Source: Alteromonadaceae bacterium M269 (GTDB lineage: Bacteria; Pseudomonadota; Gammaproteobacteria; Enterobacterales; Alteromonadaceae). From it: DNA of 64,000 nt. The stretch is taken from positions 558,001 to 622,000 of the forward strand of contig SMNZ01000002.1 in NCBI GenBank assembly GCA_004353515.1, given 5' to 3'. Positions 1 to 64,000 of this stretch are shown here, piece by piece (positions within the stretch are counted from its first letter, which is position 1; every line of letters begins with the position of its first letter). Under the pieces are notes generated by a model. The model made no database searches. It was not told the origin of the DNA and saw only the letters and a list, made by a program, of their open reading frames with translations. The position numbers and the translations under genes are program-made.

Positions 1-348
1 ACCATTCTCAATATCTGCTGCTAATACTTTAACATGATCGCCTAACTGGAATTTTCGTTCGAAATTTCGTTCAGAAATTCCCTTATGTAGGAACTTTCTT
101 TCACGCTCTTTTTCAGACTTAGTACCTGTAACTTTTAGCGTGTTTTCCTGAACCTCGATTGATAACTCTGGTTTAGCAAAGCCCGCAACGGCCATAGTAA
201 TTCTGTACTTGTCTTCAGCAAGTAACTCTATATTGTATGGAGGGTAGCTGTTCTGTTTGTCATTTCTGTTAGCTGCATCTGCTAACGAAGCTAGGTGATC
301 GAAACCAATGAATGAACGGTAAAGTGGAGATAGATCGATATTGCGCAT
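1..348 (-). CDS. ibpA: Small heat shock protein, IbpA/Hsp20 family (3' end cut by window edge)
   Basis: Encodes 116 visible residues of an Hsp20 chaperone that binds unfolding proteins in the cytoplasm for later release by DnaK/ClpB. The N-terminus (MRNIDLSPLYRSFIGFD) and the core (YPPYNIEL, ITMAVAGF, ISERNFERKFQLGD) match E. coli IbpA closely. The alpha-crystallin domain begins near residue 38; the C-terminal end of the domain and the IxI tail lie outside the window. Two ATGs compete, at 354 and 348. The AGGA at 359-356 sits only 2 bases from the first but 7 from the second, so 348 is preferred. The upstream region carries a heat-shock promoter and a thermometer-like hairpin, listed separately. 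Family assignment is secure; IbpA and IbpB cannot be separated because there is no visible second copy. Confidence 0.93.
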   Translation of the reverse strand, partial: MRNIDLSPLYRSFIGFDHLASLADAANRNDKQNSYPPYNIELLAEDKYRITMAVAGFAKPELSIEVQENTLKVTGTKSEKERERKFLHKGISERNFERKFQLGDHVKVLAADIENG

Positions 349-352
349 AGTC

Positions 353-373
353 ATATCCTCATTAAAGCAATAT
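353..373 (-). promoter_or_regulatory. ROSE-like RNA thermometer hairpin over the ibpA Shine-Dalgarno
   Basis: Read on the minus strand, AUAUUGCU (373-366), a six-base loop (365-360) and AGGAUAU (359-353) fold into a hairpin that buries the AGGA ribosome site. Pairing is A-U, U-A, A-U, U-A, U-G, then G368 is unpaired, then C-G and U-A. A UUGCU element facing AGGA with a bulged G is the hallmark of ROSE thermometers upstream of ibpA-type genes. A further hairpin with a perfect 8-bp stem (435-428 with 418-411) lies upstream in the same leader. The structure is inferred by eye. Confidence 0.7.
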
Positions 374-440
374 GTTAAATGTTGTCCCGATAATTCGGCG
401 ACGGTTTATTTTGTAGTCCCTTATGGCGACTACAATAACT

Positions 441-468
441 ATGTAGGGACAGTATTTAGCTTTTCAAG
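441..468 (-). promoter_or_regulatory. Sigma32-type promoter of ibpA
   Basis: On the minus strand CTTGAAA (468-462) is followed after 13 bases by CCCTACAT (448-441). This matches the heat-shock sigma factor consensus CTTGAAA and CCCCATNT with acceptable spacing. Transcription would start near 434, giving a leader of about 85 bases that includes the thermometer-like hairpin. Between 469 and 684 I see no gene. Confidence 0.7.
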
Positions 469-684
469 AAAAAAATTAAAATTTTTTGTTTTTTAATTTA
501 TCGGGCTGTTAAGCATTCTTATTTTTAAGCCGACATAGAGGGTATGTCATTACTTTTAACGGCTAATAGTTTGCGAATTCTGTATTAGGCTTCTAGAGTA
601 TTATTGTTAATTTGTTTCAATATCATGGCGGACATACGCGATTAAATAATAATTCGTTAACGCAATGTATTAACGAGAGGTAGC

Positions 685-1077
685 ATGCAAGGAAATAGGG
701 AGCTTAAGTATCTGCTAGAGAATATGGAACCTGTTCTCGAAAAAGAAAATTACGTTTTCTGTACTGTTCCAGGAGGTCACTATGGGGCGTTCGCTGCTCT
801 TCAGCCCATAGCATCATTTCAAGAAAAAGAAGGTCTGACTATTGTCTTGTTGCAATGTCAGGCTGATATTATGGATCTGACTTACCACGGTGTGTTTCGT
901 TGCATATCCTTGAGAATACATAGCAGCTTAGATGCTGTCGGTTTGACAGCGGCAGTATCTGGTGTTCTCGCGAAAGCAGGGATTAGTGCTAATGTAATTG
1001 CTGCATATTTTCATGACCATATATTTGTTCCTCAAGAACGAGCAGAGGACGCCCTAGCTCTGTTAGAGGCAATGTAG
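685..1077 (+). CDS. ACT domain-containing protein (DUF2241/ACT_3 type)
   Basis: A 130-residue cytoplasmic protein resembling the small ACT_3 (formerly DUF2241) family. The typical opening is present: a short helix, then PVLEKENYVFCTVPGG near residues 16-31, followed by a region rich in short strands ending in the ACT-like segment around GLTAAVSGVLAKAGISANVIAAYFHDHIFVP. ACT domains usually bind amino acids or other small ligands, but no ligand or partner is known for this family, so no pathway is assigned. GAGAGG at 675-680 provides a ribosome site for the ATG. The gene stands alone between ibpA and a convergent amidohydrolase gene. Confidence 0.8.
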   Translation: MQGNRELKYLLENMEPVLEKENYVFCTVPGGHYGAFAALQPIASFQEKEGLTIVLLQCQADIMDLTYHGVFRCISLRIHSSLDAVGLTAAVSGVLAKAGISANVIAAYFHDHIFVPQERAEDALALLEAM

Positions 1078-1212
1078 AGGTAAGAGAGCTATATATCCCC
1101 GCCATCATTGAAAATACCATTCGTAAGCCGAGAAGTTTCATCACAACTGCTTGCAACCTGGATATATTTCCAATGATTTTGAGGATAACTTGTTGTCTAT
1201 AACCTAAGTACT

Positions 1213-2592
1213 TTAAAGAGCTGACTCGACGGCTTCGCCATTTATTTTATAAACAACGCCGCCTTTCATCACCATATCAACGCCTTGCAGCAGGTTGATG
1301 TACTTCAATACATCACCTTTAACCGCGATGATATCAGCTAGTTTCCCTTTGGAGATTGTGCCTGTTTTATCGCTAACGCCCATCATCACTGACGGCCAGT
1401 AAGTCGCTGCACGAATAGTATCCATGGTATCTATGCCCATTTCATCACGCCATACAGCAAGTTCGTTCCACGTACTTTGACAATGGAATTTGGTTGGTAT
1501 GCCACTATCTGTGCCTACAAGAAATACCACACCAGATTCTTTGAGTTGCTGGATTTTGCGCTTCAACGTTGGCTTTCTGAGAGGCGTTAGTTGCATATAT
1601 GCAAGCTGCCCGGGGTTTTCTAACGATTGCTTAATATCTGCTATCGTGTCCTCTTTCAGACCTCTATGCCAACACTTACTATCGAGCTTTTCTGGATTCG
1701 CAACTGTATTTTCATAGTTCCATAAACCTTCTACAGTGGGTGTCCAATACAAGGGACCTCCTGCGATTCTACCCGTAGCCGTTCTTTCTTTAAGTAATCG
1801 CATGATGTCTTCTGGATATTCCGGCGCTGTTGTTAAGCCTGTATGTTCAAAGTTGTCTACTCCAATTTCCAAACCTCTGCGGATTTCATCTGGTCTATGG
1901 GAATGAGCTACAACCTTTAAATTGTATTTATGTGCTTCATCAACAACAGTTTGAGCAACCTCTAACGTCATTTTATCGTGGTCGATGAGCTTAATGATAT
2001 CGACTCCGGCATCAGCTAGCTTTTTAACTTTCTTCCTAGCGTCGCTAGCATTTTTAACACCCCAGCGGTAAAACTCAGTACCAGGGTAAGCCTCGTGCTG
2101 GATGAACGGACCAGACACAAAAAGCCTTGGACCTGGTATCTCTCCACTTTCGATGCGACTTTTAACAGATATTGAAGCTTCCAGCGGCGCACCTAGATCT
2201 CTGGCGCTAGTAACACCTGCTAAAAGGAGTTGTACCGCACTTGCAGGCATGATTTCATCAGCGAACCTGTCAGGGTATTCCTTATGCCAGTGTCCGTAAT
2301 CTGAGTGACCGTTAAGCATAAGATGTGCGTGACTTTCCCATAGGCCAGGCAGAACATCCATACCTTCAGTTGATACGATTTCATAGCCTTCGGGCACAGG
2401 TAATGTGTCAACAGTACCCACTTGCTCAATGGTATCGCCGTCAATTAAAATCACACTGTTTGCAATTGGCTGATGCCCAAATCCATCAATTAAACGACCG
2501 CCAACTAACGCTTTTTGTTCAGCTGCAAAGGTAGATGCGCTGACTAAGCTTATACAACCCAAAGTGAGAGATAAGAGTGTTTTACGAAGCAT
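1213..2592 (-). CDS. Secreted metal-dependent amidohydrolase (imidazolonepropionase-like)
   Basis: A 459-residue amidohydrolase-superfamily enzyme with a signal peptide (residues 1-23, cut after STFAA), so it likely acts in the periplasm or outside. Metal ligands are visible as the HAH motif at 88-90, a candidate carboxylated lysine K201 in IIKLID, H230 in VVAHSH, H250 in NFEHTG, and a late Asp in LVGTDSG. The N- and C-terminal strands form the small beta domain (LVGGRLIDG; KGKLADIIAVKGD). Homologues include periplasmic imidazolonepropionase-like hydrolases and Xaa-Pro or Xaa-Arg dipeptidases; the substrate cannot be read from sequence. The gene is transcribed alone. A dipeptidase role is possible in a peptide-consuming bacterium but is inference. 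Confidence 0.82.
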   Translation of the reverse strand: MLRKTLLSLTLGCISLVSASTFAAEQKALVGGRLIDGFGHQPIANSVILIDGDTIEQVGTVDTLPVPEGYEIVSTEGMDVLPGLWESHAHLMLNGHSDYGHWHKEYPDRFADEIMPASAVQLLLAGVTSARDLGAPLEASISVKSRIESGEIPGPRLFVSGPFIQHEAYPGTEFYRWGVKNASDARKKVKKLADAGVDIIKLIDHDKMTLEVAQTVVDEAHKYNLKVVAHSHRPDEIRRGLEIGVDNFEHTGLTTAPEYPEDIMRLLKERTATGRIAGGPLYWTPTVEGLWNYENTVANPEKLDSKCWHRGLKEDTIADIKQSLENPGQLAYMQLTPLRKPTLKRKIQQLKESGVVFLVGTDSGIPTKFHCQSTWNELAVWRDEMGIDTMDTIRAATYWPSVMMGVSDKTGTISKGKLADIIAVKGDVLKYINLLQGVDMVMKGGVVYKINGEAVESAL

Positions 2593-2983
2593 AGTGTTTC
2601 CTTAGTTCATTGTACTTATGTCGATCCGCATTGTTTTTTTATTTTATAGTGTATTGCGCTTCCTTTTTGAAAAGGGTAGCGGTCAATGTGGAGTGGCATT
2701 TTCGCTCATAGTTGTCATGAGCTGAGTATCAATGTAAGTCAAATGTAAAACTGATACAATTTCTTAACGTGGTAGCTCAATTTACCTGTGAATTAGAATG
2801 TACACTGGTGAGAGTGCACAGCAGGGTTGTACGACAGTATGTAAGTTCTTACTTACGCTAAAGCCTTCATTATTTAATAAAGCTGCCGATATTATGAAGT
2901 GTTATACGGAAGATAGGTTTATTTTTGAATAGTTTAGCATCTCATATAACGCGCCTATATAACCGATAGGTGGTAATTATTTG
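2593..2983. other. Intergenic region, no gene recognised
   Basis: This 391-base spacer holds the divergent upstream regions of the amidohydrolase and the diguanylate cyclase. Two short hairpins are visible (CTCAT/ATGAG at 2705-2721 and a GTAAG/CTTAC pair near 2841-2856). No open frame with a ribosome site and no promoter strong enough to name was found. Confidence 0.5.
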
Positions 2984-3727
2984 ATGAGTAATTACTTGAG
3001 TGCGTTAAAAAAAGCATTACTTGCTTACGAGTTCAGGGCATTAGTTGATTTCTTGATTTTGCTGGTGGCTTGTGTTCTGGTTTTTAGTTACGTGAGTTCG
3101 AACGACGTGGCCGAAAGGTTTCACGAATTCGCTCAGGGGTATGAACTTTTTGAGCTAGATGAAATCCCGATTGCTCTATCAGCTTGTCTTATCTTCGTAC
3201 TTATTTTTACCTTCCGCCGACTTCAAGATTTAAAAAGCCAAATTGTCCTTGCGAATATGGATTCGCTGGTTGAGATATATAATCGCCGTAAGGGCGAAGA
3301 GCTACTGAAAGCGCGCGTTAAATCCTCAAACCTTCATAACATTCCATTGTCTGTCATTATGATAGATGTTGACGACTTTAAGGCTATCAATGATCAGTAT
3401 GGGCACGATGCTGGCGATCTTGTTTTAAAAGATGTGATTAAGTTGGTGCAAGAAAAAATTAGGAAAGGAGATATTCTGATCCGTTGGGGAGGGGAAGAGT
3501 TTTTAATCGTTTGTCCTAAGCTGGATAAGGAAGTTGCTATCCAACTCGCCAATCGAATTCGTATCGCTATCATGGAGCATCGTTTTAGCGTTGCAGGGAA
3601 AGTAACGGCAAGTTTTGGTGTCGCCGAATATAAATTGTGTGAGAGTGTTATGTCTTTTGTGGCTAGAGCTGATGCTCTGTTATATGAAAGCAAAGGAGAA
3701 GGTAAGAACTGTGTTAGCTCGAGCTGA
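2984..3727 (+). CDS. Membrane-bound diguanylate cyclase (GGDEF)
   Basis: Synthesises cyclic di-GMP from two GTP at the inner membrane. Two hydrophobic segments (about residues 21-38 and 62-77, counted from the ATG) flank a short periplasmic stretch of about 24 residues, too small for a known sensor fold. The GGDEF domain follows, with the active-site variant GGEEF near residue 170 and an RKGD sequence exactly five residues before it, which fits an allosteric product-inhibition (RxxD) site. GHDAGD and the C-terminal RADALLYESKGEGKN are also typical. AGGTGG at 2968-2973 supports either this ATG or the adjacent TTG at 2981. It is a single-gene unit; the signal it senses is unknown. Confidence 0.9.
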   Translation: MSNYLSALKKALLAYEFRALVDFLILLVACVLVFSYVSSNDVAERFHEFAQGYELFELDEIPIALSACLIFVLIFTFRRLQDLKSQIVLANMDSLVEIYNRRKGEELLKARVKSSNLHNIPLSVIMIDVDDFKAINDQYGHDAGDLVLKDVIKLVQEKIRKGDILIRWGGEEFLIVCPKLDKEVAIQLANRIRIAIMEHRFSVAGKVTASFGVAEYKLCESVMSFVARADALLYESKGEGKNCVSSS

Positions 3728-3743
3728 TTTATTAATTAGCGGG

Positions 3744-3771
3744 CGAAAAAAAGGCTCTACAACGAGAGCCT
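3744..3771 (-). terminator. Rho-independent terminator-like hairpin, minus direction
   Basis: AGGCTCT (3752-3758) and AGAGCCT (3765-3771) form a 7-bp stem with a six-base loop. On the minus strand the stem is followed by a run of seven Us (3751-3745), so it would stop leftward transcription, for example read-through from the his operon. In the plus direction there is no U-run, so it serves the diguanylate cyclase gene poorly. Confidence 0.6.
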
Positions 3772-3777
3772 AAATTG

Positions 3778-4042
3778 AGAGTGTGTTGACCTATGCCGTA
3801 CAGATTTTGTTCTAAATAAAGGCTTTTTGATTGAGGCGAGGACTTGTAGGCTTATAAATATAAGTCAAAAGTCCGTAACAAAAAGCAAGAAGCCTTTATA
3901 ACGAATCCTTTGGACAACGTTTGTTTGTTATTTATACGGCGTTAGTTCATGTTCATGGAGATGACTACACCGCACATGACCTGCCTTGTCTAAATGACAA
4001 ACAACTCGTTGCAAAACTTTACTGCATAGGACAACACACTCT
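3778..4042. repeat. MITE-like palindromic element with a second palindrome nested inside
   Basis: The ends are inverted copies: 3778-3796 and 4024-4042 match at 18 of 19 bases, and weaker similarity extends inward to 3809 and 4011. A second inverted pair (3916-3934 with 3991-4010) continues the two arms. The left arm is broken by about 106 bases (3810-3915) holding their own nested hairpin: ATAAAGGCTT at 3816-3825 with AAGCCTTTAT at 3890-3899, GGACTT at 3840-3845 with AAGTCC at 3869-3874, and CTTATA at 3851-3856 with TATAAG at 3859-3864. This looks like one palindromic element inserted in another. No clear target duplication and no transposase were seen. A 69-codon plus-strand reading frame here simply follows the palindrome and is not called. 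Confidence 0.6.
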
Positions 4043-4106
4043 ACTTAGCGGGAACACAATACAATGTCTTGCATTATTATTACGCTTTAGTCTCTTAAAA
4101 GATCAT

Positions 4107-4723
4107 TTATTTTTGGTGACGTGCCTTTAAAACGTTAATTGCGTCAGTCAATGATAAGTCACTTGCCTGTAACAGCACTATCAAGTGGTAAAGCAAGTCT
4201 GCTGATTCATTTTTTAACTCTTCTAAGTCGCCAACGGTGGCAGCAAGCGCTGTTTCCACGCCTTCTTCACCGACTTTTTGGGAAATACGCTTAATGCCTT
4301 TGGCATATAGGCTAGCGGTATAACTGGAATCGGGATCAGCGTTTTTTCTCTCAGCGAGAACTTGTTCAAGTTCTGCAACAAAGCTAAATGCAGGTGTTTC
4401 AGCACTATCCCAACAGGTTTCATTTCCGAGGTGACATGTTGGGCCTATTGGATTAACCAATGCTAGAAGGCAATCCTGATCGCAATCGACAGAGAGGTGA
4501 ACTAATTCTAGGTGATTGCCCGAGGTTTCGCCTTTGGTCCATAGTCTTTGTTTTGAACGGCTGAAGAAAGTGACTTTGCCAGATGACAATGTCTTCTCAA
4601 TAGCAGCCTGGTTCATATAACCTAACATTTGTACTTTACCTGACTGCGCGTGTTGCACCACGCAAGGCAGTAATCCATCCATTTTGTCCCAAGCTAATGC
4701 TTGAATATTGTCGTTAGTGATTA

Positions 4724-4727
<4 letters not shown>
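4107..4727 (-). CDS. hisI: Bifunctional phosphoribosyl-AMP cyclohydrolase / phosphoribosyl-ATP pyrophosphohydrolase
   Basis: Catalyses steps two and three of histidine synthesis: removal of pyrophosphate from PR-ATP and ring opening of PR-AMP. The 206 residues carry the cyclohydrolase first (residues 1-110, with the metal-binding DCDQDC near 79-84 and the later [10 protein letters not shown] segment) and the pyrophosphohydrolase second (about 115-206, with KVGEEGVE and the NESADLLYH helix). This fused HisIE form is the usual gammaproteobacterial arrangement. It is the last gene of the operon and overlaps hisF by four bases, so translation is probably coupled. Confidence 0.97.
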
Positions 4728-6228
<1,501 letters not shown>

Positions 6229-6371
6229 TTAGTCAAAGTAACTAATTAGCTACTTGCCAAATCATCCAGTTTCTGCGTTGGAAGTGCTCATTTATCACTT
6301 ATAAACTCTGCGCTTCCGCTTTGAACCTGAACGATTTGCCTAAGCCCTGAATAGTTACAATCAAAATAGGG

Positions 6372-6393
6372 TGAAAACGCCTAAGCGTTTTCA
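6372..6393. repeat. Perfect palindrome across the hisH stop codon
   Basis: TGAAAACGC (6372-6380), a four-base loop and GCGTTTTCA (6385-6393) form a perfect 9-bp stem that includes the hisH stop codon. In the minus direction it is followed by CCCUAUUUUG, a poor U-run, so at most it is a weak terminator or an mRNA-stabilising hairpin. The rest of the 164-base spacer up to hisA holds no gene. Confidence 0.55.
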
Positions 6394-6974
6394 ATAAAGT
6401 TTTGTAATAAGCGAGCACCTGCATGGCTTGAACGCTCAGGGTGGAATTGCACACCATAAAAGTTATTTTGGCCGATGGAAGCTGAAAACGGGGCAGCATA
6501 ATCACAGCTTGCAAGTGTGTAGTCGCCCAAGCCAACGGAGTAACTGTGCACGAAGTAGAAGTATTCACCATCTAGACCATCAAACAGCAAGTTGTCCTTC
6601 TGTGCCTTAATTTTGTTCCAACCCATGTGAGGCAAGCGCAGATCGCCTACCTTCATTCGTTTAACTTGTGCTTCAATCAAACCCAAACAGCTTGCATCAC
6701 CTTCTTCTGACGACGACGTCATGAGTTGCATCCCCAAGCATATACCAAGAACGGGTTGCGATAGTGATTGAATTGTTGCTTCCAATTCTTTGCGTCTGAT
6801 TTCGCTCATTGCAGCTGAAGCTGTGCCTACGCCAGGGAGAAATACCTTACTGGCATTTTTGATAGCGTTTACATCTTCTGAGACTTCAACTGCATAGCCT
6901 AAACGCTCAATCGCATATCGAACTGAGGATATGTTCGCACACCCAGTATTAACGATAACTAAATTCTCACTCAC
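6381..6974 (-). CDS. hisH: Imidazole glycerol phosphate synthase, glutaminase subunit
   Basis: Hydrolyses glutamine and channels ammonia to HisF. The 197 residues form a class I glutamine amidotransferase with the nucleophile C79 in GICLGMQ and the His-Glu pair in GVQFHPERS near residue 178-186. The oxyanion-region sequence PGVGTASAAM is intact. It begins on the base after the hisB stop codon. The end of the gene is embedded in a palindrome. Confidence 0.97.
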   Translation of the reverse strand: MSENLVIVNTGCANISSVRYAIERLGYAVEVSEDVNAIKNASKVFLPGVGTASAAMSEIRRKELEATIQSLSQPVLGICLGMQLMTSSSEEGDASCLGLIEAQVKRMKVGDLRLPHMGWNKIKAQKDNLLFDGLDGEYFYFVHSYSVGLGDYTLASCDYAAPFSASIGQNNFYGVQFHPERSSHAGARLLQNFIENA

Positions 6975-8045
6975 TTATAGTGCTCCTTTACTACTGGGTA
7001 GAACATCACCTTGCTTTTGAATCGCTTGACGCAATGCACGGCCAAATGCCTTAAATAGGCCTTCTACCTGATGGTGAGCATTGCCTTCTGTAATTGAAAG
7101 GTGTAACGACAAACCCATAGCTTGAGAAAGTGAATGGAAGAAATGAGAAACCATCTCTGTAGCAAGCTCTCCAACTTTAGCTTCGGTGAACTTGGCATCA
7201 AACTTCAAAATAGGACGGTTGGATATATCAAGTACGCACTCTGCGCGACACTCGTCCATCGGCAATACGAAACCGAATCGGCCTATACCACGTTTATTCC
7301 CTAAGGCTTTCTTAAGCGCTTCTCCTAATGCTAAAGCTGTGTCCTCAACTGTGTGATGGTCATCAATATGCAGATCGCCATTCACATTAAGGTTCAGCTC
7401 AAAACCACCGTGTGTCGCGATTTGGTCTAGCATGTGATCAAAAAAGCCAATACCTGTTTGGATGTTTGATTTCGCATCCGAGTCCAAATTCAGACTAACG
7501 CTGATTTGTGTTTCAGATGTGTTACGCACAACGTCAGCAGTGCGTGATGAGTTGAGCAAGACCTTTTCGATAGCCTGCCAGCCCATTTCTTTGGGTTCGT
7601 AGCGGATTCCTCTGATACCCATGCCTTCAGCGAGTTGCATATCCGTTTCGCGATCACCAATAACGTAAGAGCGAGTGAAGTCGACTTTGCCTTGTTGCAA
7701 ATATTCTTTGACTAGACCCAGCTTAGGCTTACGACAGCTGCAATTGTCTTCGTCAAAATGTGGGCAAATAAGCACATCATCAAATACGACACCTTGACTA
7801 CTAAAAACAGCCATCATGGCGTTATGTGGTAAATCAAAGTCTGCTTGAGGAAAGCTATCGGTACCCAAACCATCTTGGTTAGATACCATAACCAACCTAA
7901 ATCCCGCTTGCTGCAGGTTAAGCAACACCGGAATGACGTTAGGCTCGAATACAAGCTTCTCAAGTGTATCGAGCTGTTTATCGACAGGTGGCTCTTCTAC
8001 TAAGGTGCCATCTCGGTCAATAAATAAAATAGCTTGTTGGCTCAT
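6975..8045 (-). CDS. hisB: Bifunctional histidinol-phosphatase / imidazoleglycerol-phosphate dehydratase
   Basis: Carries out the dehydration of imidazole glycerol phosphate and the later dephosphorylation of histidinol phosphate. The 356 residues start with a HAD phosphatase domain (nucleophile D10 and D12 in FIDRDGTL; a [14 protein letters not shown] zinc loop near 110-123) and end with the dehydratase domain (from about residue 167, with HHTVED and the second metal-binding [16 protein letters not shown]). The fused gene is typical of Enterobacterales, Vibrionales and Alteromonadales-like bacteria. It overlaps hisC by four bases (ATGA). Confidence 0.97.
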
Positions 8046-9178
8046 GTGAGCGCTCCTACATTTTCATAAAATTGGTTGATAAGTGACATCAAGCGCTTAT
8101 TTTGCTCTTCGTTACCGATGGATATTCTTAGGCAATCATCAAGGTTTAATTGCTTCGATTGATCGCGAATTAACGTGCCTTGTGATACTAAATAATCCAT
8201 TAAAGCCTGCTTTTGCGTTGCTCTCATCAAGATGAAGTTTGCGTAGAGATCACCAACAAGGTTCAGTTGAGGTAATTTAGCGATTTGCTCAACAAGAACA
8301 GCCTTTTGTGATTGTAAATAATCAACTTGTTGATTGAGACGCTCTATTCCTTCTTTACTTAAAGCCTGTGCAGCAACTTGAGCAACAGGTTCTGGGATAG
8401 GATATGGCGCGATAACCTTTAGCAGTGTTTGAATAATTTCAGGTGCAGCTAAAGTGAATCCGCAACGTAAGCCTGCTAGTGCGAAACCTTTGGACAGCGT
8501 TCTTAAGATCACTAGATTTGCGTAGCTATTAAGTAAGTCAGAAACACTTTGCTCCTTTGCAAACTCTATATAAGCTTCATCTACAACAACGAGTGCCTTG
8601 TTCTGATAAGCATCGAGTAACTGGATAAGCTTCTCGCGTTCAACCAAGGTTCCGGTCGGATTGTTCGGAGCGCAAACAAAGATTAACTTTGGTGATTCAC
8701 ACTGGGCAATGATTGAATCTGCATCTAACGCGAAGCCCTCTAATAAAGGAACTTTGGTTACTTGAACGTTGAAGGTTTCCGCACTGATAGCATACATACC
8801 GTAGGTTGGTGGGCAGATAACGATATTGTCTTTACCCGGTTCGCAGAATGCGCGAATCAGGCATTCAATACCTTCATCTGCCCCACGACTGACTAAGACT
8901 TGTTCTTTTTCCAGTCCAGCATAGTCGGCATAGCGTTCAACAACTGTGTCAGGTTGGCAACTCGGATAACGGTTAAAGCTTGAATCATCTAGCTCAAATG
9001 GGTTCGAGAACGGAGATTCATTGGCGTTTAACCAGTCTTGGCCACCTGAATACAGCCTTCTAGCCGATTCGTATGGCTTAAGTGTTTGGACAAATGAGCA
9101 TGTTAAAGTATCAACTAAAGACTGCGCCTGTTCATTTCTTATAGCTATTTTCTCGCTCATGGTTCTTGGTTCGCTCAT
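8042..9178 (-). CDS. hisC: Histidinol-phosphate aminotransferase
   Basis: A PLP enzyme that transaminates imidazole acetol phosphate with glutamate. The 378 residues show the fold type I signature: NANESPF at 51-57, APNNPTG near 170-176, DEAYIEF at 200-206 and the PLP lysine K230 in [16 protein letters not shown]. The ATG at 9178 overlaps the hisD stop (ATGA). A second ATG at 9160 repeats the same ATGAGCGA context, so the start could be six codons later; neither has a strong ribosome site, which fits translational coupling. Confidence 0.96.
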
Positions 9179-10467
9179 GGCTGTTGCTCCAATCGAATCG
9201 CAACCGCTTGCCTATGAGCGTCTAAACCCTCGGCGTTAGCTAAGTGCATAATGGCTGGACCGATATTTTCCAAACCTTCACGGCTTAATTCCTGTACCGT
9301 AAATCTTCGGTAAAAATCAGCCAAACCTAAGCTGGAATAGTTTCGAGCGTACCCGTAAGTGGGCAATACGTGGTTGGTTCCACTTGCGTAATCGCCTGCC
9401 GACTCAGGAGACCATTGCCCTAAGAATATTGAGCCTGCGTTTTCAATTGAATCCAACCTATCACGTGCATTGTCTATCTGCATGATCAGGTGCTCAGGCG
9501 CATACTGATTGCTGACTTCAATGGCCTGGTCGACAGTATCCGTTAAGATGTAACGACTGTGTTGAATCGCTTTTTGAGCGATGTCGCTACGAGAAAGTGT
9601 TTCTAGTTGCCTTTCAACGGCTGCTTTCGTTTGCTCAATCGTTTGAGCATTGTTACTTACCAGTACAGCTTGAGAGTCAGGACCGTGTTCAGCTTGAGAC
9701 AACAAGTCTGCAGCGACGAACTCCGGGTTAGCATTCCCATCAGCAATGACCAGTACTTCTGACGGACCCGCTGGCATATCTATCGCTGCACCACCGGCAA
9801 CGCGACTTACTTGCTGTTTCGCTTCAGTTACGAAGCTATTTCCGGGACCGAAAATTTTATCTACTTTACAAATGCTCTGCGTGCCGAACGCCATAGCTGC
9901 AATAGCTTGTGCACCGCCTACCAAATAGACTTCATCTATCCCACAAAGTGTTGCTGCATAGCGGATTTCTGCCGCAATCTCGCCGTTAGCGTTAGGTGGT
10001 GTACAAAGTACTTTTCTTTTACAACCAGCGACTTGAGCAGGAATACCTAGCATTAAAACTGTTGAAGGTAATGGTGCACTGCCGCCTGGAATATATAAGC
10101 CAACAGAGTGAATGGCTTTCTGCATTGACTCACAGATAACACCCGCGGATGTTTCCACCTTGATAGGTTTTGGTTTTTGCGCTTTGTGGAATGCGAGAAT
10201 ATTTGCATAGGCTAGGTTGATAGCCTCTTTGACTTCGGGGGAAATTTCTCGTGCTGCACTTTCAAGTGCATTTGCAGACAATGCAAATTTTGCTAACCGT
10301 ATACCATCGAAGCGTTTAGTGAGTTCTGTAAGTGCTTGGTCGCCTTGAGAGCGCACCTGCTCAATAACACCACTGACAATATCAGAGAGTTTTTTATTGT
10401 CGGCCAACGCGGGCCTTGCTAGTAGATCCCGCTGTTGGTCGTTGTTTAAATCAGACCAAACTTGCAT
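9175..10467 (-). CDS. hisD: Histidinol dehydrogenase
   Basis: Catalyses the last two oxidations from histidinol to histidine with NAD and zinc. The 430 residues include the long signature around IDMPAGPSEVLVIAD, the AEHGPDSQAVLVS zinc-site region near 265, and the C-terminal GLADFYRRFTVQELSREGLENIGPAIMHLA. Length is close to the E. coli enzyme (434). Three bases separate it from the hisG stop. Confidence 0.97.
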   Translation of the reverse strand: MQVWSDLNNDQQRDLLARPALADNKKLSDIVSGVIEQVRSQGDQALTELTKRFDGIRLAKFALSANALESAAREISPEVKEAINLAYANILAFHKAQKPKPIKVETSAGVICESMQKAIHSVGLYIPGGSAPLPSTVLMLGIPAQVAGCKRKVLCTPPNANGEIAAEIRYAATLCGIDEVYLVGGAQAIAAMAFGTQSICKVDKIFGPGNSFVTEAKQQVSRVAGGAAIDMPAGPSEVLVIADGNANPEFVAADLLSQAEHGPDSQAVLVSNNAQTIEQTKAAVERQLETLSRSDIAQKAIQHSRYILTDTVDQAIEVSNQYAPEHLIMQIDNARDRLDSIENAGSIFLGQWSPESAGDYASGTNHVLPTYGYARNYSSLGLADFYRRFTVQELSREGLENIGPAIMHLANAEGLDAHRQAVAIRLEQQP

Positions 10468-10470
10468 GTC

Positions 10471-11370
10471 TTACCCCATCATCTTTTCGATAGGCATAAC
10501 AAGAATGCTGCTACAGCCTAACGCTTTTAACTTTTCCATTGTCTCCCAGAACAGTGTTTCTGGGCTCACGACATGTAATGCCACACTGTCGCTATTACCC
10601 GAAAGCGGCAGAACGGTAGGAACCTCAGCTCCGGGAAGTAAATCAGTGACTTCATCGAGTTTGGCTTTAGGCGCGTGAAGCATAATGTATTTACTTTCTT
10701 TCGCCTGCATAACACCTTGAATGCGGGGTAATAGTCTATCGAGAAGCCCTTGTTTTTCTTCAGATAGTGCTTCATTACGCTGAATGAGCACTGCCTTTGA
10801 GTAGAAGATTTCCTGCTTCTCTTGCAAGCCATTGGCTTCAAGTGTTGCGCCAGTAGACACCAAATCACAGATAGCTTCAGCCAATCCAGCTCTAGGAGCA
10901 ACTTCTACTGAACCAGTCAGCATGACAGCGGAGGCATCGATGTTGTTTTGTTGGAAATAGCGTTCTAATAAGTAAGGATAAGTTGTGGCAATTTTCAATC
11001 CATTGAGAGACTCCACACCTTGATAATCAAATTCATTAGGTACAGCAATAGAAAGGCGACAGTGGCCATAATCTAGCTTAGTGAGTTCTTTATACTCGTA
11101 GTTCTTGCCAGCAGCTTTGCGCTCTAGCATTTTTTCTTCAAGCTCGTTCTCGCCAATAAAGCCGAGATCAACTACGCCGTCCATCACAAGGCCTGGGATA
11201 TCATCATCGCGAACGCGCAATAAATCTATTGGCAAGTTAGTTGAATGAGCAATAAGTAAACGGTCACGAATAGAAAGCTTAACACCAATAGCTTTCAGTA
11301 ACTTGATACTGTCGTCGCTTAGTCGACCTGATTTTTGAATGGCTATGCGAAGCCGTTTGTTGTCACTCAT
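10471..11370 (-). CDS. hisG: ATP phosphoribosyltransferase (long form)
   Basis: The committed step of histidine synthesis, joining ATP to PRPP, with feedback inhibition by histidine. From the ATG at 11370 the protein has 299 residues, the same as E. coli HisG, and starts [21 protein letters not shown]. An in-frame ATG 33 bases upstream (11403) would add eleven residues with no family counterpart and falls just after the attenuator U-run, so it is rejected. The long form has the C-terminal regulatory domain ([32 protein letters not shown]), so no HisZ is needed. First structural gene of the operon. Confidence 0.97.
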
Positions 11371-11410
11371 TTTTAATTCCAATTTTAAAAAACGCTGATT
11401 CAAAATACGA

Positions 11411-11531
11411 AAAAACCCCCGAAAGTCGCCTTCCGAGGGTTGTTATTTTGTCCTCTGGAAGGTTACCAATAACCTTCCAGCACGAACCTGAAAGGTTATG
11501 CTACGTGGTGATGATGTACTGCTTTCAGGTT
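11411..11531 (-). promoter_or_regulatory. Histidine operon attenuator
   Basis: On the minus strand the leader holds four pairing segments. Segment one (11531-11522, inside hisL) pairs perfectly over 10 bases with 11494-11485. An 11-bp perfect hairpin follows (11480-11470 with 11465-11455, four-base loop). The terminator is CCCUCGGAAG (11438-11429) with CUUUCGGGGG (11425-11416) and a U-run at 11415-11411. CCUUCC in the middle hairpin's 3' arm can pair with GGAAGG of the terminator, giving the antiterminator. Stalling at the four His codons would decide between them. Confidence 0.88.
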
Positions 11532-11543
11532 GATAGTATTCAT
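11496..11543 (-). CDS. hisL: Histidine operon leader peptide
   Basis: A 15-codon reading frame encoding MNTINLKAVHHHHVA and a stop. Four consecutive histidine codons (11516-11505) sit just ahead of the attenuator, as expected for ribosome-mediated attenuation in which scarce charged tRNA-His stalls the ribosome and prevents terminator formation. E. coli HisL has seven His codons, so control here may be less steep. The peptide itself has no known function. Its position, orientation and the matching RNA structures make the call strong despite the short length. Confidence 0.9.
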   Translation of the reverse strand: MNTINLKAVHHHHVA

Positions 11544-11596
11544 GGTTTTGTCGCTTAATGTGTTCAACATTGGTTGCTTTACAAAAGAGGCCGTGA

Positions 11597-11624
11597 CTTT
11601 AACCGAGCCTATTCAAAAAAGCAA
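11597..11624 (-). promoter_or_regulatory. Possible his operon promoter
   Basis: TTGCTT (11624-11619) and TTAAAG (11602-11597) are 16 bases apart on the minus strand, which would start transcription near 11590, about 47 bases before hisL. Both boxes are imperfect. No better pair was found between hisL and the divergent gene at 11838. Confidence 0.35.
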
Positions 11625-11837
11625 TGTCTTGAAGTTTAGATGACTATTCTTAAAAAAACTAAGATATAGATCTTGTCCATATTTCTAAACAGGATAAATA
11701 GCTCGAGGTTTAAAAATTGAACTTGTAGTATAAAAAATGTTCTAAAAATGACGATATAATGAGAAAGAGTGGCGTAATTTTCGCATTATAGGAAGCGTTT
11801 CTGACTCAGGAGTTAATTGAATAATCAGTGATTTATT

Positions 11838-12158
11838 ATGAATGATGCATTGGTATTTTCTGCGCTAGCAAGACAGGGGAGAACTCCTCCGATAGAAGAC
11901 CGTCACATTGTGGAAAAGGTCAGTAAAGAAGCTGCGTTAAAAAAGCTTAATGATAAAGAAAAGCTTTTGAATGCGGAGGAGAGAGAAGCGCGCGAAAAAC
12001 AAAATAAAAAGAAGAAAAAACAAAATGCTAAGAAGTCGGTTTCTGAGCAAGTACTAATGGATGGTGCAGAAGCTGAGAAACTCTTTGATAAAACAGGGCA
12101 TTTGCCAGTTGATCATGATCCCGAACATAAAATTAAACATGTTGACGATTATGCGTAA
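11838..12158 (+). CDS. Small charged hypothetical protein
   Basis: A 106-residue cytoplasmic protein that I do not recognise. It has a short N-terminal segment (ALVFSALARQGRTPPIEDRHI), then a highly charged helix from about residue 28 to 68 dominated by Lys, Glu and Asn (KLLNAEEREAREKQNKKKKK), probably a coiled coil or basic nucleic-acid-binding tail, and an acidic and His-containing end (DKTGHLPVDHDPEHKIKHVDD). No membrane segment or signal peptide. There is no good ribosome site directly before the ATG. It lies between the his leader and the yoaA-tsaB pair and may be transcribed with the latter, but a 141-base gap separates them. Confidence 0.6.
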   Translation: MNDALVFSALARQGRTPPIEDRHIVEKVSKEAALKKLNDKEKLLNAEEREAREKQNKKKKKQNAKKSVSEQVLMDGAEAEKLFDKTGHLPVDHDPEHKIKHVDDYA

Positions 12159-12299
12159 GCGTCGATAGGTAATTCAATCACTCCACATCTAAATCCCTAC
12201 ATAATATAGCCCATCATCAGAACGCCTTAATTTAATCCTGAATCACACTCAAGAATTTGTCATAATTCAATAAATCTATCCGTAGTCCAATATTACTTA

Positions 12300-14219
12300 A
12301 TGTCATCAATAGAATCCGTTTTCTCTGAAGACGGGAAGCTTGCTTCCACCATAAAAGGCTTTAGCCCTCGCAAACCCCAGACTGATATGGCAATAGCTGT
12401 GACTAAAGCTATTGATGATAAAGATTTACTTATAGTCGAAGCTGGCACGGGTACTGGGAAAACCTTTGCTTACTTAGTCCCTGCTTTAATGAGCACTAAG
12501 AAATCTATTATTTCAACAGGTACCAAGAACCTTCAAGAACAGCTTTTCCATCGTGATCTGCCTGTCGTTAAAAAAGCACTGGGTGTTAACAAGAGAATGG
12601 CTCTACTTAAAGGAAGAGCCAATTACCTTTGTACGCATAGGCTAAGGCAGCATAGTGGTGATAGTACTTTGCTTGACTCTCAGACATTGTCGGATTTATC
12701 TAAAGTACGAAAGTGGGCAAATAGCACTAAGTCAGGTGATGTTGGAGAAATCGAAACCTTAGCTGAAGATGCTAAGGTTATTCCGTTCGTAACATCTTCG
12801 GTAGATAACTGTTTAGGAAAAGATTGCCCAGACTATGCCGATTGTTATCTAGTTAAAGCCAGACGCAACGCGATGGAAGCCGATTTAGTGGTAGTTAACC
12901 ATCATTTATTTTTTGCTGATTTAGCGTTGAAGGACACGGGGTTCGGTGAGTTAATTCCAGAAGTCGATGTGATTGTCTTTGATGAAGCTCATCAGCTACC
13001 GGATATTGCTAGTGAATACTTTGGTGATGCGTTGTCTACAAGGCAGATTCAAGATACCTGCAAAGAGTTAGAAACAATTTATCGCGTTCAACTTAAGGAT
13101 ATTAAGCAAGTCAGCCTAATGGCAGATAAGGTGCGTTTGGCCGCGGCAGACCTTCGAATGCTCTTTGGCCAGCACCCCGAGAAGGGGAATTGGGCAAACA
13201 AGTTAAATGATCCTGAAATACAGCGACATATTAAACGCCTTGGAGAGAGTCTTGGCTTGCTCTACGAAGTGATCAAGTTGCATTTGGGGCGAGATGACGA
13301 CTTAGATAACATTTTTGAGCGCGTTACGCAGATGCGCACTAAGCTCGAGAAGTTGACTGATACTGAGCAAACGGGCGTAAGTTTGTGGTATGAAACAACG
13401 ACTCGCCACCTGATTATTCGTCTAACGCCGTTGAAGATATCAGACAAGTTTCGCGATATTGTGAACACGCCCAGAAGAAGCTGGATCTTTACCTCTGCAA
13501 CCTTGGTTGTTGGGACTGAGTTTTCACATTATCAAAATCAGATGGGGTTAGAAGATGCGAAAACGCTGTCGTTAGACAGCCCTTTTGATTATCAGAATCA
13601 ATCCATGCTTTGTATTCCACGCTATCTGCCTGATCCTAATGCTCATAATATGCGTTCGTTTTTGGTTGATACAGCACAAGCACTGATTAAAGCGAGCAAA
13701 GGTCGATGTTTCCTGCTCTTTACCAGCTATGCCACGTTGAACGATATGGCGAAAAAACTTGAAGATAAAATCGATAATACACTTCTGGTGCAAGGCTCCA
13801 TGAGTAAAAGGGCATTGCTGGATAACTTTCTTGCAGAGAAAGATGCAGTGTTATTAGCTACAGGTGCATTCTGGGAAGGCGTTGATATTCGAGGGGATGA
13901 CCTGACATGTGTGTTGATCGATAAACTGCCTTTTGCATCACCGGATGACCCTTTGCTTCAAGCTCGAATTGAAGATTGCCGTAAACAGGGCGGTAATCCA
14001 TTTGCACAACTACAAATACCCCAAGCTGTTATCTCGCTAAAACAAGGGGCTGGTAGGCTTATTAGAGATGAAACGGATAAAGGTGTTTTAGTGATTTGTG
14101 ATCATCGCTTGGTTAGTAGAGAATACGGCCGAACTTTTGTCGAGAGCCTTCCTCCTATGCGTCGAACGCGAGATTTGAGCTTAGCAACTGATTACCTAGA
14201 GACATTAAATGACGAGTGA
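12300..14219 (+). CDS. yoaA: ATP-dependent DNA helicase, DinG family (YoaA)
   Basis: A superfamily 2 iron-sulfur helicase of the XPD/DinG type acting in DNA repair; E. coli YoaA unwinds 5' to 3' and works with the polymerase subunit HolC. The 639 residues show Walker A GTGTGKT at 49-55, four cysteines for a 4Fe-4S cluster (C111, C171, C176, C182) and the DEAH box at 228-231, with later helicase motifs SATLVVG and QGAGRLIR. Length equals the E. coli protein. I see no LexA-type box upstream. The 3' end overlaps tsaB by 11 bases, the same gene pair as in E. coli. Confidence 0.94.
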   Translation: MSSIESVFSEDGKLASTIKGFSPRKPQTDMAIAVTKAIDDKDLLIVEAGTGTGKTFAYLVPALMSTKKSIISTGTKNLQEQLFHRDLPVVKKALGVNKRMALLKGRANYLCTHRLRQHSGDSTLLDSQTLSDLSKVRKWANSTKSGDVGEIETLAEDAKVIPFVTSSVDNCLGKDCPDYADCYLVKARRNAMEADLVVVNHHLFFADLALKDTGFGELIPEVDVIVFDEAHQLPDIASEYFGDALSTRQIQDTCKELETIYRVQLKDIKQVSLMADKVRLAAADLRMLFGQHPEKGNWANKLNDPEIQRHIKRLGESLGLLYEVIKLHLGRDDDLDNIFERVTQMRTKLEKLTDTEQTGVSLWYETTTRHLIIRLTPLKISDKFRDIVNTPRRSWIFTSATLVVGTEFSHYQNQMGLEDAKTLSLDSPFDYQNQSMLCIPRYLPDPNAHNMRSFLVDTAQALIKASKGRCFLLFTSYATLNDMAKKLEDKIDNTLLVQGSMSKRALLDNFLAEKDAVLLATGAFWEGVDIRGDDLTCVLIDKLPFASPDDPLLQARIEDCRKQGGNPFAQLQIPQAVISLKQGAGRLIRDETDKGVLVICDHRLVSREYGRTFVESLPPMRRTRDLSLATDYLETLNDE

Positions 14220-14910
14220 AAAAACTTCTACGATCTTAGCCATTGATGCGGCGACAGAAGCTTGTTCTGTTGCTTTATCTGTTGATGGGCAAACCTTTTC
14301 CGACTTTACCGTGTGTCCTCAACAGCATAGCCAGCGGTTGTTACCCATGATCGAAAGTGTGCTAGAAAAAGCTGGAGTGAAGCTGTCTGAAGTTGATTAT
14401 CTTGCCTATGGCCAAGGCCCTGGTAGTTTTACTGGAATTCGTATTGCAACGGGAATGATGCAGGGCTTAGCAATGGGAGCTGATATTCCAGTTGTTGGTG
14501 TGTCAACATTGGCTGCAATGGCACAACAAATTATCAGCGAGAAATCATCGACATCAGTTGTAGCGGCTATTGATGCTCGAATGAGTGAAGTCTATGTTGC
14601 GAGTTATACCAACGAAAATGGCCTGGCAGTTTTGCAAGGGCAAGAGAGCGTTTTAGCACCTGCAGAAGCTGTCAATCAAATGACATACAGTGAAGATACG
14701 GCTGCTGTAGGAACAGGGTGGCAAGCTTATACCGAGTTGCAGGATCTTAAAATTGCTTATGAGCCTGATTTACTTTATCCGAGTGCTTTATATATGTTAC
14801 CACTGGCTAAAAAAGCTATTGATAACGGCTTAGCATCGGCAGTCGAGCATGCTAAACCGACTTATTTGCGGGATAAAGTTACCTGGAAAAAATTACCAGG
14901 TAGAGAATAA
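14209..14910 (+). CDS. tsaB: tRNA threonylcarbamoyladenosine synthesis protein TsaB
   Basis: Non-catalytic partner of TsaD and TsaE needed to make t6A at position 37 of ANN-decoding tRNAs; normally essential. The 233 residues have the ASKHA-type fold with ILAIDAATEACSVALS at the start and the signature GQGPGSFTGIRIATGMMQGLA near residues 66-86. Length matches E. coli TsaB (231). The start ATG lies inside the yoaA end, so the two are probably cotranslated. Confidence 0.95.
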   Translation: MTSEKTSTILAIDAATEACSVALSVDGQTFSDFTVCPQQHSQRLLPMIESVLEKAGVKLSEVDYLAYGQGPGSFTGIRIATGMMQGLAMGADIPVVGVSTLAAMAQQIISEKSSTSVVAAIDARMSEVYVASYTNENGLAVLQGQESVLAPAEAVNQMTYSEDTAAVGTGWQAYTELQDLKIAYEPDLLYPSALYMLPLAKKAIDNGLASAVEHAKPTYLRDKVTWKKLPGRE

Positions 14911-14984
14911 AGCAAGGTTCTTTCTTCTGTTTCGATAATCACCAATCACTCCCTTATTTGCGTCAATCTCTTATATCAATAAGC

Positions 14985-15000
14985 TGGCGCGAAATTTGCA
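14985..15000 (+). promoter_or_regulatory. Sigma54 (RpoN) promoter
   Basis: TGGCGCG (14985-14991), four bases, TTGCA (14996-15000) fits the sigma54 consensus TGGCRCG-N4-TTGCW at every fixed position, with the GG and GC doublets correctly spaced. Transcription would begin near 15011, about 50 bases before the ATG at 15062. It lies between tsaB and the orphan gene, in the right orientation for the latter. Confidence 0.75.
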
Positions 15001-15061
15001 ATTAGCGTTTCTTATGTGGCTCAAGATCTCATTGGGTCTAATTGTTTGAAATTTGGTGATT

Positions 15062-15382
15062 ATGGCGATTGAGTCAGCAGTAAACGCTCCCCGAAATACA
15101 GTCCTGATTGGCCCAAGCTCGAGAGATGCTCCCCGGGCTAATGTTGTGCGCGATGGCAGTTCACAGCGTACTTTTGACGCTGTGAACAATCGACCCTCGG
15201 TTATTATCGCAGGTGATGAGAGAGGACAGCAACGAGCAAGCCAGTTCAATCAGGAAGGCGAGGCTATTCGTGATGAGCCAAATACCCGAAATAGGCGAGC
15301 AATAGCTGCTTATCAAAGTTTCTCCAGAGAAGAACGACGAGCTGAGGTACAAAGCTTGTTAGGTGTGGATACCTTTATCTAA
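15062..15382 (+). CDS. Hypothetical protein downstream of a sigma54 promoter
   Basis: A 106-residue protein with no signal peptide or membrane segment. The first half is polar and rich in Asn, Arg and Ser (NAPRNTVLIGPSSRDAPRANVVRDG), probably disordered; the last 45 residues (EPNTRNRRAIAAYQSFSREERRAEVQSLLGVDTFI) look like a compact helical end with a conserved-looking hydrophobic tail. I do not recognise it confidently. The ATG at 15062 is chosen over upstream TTG and GTG codons at 15053 and 15056; no strong ribosome site is visible for any. A near-perfect sigma54 promoter precedes it. Sigma54 genes are often tied to flagella, nitrogen or envelope stress, but no such neighbours are present. 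Confidence 0.6.
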   Translation: MAIESAVNAPRNTVLIGPSSRDAPRANVVRDGSSQRTFDAVNNRPSVIIAGDERGQQRASQFNQEGEAIRDEPNTRNRRAIAAYQSFSREERRAEVQSLLGVDTFI

Positions 15383-15593
15383 AATCGATGATTTTTGTTA
15401 TATGAGTTGTGATAGGGTTAATGGATGCGAATATGACAATTTATAACGATTTAATGATATCCATCGATATTCATACAACATTCAGATAAATTCGCAATAA
15501 TCAGTAAGTAGAGTATATAGATCTGCTCAGTCTGATACTCCAAACGGACATAATTAGTTGCTATAAACGAAATGGAAATGTAGGAGGTTAGTA

Positions 15594-16295
15594 ATGTTGA
15601 AAAAAATATGTTCATTGACACTCGTCTTGGGACTTTCCGCCTGTTCCATTGTTCCCGAGAGTATTCAAGTCGATAAAGAAAACACATTGATTCCTTACAC
15701 TGACGTTGCTAGTGATGCGAACAGCAAAAAAGGCGAATGGGTCAGATGGGGTGGTGTTATTGCCGAAGTTAGCAATAAAGAGGATTCAACCGTAGTGGAG
15801 ATGGTTCAATTACCACTTCGTAATTATGGTCGTCCAATTGAAACAAGACAAAGCTCAGGTCGTTTCCGTGTGCATGTCGATGGTTTCCTTGATCCACTCG
15901 TTTTTAGAGAAGGTCGTATCATCACTTTTTCTGGCACGGTTGACGGTGTTGAAGAAGGCGCAATTGGTGAATACGTTTATAAATTCCCGAAAATAAATTC
16001 CGAAGGGTATGAATTATGGGAAGAGGCGAGACCAGTTGACGTAGCTGCTTATAACATTTACCCCTACGGGATATATCCATATGGATTTGTTGGTGGTAGA
16101 CATTTTATTGGTCATGGATTCGGGCATCGAGGTTTTAGAAGAGGATTTTATGGCAGAGGTTTTGGCAATCGAAGCCACGGGTTTAGAGGCGGTAGAGGCA
16201 CTGTTCGTAGTGTTAACCGTAATGCCAACCGCAATGCTGCTAGAGGCGGTGCTTCGAGTACAACAAGTACTAACACGAGCTTAACTCAGTTATAG
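15594..16295 (+). CDS. Slp/YeaY-family outer membrane lipoprotein with Gly/Arg-rich tail
   Basis: A lipoprotein of the Slp family, whose members are starvation- or acid-associated outer-membrane lipoproteins of unclear role. The signal peptide ends in the lipobox LSAC with C17. Residues 24-145 form the Slp domain (GEWVRWGGVIAEVSN, SSGRFRVHVDGFLDPLVFREGRIITFSGTVDG). The C-terminal 75 residues are unusual: YPYGIYPYGFVGG followed by repeats of GF, GR and HGF and then Asn/Arg-rich sequence, absent from E. coli Slp or YeaY. A good ribosome site (AGGAGG at 15583-15588) precedes the ATG. The position between tsaB and fadD matches yeaY in E. coli. Confidence 0.87.
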   Translation: MLKKICSLTLVLGLSACSIVPESIQVDKENTLIPYTDVASDANSKKGEWVRWGGVIAEVSNKEDSTVVEMVQLPLRNYGRPIETRQSSGRFRVHVDGFLDPLVFREGRIITFSGTVDGVEEGAIGEYVYKFPKINSEGYELWEEARPVDVAAYNIYPYGIYPYGFVGGRHFIGHGFGHRGFRRGFYGRGFGNRSHGFRGGRGTVRSVNRNANRNAARGGASSTTSTNTSLTQL

Positions 16296-16340
16296 ACAAG
16301 CGTTGCCGCAAAATTGAGCTTTTGTGGCAAATTTATGTAA

Positions 16341-16368
16341 AAAGGCGGCAATTATTTGCCGCTTTTTT
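16341..16368 (+). terminator. Rho-independent terminator after slp/yeaY-like gene
   Basis: GCGGCAA (16345-16351), a four-base loop and TTGCCGC (16356-16362) are followed by six Ts. The A-run on the left side could let it act in both directions. Confidence 0.9.
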
Positions 16369-16499
16369 GTTTCGCAACATAAACTCTCTGGAACTCTTGT
16401 CTATTGGTTCTGCTGAAGATACTTGCGATTATACCTTCGTTTTAATAGCCTTCACTGAGGTATATTCAATAGTTGTTCCGGGAAAATAAGCTTTAACTT

Positions 16500-17339
16500 A
16501 TGCAAGAGATTTCATTTCAGTTAAGTCATCGCCGTATTAACGGCTTGGCATTTGGTGATCCTACTAAGCCACTTATTGTTGCTCTTCATGGCTGGTTAGA
16601 TAATGCCGCAAGTTTTATCCCGCTGAGTGAGCATTTATCTGATTACTATTTGGTTGCTATAGATTTTGTTGGACATGGCCACTCGGAACATCGCTCTCCT
16701 GATGCACACTATCATCAAATGGACTTTGTACAGGACTTACATGAAATTGTTGAATCGCAAATGTGGGATGACTTTATTCTACTAGGACATTCCATGGGAG
16801 GAATAGTGGGCTCTCTATATGCCAGTAGCTTTCCAGAGAAGGTGACTAAATTTATTTCTATTGAAGCTTTTGGCCCTATCACAAAAGAAGCGGAAGTCAG
16901 TGCACAACAATTGAGAGATTCTATTGAAAGTCGTATTCGGCTCCGAGATAGATCCGCAAAGCATCCAACAAGCTTTTCTCAAGCAGTGCAGGCCCGTATA
17001 AATGCGGGTTACATGGAACCTAGCTCTGCAGAGCTTTTGGTAGAACGTAATCTTTCAAAGCAAGATGACATTTTAAAGTGGCGGACAGATAGGCGCTTAA
17101 GAACGATTTCATCGGTACGCTTAACACATTCGCAGGCTGAATTTTTTATGCGAAACCTGACTATGCCCGTAATGGTCATTCACGGAACCAAAGGGTTTGA
17201 TCAAGTGCGAGGCTTCGTTGAATCAAGGCAAGAGTGGGTTAAAGATCTGACAATAGAGAATTGTCCTGGAGGACATCATTTACATATGGACGAACCTCAA
17301 CCTGTTAGTCAGGTCATTTCTGAATTTTTGGAAAGCTAA
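16500..17339 (+). CDS. Alpha/beta hydrolase
   Basis: A 279-residue cytoplasmic serine hydrolase. The oxyanion-hole motif is ALHGWLDNAASF near residue 28, the nucleophile is the Ser of GHSMGG near residue 97, and the catalytic His is in GGHHLHMDEP near the C-terminus. A cap region lies around 130-200. There is no signal peptide. The substrate is unknown; the location directly upstream of fadD suggests an ester or thioester connected with lipid metabolism, but that is inference. It has its own spacing of about 200 bases on the upstream side behind a terminator. Confidence 0.85.
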   Translation: MQEISFQLSHRRINGLAFGDPTKPLIVALHGWLDNAASFIPLSEHLSDYYLVAIDFVGHGHSEHRSPDAHYHQMDFVQDLHEIVESQMWDDFILLGHSMGGIVGSLYASSFPEKVTKFISIEAFGPITKEAEVSAQQLRDSIESRIRLRDRSAKHPTSFSQAVQARINAGYMEPSSAELLVERNLSKQDDILKWRTDRRLRTISSVRLTHSQAEFFMRNLTMPVMVIHGTKGFDQVRGFVESRQEWVKDLTIENCPGGHHLHMDEPQPVSQVISEFLES

Positions 17340-17383
17340 CTGAGTTAGAGATGCTGCATTTTATGCTGAATGGGGTTGATCGG

Positions 17384-17419
17384 GCGTTTAAAACTCTGGA
17401 TACTTAAGTTTTTAAACGC
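17384..17419. repeat. Inverted repeat downstream of alpha/beta hydrolase gene
   Basis: GCGTTTAAAACT (17384-17395) and the facing AGTTTTTAAACGC (ending at 17419) can fold into a hairpin of about 10 bp. It lacks a proper U-run in either direction, so it may be a weak terminator. I found no FadR-like operator in the spacer before fadD. Confidence 0.4.
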
Positions 17420-17623
17420 TTGTTTGAATAAACAAGGCGCCAATTAATTAAAACTAAGCATCTCAACGTATCTGCTAGTGAGCCCTATTTTATTAGCTAG
17501 CATTTGATTTTGGTTGGTCATTGGGTACTATCAAAGGAATGATATGATTAAAATGATTTAAGAGTTCAATGTCGTTGTGACTGAAAGTTGCTAGCTTAAG
17601 ACTGAGAAATAAGAAGAGGCAAT

Positions 17624-19279
17624 ATGGAAAAAATCTGGTTAAAAAACTATCAAGAGCAAGTGCCCGCGGAAATAGACGCTGATCACTATCCATCATTGCT
17701 TGAAATCTTCGAACAATCAGTCGCAAAGTATAAAGATACGGTTTCCTATATTAATATGGGACACCAGATAACATTTGCTGAGCTAGATCAAAAAACAAAG
17801 GCTTTTGCTGCTTACTTGCAAAATTCGGGGTTAAAACGTGACGATTCTGTCGCTATTATGATGCCTAACCTGATTCAGTATCCAGTTGCCATGTTCGGCG
17901 TATTAAGGGCTGGGATGAGGGTTGTTAATGTTAACCCTCTATACACCGCTCGTGAACTAAAACACCAATTAAAAGACGCTAACGTAAAAGCAATTGTTAT
18001 TGTTGAAAACTTTGCTTGTACATTGGCTGAGGTTATTAAGGATACGCCTGTTGAGCAGGTACTTTTAACGCAAATTGGAGATATGCTACCCGCGCCTAAA
18101 CGCTGGATTGTCAACTTTGCAGTTAAACACATTAAAAAGATGGTTCCGGATTATAAGCTCACAGAGACCATCCCATTCAATAAAGCACTGTCGATAGGGG
18201 CGGGACAAAGTTATAGCCGCCCAACGGTAACTGGCGATGATATTGCCTATTTACAATATACCGGAGGTACTACAGGCGTTTCTAAAGGTGCGATGCTAAC
18301 GCATAGAAACCTTGTTGCTAACCTTGAACAAGTATCAGGTATTCTAGAACCCGTCATTGAGAAAGAAAAAGAGCTGGTGGTGACCGCACTGCCGCTTTAT
18401 CACATCTTTGCATTGCAAGGCAGCTGCTTAACTTTTGTAAAATTTGGCTGCCCTAATCTTTTGATTACTAACCCTAGAGATATGCCAGGCTTTGTTAAAG
18501 AGCTTGAAAAGTACGACTTCACTATTCTCCCTGGGGTTAATACATTATTTAATGGCTTGGTAAATACACCTGGATTTAGTGACCTTAATTTCAGCCGTTT
18601 CAAGTTTGCCCTTGGTGGTGGTACGGCCGTTCAGCGACCTGTTGCTGAACGTTGGCATGAAATTACAGGTTCAGTTTTGCTTGAGGGCTATGGGCTGACA
18701 GAATGCTCGCCAGTGGTGACTGTGAATCCACCTGACTTGAAAGAATACAAAGGCTCAATCGGCATGCCTTTACCTTCTACAGATATCAAGTTGCTTGATG
18801 ATGATGGTAATGAAGTCGCATTTGGTGAGGCAGGTGAGATTTATGTAAAAGGCCCGCAAGTCATGGTGGGCTATCTTAATCGTCCTGAAGCCACAGAAGA
18901 GATCTTGAAAGACGGATGGCTTGCGACCGGCGATATTGGTAAGTGCGATGAAGAAGGATACTTCTACATTGTTGATAGAAAGAAGGATATGATCCTCGTT
19001 TCTGGATTTAATGTGTTTCCTAATGAAATTGAAGAAGTTGCAGCAATGCACGATATGGTTTTGGAGGCAGCTGCTATCGGGGTACCACACGAATCAACAG
19101 GCGAAATGGTGAAACTGTTTGTTGTTCGTAAAGACGAGTCTTTAACAGATAAAATGCTTATCGAACATTGCAGAGAGCATTTAACTGGGTATAAGGTGCC
19201 GAAGCTTGTTGAATTTAGAGATGAATTGCCGAAAACTAATGTCGGTAAAATTCTGAGGAAAGAATTAAGAGGTCAGTGA
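17624..19279 (+). CDS. fadD: Long-chain-fatty-acid--CoA ligase
   Basis: Activates fatty acids to acyl-CoA with ATP for beta-oxidation and membrane lipid use, working at the inner face of the cytoplasmic membrane. The 551 residues contain the AMP-binding P-loop [13 protein letters not shown] near residue 212, the [17 protein letters not shown] motif, the [39 protein letters not shown] hinge region and the catalytic lysine in [12 protein letters not shown] at the end. A GAAGAGG ribosome site lies just before the ATG. Length and position before rnd match the E. coli locus. Confidence 0.95.
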
Positions 19280-19280
19280 T

Positions 19281-19307
19281 AAAAGCCGGCGTTTAAGCCG
19301 GCTTTTT
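19281..19307 (+). terminator. Rho-independent terminator after fadD
   Basis: AAAAGCCGGC (19281-19290), a six-base loop and GCCGGCTTTTT (19297-19307) form a stem of up to 10 bp ending in a T-run. Confidence 0.93.
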
Positions 19308-19343
19308 ACTTTTTGGGTTAGGATTAGGAGCGTGTGTCTTTAA

Positions 19344-20495
19344 ATGGCAAATCTGCAATATCAATACATAGAAACATATGAGGCACTAGCTGAGTTCTGT
19401 TCAAAAGCAGCGAAAAAGGATGCAATTGCCATTGATACAGAGTTTGTCAGAACTCGCACCTATTATCCTAGGCTTGGGCTCCTTCAGGCTTGTGATGGAG
19501 AACAATTGGTACTGATTGACCCGTTGAAGATTGAGCAGTTTGATTGTTTTATTGAATTACTTCGTAATACTGAGGTTACAAAGATTCTTCACTCGTGTTC
19601 AGAAGATGTAGAAGTCTTTTGGCACTATTTCAATGTGATACCTCAACCCTTGTTTGACTCACAAATAGCCGCTTCTTTTTGCAATATGGGCAATGCGTTG
19701 GGGTATGCAAAGCTTGTTGACGATTTGTTGGGTGTCACACTTGATAAAGGTGAATCAAGAACAGATTGGATAGCTCGTCCGTTGACGGATAAGCAGTGTG
19801 AGTATGCGGCTAATGATGTTTCCTACCTTATGCAGCTTTACCCAACTCTATTGAATAAGGTAAAAGAGAAAGGGCGTCTCGATTGGGTTTTTGATGAAAC
19901 ATCACTCTTGACCAATAAAAAAGAAATCCAATTGCCGAGTGAATGGGCTTATCTCAACTTGAAACAGAACTGGATGCTAAGAGGGAAATCTCTATTAGTT
20001 TTACAAAAGCTGGCTCAATGGCGGTTAGATAAAGCGAAACAAAGAGACACGGCTATTAACTTTGTTATTCGCGAGTCAGTGTTGATAGAAATTGCTAAAA
20101 AACAACCTAAAAACCTCTCTGCCCTTAGGGCCGTCGAAGGTGTTGGGCCAATAGAAGTTAGACGCCACGGCAAAGAGATCATTGAGATAGTTTTGTCTGC
20201 TCAAGATACACCTAATGAAGATTTTCCTGCTAACATTCAGCGTCTTACTGACTTCCCCAGATTTAAAGCGATGAGTAAAGCAATACGTTCAGCCTGCGAA
20301 GAAAAAGCTGAAAACATAGATGTTGCTATAGAAATACTCTGCTCGAAGCGCCAAGTTAATCAGCTACTAAAGTGGCTTTGGCTGGATCAGGATGAAACCC
20401 GTATTATGCAAAAGGTACCAGACCTTCTTATTGGATGGCGCAAGCAAATCTTACAAAAACCGTTAGAGCAAATCTTAGATATTGAATTAGAATAG
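19344..20495 (+). CDS. rnd: Ribonuclease D
   Basis: A 3' to 5' exoribonuclease trimming tRNA and other stable RNA precursors. The 383 residues show the DEDDy exonuclease active site: D31 and E33 in AIDTEF, D88 in SCSEDVEVF, and Y154 with D158 in YAANDVSYL. Two HRDC domains follow, the first around residues 207-285. Length is close to E. coli RNase D (375). It follows fadD behind a terminator, the conserved enterobacterial order. Confidence 0.95.
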   Translation: MANLQYQYIETYEALAEFCSKAAKKDAIAIDTEFVRTRTYYPRLGLLQACDGEQLVLIDPLKIEQFDCFIELLRNTEVTKILHSCSEDVEVFWHYFNVIPQPLFDSQIAASFCNMGNALGYAKLVDDLLGVTLDKGESRTDWIARPLTDKQCEYAANDVSYLMQLYPTLLNKVKEKGRLDWVFDETSLLTNKKEIQLPSEWAYLNLKQNWMLRGKSLLVLQKLAQWRLDKAKQRDTAINFVIRESVLIEIAKKQPKNLSALRAVEGVGPIEVRRHGKEIIEIVLSAQDTPNEDFPANIQRLTDFPRFKAMSKAIRSACEEKAENIDVAIEILCSKRQVNQLLKWLWLDQDETRIMQKVPDLLIGWRKQILQKPLEQILDIELE

Positions 20496-20530
20496 CACTA
20501 ATTTAATCAGTGCTACTATGAGTATTAGAG

Positions 20531-20809
20531 ATGTTGTGCACCATTTATAAGAGTAGTAAGAAAAGCGAAACCTATTTGTATGTATTAAAGAAGGATGACT
20601 TTTCTCCAGTTCCTAAGCCACTCATGGATTCCTTTGGAACACCTATTTTAGTTATGCCCTTGTTGCTTAAAGACGGTCGCCAACTTGCTAATGCCGATAT
20701 AGAAAAGGTAAAACAGGGATTAGAAGATCAAGGTTACTATCTACAGCTACCTCCACCGGTTGAAGATTTATTAAAACAGCATAAGGAAGAGCAAGGAGCC
20801 AAAGGATAA
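20531..20809 (+). CDS. ycgL: YcgL domain-containing protein
   Basis: A 92-residue protein with the complete YcgL fold: MLCTIYKSSKKSETYLYV, then PVPKPLMDSFGTPILVMPLLL, then LANADIEKVKQGLEDQGYYLQLPPP. The family is confined largely to gammaproteobacteria and is usually found near cell-division or rnd loci; the molecular function is not established. The last base of its stop is the first base of the next ATG, implying coupled translation with the transglycosylase gene. Confidence 0.92.
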   Translation: MLCTIYKSSKKSETYLYVLKKDDFSPVPKPLMDSFGTPILVMPLLLKDGRQLANADIEKVKQGLEDQGYYLQLPPPVEDLLKQHKEEQGAKG

Positions 20810-21780
20810 TGCGTGCACTTGTCCTTATCATAGTTTTTTTGTTCAGTTCGACAATTTTCGCGAAACCAACATTCGAAGAATATACCCAACAATTAAAAGA
20901 TGAAGCCAAGGCTTTAGGGTACTCAGATGCTCTTATCGAGCGTGCTTTCGATGGTATCACTTATCGTAAAAGAGCAGTAAGAGCCGATAAAAATCAACCA
21001 GAAAGAAAAATAACGTTAGATGACTATCTGGCGACACGAGTACCTGATTGGAAAGTGAAGCAGGCGATTGATATCTACCAAGAAAATAAAGAGTTATTGG
21101 ATAGAATCGAGAAGCATTTTAATGTGCAAGCAAGGTTTATTGTCGCTCTATGGGGCAATGAAAGTAACTTCGGCAAGATTACGGGGAAGTTTCCCGTCAT
21201 TTCTGCGTTAGCGACCTTGGCCTATGATGGGCGTCGTGAGGCGTTGTTTAAGAAAGAGTTGTTTTCAGCACTGCAAATATTGAAAGAAGGCCATATCTCA
21301 CCCGACGCCTTCTTAGGTTCCTGGGCGGGTGCTATGGGACAAAGCCAATTTTTACCCTCTTCATTCTTAAACTATGCGTACGACTTTGATCAGGACGGGA
21401 AAAAGGACATATGGGGCAACAAAGCCGATGTATTTGCGTCTATCGCTAACTACCTGAAGAACGAAGGTTGGGACGGCTCAGCAACTTGGGGTCGTCAGGT
21501 TAGGCTGCCTAACGGCCAGGATGGAGCTACGCTCGCAGGTTTAAGCAAAGACAAAAGTAAAACCTTACAACAATGGCAAACACTGGGTTTTCGAAAGCAC
21601 TCTGGTGCAGACTTACCAGCTCGGAACTTAAAAGCTAACCTTATTATTCCTGATGATGAAAATGGGCGTGTTTATTTGGTCTACAATAATTTTCAAACGC
21701 TAATGCGTTGGAATCGTTCACTCTATTTTGGTGTTGCGGTGAGTTACTTAGCCGATCGTATTAAGTTTGTTCGGGAATAA
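20809..21780 (+). CDS. Lytic murein transglycosylase, MltB-like (GH103)
   Basis: Cleaves peptidoglycan strands with formation of 1,6-anhydromuramic acid. The 323 residues begin with a signal peptide cut near SSTIFA-KP (residues 1-19) and no lipobox, so this is a soluble periplasmic form, unlike lipoprotein MltB. The catalytic glutamate is E118 in ALWGNESNFG. Other family motifs are GSWAGAMGQSQFLPSSF and DFDQDGKKDIWGN, then NYLKNEGW. The end matches SLT_2-domain proteins without a peptidoglycan-binding domain. It joins ycgL by a one-base overlap and is followed within two bases by ycgM. Confidence 0.93.
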   Translation: MRALVLIIVFLFSSTIFAKPTFEEYTQQLKDEAKALGYSDALIERAFDGITYRKRAVRADKNQPERKITLDDYLATRVPDWKVKQAIDIYQENKELLDRIEKHFNVQARFIVALWGNESNFGKITGKFPVISALATLAYDGRREALFKKELFSALQILKEGHISPDAFLGSWAGAMGQSQFLPSSFLNYAYDFDQDGKKDIWGNKADVFASIANYLKNEGWDGSATWGRQVRLPNGQDGATLAGLSKDKSKTLQQWQTLGFRKHSGADLPARNLKANLIIPDDENGRVYLVYNNFQTLMRWNRSLYFGVAVSYLADRIKFVRE

Positions 21781-21781
21781 T

Positions 21782-22471
21782 ATGAATAGGCGAACTAACT
21801 ATCGACATAAAGATCTCAGTAATAACGAGGTAGATTTACCCGTAGGTAAGGTTGTGTGTATTGGCCGAAATTACATGGCTCATATACATGAGCTAAATAA
21901 CGAAGTGCCTGAGCAGCCGCTGTATTTTATGAAGCCTTCAGATTCATTGGTTGATCTTAGCCAACCAGTCGACTTCCCACGTCATCTTGGTAGTTGTCAT
22001 CACGAGCTTGAGATAGCTGTTTTAATTAACCAAAGGTTAACCTCCGCTGATGCGGAGCAAGCTAGACAAGCAATATGGGGTTACGGCCTAGCGCTAGATC
22101 TGACCTTAAGGGACTTGCAAACGAAATTGAAGAAAAAGGGACAACCCTGGGAGAGGGCAAAAGCTTTTGATGGAAGTTGCCCCATTAGCTCTTTCGTTGC
22201 AGTTAGTGATGTTCAAAGTCAGCCTATGGCGTTTTCTCTGTCGGTCAACGGGCAAGTTAGGCAGGACGGTAATACTGCTAACATGATGCTAAAAATAGAT
22301 GAGCTTATTGCTGATATCAGTCATCTGTTTACATTGAACCCCGGTGATATTGTGCTAACTGGCACGCCGGAAGGTGTTGCTGAGCTGAAAGGTGGCGATG
22401 GATTGTTATTAACCTTGGATAATTACTTTTCAGTCGAAACTCTTGTTAGTAAGAGAGATTCAGATGACTAA
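21782..22471 (+). CDS. ycgM: Fumarylacetoacetate hydrolase family protein (YcgM)
   Basis: A 229-residue member of the FAH superfamily closely matching E. coli YcgM. Metal-binding acidic residues occur in HHELEIAVLI (E-x-E) and in the ALDLTLRDLQTKLKKKGQPWERAKAFDGSCPIS segment; GDIVLTGTPEGV is the C-terminal signature. Relatives include FAHD1-type acylpyruvases and oxaloacetate decarboxylases, and YcgM-like proteins have been linked to oxaloacetate tautomerisation as metabolite repair. The ATG at 21782 follows the previous stop after one base; an upstream in-frame TTG is less likely. The 3' end overlaps ycgN by eight bases. Confidence 0.9.
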   Translation: MNRRTNYRHKDLSNNEVDLPVGKVVCIGRNYMAHIHELNNEVPEQPLYFMKPSDSLVDLSQPVDFPRHLGSCHHELEIAVLINQRLTSADAEQARQAIWGYGLALDLTLRDLQTKLKKKGQPWERAKAFDGSCPISSFVAVSDVQSQPMAFSLSVNGQVRQDGNTANMMLKIDELIADISHLFTLNPGDIVLTGTPEGVAELKGGDGLLLTLDNYFSVETLVSKRDSDD

Positions 22472-22961
22472 ACCTTTTTGGGAATCCACATCACTCGAAA
22501 ACATGACAGATGAGCAATGGGAGTCTATTTGTGACGGCTGTGGTAAATGCTGTTTACATAAGTTCATTGACGACGAAGAAGCATCCGAAGATATGGCACC
22601 CACAGATCATATTCAAAAAGGTGAATCTATACATTTTACTAATATTGTCTGCGGGTTACTAAATACAAAAACGTGCAGTTGTAGCCAGTATCACAAACGA
22701 ACTCAATTAGTGCCGGATTGCGTTAAATTAACTAAGGATAACTTAGACAGCATTTTTTATATGCCAAACAGTTGTAGCTATCGTCGACTGTATGAAGGGC
22801 GTGGACTTCCCTCATGGCATCCATTATTAAACAGAGGGAAAAAGACAGCGATGCACAAAGCAGGTATGTCTATTAGAGGGAAAACTGTTTTTGATCACGA
22901 TGTTGATTTGGATGACTTCGAAAACTACATCGTGACCTGGCCGTTAATGGATAAAGACTGA
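22464..22961 (+). CDS. ycgN: YcgN family cysteine cluster protein
   Basis: A 165-residue protein of the CxxC-x-CC zinc or iron-sulfur cluster family (formerly UPF0260). The N-terminal cluster CDGCGKCCLHKF is near residues 25-36, with further cysteines in IVCGLLNTKTCSCSQY and the NSCSYRRLYEGRGLPSWHPL motif. The biochemical function is unknown. The ATG lies within the ycgM end and is served by AGAGAG just upstream. ycgL, ycgM and ycgN form the same trio in E. coli, here with a transglycosylase gene inserted. Confidence 0.93.
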   Translation: MTKPFWESTSLENMTDEQWESICDGCGKCCLHKFIDDEEASEDMAPTDHIQKGESIHFTNIVCGLLNTKTCSCSQYHKRTQLVPDCVKLTKDNLDSIFYMPNSCSYRRLYEGRGLPSWHPLLNRGKKTAMHKAGMSIRGKTVFDHDVDLDDFENYIVTWPLMDKD

Positions 22962-23005
22962 GTTTCTCAGGTCGAGAGCTTTTGGTATTTCCCGTTCAGT
23001 TATTG

Positions 23006-23530
23006 TTAAACTGAACGGCTGTAGAAAATACGTAGTAGAAATACGAAAACAACAACGACACTGTAAATACCGAAAATCACTGTCATCCACTGTGGCATGC
23101 TATAGCCTACGAATTGCCAATCAATATTTCCACAATCACCTGTTGCAGCAAAGAACGATGGTATCCACTCGTGCAGTTGTAACCAGGAAGGAAAGTTTGG
23201 GACTATCTCACAAACAGTAAAAAACGATGTGCTTGTTTGCAGATCAACATGCTCAATGGCAATGAGCATTCCCCAAATAGCCGATACTCCCCAAATACCA
23301 AACGCGAGTAAACGACCAAACCAGTGCTTATTAGAGAGAAATCCTATTAGTCCCGCAAAGAAGATACCTAGCATAGCTGTGCGTTGATAAATACACATAA
23401 TGCAGGGTTCAAGTCCCATAGCATACTGAAAATAAAGTGCAGTGACTTCAAAGCAGAAGGCAGATAGAAGAAGGATAAGCCAAGGGAGTTTTTTATCAGG
23501 CCAATTTGAAAGTTTGTGTAGTGCAGTCAT
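23006..23530 (-). CDS. dsbB: Disulfide bond formation protein DsbB
   Basis: An inner-membrane oxidoreductase that reoxidises DsbA and passes electrons to quinone. The 174 residues have four membrane segments (about 16-34, 50-66, 73-90, 146-167). The two periplasmic cysteine pairs are intact: C43-IM-C46 in the first loop and C107 with C133 in the second. The gene is next to nhaB, as in E. coli, but behind a terminator hairpin so it is probably expressed on its own. Confidence 0.95.
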   Translation of the reverse strand: MTALHKLSNWPDKKLPWLILLLSAFCFEVTALYFQYAMGLEPCIMCIYQRTAMLGIFFAGLIGFLSNKHWFGRLLAFGIWGVSAIWGMLIAIEHVDLQTSTSFFTVCEIVPNFPSWLQLHEWIPSFFAATGDCGNIDWQFVGYSMPQWMTVIFGIYSVVVVFVFLLRIFYSRSV

Positions 23531-23631
23531 AAAGATTCTAGTGCTCAGGTGCTTAGATAAATAAGCAAAATGTAAATGGAATTCAATGTTTTAGCATGAA
23601 CCAAGATTTAACTATAGCGTTTAATAGTAAC

Positions 23632-23661
23632 AAAAAAGCACCCATTAACGAGTGCTTTTTT
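23632..23661 (-). terminator. Bidirectional terminator downstream of nhaB
   Basis: AAAAAAGCAC (23632-23641) and GTGCTTTTTT (23652-23661) form a 10-bp stem with a ten-base loop and U-runs for both directions. It ends the nhaB transcript coming from the right. Confidence 0.85.
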
Positions 23662-23683
23662 AAATCGTCAAAATACAGAGAGA

Positions 23684-25264
23684 TTAATGCCCAGTATCGG
23701 TACTTGGTAAGCCTGTATGATGTTCTATCAGATGCATGTCGTACAGGGTCTGTGTCATGTCAAGAAGGCCGAAATAAGTTGCTGCCAGGCCTGTTAGCGT
23801 TAACACTATAGTGTACGGAAGAGCCATATAGACCATTTTACCGTAGGACAATCTTAACAGTGGAGCTAATGCAGACGTTAGCAAGAATAAGAAAGCTGCT
23901 TGACCGTTCGGTGTCGCAACGCTAGGCAAGTTAGTACCTGTATTGATAGCCACAGCCAACATGTCGTATTGGTCACGAGTAATTGTACCGGCTTCAAGTG
24001 CTGCGCTCACTTCGGTGATGTAAACTGAGCCTACGAAAACATTATCACTCACCATAGATAGAGCGCCATTGGCAAGGTAGAACAGTATTAACTGCATTTT
24101 CCCTTCATACGTTAGTACCCAGTCAATAACTGGCTTGAACAACCCTTGGTCAACGATAACAGCTACTACGCCGAAGAAGACGCACAGTAGCGCTGTAAAA
24201 GGCAATGCTTCTTCAAATGCTTTACCTATTGCGTGTTCATCGATAACACCTGTCATTGTTGTCGCTAGTACAATAATAGATAAGCCAATTAGGCCTACAG
24301 CAGCTAGGTGAGTCGCTAAGCCAACAATTAACCAAACGGCAATAAAGCCCTGAACGATCAATTTAGCAACATCTTGCTTTGTTCTTTCTTCGTCTACGTG
24401 TTTGCTGTAATCCAATAGAACAGTTCTAACGTCTTCTGGTAACTGCGCACCGTATTCGAACCATCCAAACTTCTCGACAATAAAGGTAGTTGTTAAACCT
24501 AAAACGAATACCGGAATAGTGATAGGGCTCATGCGAAGGAAGAACTCTACGAATCCCCAACCTGCTTTTTCGGCAATAATAAGGTTCTGAGGCTCACCAA
24601 CCATAGTCATAACGCCACCGAGCGCTGTACCAATGGCCGCGTGCATCATCAAATTACGGAGGAAAGCCCTAAAGTTATCAAGGTCATCGCGTGTTAGGTG
24701 CGGTAACTCTTCATCATTTGTATGGTCGTGATCATCGTGATGGAAGTGTTTGCCGGAGGCTATTTTATGATAAATCGCGAAGAAGCCTGTTGCTACAGTA
24801 ATAATCACTGCTACTACTGTTAGTGCATCTAAGAAAGCTGATAGGAAGGCTGATGAAGCTGCAAAAGCAATTGATAACGCTATTTTGCTTCGAACCTTAG
24901 TTAACAGTTTGGTGAAAAGAAATAGTAATAAATCCTTCATAAAGAAGATGCCTGCCACCATAAAGATAAGTAACAGAACAACTTCAATGTTGACGACAAT
25001 TTCATGTTTGACATGTTCCGGCGATGTCATACCGATAAAGAGTGCTTCAAAGAGCAAGATACCACCTGGCTGAAGTGGGTAACATTTCAATGCCATTGCC
25101 AGTGTAAAAATGAATTCTAGTACTAATGCCCAACCAGCTAAATAGGGATTAAGCATGAATAAGATAGGGTTTAAAACTAAGAATGCTAAAATGGTCTGTT
25201 TATACCAAACAGGCGCATTTCCCAAGAAGTTCTTGTAAAACGCTTGCGTCATAGTCATTTGCAT
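23684..25264 (-). CDS. nhaB: Na+/H+ antiporter NhaB
   Basis: An inner-membrane sodium/proton exchanger for salt and pH homeostasis. The 526 residues have about twelve hydrophobic segments and match NhaB throughout ([76 protein letters not shown]). A His- and Asp-rich cytoplasmic loop ([14 protein letters not shown]) is present around residue 190. The start is set at the ATG at 25264, nine bases after AGGGA, rather than the adjacent TTG. A sodium-rich habitat fits this gene but does not prove it. Confidence 0.95.
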
Positions 25265-25367
25265 CAAGGAGTATCCCTGTTAGCTAAGGTAAGTATGAGT
25301 AACATTTTTAAAGCTGTAGAGGAAAAAAGCAAGGTTAATATAACTAATCAGCATATTCTTTATGGAT

Positions 25368-25403
25368 CCGTCACATTTCTGTCGTAAAAGTGAACTTTCT
25401 AAT
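25368..25403 (+). promoter_or_regulatory. Pho box and -10 of the phoBR promoter
   Basis: CCGTCACATTTCTGTCGTA (25368-25386) agrees at 16 of 19 positions with the PhoB box CTGTCATAWAWCTGTCAYW, in the plus orientation. TCTAAT (25398-25403) lies 11 bases downstream, the normal distance from a Pho box to a -10 element. This points to positive autoregulation of phoB. Confidence 0.78.
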
Positions 25404-25528
25404 TAAAATCAAAGGGCTTGCCGACCCATTAATAAAAGTGTCATATACTAAAGGGATAATTTAATTAAGAGAGTAGAAATACCAAAAGTTAGACTTTCGA
25501 GCTTTTGGGTAACATTTTAGGTTTGTCC

Positions 25529-26215
25529 ATGTCAAAACGTATATTAATGGTAGAAGATGAAGCGCCAATTCGTGAAATGGTGAAGATCATCCTAGAGCAA
25601 AATGGCTACGAAACAATAGAAGCTGAAGACTATGATATCGCTTTGGAAAAAATAGGGGAGCCGTATCCTGATTTGATCCTACTCGATTGGATGTTACCTG
25701 GTGGTAGTGGTGTTCAGTTAGCGAAGAAACTCAAGCAACTTGAGTTTGTTAAAGACATTCCTATTATTATGCTAACGGCGCGCGGCGAAGAAGAAGACAA
25801 AGTCCGTGGTTTGGATGCAGGTGCGGATGATTATGTCACTAAGCCTTTTTCACCAAAAGAGCTGATTGCACGTATCAAAGCGGTTATTCGACGCGCAACA
25901 CCTATGTCGAATGATGATCTCATTGAATTTAATGGATTGTCTCTCGATCCTGTTTCTCACCGAGTATCAGTTAACTCATCGCCGATCGATATGGGACCAA
26001 CGGAATTTAAACTACTTCATTTTTTCATGACTCATACCGAACGCGTTTTTAGTCGTGAACAATTACTCAACAACGTTTGGGGAACGAACGTTTACGTTGA
26101 AGACCGCACGGTTGACGTACACATTAGACGTTTGCGTAAAGCAATATCAGCTGCAGGTCATGATGACATGATACAAACTGTTCGTGGAGCTGGTTACCGC
26201 TTCTCGACAAGGTAA
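25529..26215 (+). CDS. phoB: Phosphate regulon response regulator PhoB
   Basis: Activates phosphate-starvation genes when phosphorylated by PhoR. The 228 residues comprise a receiver (phosphoacceptor D53 in LLDWMLPG, lysine in TKPFSPKE near 105) and an OmpR-type winged helix (ending [37 protein letters not shown]). The ATG at 25529 gives the E. coli length of 229 minus one; an upstream in-frame start at 25505 adds eight residues without family support. A Pho box lies 140 bases upstream. Forms an operon with phoR and the PstS-like gene. Confidence 0.96.
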
Positions 26216-26293
26216 ACAGGTAATTTCATCGAAACCCGTTAATCTAATATTTAACCTAGTCTAATTGGCTCTGATAACCGGATAATAAGACCC

Positions 26294-27622
26294 GTGTATA
26301 AACGCTTTTCTTGGCTTAAGACAATGACCAATGTCTTAGTCTATTTTTCTATTGTTGCTATCTTAGGGCTGTTTATTGATAGGTTATTTCTGTGCTTGTG
26401 GTTAGCAACTGTAGCTTTGCTAATGATTCACTATTGGCAGTTGTTTCGACTCAATCGTTGGTTATGGCATAGCAAGAAAATGACACCTCCCAAAGCGAAA
26501 GGGCTTTGGGGACATATTTATGATGGCGTTTATTTTCTGCAGCGTAGGAATAGAAATAAACGTAAAGAACTCGGTATGTTGGTTAGGCGTTTTCGTGAAG
26601 GTTCTGAAGCCTTACCGGATGCAGCAGTTGTTGTTGATGCTGATGCCTGTATTGTTTGGTGCAACCGGCTAGCCAGGATTGAACTTGGCCTGCGTTGGCC
26701 TGCGGATATTGGTCGTCGGATAGACAACCTGATTCGACACCCTGATTTTATTCGATTCTTTCAGGGCGGACATTACGAGAATCCTATAGAAGTCATTAGC
26801 CCTGCGAATGATCAAAAAATATTAGAGTATCGGGTGATGCCCTATGGTGATAAGCACTTACTTTTGATTGCTCGTGACGTCACACGAGTAACGCAAATGG
26901 ATCAGATGCGTAAAGACTTCGTCGCTAACGTTTCTCATGAACTACGTACACCTTTGACCGTTGTAACTGGCTACTTAGAAATGCTATCTGGTGATGAGGA
27001 ATATCCTCCTTTCTTTATTGGGAAAGCGTATGATGAAATGTCTTCTCAAACTAGGCGTATGCAAAGCCTGATTGAGCAGTTATTGATATTGTCTCGTATA
27101 GAGGCGAGTTCAGAGCCTGTTTACGAGAAGATTGTTGATGTTCCGACTTTACTCAAAACAATTGAGGTAGAAGCGGCGACATTGAATCAAGCGAAGCATC
27201 ATAAGATTAATTTCGATATTGATCCCAACCTAACCGCATTTGGTGTAGAAACTGAGTTGAGAAGCGCTTTCTCGAACTTGATCTTTAATGCCGTTCATTA
27301 CACGCCAGATGGTGGTGAAATTAATGTTCGATGGCAACTTGATGGAACGCAAGCACATTTTTCCGTCCAAGATAACGGAGATGGCATACCACAGAAGCAC
27401 TTAACTCGTATCACAGAACGATTCTATCGTGTAGATAAAGCACGTTCGCGCAAGACGGGCGGATCTGGCTTAGGTTTGTCTATCGTTAAGCATGTATTAA
27501 ACCACCACAACTCTAAGCTTGAAATAAAGAGTACGGTGGGCGAAGGTAGTACTTTCTCTTTTGCTTTCTCTGAAGAGCTGACAATGGCTAATAAGACAAT
27601 CACGGAAACTGGCCTTGCTTAA
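26294..27622 (+). CDS. phoR: Phosphate regulon sensor histidine kinase PhoR
   Basis: A membrane-anchored kinase that phosphorylates PhoB when phosphate is low and is silenced through PhoU and PstCAB. The 442 residues have two adjacent hydrophobic segments (about 13-50) with almost no periplasmic loop, a PhoR-specific cytoplasmic linker, a PAS domain (about 100-195), the DHp motif FVANVSHELRTPLT with H215, and the ATPase domain with N, G1 (DNGDGIP) and G2 (KTGGSGLGLSI) boxes. The start is GTG. It overlaps the next gene by eight bases. Confidence 0.95.
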   Translation: MYKRFSWLKTMTNVLVYFSIVAILGLFIDRLFLCLWLATVALLMIHYWQLFRLNRWLWHSKKMTPPKAKGLWGHIYDGVYFLQRRNRNKRKELGMLVRRFREGSEALPDAAVVVDADACIVWCNRLARIELGLRWPADIGRRIDNLIRHPDFIRFFQGGHYENPIEVISPANDQKILEYRVMPYGDKHLLLIARDVTRVTQMDQMRKDFVANVSHELRTPLTVVTGYLEMLSGDEEYPPFFIGKAYDEMSSQTRRMQSLIEQLLILSRIEASSEPVYEKIVDVPTLLKTIEVEAATLNQAKHHKINFDIDPNLTAFGVETELRSAFSNLIFNAVHYTPDGGEINVRWQLDGTQAHFSVQDNGDGIPQKHLTRITERFYRVDKARSRKTGGSGLGLSIVKHVLNHHNSKLEIKSTVGEGSTFSFAFSEELTMANKTITETGLA

Positions 27623-28556
27623 GCGACTATTGCGCAAGTTCCATTTAGCGCTTGTTATCATTTCTTGTTCAACATTAGCTTGGGGCGATGATTATGAGCC
27701 TGTGCCAGGTGTGGATGGCAAAATCATCTCTGTAGGCTCTGATACCTTGGCTAGCCTGATGACTTTCTGGGCTGAGGGATTTAAGCAACAGTATCCCAAT
27801 GTTAATATTCAAATTCAGGCATCAGGGTCATCGACAGCTCCTCCAGCTCTGACAGAAGGAACGGCTAATATAGGCCCCATGAGCCGCCCGTTGAAGCCCA
27901 GTGAAATCAGTTACTTTGTTGAAAAGTATGGCTATGAACCCACAGTATTGAAAGTTGCTATTGACGCAATCGCTGTCTTCGTCAATAAACAAAATGCATT
28001 AGATGGATTGTCGCTAAAGCAGTTGGATTCGCTGTTTTCGGTAACACGATATTGCGGATATGGTCAGCAGATAAAACGATGGCGTGAGTTAAACCCTGAA
28101 AGCTCATCTAAAGGTGTTATTGAGCTTTACGGTCGTAACTCAGTCTCTGGTACTTACGGTTTATTTAAACAAGTCGCGTTATGTAATGGCGATTTTAAGG
28201 CTGAAGTGAATGAACAGCCGGGGTCAGCTGCTGTTGTTCAGTCTGTTGCGTATTCGAAACAAGCTATTGGCTATGCTGCTTTTGGATATAAGACCGCTGG
28301 TGTTCGAATGTTGCCATTATCAATAGACAAAGAGTCTTATATCCATCCTACGACTCAAACTATTGCTGATGGTAGTTATCCATTGTCTCGTTTTCTGTAC
28401 CTGGTTGTTAATAAAGCACCTAGCACACCTTTACCTCGATTAGAAAAAGAGTTTATTCGTTATATTCTTTCTTCACAGGGGCAAAACATTGTGAAGAGAG
28501 TAGGTTATATTCCTCTCTCCCAAAAACTCATTGAACAGCAAGTTATAGAGTTATAA
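27615..28556 (+). CDS. PstS-like phosphate ABC transporter substrate-binding protein
   Basis: A 313-residue periplasmic binding protein with a signal peptide (residues 1-24, ending LAWG). Phosphate-binding features resemble PstS: VGSDTLASLMTFWAEGF, IQASGSSTAPPALTEGTANIGPMSRPL, and YGRNSVSGTYGLFKQ. It is shorter at the end than E. coli PstS and belongs to the PBP-like group also called phosphate-binding protein. The start is a TTG overlapping phoR, so translation is coupled. pstC, pstA and pstB lie about 23 kb away, so either this is their binding partner encoded apart, or it serves sensing by PhoR. Confidence 0.87.
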   Translation: MLKRLLRKFHLALVIISCSTLAWGDDYEPVPGVDGKIISVGSDTLASLMTFWAEGFKQQYPNVNIQIQASGSSTAPPALTEGTANIGPMSRPLKPSEISYFVEKYGYEPTVLKVAIDAIAVFVNKQNALDGLSLKQLDSLFSVTRYCGYGQQIKRWRELNPESSSKGVIELYGRNSVSGTYGLFKQVALCNGDFKAEVNEQPGSAAVVQSVAYSKQAIGYAAFGYKTAGVRMLPLSIDKESYIHPTTQTIADGSYPLSRFLYLVVNKAPSTPLPRLEKEFIRYILSSQGQNIVKRVGYIPLSQKLIEQQVIEL

Positions 28557-28659
28557 ACCTAATCTCTAGTCTATCTGAAAACTTATTGGACGACGGTTGT
28601 GGTTGTTAGCGCAATGGGGGCGCTTGTTTGACTTGAGTGTTTTATTGGGGAAATGAATA

Positions 28660-28681
28660 AGAAGGGGAGAACTCCCCTTCT
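28660..28681. terminator. Strong hairpin between convergent genes
   Basis: AGAAGGGGAG (28660-28669), a two-base loop and CTCCCCTTCT (28672-28681) form a perfect 10-bp stem. U-runs on both sides are weak, but the convergent position after the PstS-like and TonB-domain genes suits a bidirectional terminator. Confidence 0.6.
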
Positions 28682-28695
28682 ATTTGTATATGTTG

Positions 28696-29118
28696 TTACA
28701 GGTTAAATGCGATTAAACCTGGGATATCCTTATTGCTGTTTTCATCTAGTAATAAGAAATCATATTGTTTCTGTAAGCCTACAACGGTAACTGCTTGGTC
28801 ATTTGCAATCACTGGCTCAAACCGTGTTTTAGCCAATGCTTGTACTGATGAGCGAATGAAGCGCTTCGTACCTTTAAAGCTAACCACTTTAATATTTTCT
28901 GGCTCGCCTTGTTTATTCAGATCATAAGATAAAACAACTTGTCCGTGTTTCTTCTGAGTGATTGCAGTACTTGGATAAACCGGCATGACATTTTTCACTT
29001 TTACAATATCAATACCTGATTCAACTAAATCGTTAGCGTTGATAGTTGATGCTGAAGTGCTTAGGGACGCCACTGCAAGTACACCAATTGCTGACAATTT
29101 TACCATTAACTTTTTCAT
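28696..29118 (-). CDS. Periplasmic TonB C-terminal-domain protein
   Basis: A 140-residue secreted protein made of a signal peptide (about 1-24, ending in STSAS) and one TonB C-terminal domain (NVMPVYPSTAITQKKHGQVVLSYDLNKQGEPENIKVVSF, then FIRSSVQALAKTRFEP). It lacks the membrane anchor and the proline-rich linker of true TonB, so it cannot itself transmit the ExbBD energy. ATG at 29118 follows AGAGGTG; an upstream GTG at 29124 is less good. A sigma70 promoter overlaps an operator-like GTATATAC site. It diverges from a ribbon-helix-helix gene. Possible roles are a TonB-domain adaptor at the outer membrane or a free periplasmic protein; none is established. Confidence 0.82.
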   Translation of the reverse strand: MKKLMVKLSAIGVLAVASLSTSASTINANDLVESGIDIVKVKNVMPVYPSTAITQKKHGQVVLSYDLNKQGEPENIKVVSFKGTKRFIRSSVQALAKTRFEPVIANDQAVTVVGLQKQYDFLLLDENSNKDIPGLIAFNL

Positions 29119-29152
29119 AATCACCTCTTAAAACTAAGTGCTTTTGATTAAT

Positions 29153-29290
29153 GTATATACCTGAAAAATCCAACGGATATTCAAGAGATAACTTAAGTAT
29201 ATACATTCAATATCTTTAGTCAACAATTTAATTTTTCTGTAGCCTTTATGTAATAAATCTGTAACATAAATACTGTATTGAAGTATATAC
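29153..29290. repeat. Three GTATATACATT repeats, operator candidates
   Basis: The palindrome GTATATAC occurs at 29153-29160, 29197-29204 and 29283-29290. Each is extended to GTATATACATT, the first copy in the opposite orientation and the other two preceded by AA. An additional CTTAAGTAT relative lies at 29298-29306 in reverse. The second copy overlaps the -10 of the leftward promoter and the third overlaps a TATATA -10 candidate for the rightward gene. The arrangement fits binding by the small ribbon-helix-helix protein encoded alongside. Confidence 0.7.
29196..29223 (-). promoter_or_regulatory. Sigma70 promoter of the TonB-domain gene
   Basis: TTGACT (29223-29218), 16 bases, TATACT (29201-29196) on the minus strand. 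It would start transcription near 29189 and give a leader of about 70 bases. The -10 falls within a GTATATAC repeat. Confidence 0.65.
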
Positions 29291-29341
29291 ATTATAGATA
29301 CTTAAGAATTATGTGGATAAGTCCCACACCCGAAGAACTAC

Positions 29342-29509
29342 ATGAAAAATAAACCTGAAAAAAAAGATAATCAGAAGAATAGTCAGCTTATTATTCGGAT
29401 AAAGAAGGAAGAGCGGGACGCATTTGTTGAATTGTGTGACGATTTAGATACAAGTGCAGCCAGAGAGGTTCGGCACTTTATTCGTGACTTTTTGAAAAAA
29501 CATCAGTAG
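29342..29509 (+). CDS. Small ribbon-helix-helix DNA-binding protein
   Basis: A 55-residue basic protein with a charged start (MKNKPEKKDNQKN) followed by SQLIIRIKKEERDAFVELCDDLDTSAAREVRHFIRDFLKKHQ. The pattern strand (SQLIIRIKKEE), helix (RDAFVELCDDLD), turn with TSAAREV and second helix (RHFIRDFLKKH) is that of Arc/MetJ-type ribbon-helix-helix proteins, which bind DNA as dimers through the strand. It begins 52 bases after the last GTATATAC repeat and diverges from the TonB-domain gene, so autoregulation together with control of that gene is the simple reading. No toxin partner is seen. Confidence 0.78.
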   Translation: MKNKPEKKDNQKNSQLIIRIKKEERDAFVELCDDLDTSAAREVRHFIRDFLKKHQ

Positions 29510-30106
29510 TAAAGTTAGCCTCAACAGAACACGCATATTTAAAGGAGATTTTCGGAGATTGGAACAAAAGGTAAATAACCTATTCGATCTCCCTCAGCCT
29601 ACCCCCAATCATATCGTTGGTTCCTTACATCAATTATCACTGTAAATAAAAGCAAAATTACATTACCCGTCCCGTGAATTTCTTTGATTGAACACATTAA
29701 ATTAGAGGGAGGTAATTCGTAGTTAAGGTGTAAAGGATTGTATTGTTTACTTTCCGAATATGCCTAGAGATCAAAAATAGCAATTGTTAATTCCAACGGT
29801 AATAGAAGCCTTAACCATCAAATATAAGCTCAATATTGCCAATAAAAACCGAATTACAAGACTACTGAATGGGCCACCGATACCCTGACTCCTTGCTGCT
29901 CCAAAAGCATTAGATGAAAGCTATTAGGAATTGTTACGCCGTTGTCTTAAAAGCGACATATAACTGAAAAATACCGTGTTGGTTTAATAATTTACCATAC
30001 TGTTAAAGTTTTATGACACCGACTTGTTGTAACAAAACCGTCATCTGTTGAAAGTAATCTGTGCGCCGAATTCTGATAACCAACTAAATTCCTCTTGGAG
30101 CACTTG
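29510..30106. other. Intergenic region, mostly unexplained
   Basis: This 597-base spacer separates the ribbon-helix-helix gene from the lipoprotein gene. The right end carries the Pho-box-like sites listed separately. A 28-codon frame starting with TTG at 29559 behind an AGGAG is visible but unsupported. The middle is AT-rich with scattered stops in all frames, and may be decayed sequence. Confidence 0.5.
30001..30060 (+). promoter_or_regulatory. Possible Pho-regulated promoter of the lipoprotein-receptor pair
   Basis: On the minus strand, 30019-30001 reads GTGTCATAAAACTTTAACA, matching the Pho box at 16 of 19 positions. On the plus strand TTGTAACAAAACCGTCATC (30027-30045) matches at 14 of 19, with TAATCT (30055-30060) nine bases downstream as a -10. 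Either site could bind PhoB; the plus-strand one has the correct geometry for the lipoprotein gene. Confidence 0.45.
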
Positions 30107-31891
30107 ATGGAACTCAAAGATTTATACAAAGTTTCTGCAATCGCAGTAGCGTTAGGACTTACCGCCTGTGGCGGCGGTGATATTAACTTGGATGCTAGCT
30201 CTGTTGATAACTCAACAGATAACAGTACAACTACAACTACAACTCCAACGACTCCGACTGAAGAAACCAATCCTTGTGCTTCATATGTTGATGAAGTTGG
30301 TGTAACACAGCAAGGTGATGTTGAAGATGACGTCAACTGCCGTTACAACGCACAGTTTGTAAGTTCTTCAAATGAAATTCTTACAAACGTTACTTTTGAA
30401 GAGCTTCCAAATGGTGGTGCTCACATCTTCAACGAGAGCCTTTATATTGGCGAAAACTTCTCTTCTTTAGCTGATGCAACTACCGCAGGTATCAGCCGAG
30501 GCGGTGATGGTCCTACATTATTTATTGAAGCTGGTGCGACATTAGCATTCCAACCTGCTCGCGCACTAGTTATTAACCGCGGTTCACAAATCCGCGCAGA
30601 AGGTACTGCAGCAAACCCAATTACTATTACGTCAGAAACTGATGTAGACAACCAAGTTACTCCAGAAGCGACACAGGAATGGGGCGGTGTTGTTATTAAC
30701 GGTTTTGGTTTTACTAACGCATGTCAATACATGCCTGGCTGGAACTTTGAGCCAAATACGGACAACAGTAACCCTCTTACTCTTGTAACGGGTACGGATT
30801 GCTCTATCGCAGTTGAAGGCCTTATCGGAAACGATGAGTCAAACTTCGGTGGTTCTCTTCCAGAAGATAACTCTGGTGTACTGAACTATGTTGTTGTTAA
30901 GCACGCCGGTGCAGCGCTTTCTCCAGGTAATGAGCTTAACGGTATCACTTTTGGTGCTGTTGGTAGCCAAACACAACTATCTAACATTGAAATTTACTCA
31001 AATGTAGATGACGGTATCGAGTTCTTCGGCGGTGGCGCTGACATGACAAACTATGTTGCTGTTTACGTGCAAGACGATTCAATCGATATCGATGATGGTT
31101 ACTACGGAACAATCAACAATGCATTAGTTGTTCAAGGTGGCGGTCTAGATACATCTGTAGGTTCTCGTACAGGTGCACACTGTATCGAATCTGATGGTGC
31201 TTCTGCTCGTAACGAAAATGACGTTTTCGACGAAGATTACCTAAGTCGCGCAACTATTAATAACTTAACTTGTATTAGCTCTGCGAAAGACCGTGGTACT
31301 GCTGGTAACGGTGATGGCGGTGCAGGTGTGAACTTCGAAGAAGGTCACATAATCTCTGTTAACAACTCTATCATCACAACTGCTTATGCAGGTGACGATA
31401 CATCTGAAAACAACAACTACTGCTTCCAAGCAGAAGATGGTTTAGATGCTATTCAGCTTGCAGCGGGCCTACTAACTTTCGATGGTAACCTATTCGTATG
31501 TCCGGACTTGACTGCAAATAGCAGCCGCGATGCACTTAGCTTAACTGTTGACACGACAGACCCACAATATGTTGAAGCACTAACTCGTCGTGCTGATGGC
31601 GCAGCTGGTCCTTTCACTGGTCCTGCAGTTAACTTCCTAACTGATACTGGTAACGTTCTATCAAATGCACTTGTACGTGCAGATGAAGGCGTAACAACTA
31701 ATGTTCTTAATGGTTTCCTGGCAGTTCCTGTTGCAGATATCTTAGTTGAAGGTGCTCCGCTTCCGGCTGGATTTGCACAACCTGGTGCAACCTTTACTAA
31801 CGCTGATTTGGTATGGACATTCGGTCTACTAGATGGTTCTCGTAGCCAACCTTTATGGTTTGAAGACGGCCAAACACCTGGGCCTCGTTAA
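30107..31891 (+). CDS. Surface lipoprotein with beta-helix-like repeats
   Basis: A 594-residue predicted lipoprotein: signal peptide ending in the lipobox LTAC with C21, then a Gly/Asp start and a Thr/Pro-rich linker (about 37-52). The rest is rich in short Asn/Gly/Asp turns and strand repeats, such as PTLFIEAGATLAFQPARALVINRGSQIRAEGTAANPITITSE, GVLNYVVVKHAGAAL, and INNALVVQGGGLD, which suggest a right-handed parallel beta-helix. Cysteine pairs are scattered. I do not recognise a catalytic motif. GGAG at 30098-30101 supports this ATG. It precedes a TonB-dependent receptor by 96 bases, so a receptor-associated surface lipoprotein capturing the ligand is the likeliest role. Confidence 0.75.
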   Translation: MELKDLYKVSAIAVALGLTACGGGDINLDASSVDNSTDNSTTTTTTPTTPTEETNPCASYVDEVGVTQQGDVEDDVNCRYNAQFVSSSNEILTNVTFEELPNGGAHIFNESLYIGENFSSLADATTAGISRGGDGPTLFIEAGATLAFQPARALVINRGSQIRAEGTAANPITITSETDVDNQVTPEATQEWGGVVINGFGFTNACQYMPGWNFEPNTDNSNPLTLVTGTDCSIAVEGLIGNDESNFGGSLPEDNSGVLNYVVVKHAGAALSPGNELNGITFGAVGSQTQLSNIEIYSNVDDGIEFFGGGADMTNYVAVYVQDDSIDIDDGYYGTINNALVVQGGGLDTSVGSRTGAHCIESDGASARNENDVFDEDYLSRATINNLTCISSAKDRGTAGNGDGGAGVNFEEGHIISVNNSIITTAYAGDDTSENNNYCFQAEDGLDAIQLAAGLLTFDGNLFVCPDLTANSSRDALSLTVDTTDPQYVEALTRRADGAAGPFTGPAVNFLTDTGNVLSNALVRADEGVTTNVLNGFLAVPVADILVEGAPLPAGFAQPGATFTNADLVWTFGLLDGSRSQPLWFEDGQTPGPR

Positions 31892-31924
31892 TTAGCGCTC
31901 ATTCCTTTTTGAGTAGCCAGTCTT

Positions 31925-31951
31925 AGAAGGGTGCTTAGTTGCGCCCTTTCT
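31925..31951 (+). terminator. Weak hairpin between lipoprotein and receptor genes
   Basis: AAGGGTGC (31927-31934) pairs with GCGCCCTT (31941-31948) through one G-U pair, and flanking bases extend it. There is only a poor U-run, so it may reduce but not block read-through into the receptor gene. Confidence 0.45.
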
Positions 31952-31987
31952 TATGTAAGTACCAAATAATTATTAAGATCTAAACTG

Positions 31988-34765
31988 ATGAAAACGAATA
32001 GAAAATCTTTGAAAGCTAGTCGCGTGGCATTTCCACTTAGCTTACTTTCGGTTGCAATTTCTGCTTCTGTTTTTGCCCAGACTGAAGCCGAGCAAGCACG
32101 AGCTGTTACAGAACAAATAGTGGAAGTTCAGCGTGTTGAGCGCATACAAGTTTTAGGAAGAACAAGAAGTGCAGCTGAAGAAACAGTGCTTGAGCGATTA
32201 GAGGCGGATAGTGTAGTAGACCTTCTAAGTGCAGACCAGATTGCTAGGGTTGGAGACACAAATGTTGCAGATTCACTTCGTCGTGTACCTGGCTTAACGC
32301 TGGTAGATGGCAAGTTTGTGTACATTCGTGGCTTAGGCGAAAGATACTCATCAGCAACGTTGAACGGTGCTACTGTGCCTTCTCCAGATCTTACTCGTAA
32401 CGTTATCCCATTAGATATCTTCCCCACAGCGATTGTTGAGTCCTTATCTGTACAAAAAGGCTACTCAGCGAATAGAGGTGCAGCGTTTGGTGGCGGTGCG
32501 ATTGATATTCGCACAACATCCATTCCAGACGGCTTTGTCGGTTATATTGGTGCTAGTGGTGGGGCCAATAGTATTTCTGATGAGTACTTAGATTATCCTG
32601 GTGGTAACGATTTTGGTGACGAAGATGGTTCTCGAGCACTTTCTTCTGACATTACTAATACGCTGAATACGACTTTTATTAATGGTGGTGATTTCGACCT
32701 TAGCGCAAACGCTATCCAACAAACGGCTGCTAGAAATGGCTCACCTATTAGCTTAGCGCAAGCAGAAAACCTTAATAGGCAGCTTGCAACAACCATAGGT
32801 CGCGACTTAGACGTTTCTTTAAACGATAGATCGGTACAAGACTGGAGCTTCAGTGGTGGTATCGGTGATGCTATCGATATTGGCACTGAGTGGACTCTTA
32901 GTGGATTGGCAACGTTTAACTACGGTGAATCAATCCGTACACAAGAGCGTATCAATCGACGCTTAGAAGAGCCTGAAGAAGAGTTTATAGAACAAACTAA
33001 ATCTACTCAAAACGCAAGCCTAACTGTTACAGCGGGTGCAGCGTTAAAATGGGGTAGCGAGCATACGCTTGAGAATAAGAACTTCTTTATCAGAAATACC
33101 GATGATGAAACTTTCTTGTCTGATGAATTCAATGATACCAGTGGTTTTAGTTCAGGTAACGGTTTCCGTAACTTCCAAGGTATTTTCGAACAACGTGAAT
33201 TAGAAGTGTACCAGTTTTCAGGTAAACACATATTCTCTGATGACACACTAGGCTTAGTAGGTTGGGAAGATTCATTCCTTAATGGCCTCGAGTTGAATTG
33301 GTTCTTCTCTGACTCAACTGCAACGACTGAAATCCCTAATTCATTTTCAGCTGTCGCTGTTTTTGATAGAGATGTTGATACTGGTGTTATCAGTAACGTT
33401 AATCTCGCGTTGGGTGGTATTGCCAGTAACGGTCTCCAGTTTGAAAACCTTGATCTTGAAGATGAGTTAGAAAGTTCTGGTTTTGATCTGAAGTTGCCAC
33501 TTTACGCAGGTGATTTCATTATTGAACTCAGTGGTGGTGGTCGCGTAGATAAGCGAGCGCGTATTTCAAATCAGTTGAATTTTACTATTGACGGTAACTC
33601 AGCAAACAACACTTTTGTCACTGATTCTATTTCACAGCGTTTTTCTGACGATAATATTTTGAATCCTGACCTTGGATTTGAAATCGCTCTTGAAAATACC
33701 GATTTTGGTCCAAGCTTAGCGGCGACGCAGGTCGATGCAGCCTATGGTCAAGTCGATATTGATTGGAATGGGAAATTCTATCTTGTAGCAGGTTTGCGTT
33801 ACGAAGATTATCGTCAAGTGAGTGCGATTTTTAATCCGCTTGCACTGAATAGCCCTGTACTACCTGATTTGGATCCAGCAACTCTGAATGCAGATGAGCC
33901 TCTGCCGGGCGTATTCCAGGATGATGACTTTTATCCTTCAGTATCCTTAAAATATAGTTTCGATGACGTCATTGGTGATACATGGAACCTTCGTTTGGGC
34001 TGGAGTGAAACTGTTGTTCGCCCAGACTTGCGTGAGATTGTTGATACGTCTTATCGTGACCCGGTCACTGATTTTATTATCTCAGGTAGCTCTGATGTAA
34101 CGCCTTCGGAAATTACAAACTTAGATTTCCGCTCAGAATGGTACTTTGACAACAGCAATAGCCTTACTGTCAGTTTATTCCATAAAGATATTGTTAATCC
34201 TATAGAGATATTGGCGGAAACAGCTCAAGGTAATGAATTACGAGCGAACGTGCTTAACGTTGGCGAAGCTGAAGTTGCGGGTGTTGAAGTAGAATGGCTT
34301 CTGAACTTAGATTTCCTAGGTGATTTAGGTACGTTGTTCTTCATCCAAGGGAACTATACAAATCTCTTCACCAATGAAATTGATTTGGGAGATGCAATAA
34401 GCGACGCGACCAATCGCCAAAGACAGCTCACACAAGCTTCAGACAATGTTGTTAACTTTGTTCTAGGATTTGATTCGGATCATGGTAAACACTCGGCAGG
34501 CTTGGCGTTTAATACTTTCTCTGAGCGTGTCTTTATCTCGGGTGCTGGTGGTTTTGCAGACTCGTTTGAGCAACCGTTTGACTCTCTTGATTTCACCTAT
34601 ACGTACTTTATTACAGAACAGCTGCAATTGAAGTTTAAAGCTAGAAACTTACTCGATGACTTCAATGAAATTACTCAAGATAATGGTGAAGGTGTTGATG
34701 TTGTTCGTTTCCAACAGGATGTTGGACAGTCATACAGTTTGAGCCTTCGCTATCAGTTCTATTAA
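31988..34765 (+). CDS. TonB-dependent outer membrane receptor
   Basis: A 925-residue energised outer-membrane transporter. Signal peptide residues 1-30 (ending SVFAQ), a TonB-box-like VERIQVLG near 50-57, the plug domain (about 65-190, with LRRVPGLTLVDGKFVYIRGLGERYSSATLNGATVPSPD and VESLSVQKGYSANRGAAFGGGAIDIRT), and a 22-strand barrel ending in the aromatic SLRYQFY. The plug type matches large receptors of marine gammaproteobacteria whose ligands are often unassigned. Its position after the lipoprotein and near phoBR, together with possible Pho boxes upstream, points to a phosphorus-containing ligand, but that is inference. No iron-siderophore genes are nearby. Confidence 0.9.
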   Translation: MKTNRKSLKASRVAFPLSLLSVAISASVFAQTEAEQARAVTEQIVEVQRVERIQVLGRTRSAAEETVLERLEADSVVDLLSADQIARVGDTNVADSLRRVPGLTLVDGKFVYIRGLGERYSSATLNGATVPSPDLTRNVIPLDIFPTAIVESLSVQKGYSANRGAAFGGGAIDIRTTSIPDGFVGYIGASGGANSISDEYLDYPGGNDFGDEDGSRALSSDITNTLNTTFINGGDFDLSANAIQQTAARNGSPISLAQAENLNRQLATTIGRDLDVSLNDRSVQDWSFSGGIGDAIDIGTEWTLSGLATFNYGESIRTQERINRRLEEPEEEFIEQTKSTQNASLTVTAGAALKWGSEHTLENKNFFIRNTDDETFLSDEFNDTSGFSSGNGFRNFQGIFEQRELEVYQFSGKHIFSDDTLGLVGWEDSFLNGLELNWFFSDSTATTEIPNSFSAVAVFDRDVDTGVISNVNLALGGIASNGLQFENLDLEDELESSGFDLKLPLYAGDFIIELSGGGRVDKRARISNQLNFTIDGNSANNTFVTDSISQRFSDDNILNPDLGFEIALENTDFGPSLAATQVDAAYGQVDIDWNGKFYLVAGLRYEDYRQVSAIFNPLALNSPVLPDLDPATLNADEPLPGVFQDDDFYPSVSLKYSFDDVIGDTWNLRLGWSETVVRPDLREIVDTSYRDPVTDFIISGSSDVTPSEITNLDFRSEWYFDNSNSLTVSLFHKDIVNPIEILAETAQGNELRANVLNVGEAEVAGVEVEWLLNLDFLGDLGTLFFIQGNYTNLFTNEIDLGDAISDATNRQRQLTQASDNVVNFVLGFDSDHGKHSAGLAFNTFSERVFISGAGGFADSFEQPFDSLDFTYTYFITEQLQLKFKARNLLDDFNEITQDNGEGVDVVRFQQDVGQSYSLSLRYQFY

Positions 34766-34792
34766 CAGTTAAGTCGAAGCTTTATTAGATAC

Positions 34793-34819
34793 AAAAGCCG
34801 CTATATAGCGGCTTTTTTG
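34793..34819 (+). terminator. Rho-independent terminator after the receptor gene
   Basis: AAAAGCCGCTAT and ATAGCGGCTTTTTT form an essentially loopless 10- to 12-bp palindrome with a T-run at 34813-34818. Confidence 0.9.
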
Positions 34820-35042
34820 TGCCTGCCTTATGGCTAAAACTTCCTTTGAATAATGAGGGCAAGAATAATCATTGGAAATACAGCTAGCACCCAGAAGTTT
34901 TCAGGAACAAAAGATGTCAGTTGGCTATTTTCTTTGACACACAGAAGCAGCTAGATTAGGTTTGAACACAGTGTATGTACTTGAATTGAGTCATTTGTTT
35001 GTATTGGACTCAGCAGATCTTTAGATGGAATGAATCAATTTA

Positions 35043-36494
35043 ATGATAAAAGAAGAGACCGCGAGTATTTTATTTGTCGACGATGAAGCGAGTATATTGA
35101 ACTCGCTGAAACGTGTTGTGAGAGATTTGCCTTTTACTATTTATACGGCTAACTCTGGAGAAGAGGGGCTAGAAGTTCTTAGTGATCATAGTATCGACTT
35201 AGTCATTTCTGACAAAAACATGCCTGGTATGAGTGGAAATGAGTTTCTGCAGGAAGTGGCCGATAGATGGCCGGAAACTGTGCGTATTATGCTGACTGCA
35301 TACACTGAGTTAAATGATGTTATTCACGTGATTAACGAAGGAAAAATTTGGGGGTATATTCGGAAGCCGTGGGATAATCACGAGCTTAAACTCAATATCC
35401 AACAAGCGATGAACTATAGGGAAATACTAGCAGAGAGAAGCCTTCTTAAGCATTCATTGGAAAAGATAAAATCCAAGCGGAAACGCAATTTTATGGGATT
35501 TATCGGTCAGTCTTCCCGAATGCAATTCGTTTACGATGCGATTGAGTTAAGTGCTTCTAGCTTTGCTTCCGTCTTCATCACGGGTAAGAGCGGAACAGGT
35601 AAAGAGTTAGCTGCTGCCGCTATTCACGAACTCAGTCCGAGAAAAGAGAAGCCCTTTGTTTGTTTAAACTGCGCGGCTATCCCCTCTGAGTTGATGGAGT
35701 CGGAAATCTTCGGACACGTGAAAGGTTCCTTCTCTGGAGCCATCTCAAATCGCGATGGTGCAGCAACTCAAGCAGATGGCGGCACGCTATTTTTAGACGA
35801 ACTTGGTGAAATGGATATTTCGCTCCAGGCTAAAATACTGAGATTTATTCAGACAGGTACCTTCCAGAAAGTGGGTAGCAATAAGCTGGAAAAAGTTGAT
35901 GTTAGGTTTGTGAGTGCGACCAATCGCAACCCGGTAGAAGCGATATCTGAAGGGTTATTACGTGAAGATCTCTATTACCGGCTGAATGTCATTGCTATCG
36001 ATTTACCTTCACTTAAAGAGCGGGAGAGTGATGCTAGTCAGATCGCAAACTTTTTTACTACGCATTTTAGTGATCTAGAGAAAAAGGTTTTCGTTGGGTT
36101 ATCATCGGATGCTGAAAAACTCGTTAATCATTATGATTGGCCCGGCAATGTGCGTCAGTTGGAGAATACTATTCATAGCGCCATAGTGATGTCCGAAGGC
36201 CCGTTGTTGACGGAAAAAGATTTAGGCCGACAACTTCAACTTGCTGATAAAGAATTGTACGAGTATATCAACAAGAGCAACCTGAGTTTTATGCCGCAGG
36301 CCCCTGTAAATGGGCAGGAAAACGATATCACCGTAACCTCAAATGATAATGGGATAAGACCTCTAGCAGAAGTAGAGCGCATCGCTATTGAGCATGCAAT
36401 TGCTGCCTGTGAAGATAATGTTGCTAAAGCCGCAGGGCTTCTCGAAGTTAGCCCCTCAACCTTGTATCGCAAAATTCAGCAATGGCAAGGTTGA
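35043..36494 (+). CDS. Sigma54-type response regulator with altered GAFTGA loop
   Basis: A 483-residue NtrC-like regulator: receiver domain with phosphoacceptor D57 (LVISDKNMPG) and an IRKPW end, AAA+ domain with Walker A GKSGTGKE (181-188) and Walker B LFLDE (249-253), and a C-terminal Fis-type helix-turn-helix (NVAKAAGLLEVSPSTLYRKIQQW). The loop that contacts sigma54, normally GAFTGA, reads GSFSGA at 228-233. A Thr to Ser change there may keep partial activity. There is no adjacent histidine kinase. The receiver type with KPW is common in two-component proteins of the RpfG kind. Its targets are unknown; the convergent neighbours are polysaccharide genes. Confidence 0.9.
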   Translation: MIKEETASILFVDDEASILNSLKRVVRDLPFTIYTANSGEEGLEVLSDHSIDLVISDKNMPGMSGNEFLQEVADRWPETVRIMLTAYTELNDVIHVINEGKIWGYIRKPWDNHELKLNIQQAMNYREILAERSLLKHSLEKIKSKRKRNFMGFIGQSSRMQFVYDAIELSASSFASVFITGKSGTGKELAAAAIHELSPRKEKPFVCLNCAAIPSELMESEIFGHVKGSFSGAISNRDGAATQADGGTLFLDELGEMDISLQAKILRFIQTGTFQKVGSNKLEKVDVRFVSATNRNPVEAISEGLLREDLYYRLNVIAIDLPSLKERESDASQIANFFTTHFSDLEKKVFVGLSSDAEKLVNHYDWPGNVRQLENTIHSAIVMSEGPLLTEKDLGRQLQLADKELYEYINKSNLSFMPQAPVNGQENDITVTSNDNGIRPLAEVERIAIEHAIAACEDNVAKAAGLLEVSPSTLYRKIQQWQG

Positions 36495-36511
36495 GAGAGC
36501 ACCTTAAGGCT

Positions 36512-37375
36512 TCATAAAGCTTTGTGCGAGTTCAACACTTTTGTGGGCTTTCTTGAGGTAATGGGTTTAGTGTGGGTGAAACGACTCAACTGATATGAGA
36601 ACCAACGACATGCGTTGTTTAGGTAATAGTTTAGGCGGTCTGCCAGCGGAAACTTCATTGTTAAACCCGGCTGAAAGTAAAAGCAGTCATCCGCTTTTGT
36701 TAGGCCGTCGACGATAGATTGATTGTTAACGTGTAAGTATTGCATAGGGCCTTTGAGTTTAATTTTTTGATGGGCCCCGATTTGCTCTGGCGTTCTTTCA
36801 GCATAATGTAAGCAGACAGGGGATGGGTGATATAAGTTCGAACAGAAAGGCGGCACTTTGTCCCCAATTTCTTTTACCCAATTTTCTGATGGACAGTTTC
36901 TAAAAAAGCGAGGCTCCCTCCACTTTATTCGATAATAGCGGCGCCTCTGAACAATGCTAAGCATTTGGTTTTCGTTTTCGTAGTTTTGTAAATCTCTGTC
37001 GGTAAAATAGAAGTGAGCTTGCCAAACACGCATTTGATTTTTATAGCGCTGCATTGCTTTCACTAGCATTGGACGTGGATCTTCAGCGAGTAACTCAGCA
37101 GGATCCAAAATATACCACCAGTCAGATGCAGAGAATTGCTGGTGGAACTGATTGTAAATGTAACTCCTGAACTGCCCTCTATTCGCCTCTTGGTTTTTAG
37201 GAACAACTTGAATGCGTGGGTCACGTCCTGCTTGTTGTTTTACAAGCTCGATACTTCCATCAGTTGAAAAGTGATCTAGGACGTAAATATTGTCGCAGAA
37301 CTTGAGTGCGTGGTTGAGTGAATCTTGGATGATGTCAGCTTCATTTTGTATAATACATATGGCGTTTAACTTCAT
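36512..37375 (-). CDS. Glycosyltransferase family 2 protein
   Basis: A 287-residue cytosolic glycosyltransferase with the GT-A start MKLNAICIIQNEADIIQDSLNHALKFCDNIYVLDHFSTDGS and an acidic metal-binding segment DWWYILDPAELL near residue 85-96 in place of a classic DxD. The C-terminal half has basic and aromatic sequence (RRRYYRIKWREPRFF) and no membrane span. GAGG upstream at 37383-37386 sets the ATG. It follows the pyruvyl transferase gene in the same direction after 120 bases, so the two probably act on the same surface glycan. Donor and acceptor sugars cannot be read. Confidence 0.85.
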   Translation of the reverse strand: MKLNAICIIQNEADIIQDSLNHALKFCDNIYVLDHFSTDGSIELVKQQAGRDPRIQVVPKNQEANRGQFRSYIYNQFHQQFSASDWWYILDPAELLAEDPRPMLVKAMQRYKNQMRVWQAHFYFTDRDLQNYENENQMLSIVQRRRYYRIKWREPRFFRNCPSENWVKEIGDKVPPFCSNLYHPSPVCLHYAERTPEQIGAHQKIKLKGPMQYLHVNNQSIVDGLTKADDCFYFQPGLTMKFPLADRLNYYLNNACRWFSYQLSRFTHTKPITSRKPTKVLNSHKAL

Positions 37376-37495
37376 AACATTACCTCGTTATTAGCTGAGT
37401 ATATGGCTGGACGAAAATCTGGTTTATTGACGTGGCTTCCACAATCACGAAGAGTATGTGGAGAGGGTGAGTTACTGAATTGGTTCGTCATTGGT

Positions 37496-38587
37496 TTAGC
37501 TCCAATTCAGCTTGGCTAATTGAATCGACTCTTGGATGGTCATTTGGGGAAGCGAAAATCCGTCTCTAATGCCTTTTGATAAACTAGACGCAATTGTTGT
37601 CGGACAGATGTAATGTGCATCGTGTTGATAATCTTGTGAAGTGCCTATCTGCTGACACCAGCTATTGCACTTTTCACTGTAACTAATGGAAATAACTGGA
37701 GTTTCGGTTAGAAAGCCTAAAATGCTTCCATGTAATCTCATGGAAACGACAGCTTTGAATCCCGCGATACGCTGCAACACGCGAAATGGATTGGGATCAT
37801 AGGCAATGTGTAGAATAGGTATATGGCCCGGGAGCCTAGTAATAATTTGCTCATGAATGTGGAAATCACCCGATTTAGGATGGCCATTTAAATCCACAAA
37901 ATAAATGGGCTCGTTGGTTTCGTTCCAAACTTCTTTTACCGTATCAATGGCTTCCAACAGTTGTTTTCTCGTCATGTTGTGATTCAACGAATTGAGCTGC
38001 GCCATTTCTGGATGGCAGAAGTTGAACATGACTCCTTTACGTTCGATAGGAACGACTCTGTTGGTTTTATGGCAGAGCATGAGCGGTGAAAGATCGAAAG
38101 TTAAGTGCACATTTGCTCTGGGAGCTAACGCTTGGGCAATTTCTAAGCTTTGAATATCTCTGACACCAATGAATCCACATTCGTTAAGAAACTTGGCGCA
38201 CTCTTTCTCTGCTTGAATAGAATTAAAGGGACCCAAACTAACCCCTACACACCGACTTAAATGTTTATTAGATAGGTGAAGCATGCGCCGTTTTATCTGA
38301 ATTTCACCCTCACTTTGGAATACATCCCCTCCGCCAAAGAGAATTTTTTGACTCCTCATGGCATTTCGATAATGTAAGAGCTGATGGTGGCCAGGGAAAA
38401 GGGCAGGAGTGAGCGCTGCAGTATCACCAAATTCCTCATTATCTTTGGTTGATAAACAGCTGATAGCGTTTGTTTTATCGTCTAATAAATTTCTACTCGC
38501 CCATTGCGTTGTGTAGAGCAAAATATCATGACCTGTATTCTGCGTTTCGTGACAACTGAAAATGTATGAATCAAATGCTTTAAACAT
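37496..38587 (-). CDS. Polysaccharide pyruvyl transferase family protein
   Basis: A 363-residue enzyme of the family that adds pyruvyl ketals to polysaccharides or, in relatives, takes part in other glycan modification. Motifs include FGGGDVFQSEG, CVGVSLGPFNS, FIGVRDIQSLE and the C-terminal VVSMRLHGSILGFLTETPVISISY. The ATG at 38587 is preceded at six bases by the strong ribosome site GGAGGG, so a longer frame from 38740 with 51 more residues is rejected. The 342 bases between this start and the ABC gene hold no other gene; GCAATTT and AAATTGC inverted copies lie near 38695-38740. Confidence 0.86.
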   Translation of the reverse strand: MFKAFDSYIFSCHETQNTGHDILLYTTQWASRNLLDDKTNAISCLSTKDNEEFGDTAALTPALFPGHHQLLHYRNAMRSQKILFGGGDVFQSEGEIQIKRRMLHLSNKHLSRCVGVSLGPFNSIQAEKECAKFLNECGFIGVRDIQSLEIAQALAPRANVHLTFDLSPLMLCHKTNRVVPIERKGVMFNFCHPEMAQLNSLNHNMTRKQLLEAIDTVKEVWNETNEPIYFVDLNGHPKSGDFHIHEQIITRLPGHIPILHIAYDPNPFRVLQRIAGFKAVVSMRLHGSILGFLTETPVISISYSEKCNSWCQQIGTSQDYQHDAHYICPTTIASSLSKGIRDGFSLPQMTIQESIQLAKLNWS

Positions 38588-38929
38588 AGGCTTCCCTCCA
38601 TGAATGATCTTGTGCAGCAACCAGGCCAGAATTTGATTAGTATTAACCAACTGTTTTATAAGATTATTTTTCAATAGTGATATTTGGGTTTCGCAATTTG
38701 CATTTGAGTAGAACGATTTTTCGCGATTTAGAAATTGCAAAAAAGGAGACGTTTGAAAGTGGAACGGTCGTGATTAGGGACTGTTATTTTTATTTTGGCA
38801 AAAAGTTGTAATAAAAAATGAGCTCTACTGACTAAGTGGTTGTTACTGAGATAGGGTGAGCCCCTGATAACGTCGTTGGCGTTGAAAAATCGAGTGTTTA
38901 AATAATAAAAGAATTTCTACGGAGAAAGC

Positions 38930-39808
38930 ATGCTAAGTATCTCATCAGTAAGTAAAACCTATGACAATGGCGTTAAAGCATTAAATAACGTCACTATAGA
39001 TATTCCGAAAGGCATGTTTGGTCTACTGGGACCAAATGGAGCAGGAAAGTCCTCGTTGATGAGAACAATCTCAACCTTGCAGCAACCAGATACCGGTACC
39101 ATTACCTTCGATGGTATTGATGTCGTTTCGCAACCGATGGAATTGAGACAGCGTCTAGGCTACCTTCCGCAAGACTTTGGTGTGTATCCTCGTGTTAGTG
39201 CTTATGACCTTCTCGATCACTTAGCCATACTTAAAGGCTTGAAGAACAATGCCGAGAGAAAGGAAGCGGTAGAGGGTTTACTAGCTCACACCAATCTCTA
39301 TCAACATAGAAAAAAAGCAGTTAGTGGTTTTTCTGGTGGTATGAGACAGCGGTTTGGTATTGCTCAGGCATTGTTAGGCGATCCCGACTTACTTATCGTA
39401 GATGAACCAACAGCTGGTTTGGACCCCGAAGAACGGAATCGCTTCCACAACTTGCTTGTTAAGTTGGGTGAAGAGAAAGTTATTATTTTATCAACGCACA
39501 TTGTTGATGACGTATCTGAGCTCTGTCCAAACATGGCAGTTTTAGGTGCTGGTCAAATTCTTCTTGAAGGTAATCCGATCGATGTCACCAATGAGTTGCA
39601 AGGAAGAATTTGGCGTAAGACAGTTTCTGAGACTGAAGCAGGGGATCTGGAAGCGAATTTCTCGGTTATCTCTAAACGCTTGTTTGCCGGCCGTACTGTT
39701 TTCCATATTTTGGCTGATGAAGCGCCAGAAGGTTTTGAAGCTACGCCAGCAACACTTGAAGATGTTTATTTCTCTACGCTTTACACACAGCGCAAGAACG
39801 CTGCGTAG
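38930..39808 (+). CDS. ABC transporter ATP-binding protein
   Basis: A 292-residue ATPase of the ABC-2 drug/polymer export class. Walker A GPNGAGKSS near 35-43, Q-loop in YLPQDFGVYP, signature SGGMRQRFGIAQALLG, Walker B LLIVDEPTAGLDP and H-loop STHIVDD are all present. The C-terminal extension (from about 215) is the usual substrate-independent accessory part. GGAG precedes the ATG. It ends nine bases before the permease-peptidase gene, so both form one transporter operon. Confidence 0.93.
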   Translation: MLSISSVSKTYDNGVKALNNVTIDIPKGMFGLLGPNGAGKSSLMRTISTLQQPDTGTITFDGIDVVSQPMELRQRLGYLPQDFGVYPRVSAYDLLDHLAILKGLKNNAERKEAVEGLLAHTNLYQHRKKAVSGFSGGMRQRFGIAQALLGDPDLLIVDEPTAGLDPEERNRFHNLLVKLGEEKVIILSTHIVDDVSELCPNMAVLGAGQILLEGNPIDVTNELQGRIWRKTVSETEAGDLEANFSVISKRLFAGRTVFHILADEAPEGFEATPATLEDVYFSTLYTQRKNAA

Positions 39809-39817
39809 GGAGGTATT

Positions 39818-42800
39818 ATGTTTGCACGATTAATTGCTTTTGAATGGCGTTACTTTGTACGCCAACCCTCGTTTATTGTAACGAGTATGATTTTCTTTTT
39901 GCTGCCTTTTATTTATATGGCAGTAAACGATATACCTAAGGGCTTCGGCTCAAACGTTATGTATAACAGTCCGCATGCTATTACTTTTGTTATGGCTTTG
40001 TTTGGGTTGTTCTCGATGTTTTTGGTAGTGAATTTTGTTGCAGATACCGCCGTTAGAAACCATACCTCTAATATGGCTGAGTTTATCTACACGAAACCAT
40101 TGTCACCTTTCCAATATCAATTAGGGCGCTTTATTGGGTCGTACCTTATCTGCGTTACGGTATTTGCGTTTGTGCCCTTAGGGCTATTTGCTGGAGCCAT
40201 AATGCCTTGGGTAGATGAAAGCCGTATAGGGCCTCATATACTTTCAAACTATTTGATCCCCTTCTTTTATATTGCCTTAACAACATTATTTGTATTGTCG
40301 GCGTTATTTTATGCCGTGGCATTGCGCTTTAGCAGTATGATGGCTGTTTACCTCATGGCTCTAGGTTTGTTCATTCTTAATGGACAACTTGGACGTATCT
40401 TCAGTGAACCTAGCCAACGTGAATGGTTAGCGCTATTGGACCCATTTGCACTAAGAACTTATGGGACGATTTCTGAGTACTGGACGCCTTCTGAACGTAA
40501 TACCGAAGTGATTACCATGACAGGCGATCTACTGATGAATCGATTATTATGGTTGGCTATTGGTATCGTGTTATTGCTTGGCCTTGGACGTTTATTTAAG
40601 CCGTTGGCTCTTAAAAAAGTTAAGGCGCCTAAAGCGAAAAAAGTCAGCACAAAGGTAAGCGAAAAAATAGAAAGTCTATTAGGTAATTCTATTGATGCTA
40701 AGTTCCAGAAAGGTGTGGGCTTTGACCAATTTACTAGCCGAACTATGTTCGAGATAAAACAAATTGTTTTTCATCCTGCATTCTTCGTATTAATGGCCTT
40801 TGCCGCATTTACCTTAATTTCTGTTTTGGTAAGCCCAGGACAATTCTACGGTGTGGCTAACTGGCCTTTAACACAGACAATGGTTCAGTTTATTGTTGCA
40901 GCCTTTAGTCTTGTTGGCATTATTATCATTGCCTATTACAGCGCGGAAGTGATTTGGCGTGAGCGTAGTGTCGGTATGGGCGATATCATTGATAGTATGC
41001 CTGTATCGAATGTTACGTTTTGGCTATCAAAACTATTGTCGGTTTTGTTAGTTATTGTATCGACATTCGTCGTTGGTATGGTCTCGACGATCTTATTCCA
41101 ACTGTCGAAGGGGCAACCCAACATAGAGATGTCTCAATACATCACTAGCTTATTCTTCTTCTATTTGTTGCCCTTTGCCTACACTGCAATCCTTGCTTTC
41201 TTCATTCAAGCAGTTAGTCCAGGTAAGTATATCGGCATGCTGATTTTTGTTGGCTATTCAGTGGCGTCTTCTTTAGTGTTTAACCAAATCGGTATCGAAC
41301 ACAATATGTTTAACTTCGGAGCGAGTCCGTTCTTACAATATTCAGACCTCAACGGTTATGCATGGTATATGCAAACGCAAGCTTGGTATATGTTGTATTG
41401 GGGAGCCTTAGCGATAGTTCTTGGTATCTTGAGTTATGGCTTGTGGCAACGTGGTCCGCAAATGAGCCTGAAAGCTAAGTTTAGTCTTCTAAGTTACAAC
41501 ATAGGTCAAACAGGGCGAGTTGCTGTTGCTGCGCTTATGATTGTTTTTGTGGGTTCGGGCAGCTTCATTTATTACAACACAAAAGTTGTTAATATCTTTG
41601 TGGGTAGAGATGCTCAGTTGGACTTGTTAGAAGCATACGAAAAGAACTACGTTCAGTTTGAAGAAGCCGCTTTTCCAGTGCTTGTTTCCGTTGATGCCAA
41701 TATCGATATGTTTCCAAGTGAACGTCGCATAGAAGCAAAAGCGGACTTTGTGGTTCGGAATAAAACGGATGAAGCAGTTAGTCGTTTCTTGGTTAACTTA
41801 CCTCAATTTAGTTCTACGGCTGAAGTCGTCATAGAAGGCGGTAAGCTAGGCGAAGTTAATGAAGAGCTTAATACTGCTTGGTTTGAGTTCGAAAAGCCTA
41901 TGCAACCTAACGAGACCCGTAAAGGAACATTTAATGTCGTGCGTGAACATCATGGGTTTAGAGACCGTGGTGACGACTTTAATCTCGTTAACAATGGTAT
42001 TTTCATCAACAATTTCGCCCTTTATCCGGTGTTCGGTGTGAATGTTAATGCTTATATTGGCGATAAGCAGGAACGTGCAAAGCGCGACCTGCCACCGCCG
42101 AGAAGAGCTTACAAGCTTGAAGACGAAACGCATTATAACGAGAGTTTCTTCGGCCCTGGCGTAGAGCAGATTGATTTTGCTGCGACCTTGTCGACCAGTG
42201 ATAGCCAGACTGCTATTGCTCCGGGTTATTTGCAGAAGCAATGGCAAGAAAATGGACGTAACTATTTCCGCTACGAAATGGATGCGCCAATGATTAATTT
42301 CTTCAATGTGATGTCTGGTGAATTAGAGCTCGAGAAAGAGATATATAAGGGCGTTGAGATTGCCGTTTATTATCATCAAACTCACCATTGGAATGTGGAT
42401 CGCATGATGGAATCTGTCCGTGATTCATTAGATTACTTTACTGAAGCATTCGGGCCTTATCAGCATAGACAAGTTCGCATTATCGAGTTCCCTGGATATG
42501 CTGCTTTCGCTCAAAGCTTTGCAAACACAGTACCTTACTCAGAGCAAATTGGTTTTATCTCTGATTTAAGAGACCCAACTAATATTGACCCTGTCTATTA
42601 TGTAACTGCACACGAAGTTGCTCACCAATGGTTTGGTCATCAGCTAACAGGCGCTAATGTTCAAGGTAGCCAGATATTATCTGAAAGCCTCTCACAATAT
42701 GCTGCACTGATGGTCATGGAGAGGAAATACGGCGAAGATAAGATGCGTGAGTTCCTGACTTATGAGCTTGATCGTTACTTGCAAGGTAGAACCGCAGATC

Positions 42801-43387
42801 CCGGTGAAGAAATGCCTATGCTAAGAGCTGAGAATCAACAGTATATCCACTATCGTAAAGGCTCAGTTGTGATGATGTCACTCAAAGAAAAACTGGGTGA
42901 AGAGTCGTTGAATGAAGCTCTGCGCAGCTTACTGAAGGAATATAAGTTTGCTGAGGGCAGAAAGCCGACAACGCTCGATTTAGTGGCTGCGCTTAAAGAA
43001 GATCAAGATCTTGATAATCAAGATTTTATCGACGATTCGTTTAATCATATAACACTCTATGATTTAAAAACGACGGACGCATCTGTTGATGAAGAGAATG
43101 GTGAATACACTGTGACAATTAATGTTGAAGCTACTCAGTTGACGGCAGATGGTTTCGGTGAGGAAACAGAGCAAGACTTCGATGAAATGGTTGATGTTGT
43201 GCTGTTTGTGAATGATCCGAATAACTTTGCTGCTGAAAGTGAGATTGTCTACCGACAGAAGCACCGCTTGGTCAGTGGAGAGAATGAGTTAAAAATAACA
43301 GTGGATAAGGAACCAAAATACGTGGGGATAGACCCGTTTGTTAGATTCATCGACCGCGATACTGACAACAATATTTTGAGCCTGTAA
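39818..43387 (+). CDS. ABC-2 permease fused to M1-family aminopeptidase
   Basis: A 1189-residue membrane protein. The first 590 residues carry two sets of six or so hydrophobic segments (about 20-265 and 310-585), i.e. a duplicated ABC-2 permease half. The rest is periplasmic and contains a gluzincin peptidase domain with the zinc motif HEVAH at 932-936 and a downstream E956. The Glu comes after 19 residues, where classical M1 enzymes have 18. The GAMEN exopeptidase motif is replaced by a TVPYSEQ-like sequence. It partners the ATPase encoded just upstream. The natural substrate is not known; a link to peptide export or processing is inference. Confidence 0.9.
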   Translation: MFARLIAFEWRYFVRQPSFIVTSMIFFLLPFIYMAVNDIPKGFGSNVMYNSPHAITFVMALFGLFSMFLVVNFVADTAVRNHTSNMAEFIYTKPLSPFQYQLGRFIGSYLICVTVFAFVPLGLFAGAIMPWVDESRIGPHILSNYLIPFFYIALTTLFVLSALFYAVALRFSSMMAVYLMALGLFILNGQLGRIFSEPSQREWLALLDPFALRTYGTISEYWTPSERNTEVITMTGDLLMNRLLWLAIGIVLLLGLGRLFKPLALKKVKAPKAKKVSTKVSEKIESLLGNSIDAKFQKGVGFDQFTSRTMFEIKQIVFHPAFFVLMAFAAFTLISVLVSPGQFYGVANWPLTQTMVQFIVAAFSLVGIIIIAYYSAEVIWRERSVGMGDIIDSMPVSNVTFWLSKLLSVLLVIVSTFVVGMVSTILFQLSKGQPNIEMSQYITSLFFFYLLPFAYTAILAFFIQAVSPGKYIGMLIFVGYSVASSLVFNQIGIEHNMFNFGASPFLQYSDLNGYAWYMQTQAWYMLYWGALAIVLGILSYGLWQRGPQMSLKAKFSLLSYNIGQTGRVAVAALMIVFVGSGSFIYYNTKVVNIFVGRDAQLDLLEAYEKNYVQFEEAAFPVLVSVDANIDMFPSERRIEAKADFVVRNKTDEAVSRFLVNLPQFSSTAEVVIEGGKLGEVNEELNTAWFEFEKPMQPNETRKGTFNVVREHHGFRDRGDDFNLVNNGIFINNFALYPVFGVNVNAYIGDKQERAKRDLPPPRRAYKLEDETHYNESFFGPGVEQIDFAATLSTSDSQTAIAPGYLQKQWQENGRNYFRYEMDAPMINFFNVMSGELELEKEIYKGVEIAVYYHQTHHWNVDRMMESVRDSLDYFTEAFGPYQHRQVRIIEFPGYAAFAQSFANTVPYSEQIGFISDLRDPTNIDPVYYVTAHEVAHQWFGHQLTGANVQGSQILSESLSQYAALMVMERKYGEDKMREFLTYELDRYLQGRTADPGEEMPMLRAENQQYIHYRKGSVVMMSLKEKLGEESLNEALRSLLKEYKFAEGRKPTTLDLVAALKEDQDLDNQDFIDDSFNHITLYDLKTTDASVDEENGEYTVTINVEATQLTADGFGEETEQDFDEMVDVVLFVNDPNNFAAESEIVYRQKHRLVSGENELKITVDKEPKYVGIDPFVRFIDRDTDNNILSL

Positions 43388-43403
43388 CCTTTCAAATAAC
43401 CTC

Positions 43404-43428
43404 AAGAGGTGGTGCAAAGCCACCTCTT
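43404..43428 (+). terminator. Terminator after the ABC-M1 operon
   Basis: AAGAGGTGG (43404-43412) and CCACCTCTT (43420-43428) form a perfect 9-bp stem with a seven-base loop, followed by TCGTTTTC. Confidence 0.85.
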
Positions 43429-43553
43429 TCGTTTTCTTCATTCAAGCTGCCTCAATTTACACCCCTGTACTCTTCAAGTGACAAACATGTTAAAGAAAAA
43501 GCTGGGAATTTTGATACCGAACAGCTACTACTACCTTCGCTTTCGTTGTTAGA

Positions 43554-44813
43554 ATGCTTTTAAACTACGAAGCTATTGAGCCTGCTATTAACACGCCTTA
43601 TTACTCCGCTGCCCAATCTCACATTCCCTTAACGAGTTCCCAACGTATTTCTGAACTCGATGTACTTCGGGGGATTGCGTTATTTGGTGTTTTGTTAGGT
43701 AACTTCAGTGAATACATAATGTCGGGCTTTATTGCGACAAGTGAACAATTGGCTGCATTAACGAGCGCCGGTCATGATAAAAGATTACAGTTTTTTATTG
43801 AGTTATTCGTCACCGATAAAGCAAATACCCTATTTTCATTTTTGTTTGGTGTGAGCTTTAGTATGCAAATTCAGCGCTTGTCCAAAATGGGCGAGGGTGC
43901 CAGTATGCTTTACCTGCGAAGATTGGTCATTCTCTTAGCCTTTGGGTTTCTCCATTTATTTTTTGTCAGTCCGTGGGACATATTGCATATGTACGCTGCT
44001 CTTGGGCTTATTTTATTTTTGTTTCGAGAATCAAGTGATCGAACGCTGCTTTATAGTGCCATCTTCTTTTTACTTTTCGGAACCTTGATATATCGAACTA
44101 TTACCAGTCATTTCAATATTCACGCAGCGTTAGAGAATTATAGATTTTATACCGATTCTGCCATCTTACTCAGGCAATCTTTGTCCAGTGAAGGAAATTA
44201 CTGGGGGTTGGTAACGAACTTGGCAAATTATACATGGCGAGATTGGTTATTGGGCAGCTCTGGGGGTAGTGCTTTCTACTTGATTGGACGGTTCTTTTTT
44301 GGAGCTTGGGTAGGGCGTAAAGGCTGGTTTAACGACACCTCGTCTCATCTGAAAGTTTATGCTTTAGTTTGTGCACTGACGCTTCCTTTAGGTTTAAGTT
44401 TAGAGTTAATCGTCCTCAAGACTAACTGGTTTGTGGAAGGGCATCGCGTGATGCATACCATAGCGACACTCGCGTTATCTGCCAGTTATGTTTGTCTAGT
44501 GATTTTGTTGTTTCATTGGTCCTTGCTAAGACGATTCATGCAGATCTTTAGTTATGTAGGAAGGATGGCTTTAACTAACTATGTTCTACAAAGCCTGATT
44601 ATTGGTTTCACCTACTGGGGCTTTTTAGGAGGCGCAAACCTTGCTGGGCGAATTGGATTATCAGGTGTACTTTTCGTTGCTGTAACTGGCTACTTAGGGC
44701 TCATTCTCTTAAGTCGAGTTTGGCTGAGTTACTTTGCCTATGGCCCTTTAGAGTGGGGATGGCGTTGCTTAACTTATTGGCAAGTCTTGTCAATCAAACG
44801 CCAGCATAGATAA
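43554..44813 (+). CDS. DUF418 domain-containing membrane protein
   Basis: A 419-residue inner-membrane protein with roughly ten hydrophobic segments. The N-terminal ISELDVLRGIALFGVLLGNF is the acyltransferase-3/DUF418-like opening, and the final third (GRMALTNYVLQSLIIGFTYWGF, then GPLEWGWRCLTYWQ) is the DUF418 domain. Family members resemble YeiB and are of unknown function, possibly acyl-group transfer across the membrane. No ribosome site is evident before the ATG. It is not coupled to its neighbours. Confidence 0.88.
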   Translation: MLLNYEAIEPAINTPYYSAAQSHIPLTSSQRISELDVLRGIALFGVLLGNFSEYIMSGFIATSEQLAALTSAGHDKRLQFFIELFVTDKANTLFSFLFGVSFSMQIQRLSKMGEGASMLYLRRLVILLAFGFLHLFFVSPWDILHMYAALGLILFLFRESSDRTLLYSAIFFLLFGTLIYRTITSHFNIHAALENYRFYTDSAILLRQSLSSEGNYWGLVTNLANYTWRDWLLGSSGGSAFYLIGRFFFGAWVGRKGWFNDTSSHLKVYALVCALTLPLGLSLELIVLKTNWFVEGHRVMHTIATLALSASYVCLVILLFHWSLLRRFMQIFSYVGRMALTNYVLQSLIIGFTYWGFLGGANLAGRIGLSGVLFVAVTGYLGLILLSRVWLSYFAYGPLEWGWRCLTYWQVLSIKRQHR

Positions 44814-44820
44814 AGACACG

Positions 44821-45258
44821 TTAGCTAAACATAGTGTCCTTAGAAGCTTTAGGGGCGAATACCCAACCTCCAATAATCCCTGCAACACATTGGGCAGCGA
44901 AACCCAAGGTAGAACGAGCACCTGCTATCAAAGTAACCTCAAATATGGGGAACATAGCAAGGTGAATACAAATCATAGTTAACAAGCCTGCCAACGGATA
45001 GACCCAGCGTGGCAGAAGCTTATAAAATTTCCGAATGAGACCCATAACACTAAAGCCAATAAGCAACCCTGCAGCAATGATCCCGGCGTAGGCAAAGAGT
45101 CCAAAAATATCCGAAATACTGGTTGTTACACGTGTAGATAAGGTAATTTCTGTGCCAACATCTTCTAGCCCATTCAGTACAAAGTAAGTATGAAATAAGC
45201 TTGCCAGAACGTACGTGACTAGAACTGCAGTTAGAAACCTACCGACAAGTTGCAACAT
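44821..45258 (-). CDS. Small four-helix membrane protein, unknown function
   Basis: A 145-residue hydrophobic protein with four predicted membrane segments (about 5-25, 49-72, 85-107, 117-137) and an Arg/Lys-containing cytosolic loop (RKFYKLLPRW). No motif I recognise. It diverges from the PQQ-dependent dehydrogenase gene across 109 bases and converges on the DUF418 gene. Composition is like its neighbours, so there is no sign of recent transfer. Confidence 0.68.
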   Translation of the reverse strand: MLQLVGRFLTAVLVTYVLASLFHTYFVLNGLEDVGTEITLSTRVTTSISDIFGLFAYAGIIAAGLLIGFSVMGLIRKFYKLLPRWVYPLAGLLTMICIHLAMFPIFEVTLIAGARSTLGFAAQCVAGIIGGWVFAPKASKDTMFS

Positions 45259-45367
45259 ATTGTTTCCGTTAAGGAGATTGCTTTAGAGAAAATAGATAAT
45301 TACATAGAAATCGATTTAACCCAAGTGGTAGCATATCTCATTCGCTATTTGCTTAGGTCTCTGTTTT

Positions 45368-46474
45368 ATGAAGAAGTTATTTGCCGCATGTTCACTCGGT
45401 ATATTGGGCGCTTTGGTAGCTCCTGCTCTAGCGCAACAAGCACTTAATATTCAAACAACTACCATAACTTCTGACCTTAGTTCACCCTGGGCTATTGAGT
45501 TGATCAGTGACGAACAAATGCTCATTAGTGAACGACCAGGTGTATTGAAGCGGCTGACTGTTGGTCAGGGAAGCGAGGTTATTCAAGGGACGCCGAATGT
45601 TTTTTATCGTGGTCAGGGTGGTTTGTTGGATATCGCGCTTGATCCGGAATTCGAGCAGAATCAGAAAATCTATCTAAGTTACTCAAGTGGTGACCGTGAG
45701 GAAAACAGACTCGAAGTCCTCAGTGCGAGATTGGTCGGAAATCGGTTAGAAGATAGCCGCGTTATTTTTAAAGCAAGCCCAAGCAAAGACACCCCCGTTC
45801 ACTATGCGGGGAGAATGCTCTTCTTACCTGATCAAACTTTGCTCGTTACAGTAGGAGATGGCTTTGATTATCGAGAACACGCACAGAAAACCGATAGCCT
45901 TTTAGGCAAAATTGTTCGTGTTATGAAGGATGGTAAGATCCCTGATGATAACCCTTTTGCGGGTGAATCTGAGGTTGGTGTAAAAACCGAGATGTCAATT
46001 TTTAGCTTGGGGCACAGAAACCACCAGGCGCTGATTTATGACGAAAAACGCCAGCTTATTTTCTCGAATGAACATGGTCCCGCTGGTGGGGATGAAATTA
46101 ATATTATTGAACCGGGGAAGAATTATGGATGGCCTGTCATAACTAACGGTAAAGATTATTCTGGAGCCAGCATTACGCCGTTTAAAACGTATGAAGGTAT
46201 GGAGCAGCCTTTTGTCGATTGGACTCCGTCTATAGCGCCGTCGTCTATGGCTGTTTATTACGGTAATGAGTTTCCTCAGTTAAATGGTAATTTGTTGGTT
46301 ACATCTTTAAAAAGTCAGGAGTTACTCAATTTGACCATGGTTAATAACCGAGTCACTAAACAAGAGAATATTCTGCCTAATTTACGCGAACGTTATCGCG
46401 ATATTAAAGTGAACAGTAAAGGTGAAATTTTGGTATTAACTGACAGCGGTAAATTAATCAAGCTGTCAAATTAA
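45368..46474 (+). CDS. PQQ-dependent sugar dehydrogenase (soluble aldose type)
   Basis: A 368-residue periplasmic beta-propeller oxidoreductase related to E. coli YliI. Signal peptide residues 1-22 (ending APALA). Family motifs are LSSPWAIELI, FYRGQGGLLDIALDP, TPVHYAGRMLF, LVTVGDGFDY, LGKIVRVMKDG, FSLGHRNHQALIYD and NEHGPAGGDEINIIEPGKNYGWP. It likely oxidises an aldose to lactone with PQQ. No pqq synthesis genes occur in this window, so PQQ is taken up or made elsewhere. It is a single-gene unit. Confidence 0.92.
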   Translation: MKKLFAACSLGILGALVAPALAQQALNIQTTTITSDLSSPWAIELISDEQMLISERPGVLKRLTVGQGSEVIQGTPNVFYRGQGGLLDIALDPEFEQNQKIYLSYSSGDREENRLEVLSARLVGNRLEDSRVIFKASPSKDTPVHYAGRMLFLPDQTLLVTVGDGFDYREHAQKTDSLLGKIVRVMKDGKIPDDNPFAGESEVGVKTEMSIFSLGHRNHQALIYDEKRQLIFSNEHGPAGGDEINIIEPGKNYGWPVITNGKDYSGASITPFKTYEGMEQPFVDWTPSIAPSSMAVYYGNEFPQLNGNLLVTSLKSQELLNLTMVNNRVTKQENILPNLRERYRDIKVNSKGEILVLTDSGKLIKLSN

Positions 46475-46511
46475 ACGGTGCCTGACATCTTGGAAATTTA
46501 CTCTAGGTATA

Positions 46512-48041
46512 CTAAGACACAACAAGTTCAATACCCAAAGTAGTAAGATAGCCCTGTTCTGTTTCGAGGTCAGCCTGAAATAATGCATCGCTCTCTAACC
46601 ATTCGTCAGGGAAGCTGACTTTGAGCGTGTTGTCTTTTACCTTAAAGCTTATCTCAGGAAGAATATCGTCTTGTCGACGAATGTTCAGCAAAGCACCTAA
46701 ACGTAATAGACAAATCAGTTTGTGGACCTGTTCGGTATCATAGTTGGTGAATTCGTCTATCTCAGCGATTCTTATTTTTTTCCGATGAAACCTGACCAAG
46801 GTGCTGATTAAGAGTTGTTGTTCTTGGTTGAAGCCCGGCATTTCAGCGTTTTGCAGAACGTAGGCGGAGTGCTTTTGTACACCACGAGAGTTTATTTGTA
46901 ATCCAATCTCATGCAGAAGTGCAGACCACCCCAGCAAACTCCTGAGTTCTGAGTTTTTGATATTCCAGTCTTTTGCGATCTCTTCGTAGATCTTTGTTGT
47001 TGTTTCCAATACGCGCTTTGCATGGTCAATGTCGACATCGTAGCGTGTCGCTAAACTTTGAGCGGTGCGTTCGCGAATATCTTTGTGTTCCAGGCGATCT
47101 TCCATTTCGTAGAGTACGCCTTCACGTAACGCGGCAGCTGAGAATTTAAAAGATTTAATACCTAAGCTTTTAAATATTGCTGTCAAAATTGCGAGGCCTG
47201 CGGCAAATACTTGTTTGCGACCTTCTTCTAAGCATTCAAGTTGCAAGTCGTCTATATTGCCTGCCTTGCAGCAGTATTCTGTAATTTGATTAAGGTGCTT
47301 AAGTGTAATGCCATTAGCGATATCTTCTAATTCCAGTTCTTCAGCAACAGCTGCTATTGCTCTCGCGGTTCCCGAAGTACATGTACAGCTTTGCCAGCCT
47401 AATTTGCGGTATTTACCTGCTATGAGTTCAAGCTCTTGTTGCGCTGTGGTTATTGCTTTACTAAACAGTTTTTGTTTAAGCTCTCCCTGTTTAAAGAAGC
47501 GCCTATTATAGGTCACGCAGCCGAGTTGTAGGCTTCTGAGTAGCTTAGGGGTAAATGCCTCACCAATAACAAATTCAGTTGAACCACCACCAATATCGAC
47601 AATAAGTCGCTGACCAGTATCTTCGACTGTATGAGCAACACCTTGATAGATAAGACGGGCTTCCTCTATCCCTGCGATAACTTCTATGGGGTAGGGAAGC
47701 ACTGCGCGCGCTTGTTTGATAAAGCTTTTAGCGTTTGTCGCTTTACGGAGTGTATTGGTGGCAACAATTCTTACGGTATCTGGGCTAAAGCCTTTTAAGC
47801 TATCGGCGAACGACTCTAGCGCCTGAATGCCCCGAGCCATCGCCTCGTCATCTAGCAGGTTGTTTTTATCTAAACCTTCAGCAAGCCTGACCCTGAGTTT
47901 GACTTTGTGTAAAGTCTGTACGCTATGAGCAACAATACGAGCAATGACCAAATGAAAACTGTTTGAGCCTAAATCGAGAGCCGCTACCTGCATATTTTCA
48001 CGGGACTCAACGGTGTCAAACGCGTTTTTCAATTCAGTCAT
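46512..48041 (-). CDS. ppx: Exopolyphosphatase / guanosine pentaphosphatase
   Basis: Removes terminal phosphate from polyphosphate, and related enzymes convert pppGpp to ppGpp. The 509 residues have the ASKHA-fold ATPase-like core (AALDLGSNSFHLVIAR near 18-33, VDIGGGSTEFVIG, FAAGLAILTAIF) and a C-terminal HD-like helical domain (LGWSALLHEIGL). The ATG at 48041 follows AAGG; a longer frame from 48089 is less likely. Encoded just after ppk in the same direction, with alternative hairpins in the 65-base gap. Confidence 0.94.
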   Translation of the reverse strand: MTELKNAFDTVESRENMQVAALDLGSNSFHLVIARIVAHSVQTLHKVKLRVRLAEGLDKNNLLDDEAMARGIQALESFADSLKGFSPDTVRIVATNTLRKATNAKSFIKQARAVLPYPIEVIAGIEEARLIYQGVAHTVEDTGQRLIVDIGGGSTEFVIGEAFTPKLLRSLQLGCVTYNRRFFKQGELKQKLFSKAITTAQQELELIAGKYRKLGWQSCTCTSGTARAIAAVAEELELEDIANGITLKHLNQITEYCCKAGNIDDLQLECLEEGRKQVFAAGLAILTAIFKSLGIKSFKFSAAALREGVLYEMEDRLEHKDIRERTAQSLATRYDVDIDHAKRVLETTTKIYEEIAKDWNIKNSELRSLLGWSALLHEIGLQINSRGVQKHSAYVLQNAEMPGFNQEQQLLISTLVRFHRKKIRIAEIDEFTNYDTEQVHKLICLLRLGALLNIRRQDDILPEISFKVKDNTLKVSFPDEWLESDALFQADLETEQGYLTTLGIELVVS

Positions 48042-48060
48042 ATTGGGCCTTAATGTTGCT

Positions 48061-48110
48061 GAGTTATGATTGTTGCAGCCATAACTCAAGACTCAACTGT
48101 GCTGAGTTAT
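48061..48110 (-). promoter_or_regulatory. Alternative hairpins between ppk and ppx
   Basis: In mRNA order the minus strand carries ATAACTCA (48110-48103, including the ppk stop), TGAGTTAT (48088-48081) and CATAACTC (48068-48061). The central element can pair perfectly with either neighbour. A ribosome terminating on ppk would mask the first copy and favour the second hairpin, which ends about 8 bases before the ppx ribosome site. This could tune ppx translation or act as weak attenuation. Confidence 0.55.
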
Positions 48111-50179
48111 TTTTCTGCTTCAAGTTCTTTGAGATAGTGATAGGTCTCAATTTGTGAGCGCAAGTTACGCCTGTTTCCACGGCGAACATATTTGTTCGTT
48201 TGCTCTTTGTCAATCACTCTGGCTTTAACGGTATCTCTAAACTGGATATCAAGGAGTTCGGAAATTCGCTCTTTTAGCCCTTCGTCATAGATTGGGCAAC
48301 CGACTTCAATCCGGTTATCCATGTTACGAGCCATCCAATCTGCTGATGAAATAAATACGCGTTTGTCACCGGCATTTTCAAAAATCATCACTCTTGGGTG
48401 TTCAAGGAAACGGTCTACAACACTGATGATGGATATGTTGTCACTAATTCCTTTGAGCCCTGGTCGCAATGAACACATGCCACGAACTATTGCGCGAACT
48501 TTTACTCCGCCTTGGCTAGCACGATACAGCTCATCAATTAACAGCTTGTCGACTAGATTATTAATCTTCAGCGTAATTTGAGCAGGATGACCTTCTTTCG
48601 CATTTTGGATTTCTTGTCGAACCAGTAATTGGATCTTAGTTCTTGAGTTAATGGGAGAAACTTGTAGATGTTGGAACTTACTGCGTCTGTAAGGTTGTTG
48701 GATAAATTCAAAGACACTGATGGCTTCCTCGCCAAGCTCTTGATGTCGAGTAAACAAGCTAAAGTCTGTATATATTTTTGCTGTTTTCTCGTTGAAGTTA
48801 CCTGTACCAAAATGTGAGTAATGAACCAACTCTCCTTTTTCCTCTCGACTAACAATACAAAGCTTGGAGTGTATTTTCAGTGATTGAAAACCCAGAACGA
48901 CTTTAATACCGGCATCAGTCATGGTTTTTGACCATTCGATATTGGCTTCTTCATCAAAGCGAGCTTGGATTTCAACGACAACGGTTACTTTCTTGCCATT
49001 ATCGACGGCATCAATCAATGAGCTCACAATCCGTGAGTTTTTAGCGACGCGATAGATATTGATCCTGATATGCTTAACGCTTGGATCAAATGCTGCTTGT
49101 CGCACAAATTCAGTTAAGTGCAAGAAGCGGTGGTAAGGGTAGTACAACAAAATATCCTGATGCGTTATGGCATCAAAAACCGTATCGAATTGGTTGAAGT
49201 TTTTAGTAATGATTGCGGGTAATTTAGGGTTTTCTAAATAGCTGCGACCAACATTTGGAAAGCCAATAAAGTCTTTAAAGTTACGGTATGTTCCACCGGC
49301 AATTGCACTGTCGTAGGATGAAAGGCGCAATCTTTTACGTAATACTTTTAGTGTTTCATCTGGCATGTCACTGTTGTAGATAAAGCGCACAGGTTCTGCG
49401 ATCATCCGTTGCTTCATACTTTCAGACATCTTATCTACATAACTTTCATCGATTTCATCATTAATGCTGTATTGAGCATCACGTGTCATTTTGAATGAAT
49501 GAGCGTAAATTCGGTCAAACTTAACAAAACCTTTGAATATCTTGTCGAGACACAAATCGATAATGTCGTCTAACAGTATAATGTGCTTTTTCTTACGGCT
49601 CTTTTGCGGTGGGATAAGCACAAAGCGAGACATTTGCTCAGTGGGTACCTCCACAACTGCGTATTTATTGGGTTTGTTATCACGTTCAATGGTGACGAAC
49701 AAGTAAGTCCCTGAATCATTGAGCCGGTCGACAAGGTCAACTTGCCCCTTTAAAAGAACAGGCGCTATGTGACGTAGCACTTTATTTTCAAAGAAATGGT
49801 GAACCCAGTTTTGTTGATACTCGTCAAGCTGGTGCTTGTCTATCATCAAAATATTGTAGCGAGCTAACCCTGAAACGACTTCGTCATAAACCTTTTCGAA
49901 ACGTTTGGTCAGCAACAATACTTTCTGTTGAATCTTCTCCATCAAATCTTTGGTTTTTTCCGCCGACTCATGGTCTTCATTGTTAACGTGTATCATGATC
50001 TGCCGTTTAACATCGGCCACTCTGACTCGATAAAACTCATCCATGTTGTTGGAGTAAATTCCCATAAAGCGGATACGCTCAACAATTGGATTCGATTTAT
50101 CGGCGGCTTCTTGTAAAACACGCTGATTGAATGCTAACCAGCTAAGCTCTTTGGGATAATAAAGTTCAGGATCTGTCAT
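48107..50179 (-). CDS. ppk: Polyphosphate kinase 1
   Basis: Makes polyphosphate reversibly from ATP. The 690 residues show the N-terminal helical domain, the head domain, and two PLD-like catalytic domains with the autophosphorylated histidine H437 in KIHSKLC. Length matches E. coli Ppk (688). Typical signatures are ELSWLAFNQRVLQEA at 11-25 and the C-terminal FISSADWMARNMDNRIEV. There is no clear ribosome site before the ATG. Upstream the 167-base spacer has repeated inverted elements and a Pho-box-like sequence. Confidence 0.95.
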   Translation of the reverse strand: MTDPELYYPKELSWLAFNQRVLQEAADKSNPIVERIRFMGIYSNNMDEFYRVRVADVKRQIMIHVNNEDHESAEKTKDLMEKIQQKVLLLTKRFEKVYDEVVSGLARYNILMIDKHQLDEYQQNWVHHFFENKVLRHIAPVLLKGQVDLVDRLNDSGTYLFVTIERDNKPNKYAVVEVPTEQMSRFVLIPPQKSRKKKHIILLDDIIDLCLDKIFKGFVKFDRIYAHSFKMTRDAQYSINDEIDESYVDKMSESMKQRMIAEPVRFIYNSDMPDETLKVLRKRLRLSSYDSAIAGGTYRNFKDFIGFPNVGRSYLENPKLPAIITKNFNQFDTVFDAITHQDILLYYPYHRFLHLTEFVRQAAFDPSVKHIRINIYRVAKNSRIVSSLIDAVDNGKKVTVVVEIQARFDEEANIEWSKTMTDAGIKVVLGFQSLKIHSKLCIVSREEKGELVHYSHFGTGNFNEKTAKIYTDFSLFTRHQELGEEAISVFEFIQQPYRRSKFQHLQVSPINSRTKIQLLVRQEIQNAKEGHPAQITLKINNLVDKLLIDELYRASQGGVKVRAIVRGMCSLRPGLKGISDNISIISVVDRFLEHPRVMIFENAGDKRVFISSADWMARNMDNRIEVGCPIYDEGLKERISELLDIQFRDTVKARVIDKEQTNKYVRRGNRRNLRSQIETYHYLKELEAEK

Positions 50180-50239
50180 AGTGCTTTAAACGGGATCTTA
50201 TATATGTAAGTCAAATTAATTTCTATCGCCAATAACCTG

Positions 50240-50321
50240 TAATAGGCTCTTTTTGAAGGCGTAACGCTACCTATTATCTCTGACAAGTATGACAGTTTAA
50301 TGGCTTTGTCAGAGTAATAGG
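50240..50321. repeat. Long imperfect inverted repeat upstream of ppk, with Pho-box-like core
   Basis: CCTATTA (50270-50276) plus CTCTGACAA (50278-50286) face TTGTCAGAG (50306-50314) plus TAATAGG (50315-50321), a 16-bp stem with a single bulge. A further TAATAGG copy (50240-50246) can compete for CCTATTA. Between the arms, the minus strand of 50306-50288 matches the Pho box at about 15 of 19 positions, in the direction of ppk. It may combine a terminator for the gcvR-like gene and a PhoB-responsive promoter. Confidence 0.5.
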
Positions 50322-50346
50322 TGTTTGATATTTCGAAGCTAAAAAA

Positions 50347-50850
50347 TTAGTTAGGTATTAGTTCAACAACAATATCGTTGGCAATGTTCTCTAGTGCCTC
50401 TTTTAATTCATCCAGATCGACATGCTCATCAACTTCAACAGAAGCTTTAGCTTTAAACAGTATACTTCCCCAGTTTGGCGCGCTTTCGCAAAGAGACTCA
50501 AATTTAACGATATTCAGATCGAATGAATTCAAAATAGAGCTGAGCTCTTGCACAATGCCTTTACGGTCGTTACCGACGACTTCTATGGCAACTTCACGCC
50601 TTCCTGCTTGAGATGATTCATCGCAATGATTTATCTGGATTTGAAGATCTGGATGGGCGGCGAGTTTTTCTTCAAGGCTCTGGATAGCATTTTGAGGTAC
50701 TTGTACCTCAACAAAGCCTGCAAATTGGCCTGCCATGTGAGCGAAGTTACTGGATAGCCAATTTCCTTCTGCTTGGTAAATTGTCTGTGCCACTGAATCA
50801 ATTAAACCGGGTTTGTCAGCACCGACCAAGCCAATAATAAGTGTTTTCAT
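50347..50850 (-). CDS. GcvR-like ACT domain protein
   Basis: A 167-residue cytoplasmic protein with two ACT domains (about 3-80 and 87-160), resembling GcvR, the glycine-responsive repressor partner of GcvA. Motifs are LIIGLVGADKPGLIDSVAQTIYQAEGNWLSSNFAHMAGQFAGFVEV and VAIEVVGNDRKGIVQELSSILNSFDLNIVKFESL. A number of paralogues exist in marine gammaproteobacteria, and GcvA or gcvTHP are not in this window, so a role in glycine control is inference. A stand-alone gene between ppk and the divergent pst operon. Confidence 0.8.
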   Translation of the reverse strand: MKTLIIGLVGADKPGLIDSVAQTIYQAEGNWLSSNFAHMAGQFAGFVEVQVPQNAIQSLEEKLAAHPDLQIQINHCDESSQAGRREVAIEVVGNDRKGIVQELSSILNSFDLNIVKFESLCESAPNWGSILFKAKASVEVDEHVDLDELKEALENIANDIVVELIPN

Positions 50851-51118
50851 AAATAACTCCCTTTGGGTAACTCAAGTACGCTCTCTATAAAGATTAGCAT
50901 TAATACTCTGAATTTTAATGACAATTATGTAAAACAAGCTTCTTGCCGTTAAAAGCTGACGGGGGAGCAAGTGAATTGCCTATAGATAAGCGCGCAATCA
51001 ATTGGATGATGCATCATTCTAGTGATTGATATTGATAAGGCTATTGTAATGCAGAGGCTGACGCGATTACACTGCTGCATCTTCCTAGAATAATAAGTCC
51101 AAACCAGCAGGAAAGAGT

Positions 51119-53287
51119 TTGTCAACGCGAGTAACGAACAAGCTAGAGATACCTAAAAAGAGAATGGTGGAAGATGCTATTGCAGCTCGCATCATTAAGC
51201 TTGGTGGGTTAACAATTCTCGTCATGCTAGCCGCAATAGTTTGGCATCTGTTGCGTGTGGTTTTGCCACTTGCGGAATCTCCACAAGCAGAAATCCAAAA
51301 GAGCTGGCATTTACCTGATAATTATCGGCTCCTATCAATGGGGGATGTATCGCAAAATCGACCTCTGTGGTTACAGAAAAGGTGCCAGCTCGTACCCGGG
51401 TACTTGGATAACGACGCTGTTATTGCCAAAAGTTCGGATGCGGTTGCCGTTGGGTGCGACGAACATTTTCTTATGCTTCAGGATAGCGCTCATCAACACC
51501 TATTCCGGTATAACAATAGTCAATTGATTATCGAAACGCTAATAGCCTCAGCAACATCTACTCGCAGAAAGTTGCATGGTCAGTTTCGACTTGAACCTGC
51601 GATTCAGGAAACACCAGAAGTTTCTTGGGTAGCAGCAACTAGCGGTGAGAGGTTTGCAACAGCAGCGAAAGTTGGTGAGCGATGGTATGTCTATGGGCTA
51701 GGTCATCATGCCCGTCTAATGCCTGATAACAACTCGTTGCTAGATAAAGGTGATGGGGTGTTAAAAGGTATTGTTGTTAATGCTGATAATATCGTTTTAC
51801 TTCCTAATCAGGAACAAGTGATAGCGTATCAGTCAGATGAGATGAGTTTGTACGATGCAAATGGAGAGCTAATTAGCAATCATCAGTTTGACTCGGCGAT
51901 AAAGAGTATTTCAACTAACCACACAGGCAGATCACTTTTTATCGAAACTGAAAAACAGCCCATGCAAAAATGGGTGGTTAATAATGACAAAGGGCATTTT
52001 ATCTATATGCCTAGCATCGTTTTCGATGTGCCAAAGACAGTTATTGCAAAAGCATTTTCACCCAATGAACAAGCGGCCTTGTTTTTGACTCAAGACGAAG
52101 AGCTACTTTTTGCTAATGTTGTAACCGGAGAGGTTGTTGATACGCAAAGCCTGAATATCCAAGAAATTGATGAGCGAGGGACGCTCGGAAATATGGCGCT
52201 CTACAATGATAGGCTCTATGTCACTTCGGAAACTCAGCTCCATCAATTCATTTTGTCTGGGCAGGCAGCAGTTACAACGAGTTCTCTATTTCAACAATTG
52301 TGGTACGAAGGTTATCCAGAAGCGGACTTTATTTGGCAAAGTACCCCTTCCAATAGCGAGACAGAGGTTAAGTTTAGTTTAATCCCTTTGGTTATAGGCA
52401 GTGTGAAATCCGCGATGTTATCGATGATTGTCGCAATCCCATTAGCTTTAGGTGCTGCAATATATACAGCTTACTTTGCGCCTGAAGCGATCCGAAATAG
52501 CCTAAAACCCGTGATTGAGTTTTTGGAAGCTATCCCGTCCGTGGTTATAGGGTTTGTTGCCGCTGGTTGGATGGCGACTATGACCTTCCAAACCTTGCTT
52601 GCTATGTTGATCAGTATTGTCATATTGCCATTAGTTCTATGGCTTATTGCTATTTACCAATATCGCTTTACTCGAAAATTACCGCGGAAGTGGCAACTAG
52701 GGGCAGAGTGGTTAGCTATTATAGTTCTGTTACTTCTCATGTACCTGACCATTGATGTTGTATTGTCGTTCTGGGGGGGCAGCTCTTTAGCTTCTTATGT
52801 GGCCTATTTTGAAGAAAGTCACTGGAATAAAAGCACACTTGTCGTTGCGTTAGCACTGGGTATCGCTATTGTGCCGACTATTTACTCGATTGCTGAAGAT
52901 GCTATTTACGATGTTCCAATGTCCCTGCGACAAGCTTCGTTTGCCCTAGGGGCTACTCGGTTACAAACGCTTAAGAGGGTTGTTCTTGTTGCTGCTGCTC
53001 CCGCCATGTTATCTGCTGTTATGCTAGGGTTTTCGCGAGCTTTTGGAGAGACTATCTTGGTGTTAATGATTACTGGGAACACTCCAATCGCCGATTGGGA
53101 TTTGATGGCTGGCCTGAGATCTATGACCGCAAATTTGGCTATTGAGTTACCAGAAGCTGAAGTTAATAGTGTTCATTACCGCGTCCTATTCCTCACTGCT
53201 TTGATACTCTTTGCCTTTACTTTCTTTATTAACACGCTTGCTGAATGGGTGAGAGGGAACGTAAGGCGGCGCTACCGTTATGTTTAG
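51119..53287 (+). CDS. pstC: Phosphate ABC transporter permease PstC (long form)
   Basis: One of two membrane subunits of the high-affinity phosphate importer. The 722 residues are far longer than the E. coli form (319). One N-terminal membrane segment (about 28-48) is followed by a large periplasmic domain of about 370 residues with repeat-like beta sequence, and then the permease core (about 420-715) with the EAA-type loop GATRLQTLKRVVLVAAAPAML and GETILVLMITGN. Long PstC forms are common in Vibrio, Shewanella and Pseudomonas. The start is TTG, served by AGGAAAGAG at 51110-51118. No convincing Pho box was found upstream. Overlaps pstA by eight bases. Confidence 0.93.
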   Translation: MSTRVTNKLEIPKKRMVEDAIAARIIKLGGLTILVMLAAIVWHLLRVVLPLAESPQAEIQKSWHLPDNYRLLSMGDVSQNRPLWLQKRCQLVPGYLDNDAVIAKSSDAVAVGCDEHFLMLQDSAHQHLFRYNNSQLIIETLIASATSTRRKLHGQFRLEPAIQETPEVSWVAATSGERFATAAKVGERWYVYGLGHHARLMPDNNSLLDKGDGVLKGIVVNADNIVLLPNQEQVIAYQSDEMSLYDANGELISNHQFDSAIKSISTNHTGRSLFIETEKQPMQKWVVNNDKGHFIYMPSIVFDVPKTVIAKAFSPNEQAALFLTQDEELLFANVVTGEVVDTQSLNIQEIDERGTLGNMALYNDRLYVTSETQLHQFILSGQAAVTTSSLFQQLWYEGYPEADFIWQSTPSNSETEVKFSLIPLVIGSVKSAMLSMIVAIPLALGAAIYTAYFAPEAIRNSLKPVIEFLEAIPSVVIGFVAAGWMATMTFQTLLAMLISIVILPLVLWLIAIYQYRFTRKLPRKWQLGAEWLAIIVLLLLMYLTIDVVLSFWGGSSLASYVAYFEESHWNKSTLVVALALGIAIVPTIYSIAEDAIYDVPMSLRQASFALGATRLQTLKRVVLVAAAPAMLSAVMLGFSRAFGETILVLMITGNTPIADWDLMAGLRSMTANLAIELPEAEVNSVHYRVLFLTALILFAFTFFINTLAEWVRGNVRRRYRYV

Positions 53288-54842
53288 GCTGACAATTAAT
53301 CAACGCCAAAGTGAATCTCTAAGCGTGATGTTATTTGCGTCTGCCATGGCGATCTCAATTATTGCTATCGCTAGCTTATTAGGTGTGATTTTAGTGAAGG
53401 GAACGGGCCATTTTTGGCCGACTAAGATTCAGCTGGTCGAAATGAATGCGGGCCAAGAAGTGAAAAAGTTCTATGGGCAGTTGGTTTCGGAATCGAGTTA
53501 TTCAGATAGAAGTGAAATCACCAAACAATACCGTATGACCGACTGGGATCGTCTGGGCTTTTCATCTGTCTATATAGATGACGCTTCTAACTCGATGGAA
53601 GGTTCATATCCTGTAGATGTGGCTCTGCTGACTCTGAGAAGTGGTAGCCAGGTTTTGGCTAAGCCAGTGAGCTTAATCAGTGAGCATAAAGCTCAGCCAT
53701 TGTCGTCTTTTGACCAGCTATTAGTTGAAGTAGCTGCAAACCGGAACCAAGTCGAGTTTATTCTCAATAATCAAATAGCGAGCTTAAATAGTCAGCTTCA
53801 AACTGTAGATATTGCTCAGGAAGAAACTCGTCATCAGCAATTGATAGATGAATATGACCAAGCTAGACATAAAGCTAATGAATTGAAGGCGGCGCTCTCA
53901 AGCTATCTTTTAATTGTTGAAGATGCTTTGGGTACAGTTTATGAATTGCCGTTAAATGATATAGAACGCTATGACTATGTTAACCAGTATTCTCTTTGGG
54001 GAAAGTTTAAATATAGCTTGAGATCAGTTTGGCAATTCATCTCGGAGTCTCCAAAACAACTCTATGCGAGTGGTGGGGTTTTTCCTGCGATATTCGGTAC
54101 TGTTGTCATGGTTCTGGTTATGACGATCTTCGTGACTCCGCTAGGTATTTTGGTCGCTATTTATCTGCATGAATACGCTGCACAGAATCGATTAACAACG
54201 CTTGTACGCATTAGTATCAATAATATGGCTGGGGTGCCGTCCATTGTATACGGCGTTTTTGGGTTAAGTTTTTTTGTTTATGAGCTGGGTGCCGGTATAG
54301 ACAACTGGTTTTTTAAAGAGACATTGCCAGCTCCTACTTTTGGTGCTCCAGGGTTATTTTGGGCGAGCCTAACGATGGCAATGCTAACACTGCCGGTTGT
54401 GGTGGTAGCAACAGAAGAAGGCTTGAGACGTGTGCCAGATTCGCTGCGTATGGGAAGCTATGCTCTGGGTGCAACCCAGTTTGAAACCATTAGAAAAACA
54501 GTCATACCTATGGCTAGCCCAGGTATAATGACAGGGATTATTCTGGCTATCGCTAGAGGTGCTGGCGAGGTGGCACCTTTGATTCTCGTAGGTGCGGTTA
54601 AATTTGCACCGACACTCCCTATAGATAATGAGTACCCCTATATTCATTTTGAGCGACAGTTTATGCACCTTGGTGTTACTGTATTCGACGGTGCTTTTCA
54701 GGGGCAACTCGCTGGTTCCGGTTCAAACATGATGTTTGCCGCATGCCTATTTTTGTTGTTGATTGTCGTGTTGTTAAATATTGTTGCGCAGGTTGTGCGT
54801 CAGCGGTTACGACGTCAATATAACGCCTTATTGGAACACTAA
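53280..54842 (+). CDS. pstA: Phosphate ABC transporter permease PstA (long form)
   Basis: The second membrane subunit, 520 residues against 296 in E. coli. It has one N-terminal membrane segment (about 18-40), a periplasmic insertion with a helical coil region (about 150-205, LNSQLQTVDIAQEETRHQQLIDEYDQARHKANELKAAL) and the permease core from about 265 with the loop GATQFETIRKTVIPMASPGIM. The C-terminal membrane segments are normal. Overlap with pstC indicates coupled translation. Together PstC and PstA carry matching insertions that could dock each other in the periplasm. Confidence 0.93.
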   Translation: MFRLTINQRQSESLSVMLFASAMAISIIAIASLLGVILVKGTGHFWPTKIQLVEMNAGQEVKKFYGQLVSESSYSDRSEITKQYRMTDWDRLGFSSVYIDDASNSMEGSYPVDVALLTLRSGSQVLAKPVSLISEHKAQPLSSFDQLLVEVAANRNQVEFILNNQIASLNSQLQTVDIAQEETRHQQLIDEYDQARHKANELKAALSSYLLIVEDALGTVYELPLNDIERYDYVNQYSLWGKFKYSLRSVWQFISESPKQLYASGGVFPAIFGTVVMVLVMTIFVTPLGILVAIYLHEYAAQNRLTTLVRISINNMAGVPSIVYGVFGLSFFVYELGAGIDNWFFKETLPAPTFGAPGLFWASLTMAMLTLPVVVVATEEGLRRVPDSLRMGSYALGATQFETIRKTVIPMASPGIMTGIILAIARGAGEVAPLILVGAVKFAPTLPIDNEYPYIHFERQFMHLGVTVFDGAFQGQLAGSGSNMMFAACLFLLLIVVLLNIVAQVVRQRLRRQYNALLEH

Positions 54843-54907
54843 TGTCTAAAGAGGTAGGTATTTTGGATATGTGTAGTAGATCACAGGAATACAGGCTTTA
54901 ACAACGC

Positions 54908-55720
54908 ATGTTAGATTTTTTTGCTTCATCACGTACTGAGAAAAACCTGGATGCTTTAGCTGCGGATAAGGTCGCCATTAATGTAAAAGACCTGACGCTG
55001 CATTTTGGTGAAAAACGTGCATTACACAGCATCAGTATGAAAATCCCAAAAAATCAGGTGACGGCACTTATTGGACCGAGTGGTTGCGGTAAATCTACGC
55101 TCATATCTTGCTTCAATCGCATGAATGATTTGATTCCAGGCTGTCGAGTCGATGGTTCGGTGGAAATCGGCGAACGTGATATCTATCACCGAAAGGAAAA
55201 TGTATCAGTTTTGAGGAGTCGTGTGGGGATGGTTTTTCAGAAGCCAAACCCCTTTCCAACATCTGTTTATGAAAACGTCGTTTATGGGTTGCGTATTCAA
55301 GGTATTTCAGAACGTAGGGTGCTTGATAATAAAGCCGAAAGTGCGTTGCGTAATGCTGCTTTATGGGATGAAGTAAAAGACCGCTTGTTTGAATCGGCAT
55401 TAACGCTATCCGGGGGGCAACAGCAACGCTTGGTGATTGCCAGGGCCATTGCTCTGGAACCGGAAATACTGCTGTTAGACGAACCGACGTCAGCGCTCGA
55501 TCCAATTTCTACGCTGACTATCGAAGAACTTATTAATACCTTAAAAGACAAATACACAGTTGTTATCGTGACTCACAATATGCAACAAGCCGCTAGAGTG
55601 TCAGACCAAACTGCCTTTTTATATGAAGGTAAACTGATCGAGTATTCAGATACCAATAGACTCTTTACTATGCCAAGAGAACAGCAAACGGAAGAGTACA
55701 TTACTGGACGATATGGTTAG
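54908..55720 (+). CDS. pstB: Phosphate ABC transporter ATP-binding protein PstB
   Basis: Energises the Pst importer and passes the phosphate status through PhoU to PhoR. The 270 residues have Walker [12 protein letters not shown] near 55-65, Q-loop [17 protein letters not shown], signature [17 protein letters not shown] and Walker [13 protein letters not shown]. The N-terminal 20 residues before VAINVKDL are variable. It lies 65 bases after pstA and 12 before phoU. Confidence 0.96.
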
Positions 55721-55732
55721 GAAGGCGGAGAG

Positions 55733-56455
55733 ATGAAACAAGTCAAAATCAATACACATATCTCCAGAAAGTTTAATCAGGAACTTGAAAACCTTCGTAA
55801 TGCTGTGCTCACCATGGGAGGGATAGTTGAGCAGCAGTTGTCAGATGCATTGGGAGCGTTTAGAGATAACAATAGACGCATGGCTGAAAGTGTAATACTG
55901 AACGATTTCCAAGTTAATTCGATGGAAGTGCAAATTGATGAAGAATGCACACGTATTATTGCAACCAGGCATCCGACGGCTAGTGACCTGAGGTTGGTTT
56001 TAGTTATTGTTAAAGCAACAGCTGATATTGAACGCATTGGTGATGAAGTTGAGCGCATTGCTAATCTCATTATTACTGGAGAGCTTCCTGGTTCTGAAAG
56101 TATTAAAAACAACATGATAGCTACGGGCGATAAAGTGATGGCCATGTTGCGTAAAACATTAAATGCTTTTGCGAGGTTAGATGTCGATTCTGCTTTTGCC
56201 ATTCATAAGTTGGATAAAGAGATCGATAAACAATACAAAGCGCTACTGGCAGAAGCCATTAAAGAAATGCAGCAAGATACCGACTCGCTACCGCAATGGT
56301 TGGAGGTTTTATGGGCAATGCGAGCATTGGAGCGAGTGGGTGATCGATGTAAAAACATCTGCGAATACATTATTTATTTCGTAAAAGGGCGAGATGTGCG
56401 TCATGTTTCGAGAAAAAAAATAGCCGAAGCATTGCGTGAAGGCCAGACAGAATAA
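55733..56455 (+). CDS. phoU: Phosphate signalling protein PhoU
   Basis: A cytoplasmic negative regulator that links PstSCAB with PhoR. The 240 residues are two three-helix PhoU repeats with the metal-binding motifs ADIERIGDEVERIAN (about 100-114) and ALERVGDRCKNICEYI (about 201-216). GGCGGAGAG just before the ATG is a good ribosome site. Last gene of the pst operon; no pstS is encoded here, unlike the standard pstSCAB-phoU order. Confidence 0.95.
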   Translation: MKQVKINTHISRKFNQELENLRNAVLTMGGIVEQQLSDALGAFRDNNRRMAESVILNDFQVNSMEVQIDEECTRIIATRHPTASDLRLVLVIVKATADIERIGDEVERIANLIITGELPGSESIKNNMIATGDKVMAMLRKTLNAFARLDVDSAFAIHKLDKEIDKQYKALLAEAIKEMQQDTDSLPQWLEVLWAMRALERVGDRCKNICEYIIYFVKGRDVRHVSRKKIAEALREGQTE

Positions 56456-56560
56456 GACTTGGTTGAAATAATAAACAGTTTTATGAATTTTTTTGTGTAG
56501 CGGTTTTTCTTTCTAATACTTTAAGATAATATTGCCTCGCCTCAAAACCAGGAACAATTT

Positions 56561-57235
56561 ATGTCCAATATATTTGGCATTTTTGCAAGGTCTCCGATAA
56601 AGCCTATTGAGCAGCACGCAGACCTCACCGCCTCATGTTGTGAGAAATTAGGTGAACTATTCTTCAGTACTTTGGATCCTGATCCAAAAGCGAGTGAAGA
56701 AATAGTTAATGAAATTTTCTCCATTAATAAAGCTGCTAAAGCGATTGATCGCGAATTACTTATTCATCTTCCCCGTGGTTTATTTATGCCTTTTGACAGG
56801 GCCGATATCTTAGGGATTTTGAGACAACTAAACCGTATCTTAGCCAAGGTAAAAGAAGTGTCGTTGCATGTGCATGGTCGACAGCTTCGTATCCCTGATG
56901 ACATGCAGCCATCATTCAAAGCTTATCTTGAGTTGATGCAATCTGCTGCACGTAAAGCACAATCTTCTATCGATGAACTTGATGAGTTACTTCAAACCGG
57001 TTTTGCTGGTAGAGAAGCAAAACTCGTTGAGTCGAAAATCCGTGAACTGAATGCGCTTGATGAAGATGCAGATGACATGAAATTAAAGCTGATTAAACAG
57101 CTACACCAATACGAATCATCTTTAGACGCTAATCATACGATAGTGACTTATCGAGTGATTGATTGGCTGAGTGACATCATTCACGGCACTCAGGAAATAG
57201 GTGGGCGTCTTTTACTGATGTTAGCAAAAGCATAA
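56561..57235 (+). CDS. DUF47/TIGR00153 family PhoU-like protein
   Basis: A 224-residue cytoplasmic protein of the DUF47 family, PhoU-like all-helical, with acidic motifs such as DEDADDMKLKLIKQLH. DUF47 genes are nearly always paired with pit-type transporters and are thought to regulate them. It ends 23 bases before the pit gene, forming a two-gene operon. The 105-base spacer from phoU includes AT-rich sequence likely to carry a promoter. Confidence 0.92.
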   Translation: MSNIFGIFARSPIKPIEQHADLTASCCEKLGELFFSTLDPDPKASEEIVNEIFSINKAAKAIDRELLIHLPRGLFMPFDRADILGILRQLNRILAKVKEVSLHVHGRQLRIPDDMQPSFKAYLELMQSAARKAQSSIDELDELLQTGFAGREAKLVESKIRELNALDEDADDMKLKLIKQLHQYESSLDANHTIVTYRVIDWLSDIIHGTQEIGGRLLLMLAKA

Positions 57236-57258
57236 TAATAACGTTGGATGTTTAACTC

Positions 57259-58521
57259 ATGACTTTGTTTACCGAGTACGGTTTTATACTCATTCTACTA
57301 GCCGCTTTGTTCGGCTTTTTTATGGCCTGGGGTATTGGTGCAAACGATGTTGCTAACGCTATGGGGACCTCTGTAGGTTCTAGAGCTTTAACGATAAAGC
57401 AAGCACTGATAGTGGCTGTAGTCTTTGAGTTTTCTGGCGCTTATTTAGCTGGGGGACAAGTTACATCAACTATTCGTAAAGGAATAGTTGATATCACTGC
57501 TTTTGAATCGACACCCGAACTGCTGGTGTTCGGTATGCTAGCCTCGCTTATTGCAGCTGGTGCTTGGCTTATTATTGCGTCTTGGCGTGGATGGCCAGTT
57601 TCTACGACACACTCTATCGTTGGTGCGATAGTAGGTTTTGCTGCTGTTGGCTTAGGTACAGAAGCGGTGCAATGGGGCAAAGTTGTAGAGATAGTTGGAA
57701 GTTGGGTGATAACGCCAGCTATTTCAGGGCTTATCGCTTTCGGTATTTTTGTGAGCGCGCAAAAGCTGATTTTTGATACTGCCGACCCTATTGCCAGAGC
57801 GAAGAAATGGGTCCCTGTATACATGTTCCTCTGTGGTTTTGTGATGTCACTTGTAACCATCACCAAGGGGTTGAAACATGTCGGCTTAGATATGACAGGA
57901 ACTCAATCGTTCTTTGTATCACTAGGCGTTGGCCTTGTTGTTTTGGTTATTGGTTCCGTTGTCGTTGGAAAGATGCAAGAAAACGATGAAGTTGATGACC
58001 GAGGTTTTGGTAGCTTAGAGCGTACGTTCGCGGTGTTGATGATAGTGACAGCTTGCTCGATGGCTTTCGCTCATGGCTCAAACGATGTAGCCAATGCGAT
58101 TGGTCCATTGGCCGCTGTCGTTAGTGTCGTGCAATCAGGTGGGGAGCTTGCATCTAAAGCTGCTTTAGCGTGGTGGATATTACCACTAGGTGCAATCGGT
58201 ATTGTCGTTGGTCTTGCCATGTTAGGTGCACGTGTTATTCGCACAGTTGGACAAAGAATTACCGAGTTAACACCAAGCCGAGGCTTTGCTGCTGAGATGG
58301 CAACCGCAAGTACGGTTATTCTAGCAAGTGGAACAGGTTTACCTATCTCAACGACACAAACCTTGGTAGGGGCTGTATTAGGTGTAGGTATGGCTCGAGG
58401 AATTGCAGCACTTAATCTGGGCGTAGTACGTAATATTGTTATCTCATGGATAATCACGCTGCCAATAGGTGCAGGCTTAAGTATTCTGTTCTTCTACATC
58501 ATTAGGTCTATATTCGGCTAG
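57259..58521 (+). CDS. Inorganic phosphate transporter, Pit family
   Basis: A 420-residue low-affinity phosphate (metal-phosphate) symporter of the inner membrane with about ten hydrophobic segments. The duplicated PHO4 signature is present at WGIGANDVANAMGTSVGSRA (about 23-42) and FAHGSNDVANAIGPLAAVV (about 272-291), and the two long inverted repeats flank a cytosolic loop (VVVGKMQENDEVDDRG). With the DUF47 gene upstream this is a complete Pit system, next to the high-affinity Pst genes. Confidence 0.94.
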   Translation: MTLFTEYGFILILLAALFGFFMAWGIGANDVANAMGTSVGSRALTIKQALIVAVVFEFSGAYLAGGQVTSTIRKGIVDITAFESTPELLVFGMLASLIAAGAWLIIASWRGWPVSTTHSIVGAIVGFAAVGLGTEAVQWGKVVEIVGSWVITPAISGLIAFGIFVSAQKLIFDTADPIARAKKWVPVYMFLCGFVMSLVTITKGLKHVGLDMTGTQSFFVSLGVGLVVLVIGSVVVGKMQENDEVDDRGFGSLERTFAVLMIVTACSMAFAHGSNDVANAIGPLAAVVSVVQSGGELASKAALAWWILPLGAIGIVVGLAMLGARVIRTVGQRITELTPSRGFAAEMATASTVILASGTGLPISTTQTLVGAVLGVGMARGIAALNLGVVRNIVISWIITLPIGAGLSILFFYIIRSIFG

Positions 58522-58549
58522 CTAAATAGCAATCTAGCGATTATGGAAG

Positions 58550-58582
58550 AAGCCCCATATCTGCGAAGAGTGGGGCTTTTTT
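58550..58582 (+). terminator. Terminator after pit
   Basis: AAGCCCCA (58550-58557) and TGGGGCTT (58571-58578) form an 8-bp stem and are followed by a T-run to 58582. The remaining spacer to the small RNA candidate (58583-58830) has one CAGTCT/AGACTG hairpin at 58630-58646 and no gene. Confidence 0.9.
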
Positions 58583-58842
58583 GTATGCTTAGCTAAATCA
58601 GGCTATGAATGTTCGGAAAAGTAATTGGGCAGTCTGAATAAGACTGTGTACAAGTGTATTAAAATAAATCAGATGTATTGTGGGTATTTTATTTGGCGGT
58701 TGTTAATTGAGTGAATGCAATTTGAGCAGTAAATGACTAGTTCGCAACCGTTTGCATGTGTTTCGATGACATTCGTCCCACGTTATAGTTATTTCACCAC
58801 TTCACAATACTTTTGTCACAATTAGCCACCTATAATACCAAA

Positions 58843-58934
58843 GTCGGGAGTAGTGACCCGTAGCATGCATATTCTACGAATGTGTATTGTTTCCTTGAAT
58901 ATAGGGCTTTACGTTTTGTAAAGCCCTTTTTTTA
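58843..58934 (+). ncRNA. Candidate small regulatory RNA
   Basis: A perfect -10 box TATAAT (58831-58836) with CC before it would start RNA near 58843. The -35 region is poor. The predicted transcript of about 90 bases has CGGG/CCCG (58845-58848 with 58857-58860) or the overlapping CGTAG/CTACG (58859-58863 with 58874-58878), then an unpaired stretch, and ends in a strong terminator: AGGGCTTTAC (58903-58912), five-base loop, GTAAAGCCCT (58918-58927) and Ts to 58933. No reading frame longer than a few codons is present. No known RNA family was recognised. Confidence 0.5.
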
Positions 58935-59092
58935 TACTTGACCGTTTGTCTAAATTGAGTTCGGTCTATCACTAGAATTTACAACAGAAACTTCGGTGTT
59001 TGTGTCAATGCTAACAGCCTGTTACAAACCTGATTTGCAACTCCCTTATCCCTTGTACAAGCTAATTAAATCAATAACGCAATTTAACTAGC
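58935..59092. other. Upstream region of the LytTR regulator gene
   Basis: The 158 bases between the candidate small RNA terminator and the LytTR gene contain no gene and no ribosome site recognisable near the ATG. I see no clear promoter pair. Confidence 0.4.
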
Positions 59093-59911
59093 ATGACGGA
59101 ACAAATAAAAATTGTCCTTGTCGATGATGAGCCTTTAGCACGCCAGGGACTTCAACTCAGATTAGAAAGCTATAAGTGTATTGATGTCGTTGCACAGGCT
59201 CATGATGGCGTGGACGCGTTACAGGTTATTTTATCCTACCAACCTGATGTCGTTTTTCTCGATATTGAAATGCCAGGCGTGAACGGTTTTGAGCTCGTTG
59301 AAATGCTTCAAGCTCAGTGTGAAAAGTTTCCTTATATCGTCTTTATTACAGCTTATGAGGACTTCGCCTGCCAGGCATATGAAAAGAGTGCAACAGATTA
59401 TCTGCTTAAGCCAGTTTCAACCGAAAGGCTAAACAGTTGTATTGATAAATTAAAAGCAAAGATTCAAGAGGCCGACGCACTTAAACAGAGAGCTCATTTA
59501 GAAGGTTTGTTGCAGCGTAAGACTGGGCATACTCTAACGCATTTTATTGAGTCGTTAGAGCAGCAATCGCAGATAGATGATGACAATGGTGTTTTGTCGG
59601 TTAAAAGTGGTACTGAGTGGCTAAGAGTTAAAATGGACACTATTGATTGGATAGAAGCTGCTGGAGATTATATGTGTCTGCACACCACCGAAGGGCAGTT
59701 AATCATTCGTAAAACTTTAAAGGAATTAGAGCAACTGTTGAATAGTCGCATGTTTCCTCGTGTTAATCGCTCCGCCATAGTTAATGTCGCTAAGGTTGTT
59801 AAGTTAACACCTAACTCTAATGGAGAGTATGTTGCTTTACTGACAACTGGGGACAAAGTGAAGGTTGGGCGAAAATACAGAACGAATGTCACAGAGTTAA
59901 GAAGTGCCTAA
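59093..59911 (+). CDS. LytTR-family response regulator
   Basis: A 272-residue two-component regulator with a receiver domain (phosphoacceptor D57 in VVFLDIEMPG, lysine in LLKPVSTERL) and, after a helical linker (about 120-160), a LytTR DNA-binding domain (VLSVKSGTEWLRVKMDTIDWIEAAGDYMCLHTTEGQLIIRKTLKELEQLL, then FPRVNRSAIVNVAKVVKL). It is of the AlgR/YpdB class. No histidine kinase gene is adjacent. The ATG has no clear ribosome site. Confidence 0.93.
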   Translation: MTEQIKIVLVDDEPLARQGLQLRLESYKCIDVVAQAHDGVDALQVILSYQPDVVFLDIEMPGVNGFELVEMLQAQCEKFPYIVFITAYEDFACQAYEKSATDYLLKPVSTERLNSCIDKLKAKIQEADALKQRAHLEGLLQRKTGHTLTHFIESLEQQSQIDDDNGVLSVKSGTEWLRVKMDTIDWIEAAGDYMCLHTTEGQLIIRKTLKELEQLLNSRMFPRVNRSAIVNVAKVVKLTPNSNGEYVALLTTGDKVKVGRKYRTNVTELRSA

Positions 59912-60320
59912 CCCTTTTGTTGCCGAAATTTGCGTAACAAGTTTCAAAAATAGATTCGGCTAAGTCTATCAAGAATATAAATTTCCTACCTACAAATGTA
60001 TGCTTTTCGCGTTGTTGTTGAAAATACATGTAAAAAAGTGAACTTAAAAACGCTTACTCCGCTATATTAATCTTAATATCAGCCGATATTCTGAGAATAT
60101 TTATTAGGCATTTTACTTAATCTTGTGCCACAGTTGTTGTGTACATCTGCTTTTATACCGACATTGAGTCGACCCACTCGGTATAATGGCTAAGAGGTTA
60201 TTTTATACATTGGTCTAGTTGACAAGAAGCTTGATTCTCAAGAATCTTATCGAGTGTAGTACCGATGTTTTACTCACTTTAGATGATTGAAGTGAATTCT
60301 TTGGGAGTAATATTTGAACT
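59912..60320. other. Intergenic region before the CheC-type regulator
   Basis: This 409-base spacer is AT-rich. It contains TATAAT at 60183-60188 without a good -35, TTGACA at 60220-60225 with a weak GAATCT -10 at 60243-60248, and a GATTCT/AGAATC hairpin at 60234-60247. The promoter for the gene at 60321 most likely lies here. No gene was found. Confidence 0.4.
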
Positions 60321-61316
60321 ATGTACTCAGTTCTTATTTGTGATGATTCATTGGTAGCGCGCAAACAGGTTTCCAAGTCGCTACCAGAAGATTGGCCGGT
60401 CTCAATACATTTTGCTAAACATGGACGCGAAGGCATTATGGCATTAAGAGAAGGGAAAGGTCAGTTACTATTGTTAGATCTGAACATGCCCATTATGGAT
60501 GGATACGAAGTCCTCCAGGAGATTAATGAACTCAATATAGACACTAAAGTTATTGTCATTTCTGGTGATATCCAGCCCAGTGCACACGAGCGCGTAAAAG
60601 AACTTGGCGCCATAGATTTTATCGAAAAGCCAGTCGATGCTAATACCCTGCAAGAAGTATTAGTTAAACACGGTATTCGTCAAGGCGAGGTTGTTGAAGA
60701 AGAACCCGATGAAGATGCGCTTGATCCCGATATTCGTGACTGCTATCAGGAAATCACCAATGTCGCTATGGGGCAAGCAGGCGATCGATTAGCCAGAATG
60801 CTGGGTGTTTTTGTTGAGCTACCTATCCCGAACGTGAACTTAATTGAAGTGTCTGAGATGCATATGATGTTGCAAGACATTGAAGCTAAGGAATCTGTGT
60901 CTGCTGTTTGCCAAGGCTTTATCGGTGGTGGCGTAAGCGGAGAAGCTCTTTTCATACTGAGCGATTCCAGTTTTGATGATGTTGCTAAGATCCTCAGTAT
61001 CAAAGAAGAGGTCGATGACAAAGTCCAGTTAGAGTTACTCATGGACGCTGCGAATATCTTGATTGGTACCTGCCTAAATGGTTTGGCAAGTCAGCTCGAT
61101 CTTCGTTTTAGTCAGGGACACCCCATCGTTTTGGGACAACACAGAAGTGTCTCTGAGCTGATTTCTGCGAATAAAAATAAATGGAAACGCACCTTAGCTA
61201 TAGAACTAAGCTACGGCTTAGAGGGTTATAACGTGCAATGTGACTTGGTATTACTCTTTACTGAAGAATCAATGAATATGATGAATTATAAACTCGCACA
61301 CTTGTTGGAGGATTAA
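60321..61316 (+). CDS. Response regulator with CheC/CheX-type phosphatase-like domain
   Basis: A 331-residue protein with an N-terminal CheY receiver (phosphoacceptor D53 in LLLLDLNMP; VISGD; FIEKPVD) and a C-terminal CheC/CheX-like region (about 145-325). Two helices with CheC-type motifs are visible: DCYQEITNVAMGQAGDRLARML and LLMDAANILIGTCLNGLASQL, resembling D/S-xxx-E-xx-N of CheC phosphatases. Such proteins may dephosphorylate CheY or similar regulators. The next gene starts four bases after its stop, so the two are cotranscribed. No chemotaxis genes are adjacent. Confidence 0.85.
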   Translation: MYSVLICDDSLVARKQVSKSLPEDWPVSIHFAKHGREGIMALREGKGQLLLLDLNMPIMDGYEVLQEINELNIDTKVIVISGDIQPSAHERVKELGAIDFIEKPVDANTLQEVLVKHGIRQGEVVEEEPDEDALDPDIRDCYQEITNVAMGQAGDRLARMLGVFVELPIPNVNLIEVSEMHMMLQDIEAKESVSAVCQGFIGGGVSGEALFILSDSSFDDVAKILSIKEEVDDKVQLELLMDAANILIGTCLNGLASQLDLRFSQGHPIVLGQHRSVSELISANKNKWKRTLAIELSYGLEGYNVQCDLVLLFTEESMNMMNYKLAHLLED

Positions 61317-61320
61317 TGGT

Positions 61321-61809
61321 ATGACGGATTCTGCAGCAGATGACATGACAGAGTTTCATTGGATGATGGACATGATCCAATCTATCGATGTAGGTATTGT
61401 TGTTATTGATAAAGAAGGCCGGGTTAAAGTCTGGAATGGCTTTATGGAAAGCCATAGTGGACTACTGCCAAGCGATGTTCGTGATAAAACTCTCTTCGAG
61501 CTATTCGAAGAAGTAGATGCGGAGTGGCTAAAAAATAAAATGCGCCCCGTTATTGAACTGCGCAACAGAGCTTTTATTACCTGGGAACAGCGTCCATTTT
61601 TATTCAAGTTTAGAAATTATAGGCCAATAACAGGGGCTGAAGATTTCATGTACCAAAATATTATTCTTTCTCCGTTAACCACACATACTGGGCAGGTAGA
61701 GAATATTAGTATTACCATTTATGACATGACCGATGTCGCGACCAGTAAAAAGCTGCTGGAAGCCACTCAAGTTACTTTGGATGAAAATCTGGAACGTCAA
61801 TCAGCTTGA
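61321..61809 (+). CDS. PAS domain protein
   Basis: A 162-residue cytosolic protein with a single PAS domain (about 18-120, MIQSIDVGIVVIDKEGRVKVWNGFMESHSGLLPSDVRDKTLFELFEEVD, ending in a NISITIYDMTDVATSKK segment) and no output domain. A coiled-coil tail (LLEATQVTLDENLERQ) is typical of the link to a kinase or cyclase, which is missing here. It is coupled to the CheC-type response regulator, so it probably modulates that partner. The ligand is unknown. Confidence 0.85.
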   Translation: MTDSAADDMTEFHWMMDMIQSIDVGIVVIDKEGRVKVWNGFMESHSGLLPSDVRDKTLFELFEEVDAEWLKNKMRPVIELRNRAFITWEQRPFLFKFRNYRPITGAEDFMYQNIILSPLTTHTGQVENISITIYDMTDVATSKKLLEATQVTLDENLERQSA

Positions 61810-61818
61810 TAAGAAATA

Positions 61819-61843
61819 AGCGCTTTGTTGGTTTCAAAGCGCT
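61819..61843. terminator. Palindromic hairpin between convergent genes
   Basis: AGCGCTTTG (61819-61827) and CAAAGCGCT (61835-61843) form a perfect 9-bp stem with a seven-base loop, between the PAS gene and the convergent thioredoxin-like gene. U-runs are weak on both sides. Confidence 0.55.
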
Positions 61844-61867
61844 GAAATAGTTCTAGGAAAGTGAAGG

Positions 61868-62764
61868 TTAATAAAGGCGCTCATCTGCGAAATTCGAAGT
61901 TCTAAAAACTTCCTCTCCATCTTCCAACACAATAAAAGTCGGGAAAGAGCTCACTCCAAATGTAAAGAAAGCCTCTCCGCCTTGATCAATGTGAATTGGA
62001 GATGAGATCGCGTATTTGCTTCTAAATTTTTCGACTTCAGCTTCGTCAGTCCACATATGGCTCACTATGGTGATAGGTGCATTTTGAGATTGTGTTAAAT
62101 TCTCTTGAGCTTTAATGCAGGCTTTGGACATTTCTGGTCTCGAGTCTTCTAAGTACCAGTCACACCAAGTAGCCGTAAAAAATAGAACTTTTCTTCCGCT
62201 TGAAAGAAGCTCGCTGTCAAAATGGGAATTTCCTGAGCCGTCGATATCAATTGAAGCAATACCACGCCCTTTGTTTTTCGCTAACAAGGCGATTTTTTCG
62301 TCTAGTGCTTCGTCTGCATCGTGACTTGTATAGATGATTTGGCCGTCAGCGTTTAACAATACATGATAAGGAGTGCCTGCAAACTGAAACTGTTGCTTTA
62401 GTTCACCCTTACTGTCTTTAGCTACAGGCAAGGTTAAGTCGAAACGCTTAATCACATTGTCGATATTTTCATCCGTCTCGTTGAGGTCAATATTAATAGC
62501 GATTACGTCGATATCTTTGCCATAGGTCTCCTGAATCTCTTGTAGATGGGGCATCTGTTCAAGGCATGGTTTGCACCATGATGCCCAAAACTTAAGGTAG
62601 GTGACTTCTTTGTTTTTTAGCTCATCGACTGACTTTTCGTTGCCGCTCATTGTGATAACTGTCAAGGATGATAAATCGGCTTTAGTAGTCGCCCCGGCAA
62701 GCGAAGCAATAAGGAAAAATGACAAGGTGATGAATAAATAACGAAAGAGAAATCTTGGGCTCAT
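61868..62764 (-). CDS. Secreted tandem thioredoxin-like (TlpA-type) protein
   Basis: A 298-residue periplasmic protein with a signal peptide (1-25, ending LAGATT region). The first thioredoxin fold (about 30-160) has the TlpA active site WASWCKPC with C64 and C67 and a cis-Pro in AGTPYHVLL. A second thioredoxin-like domain (about 185-298) has WCDWY with C201 but no second active-site Cys at the usual position; a nearby C216 might replace it. The SFPTFIVLEDG segment gives its cis-Pro. ATG at 62764 follows GGAG by eight bases; a longer frame from 62812 is rejected. A thiol reductant role, with the second domain structural, is likely. Confidence 0.82.
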   Translation of the reverse strand: MSPRFLFRYLFITLSFFLIASLAGATTKADLSSLTVITMSGNEKSVDELKNKEVTYLKFWASWCKPCLEQMPHLQEIQETYGKDIDVIAINIDLNETDENIDNVIKRFDLTLPVAKDSKGELKQQFQFAGTPYHVLLNADGQIIYTSHDADEALDEKIALLAKNKGRGIASIDIDGSGNSHFDSELLSSGRKVLFFTATWCDWYLEDSRPEMSKACIKAQENLTQSQNAPITIVSHMWTDEAEVEKFRSKYAISSPIHIDQGGEAFFTFGVSSFPTFIVLEDGEEVFRTSNFADERLY

Positions 62765-62861
62765 AAGCGGTACTCCAATAATCAATGAGGATAAGTTGTG
62801 TTCTTTAAGCATTATCTTCGATATATTGGTGTGATTAGTAGAACCTATTTATAGCAGTTTT

Positions 62862-64000
62862 ATGGATCCACTTGATTCTTTGAGTTTCTCGTTAAATATC
62901 TCAAGAAATGAAAACCTAGTCCGAACAATGACGGCGCAACTGAGGTTGGCTATTGTCGAAGGCAAGATGGAGTATGGTCAACGAATGCCGTCGACGAGAG
63001 AGTTAGCTTCAGCGTTGGCTGTCTCTCGAAATACAGTTATTTCAGTTTATGAACAACTTATGGCTGAAAGTTTGATTGTTTCTCAACGGGGCAAAGGCAG
63101 CTTTGTTTCTTTTAAGTCACAAACGATCTCTGATGAGCGAATAAACGAAAAACAAAGTTTAGTTAATAAGTTACTACCTGAGTACAGAAATAAAAGTGCA
63201 GAAGATATTCTCCCTAAAAAGACAGCGGCAAGGTATAACTTTGCAGTCGGACATCCAGAAGTACAGTATTTTCCTTTTTCACTTTGGAAGCGTGCACTCA
63301 ATAAGTCATTCCATACGATTTCTCGTGGGCATGCCCCACAAGCTTCGTCGCAAGGTATTGAAGAGTTAAGGCAAGCCCTTTCGCACCATCTAACCGTTTA
63401 CCGCTCCATTGCCTGTGGATCTGATGATCTTGTGGTGACAACCGGAACACAGCAGTCTCTTAATATCATCGCTAATATGCTGGTGGAAAGGGGAAAAACC
63501 AAAGTGGCACTTGAGTCCCCTGGTTACCCTATGGCCTACCATGTTTTTAAATCTGCAGGGGCGGAGGTTTGTCATATTCCTGTTGATGAAAAGGGGATTG
63601 TTGTCGATGACATCGCAAAAGATGCGGACATTATTTATGTGACTCCGTCTCACCAGTTTCCCCTAGGCGTTTTGATGAGTGCTGAAAGGAGACAGGCTTT
63701 GCTTGAGTTTTCAGCAATGCATGACATGGTGATTATTGAAGATGATTACGACAGTGAATTACGCTTTAGTGGGCAGCCGATTGACGCGCTTAAAACTATT
63801 GATAGGCACGAAGTAGTGTTTTATCTCACATCACTTTCAAAGATCATGTTCCCAGATGTTAAAACGGGTATTGTCATTCCCCCTAAGTGGGCGAAGAGCG
63901 CGTTTATAGCCGCAAAAATGCAAAGTGACTGGAGTAATCCTTTGTATACTCAATTGGCTCTGACGAAGTTTATTAGCGACGGAACTCTGTACAAGTATCA
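62862..64000 (+). CDS. MocR/PdxR-family regulator (3' end cut by window edge)
   Basis: The first 379 residues of a GntR-type regulator fused to an aminotransferase-like domain. The winged helix is at about 20-85 (LRLAIVEGKMEYGQRMPSTRELASALAVSRNTVISVYEQLMAES, then GKGSFV). The type I PLP fold follows from about 110, with EDDYDSELRF and the PLP lysine K327 in TSLSKIMFPDVKTG. Members control genes for PLP, taurine, GABA or other amines. It diverges from the thioredoxin-like gene. No ribosome site is seen before the ATG, which has been inferred from the family start. The target cannot be named because the downstream DNA is missing. Confidence 0.87.
   Translation, partial: MDPLDSLSFSLNISRNENLVRTMTAQLRLAIVEGKMEYGQRMPSTRELASALAVSRNTVISVYEQLMAESLIVSQRGKGSFVSFKSQTISDERINEKQSLVNKLLPEYRNKSAEDILPKKTAARYNFAVGHPEVQYFPFSLWKRALNKSFHTISRGHAPQASSQGIEELRQALSHHLTVYRSIACGSDDLVVTTGTQQSLNIIANMLVERGKTKVALESPGYPMAYHVFKSAGAEVCHIPVDEKGIVVDDIAKDADIIYVTPSHQFPLGVLMSAERRQALLEFSAMHDMVIIEDDYDSELRFSGQPIDALKTIDRHEVVFYLTSLSKIMFPDVKTGIVIPPKWAKSAFIAAKMQSDWSNPLYTQLALTKFISDGTLYKY

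Follow-up and report, generated by a model that had tools for sequence, protein, structure and literature searches.

The window, a 64,000-nucleotide stretch of the genome of Alteromonadaceae bacterium M269, includes a lipoprotein gene followed directly by a gene for a TonB-dependent receptor, with phosphate genes on both sides. The features of the locus are as follows.

25505..26215, plus strand: phoB (TIGR02154, 363.9 bits, cut-off 296.2)
26294..27622, plus strand: phoR (TIGR02966, 451.2 bits, cut-off 334.2; Pfam PhoR)
27615..28556, plus strand: PstS-family phosphate-binding protein (TIGR02136, 256 bits, cut-off 206.6)
28696..29115, minus strand: small TonB C-terminal domain protein with an apparent signal peptide (PF03544, E 2.6e-14)
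29248-29265, plus strand: Pho-box-like site upstream of the small TonB_C gene, with the second-best score in the window
30002..30019, minus strand (reversed relative to the gene): Pho box 1, GTGTCATAAAACTTTAAC, the top Pho-box score in the 64-kb window
30027..30044, plus strand: Pho box 2, TTGTAACAAAACCGTCAT, rank 10 in the window
30107..31891, plus strand: lipoprotein gene, 594 residues, a single unit (open reading frame with ATG at 30107; lipobox Cys21)
31927..31948, plus strand: hairpin between the lipoprotein and receptor genes (z -3.44 for the intergenic stretch)
31988..34765, plus strand: TonB-dependent receptor gene, 925 residues (Pfam Plug and TonB_dep_Rec_b-barrel)
46512-48089, minus strand: ppx (62% identity to Paraglaciecola marina Ppx)
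48107-50179, minus strand: ppk (72% identity to P. marina Ppk; Pfam)
51119..56455, plus strand: two BPD_transp_1 permeases, pstB and phoU (Pfam BPD_transp_1 twice and ABC_tran; BLAST identity 55% for PstB and 44% for PhoU)
56561..58521, plus strand: DUF47/PhoU_div protein and Pit phosphate transporter (37% and 68% identity to P. marina PhoU_div and Pit, the Pfam assignment being made on the P. marina proteins)

The lipoprotein and receptor genes are both on the plus strand and exactly 96 bases apart (31892-31987), and the pair is embedded in a phosphate island of ~33 kb. The open reading frame coordinates agree with the initial annotation, which had described a 594-residue lipoprotein 96 bases before a 925-residue receptor, and the phoBR neighbourhood that it had named likewise stands, with phoB and phoR both above the NCBIfam cut-offs. 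The two permeases next to pstB are likely PstC and PstA, and the small TonB_C protein may have a part in the system. Neither an extracellular phosphatase nor a type II secretion (gsp) gene is found among the window genes scanned; the genes at 4-11 kb, first suspected of being a type II secretion cluster, are the his operon. Elsewhere in the genome, a three-domain GspD-like secretin is encoded on another contig, and a TonB2-type motor lies ~43 kb to the left of the pair and is not adjacent to it. The TonB-receptor barrel family has 45 matches in the whole 5.6-Mb genome, and no second copy of the lipoprotein is found in that genome. The nearest named relative for the pair is P. marina, which has the closest lipoprotein homologue (69% identity).

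The lipoprotein has a signal peptide with the lipobox LTAC (MELKDLYKVSAIAVALGLTAC), and its Cys21 is invariant among 44 homologues. No family matches are found for the protein in Pfam (E up to 1) or NCBIfam, and its sequence matches in the PDB were dismissed as meaningless. An AlphaFold2 model predicts a right-handed beta-helix (mean pLDDT 74.5, pTM 0.81), with blocks of residues 57-345 mostly above a pLDDT of 90. A Foldseek search with this model returns nothing below E 0.001, so the fold claim rests on the model and on VIA-align, which gives Z 15-21 (top 20.6) to tailspikes, Vag8, alginate lyases, NosD and polygalacturonases. The beta-helix type proposed initially is thus supported by the predicted structure and its matches; the fold tells nothing of activity. 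Among the 44 homologues, an acidic ladder (D301/D302/E305, D323/D324/D327 and E361/D363, stacked about one rung apart) and GG turns are also invariant. The protein is very acidic (pI about 4.1). Relatives have one unit (59), two (43), or three (15) or more, as judged by length.

The description of the lipoprotein as unassigned does not hold, as it is related to ElpS of Caulobacter crescentus and to the low-phosphate lipoproteins FI-FIII of Flavobacterium. It shares 44% identity over 210 residues (E 6e-42) with an ElpS-type protein of Hyphomonas encoded beside type II secretion genes, through which homology to ElpS was tested. The lipoprotein ElpS (Cc0170) is induced when cells are starved of phosphate (Le Blastier et al. 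2010; PMC2996285). Its gene, cc0170, adjoins the TonB receptor gene cc0171 and type II secretion genes and is conserved in Shewanella, Bacteroides and Hyphomonas; the co-occurrence of ElpS-type lipoproteins and TonB receptors was already noted as conserved (PMC2996285). Type II secretion releases ElpS, which raises the extracellular activity of alkaline phosphatase; cc0171 RNA is unchanged by phosphate, deletion of cc0171 causes no loss of ElpS production, and no change in intracellular phosphate was seen (PMC2996285). In a 2024 study, the PhoB regulon of Caulobacter includes TonB receptors (PMC11208175). The Flavobacterium lipoproteins described by Lidbury et al. are induced at low phosphate, have 31-36% identity to the Caulobacter protein, and are in some cases adjoined by low-phosphate TonB transporters (PMC8115612). 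In F. johnsoniae, FI (Fjoh_3856), FII (Fjoh_0546) and the adjacent transporters (Fjoh_3857 and Fjoh_0545) are strongly induced by phosphate depletion, and the relatives are not induced by iron or nitrogen limitation (PMC8115612).

The receptor passes the Pfam cut-offs for Plug and TonB_dep_Rec_b-barrel. Its AlphaFold2 model (pLDDT 81) has a plug-barrel form and aligns by VIA-align to FecA (Z 34), BtuB (Z 33) and BtuB1 of the BtuB1-BtuG1 complex (8blw; Z 33). Pfam, model and structural matches agree on the plug and 22-strand barrel of a TonB-dependent receptor. The protein is also homologous to the Hyphomonas receptor (E 8e-63).

Pho boxes were sought with a weight matrix built from nine sequences that we take to be E. 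coli Pho boxes, and ~128,000 window positions were scored on both strands. Pho box 1 lies 88 bp before the lipoprotein ATG, and the best score is reached by 3 of 1000 shuffles of the lipoprotein upstream region. The core TGTAACAAAA(C/G)TGTCA is kept in relatives at about 70-100 bp before the lipoprotein start. Independently of the matrix, Alteromonadaceae lipoprotein upstreams have TTAAAGTTTTGTGACA-N7-TGTAACAAAACTGTCAT in common, and those of Porticoccaceae have tandem repeats phased at 11 bp. The exact composite motif, which was written with the 30002-30044 site in view, occurs once in the 5.6-Mb genome. Judged by matrix rank, conservation in relatives and single occurrence in the genome, the two sites are more than chance, and the two Pho-box-like sites of the initial annotation are confirmed by their scores and by the conserved composite inverted motif. 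The reversed orientation of the stronger box was counted against a PhoB-controlled acquisition system, though this arrangement is conserved in Alteromonadaceae.

The same matrix was applied to the 250-bp regions before the genes of all loci, with 890 other genes as control. Lipoprotein upstreams have a median score of 13.5 in phosphate-linked loci (p 7e-17) and 13.2 in gammaproteobacterial loci that lack phosphate genes (p 3e-19), compared to 5.2 in the control, although these p-values are indicative only, as related loci are not independent and the control holds some true Pho boxes, which raise its upper tail. Receptor upstreams have a median of 4.4, and three column-permuted matrices give medians near 5-6 with no shift. 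Outside the Gammaproteobacteria, the median for lipoprotein upstreams is 6.6 and the E. coli-type Pho box is missing. Comparison of these upstream regions thus provides strong evidence for Pho control of the pair. A limited literature search found no published link between a Pho box and TonB in Alteromonas, and the main text of a low-phosphate omics study of Pseudoalteromonas does not mention TonB (PMC11170926).

The hairpin between the two genes also recurs in relatives. Their intercistronic gaps (n=93) have a median z of -3.4, compared to -1.6 in 200 control gaps (p 2e-15), and the strong hairpins at this position are unrelated in sequence. Owing to its weak T-run, the M269 hairpin is not scored as a terminator in a fixed-pattern scan. 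The hairpin likely raises the amount of lipoprotein over that of receptor, a role that fits the induction of ElpS alongside constant cc0171 RNA (PMC2996285) and the finding that FI is the most abundant low-phosphate exoprotein (PMC8115612). With such a hairpin, simple cotranscription becomes a weaker test of the pair.

The lipoprotein is matched in 49 of 296 genomes sampled from the order, a count that includes a few weak matches to the N-terminal region only, and in 31 of 299 genomes of a phylum sample. Of 118 lipoprotein loci, 113 have a receptor gene immediately after the lipoprotein gene and on the same strand (median gap 86 bp); as the locus search was seeded on the lipoprotein, this figure is conditional on the lipoprotein being present. 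In many Alteromonadaceae, the pair is found in a phoB-phoR-pstS context, often with a 2OG-Fe(II) oxygenase gene in between, and many of these pairs are followed by a complete TonB2-type motor (DUF3450, TtpC-like, ExbB, ExbD, TonB and TPR). By the naming of TonB2 components in PMC6957404 (TtpB2 and TtpD2), DUF3450 is assigned here to TtpB2 and TPR to TtpD2. The gene order is pstS-pstC-pstA-pstB-phoU-lipoprotein-receptor in Porticoccaceae and another Pseudomonadales MAG, and DUF47-Pit-lipoprotein-receptor, beside ppk/ppx, in P. marina. The Pst, Pit and PhoU genes beside the pair in relatives are those of inorganic-phosphate handling. Pseudoalteromonas loci have the TonB2 motor and no phosphate genes; in Hyphomonas and a related genome (locus L181), gspC/gspD are beside the pair. 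Many homologous pairs (in Idiomarina, Hyphomonas, Bacteroidota and the order's families f6, f16 and f20) have no adjoining phosphate genes. Three Bacteroidota loci with divergent PhoB/PhoR-like genes (L127, L139 and L148) were not counted as phosphate contexts, since the regulators tested (L139 and L148) fall below the NCBIfam PhoB/PhoR cut-offs.

A survey for the same pair near pho genes, as suggested initially, thus finds independent phosphate contexts in Alteromonadaceae, Pseudomonadales and P. marina, which together with the Pho boxes and the phosphate island support the proposed link to phosphate. The neighbours examined do not suggest that the pair is consistently tied to iron or carbohydrate genes, which would have counted against this link, and no iron, haem or carbohydrate cluster was recognised beside it among the neighbours identified. 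In a receptor tree, the window pair groups with those of P. marina, Microbulbifer, Porticoccaceae and other gammaproteobacterial MAGs and is set apart, with full support, from other Alteromonadaceae pairs despite the same phoBR site. The simplest reading is that a transferred pair displaced a resident one at this site.

The pair is probably a PhoB-controlled outer-membrane system, composed of a surface lipoprotein and a TonB gate, that acquires a phosphorus source. In the proposed mechanism, PhoB would bind the inverted Pho-box pair at low phosphate and drive one transcript through the lipoprotein and receptor genes, with the intercistronic hairpin probably giving an excess of lipoprotein over receptor. 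Exposed on the cell surface, the beta-helix lipoprotein would bind (or release or process) a phosphorus-containing ligand and pass it to the receptor for TonB-powered import; in the periplasm, the phosphorus would then be taken over by PstS-type proteins or Pit. Sequence analysis establishes the elements that underlie this scheme (genes, boxes, conserved pairing, phosphate contexts and hairpin), while induction at low phosphate is supported, by analogy, by the published work on relatives. Capture and transfer by the two proteins are modelled on SusCD and BtuBG, and we infer surface exposure in M269, ligand transfer and ligand identity. As to cargo, inorganic phosphate is indicated by the adjacent Pst and Pit genes and organic phosphorus by published suggestions, and the pI of about 4.1 disfavours simple binding of free phosphate without metal. 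It is tentatively suggested, as a reading with a minor share of the probability, that the pair is a TonB-powered importer of inorganic phosphate or polyphosphate, perhaps taken as a calcium or metal complex on the acidic beta-helix.

Several findings count against acquisition: the constant cc0171 RNA, the retention of ElpS in the cc0171 mutant and the unchanged intracellular phosphate of Caulobacter; the pairs that have no adjoining phosphate genes; and the restriction of the E. coli-type Pho box to Gammaproteobacteria. Instead of binding a ligand and capping the receptor, the lipoprotein may be a beta-helix hydrolase or lyase (pectate-lyase/polygalacturonase type) that cleaves other matrix or glycans bearing phosphate or sulphate groups, with the receptor importing the phosphorus compounds so freed. 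This is rather unlikely, although the model matches polygalacturonases, alginate lyases and tailspike depolymerases, the invariant acidic residues of the 44 homologues are stacked about one rung apart, and a polygalacturonase-like role was proposed for the Flavobacterium relatives by Lidbury et al. (PMC8115612). As to catalytic residues of the pectate-lyase/GH28 type, the acidic ladder is invariant and glycosidase or lyase family matches are absent in Pfam and NCBIfam; the ladder may equally be structural or calcium-binding, and a common fold is no proof of activity.

It is very unlikely that the receptor imports iron or another metal (e.g., as a phosphate complex) and that its link to phosphate genes is one of co-regulation only. 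In favour of this reading, the solved structures nearest to the receptor in fold mostly belong to transporters of siderophores, haem, cobalamin and metals, cations might be bound by the conserved acidic lipoprotein, and iron stress and phosphate stress are often coupled. The neighbouring genes examined, however, include no consistent siderophore or haem cluster, and the Flavobacterium relatives respond to phosphate depletion, not to iron or nitrogen limitation (PMC8115612). The link of ElpS to more secreted alkaline phosphatase means that the role could be other than transport, and the receptor might serve mainly in export, display or signalling (ElpS or phosphatase release) rather than nutrient import. 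The exit of ElpS via type II secretion and its stimulation of phosphatase (PMC2996285), the gspC/gspD genes of the Hyphomonas-type and L181 loci and the secretin elsewhere in the M269 genome are consistent with such a role. It is nonetheless highly improbable: the plug and barrel of the receptor are complete, as in import receptors, many Alteromonadales have a full TonB2-type motor next to the pair, and ElpS production persists after cc0171 deletion (PMC2996285).

Over much of the ocean, phosphate is a growth-limiting nutrient, and the uptake of phosphorus across the outer membrane of marine gammaproteobacteria is poorly known. The survey suggests that, across Alteromonadales and relatives, the ElpS-type lipoprotein and its TonB receptor make up a module under Pho-box control, also in many genomes where nothing in the gene context would point to it. 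A family with no name in the Pfam and NCBIfam libraries searched thus gains a specific, testable function, and the question of what phosphate-induced TonB receptors import becomes experimentally tractable. If the pair does import inorganic phosphate or polyphosphate, it would directly supply Pst and Pit and represent a widespread, active equivalent of the passive phosphate porins.

Of the known systems, ElpS-Cc0171 shares with the window pair a lipobox lipoprotein directly before a TonB receptor, a homologous beta-helix family (via the Hyphomonas locus) and a link to phosphate starvation. By contrast, the window has a phoBR/Pst/Pit/Ppk island, clear E. coli-type Pho boxes and no type II secretion genes found, and its lipoprotein has one unit where the Hyphomonas homologue has two. 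Adjacency to type II secretion genes holds for the alphaproteobacterial branch of the ElpS type, not for all homologues, and is not seen among the window genes scanned. The F. johnsoniae FI-FIII proteins, likened here by published description, are similarly pectate-lyase-fold lipoproteins beside TonB receptors, with FII within a PhoBR cluster; they differ in that two are reported downstream of the receptor and in belonging to another phylum. SusCD and PusCD also join a surface lipoprotein to a TonB receptor, PusCD being phosphate-responsive, but the window lipoprotein is a predicted beta-helix with no SusD domain (no Pfam family at E up to 1). The Bacteroides BtuB-BtuG system for vitamin B12 has a TonB receptor of close fold with a surface lipoprotein partner, while its ligand class differs. 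BtuG is a beta-propeller, not a beta-helix. The Vibrio TonB2 system (TtpB2-TtpC-ExbB-ExbD-TonB-TtpD; PMC6957404) has the same motor genes that follow or precede the pair in many relatives. Since both the lipoprotein (E 6e-42) and the receptor (E 8e-63) are homologous to the Hyphomonas pair beside type II secretion genes, the M269 pair is, by homology, a fresh member of the ElpS-type low-phosphate family and not novel in kind. What is new here is the adjacency in 113 of 118 loci, the phosphate-gene contexts, the Pho boxes of unlinked gammaproteobacterial loci and the conserved hairpin.

The lipoprotein-receptor pair of the window (30107-34765) belongs, by its receptor, to a clade that differs from those of the other Alteromonadaceae pairs found at the same phoBR-pstS site (e.g., the lipoprotein homologue loci L083 and L061, among others). 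A transferred pair has probably displaced an earlier pair at this site. At several Alteromonas-type loci, a 2OG-Fe(II) oxygenase gene is located between pstS and the lipoprotein gene (e.g., L061:7828-8634).

The number of tandem beta-helix units varies among the lipoprotein homologues (ORFs of loci L031-L070 and L071-L150): some have a single unit, others two, three or more. The lipoprotein of the window has a single beta-helix unit and an unmodelled C-terminal part, with low confidence at about 519-551. The gap that separates the lipoprotein and receptor genes (31892-31987) holds a strong intercistronic hairpin; its position is conserved in the homologous lipoprotein-receptor gaps, and its sequence is not itself conserved across them. 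The hairpin suggests that the lipoprotein and receptor genes are unequally expressed.

Directly 3' of the receptor gene is a LuxO/NtrC-like sigma-54 response regulator (35043-36494), which scores under the cut-offs of the equivalogs listed. The window also encodes a small protein that has a TonB_C domain and apparently a signal peptide (28696-29265, including an upstream Pho-box-like site); this site is the second-best of the window and is in reverse orientation to the gene. The contig that carries the pair also encodes a complete DUF3450-TtpC-ExbB-ExbD-TonB-TPR motor, some 43 kb to the left (L162, G000:C11:531000-550990), after genes for two large proteins of TonB-receptor size.

Glucose/sorbosone dehydrogenase (GSDH)-type enzymes can solubilise mineral phosphate. 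A GSDH gene adjoins ppx in the window (45368-46474) and the lipoprotein gene at another locus (L080:6418-7659). The Bacteroidota pairs (L127, L139 and L148) have a divergent, PhoBR-like two-component system upstream, which scores under the curated cut-offs where tested (L139 and L148).

Follow-up and report, generated by a model that had tools for sequence, protein, structure and literature searches.

A conserved small RNA gene of the Alteromonadaceae with a fixed operator-like promoter, frequently found beside LytTR response regulator genes

The locus between pit and the LytTR gene

We have analyzed a stretch of 64 kb from Alteromonadaceae bacterium M269 (hereafter the window), in which the pit gene ends at position 58521 and is followed by a likely terminator of its own, a small RNA gene and a gene coding for a LytTR response regulator (Table 1). 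The RNA gene lies behind a TATAAT, is about 90 nt long and non-coding, and consists of a pair of hairpins, a C/U-rich linker that is single-stranded, and an intrinsic terminator. An earlier note on this DNA had proposed a trans-acting small RNA here, starting from the perfect TATAAT and a strong terminator with a U run. Both are present, and the terminator (11 pairs followed by a T run) was also picked up independently of folding. The two overlapping stems described in the same note are instead consecutive hairpins. The approximately 90 bases located 3' of the TATAAT fold at -30.1 kcal/mol, against a mean of -16.6 in 200 dinucleotide shuffles (z -4.6), and none of the 200 was equally low.

Table 1. 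Position of the RNA gene, its promoter elements and the flanking features in the window
Feature	Position	Strand	Basis or remark
Likely terminator of pit, separate from that of the RNA	58550..58582	+	AAGCCCC...GGGGCTT then T run, read from the sequence
Half-site 1 of the direct repeat (ATTCGTCCCAC)	58771..58781	+	Matrix trained without the window
Half-site 2 (TTTCACCACTT; family consensus TTTCGTCACAA)	58792..58802	+	21 bp further, in register in the 49-place comparison
-10 element TATAAT	58831..58836	+	Without recognisable -35
Small RNA gene	58843..58933	+	Start placed from the -10 spacing and the first conserved base
Hairpin 1, CGGG-AGUAGUGA-CCCG, loop word UAGUGA	58845..58860	+	Folding, compensatory changes
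Hairpin 2, variable loop, conserved AUACAU/AUGUAU-type stem	58862..58891	+	Folding, alignments
Conserved linker rich in C and U, UUGUUUCC(U/C)(U/G)G; largely single-stranded and the proposed site of pairing	58888..58902	+	
Intrinsic terminator, stem 58903-58927 then U run	58903..58933	+	Terminator-site search, folding
LytTR response regulator gene, next gene downstream	59093..59911	+	Pfam Response_reg 4.2e-24, LytTR 1.8e-20

Conservation of the RNA and of its promoter

Using the 161 bases of the window alone, BLASTN detected one copy in its own genome and matches in 3 of 59 relatives (own included). Among 395 genomes of the family, 19 matched at E ≤ 0.01 (best E 3.2e-10 and 8.4e-10), 11 of them (the own genome and 10 others) over the core and 8 over terminator-like or short stretches only. 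When named genomes were scanned with a degenerate pattern, 22 places matched, of which 17 belong to Alteromonadaceae (Bowmanella, Paraglaciecola, Aliiglaciecola, Lacimicrobium, Aestuariibacter, Alteromonas oceanisediminis and other members), while 5 from other groups were set aside as chance by their flanks. With a covariance model built from 19 sequences the RNA was located at 49 places, spread over at least 48 of the 395 family genomes and 13 of 52 genera. The 48 genomes are a lower bound because few candidates were scored per genome, and the number arises partly by construction because many of the 19 model sequences come from the same genomes. The window copy, whose sequence is included in the model, matched with an E of 1.1e-10 and was single in its genome. 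In a scan of 394 genomes from the order, a second covariance model matched 7, every one in Alteromonadaceae; it also matched 7 of 36 relatives and none of the 14 relatives outside the family. One genome (G098) carries two copies (L080 and L090), one at each of the two types of LytTR locus described below. At one place, L082, the covariance match was misregistered; an apparent GTTGG...CCAAC hairpin and a TATAAT upstream can be recognised there, with extra sequence between them. No BLASTN match was obtained in plasmids and no pattern match in viral contigs, and we found no paper describing the RNA at 58843-58933 among the titles and abstract beginnings of the open-licence literature.

All 19 sequences, folded singly, gave hairpin 1, hairpin 2, an open linker and the terminator. 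In their MAFFT alignment 98.2% of 285 cells pair, against at most 58.2% in slid controls, and 23 two-sided changes were counted against 8.2 in shuffled alignments; the number of pairs with a two-sided change was 4, not above the shuffles (3.8). A larger alignment of 48 distinct rows, which was fitted to the covariance model and leans towards it, showed two-sided change in 9 of the 15 modelled pairs against 3.7 when shuffled, the shuffle controls of both alignments ignoring sequence relatedness in part. This is the covariation in related genomes that the note had named as a check. Hairpin 1 carries compensatory changes, e.g., C-G to U-A, and its loop word UAGUGA is present in 43 of the 49 places. 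The linker UGUAUUGUUUCC is invariant across the 19 sequences and its UUCC.. part is unpaired in the 19 folds; over the 49 places most have a core of the type UCC(U/C)NG, with UCCUGG at 27, UCCCUG at 10 and variant forms at most of the rest. The fold of the RNA is under selection.

In 46 of the 49 copies the upstream region contains a direct repeat of two half-sites, GTTTATCCCA-N11-TTCGTCACA; its period is 21 bp, its centre lies near -56, and its end is about 41 bases away from the inferred RNA start. In a leave-one-out analysis that kept all 49 copies, 46 had a p ≤ 0.005 and 47 had the same distance within 2 bases. The training of the half-site matrix omitted L082, L085 and L088, although they are kept in the denominator of 49, and these are the three copies lacking a significant repeat (L082 being the misregistered match). 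The matrix trained without the window gave a score of 18.7 to the two-half-site stretch at 58771, with the next best on either strand of the 64 kb at 7.7, and none of 100 shuffles reached the window score (maximum 17.1), even if the second half-site is degenerate here and weaker than the family consensus. Over 48 copies (L082 omitted) the -10 was conserved with consensus TAnACT, and matches to a -35 were no better than shuffled. In the window the TATAAT has no sigma-70-like -35 partner and was not among the 13 promoter-like sites found. A conserved -10 with no -35 is what would be expected for an activator-dependent promoter. The fixed operator-like promoter of the RNA is a new finding.

On account of this conservation, covariation and conserved promoter, it is strongly supported that 58843-58933 is a real small regulatory RNA gene, conserved in Alteromonadaceae and previously uncatalogued. 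Computation has identified the features of a trans-acting bacterial sRNA, i.e., its own promoter, a conserved fold, an intrinsic terminator and the lack of coding capacity. The small RNA gene that was claimed in the note stands, beyond chance also by the window-only BLASTN homologs, and its action in trans is a prediction. The note had contemplated that the hairpin could be a leftover terminator of pit; this is excluded, because pit has its own likely terminator and there are homologs without pit. The neighbourhood of phosphate genes had also invited, with caution, a Pho link, which we have rejected since pit is the upstream neighbour in one of the 49 places, the window itself, and pairing of the linker with the pit start was no better than in shuffles. 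In agreement with the note, no Pho box was seen by eye at the promoter when compared with its consensus, so that neither the box nor the phosphate-gene association of a Pho regulon member was found. That the RNA stands near phosphate genes here is a chance feature of this one genome.

The association with LytTR regulators

The sites bound by LytTR proteins are described as consisting of two repeats of 9–11 nt with spacers of 11–13 nt and as having no common consensus (PMC4847170). The RNA promoter has this layout (10 nt, N11, 9–10 nt) at a fixed position in 46 of 49 copies. The binding core given for AlgR of Pseudomonas aeruginosa is CCGTTCGTC (PMC4064291), which shares TTCGTC, the half-site core of the RNA promoter, with the second half-site; AlgR sites do not always occur as pairs with such spacing, whereas the RNA promoter has pairs with a fixed 21-bp period.

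The gene content points in the same direction. The first gene to follow on the RNA strand codes for a LytTR response regulator in 30 of the 49 places, mostly 20–230 nt 3' of the RNA and at two unrelated loci. Thirteen of these 30 places come after a DUF3718 gene, one after the pit of the window and 16 after genes unlabelled in that count, one of which reads, by look, as a putative TonB-type receptor. An adjacent LytTR gene is lacking in 19 of the 49 places; at least 9 of the 49 copies face a convergent gene, and the next gene is LrgA in 3 and a CheX-type regulator in 5. The view of the note that no nearby gene explains the RNA was thus partly right, but the frequent LytTR neighbour and the LytTR-like repeats in the promoter have to be added to it. 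A conserved order DUF3718 - sRNA - LytTR - LrgA - LrgB - CheX-type response regulator was observed at L072, L074 and L085. No mention of DUF3718 was found in the open-licence literature.

The same half-sites appear before one type of regulator gene. In the regulator-promoter regions of 15 LytTR-kinase loci, which had no part in the training of the matrix, we counted 39 half-sites on the sense strand against 6.9 in shuffled sequences (maximum 15 in 300 shuffles) and none on the other strand; this count refers to 15 loci of a single regulator type, the window-type loci L051, L056, L069, L072 and L083 having been left unscored. Just before the regulator of this type there are as many as four half-sites, at spacings of 20, 22 and 21 bp, likely reflecting autoregulation. 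At L045, L047, L052, L053, L062, L066 and others the half-sites cluster around a TGTATATT-like word that lies 3' of the sRNA, just before the LytTR-kinase operon. Such arrays were absent before 30 LytTR genes from genomes mostly without an adjacent one, and the LytTR gene of the window has only two upstream half-sites above the cut-off, not at array spacing.

Of 26 sRNA-bearing genomes, 15 matched the array-bearing regulator type at E ≤ 1e-30 (5 of them with at least 45% identity) and 11 lacked it at this threshold; among 20 genomes where no sRNA was found, 2 matched. Regulators of the window type were present in 17 of 17 genomes (16 with the sRNA, and G071, where none was detected), at paralog-level identity. 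No single cognate LytTR paralog tied to the site was found and the co-occurrence with the RNA is not clean. Since no one regulator explains all copies, we infer that the RNA is LytTR-driven from the layout and the association.

Proposed mode of action and known systems

We think it rather probable that a LytTR response regulator activates transcription of the sRNA, which then base-pairs with the ribosome-binding sites of mRNAs. The promoter, having a -10 and no working -35, would depend on a LytTR-type regulator that binds the two direct half-sites. Once this regulator is active, the RNA would be made and would end at its own terminator, and the single-stranded linker UUGUUUCCUUG would pair with ribosome-binding sites, changing translation; the UAGUGA loop of hairpin 1 may perhaps pair with them too. 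Because the linker resembles an anti-Shine-Dalgarno sequence, translational control in trans appears to be the most likely mode.

Several searches for partners were carried out. Complementary sites near an ATG, in 13 genomes, numbered 21 against 8 in the control and showed no recurrence; 4 of the 21 were judged from the matched letters to be the RNA itself, and the only clear gene start was that of one 323-aa frame (L103). An 18-base complement with up to 3 mismatches gave 88 matches in 12 genomes, 12 of them the RNA itself, leaving 76 non-self against 65 in the control, with no recurrent gene start. Pairing with the downstream gene at 22 loci gave no consistent signal. When the linker was confronted with 52 open frames of the window, three had a z below -2.5, none of them in the pst-pit-LytTR block. 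These are the starts of 44821-45258, 1213-2592 and 23684-25267, all on the minus strand (z -3.6, -2.8 and -2.7), which we regard as weak candidate targets.

A LytTR gene following so often, on the same strand and at short distance, would also fit an attenuated 5' leader of the downstream regulator operon, with the terminator as a cis switch and the free RNA as a by-product. We consider this role improbable because the gene behind the RNA is convergent in at least 9 of the 49 places, and in others it is LrgA or of the CheX type. Besides, inspection of the folds showed no conserved alternative to the terminator stem, and immediately before the regulator of the array-bearing loci there is another, distinct cluster of half-sites with a likely promoter. 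The window copy contains an 18-codon ATG frame (MHILRMCIVSLNIGLYVL) that could make the RNA a small mRNA or a dual-function RNA encoding a short peptide, but neither frames nor products are conserved across the 49 copies and 4 of them have no ATG in the scanned part; this reading is very improbable and we have rejected it, in line with the absence of coding potential that the note had reported for these bases.

The lack of targets in the mRNA searches would agree with an RNA that titrates an RNA-binding protein and pairs with no mRNA. Against it, the best conserved parts are the single-stranded linker and the loop, the usual pairing regions, and we give titration a low probability; a CsrA sponge in particular is unlikely since the Bowmanella-type copies (GUUGGCGUAG) have, on inspection, no GGA in hairpin 1. 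It could also be that the RNA family and the direct repeats are real and the activator is not a LytTR protein, as the unclean co-occurrence with any LytTR paralog and the shared layout, not one consensus, of LytTR sites (PMC4847170) would allow. We hold this to be unlikely, though not negligibly so, given that the repeat length, the spacing, the position near -56 and the TTCGTC core fit the LytTR and AlgR descriptions and that the same half-sites precede the LytTR-kinase operon.

A base-pairing sRNA driven by a LytTR regulator, the reading that we prefer, has parallels among Gram positives. Two of the regulators concerned, VirR and that of the Fas system, belong to the LytTR proteins, and RNAIII is a regulatory RNA much larger than the one of about 90 nt described here. 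In Staphylococcus aureus, LytTR direct repeats drive a regulatory RNA beside regulator genes, the AgrA repeats being centred near -60 (near -56 here) in promoters with poor -35/-10 spacing, one of which makes RNAIII, according to the promoter data in PMC4227749; the difference is that RNAIII encodes a peptide and belongs to a Gram positive, and that binding to the half-sites here is predicted. According to PMC4691137, the response regulator VirR of Clostridium perfringens activates the sRNA VR-RNA, and FasX of Streptococcus pyogenes is an sRNA pairing through CU-rich stretches, although VR-RNA has 386 nt, the phylum is another, and targets are known there and none was found here.

By analogy, the paired promoter switch suggests a possible Gram negative counterpart of these regulator-plus-RNA pairs. 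With slightly less than even confidence, we propose that the LytTR regulator and an effector sRNA form a co-inherited module in Gram negative marine bacteria, a counterpart of AgrA-RNAIII, in which the RNA has moved between two LytTR loci (one with LrgAB-type genes, the other with a TonB-receptor/kinase operon) and has kept the regulator-binding promoter. If the LytTR link is true, the regulator-to-sRNA wiring of Gram positive quorum and virulence systems would also occur in marine Gammaproteobacteria, providing a Gram negative parallel to AgrA-RNAIII and VirR-VR-RNA, and the LrgAB and TonB-type receptor neighbours would hint at the sensing of nutrients or carbon overflow.

Whatever the activator, an sRNA family absent from Rfam 15 is added, and the strict conservation of its operator-like promoter allows the regulator to be sought directly. 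At a permissive threshold the nearest resemblance in that database was RF00519 (suhB/mmgR), an alphaproteobacterial RNA with a UUUCCU-type stretch before a GGGC...GCCC terminator; the window scored 27.8 bits, below the gathering cut-off of 41, which none of the 19 homolog loci reached. No family reached its cut-off for the RNA in the scans of the window and the 19 loci, where the sole hits, a His leader and two tRNAs, lay outside it. The histidine operon leader (RF00514, 58.3 bits) lies at 11411-11517 of the window, on the minus strand and far from the RNA gene.
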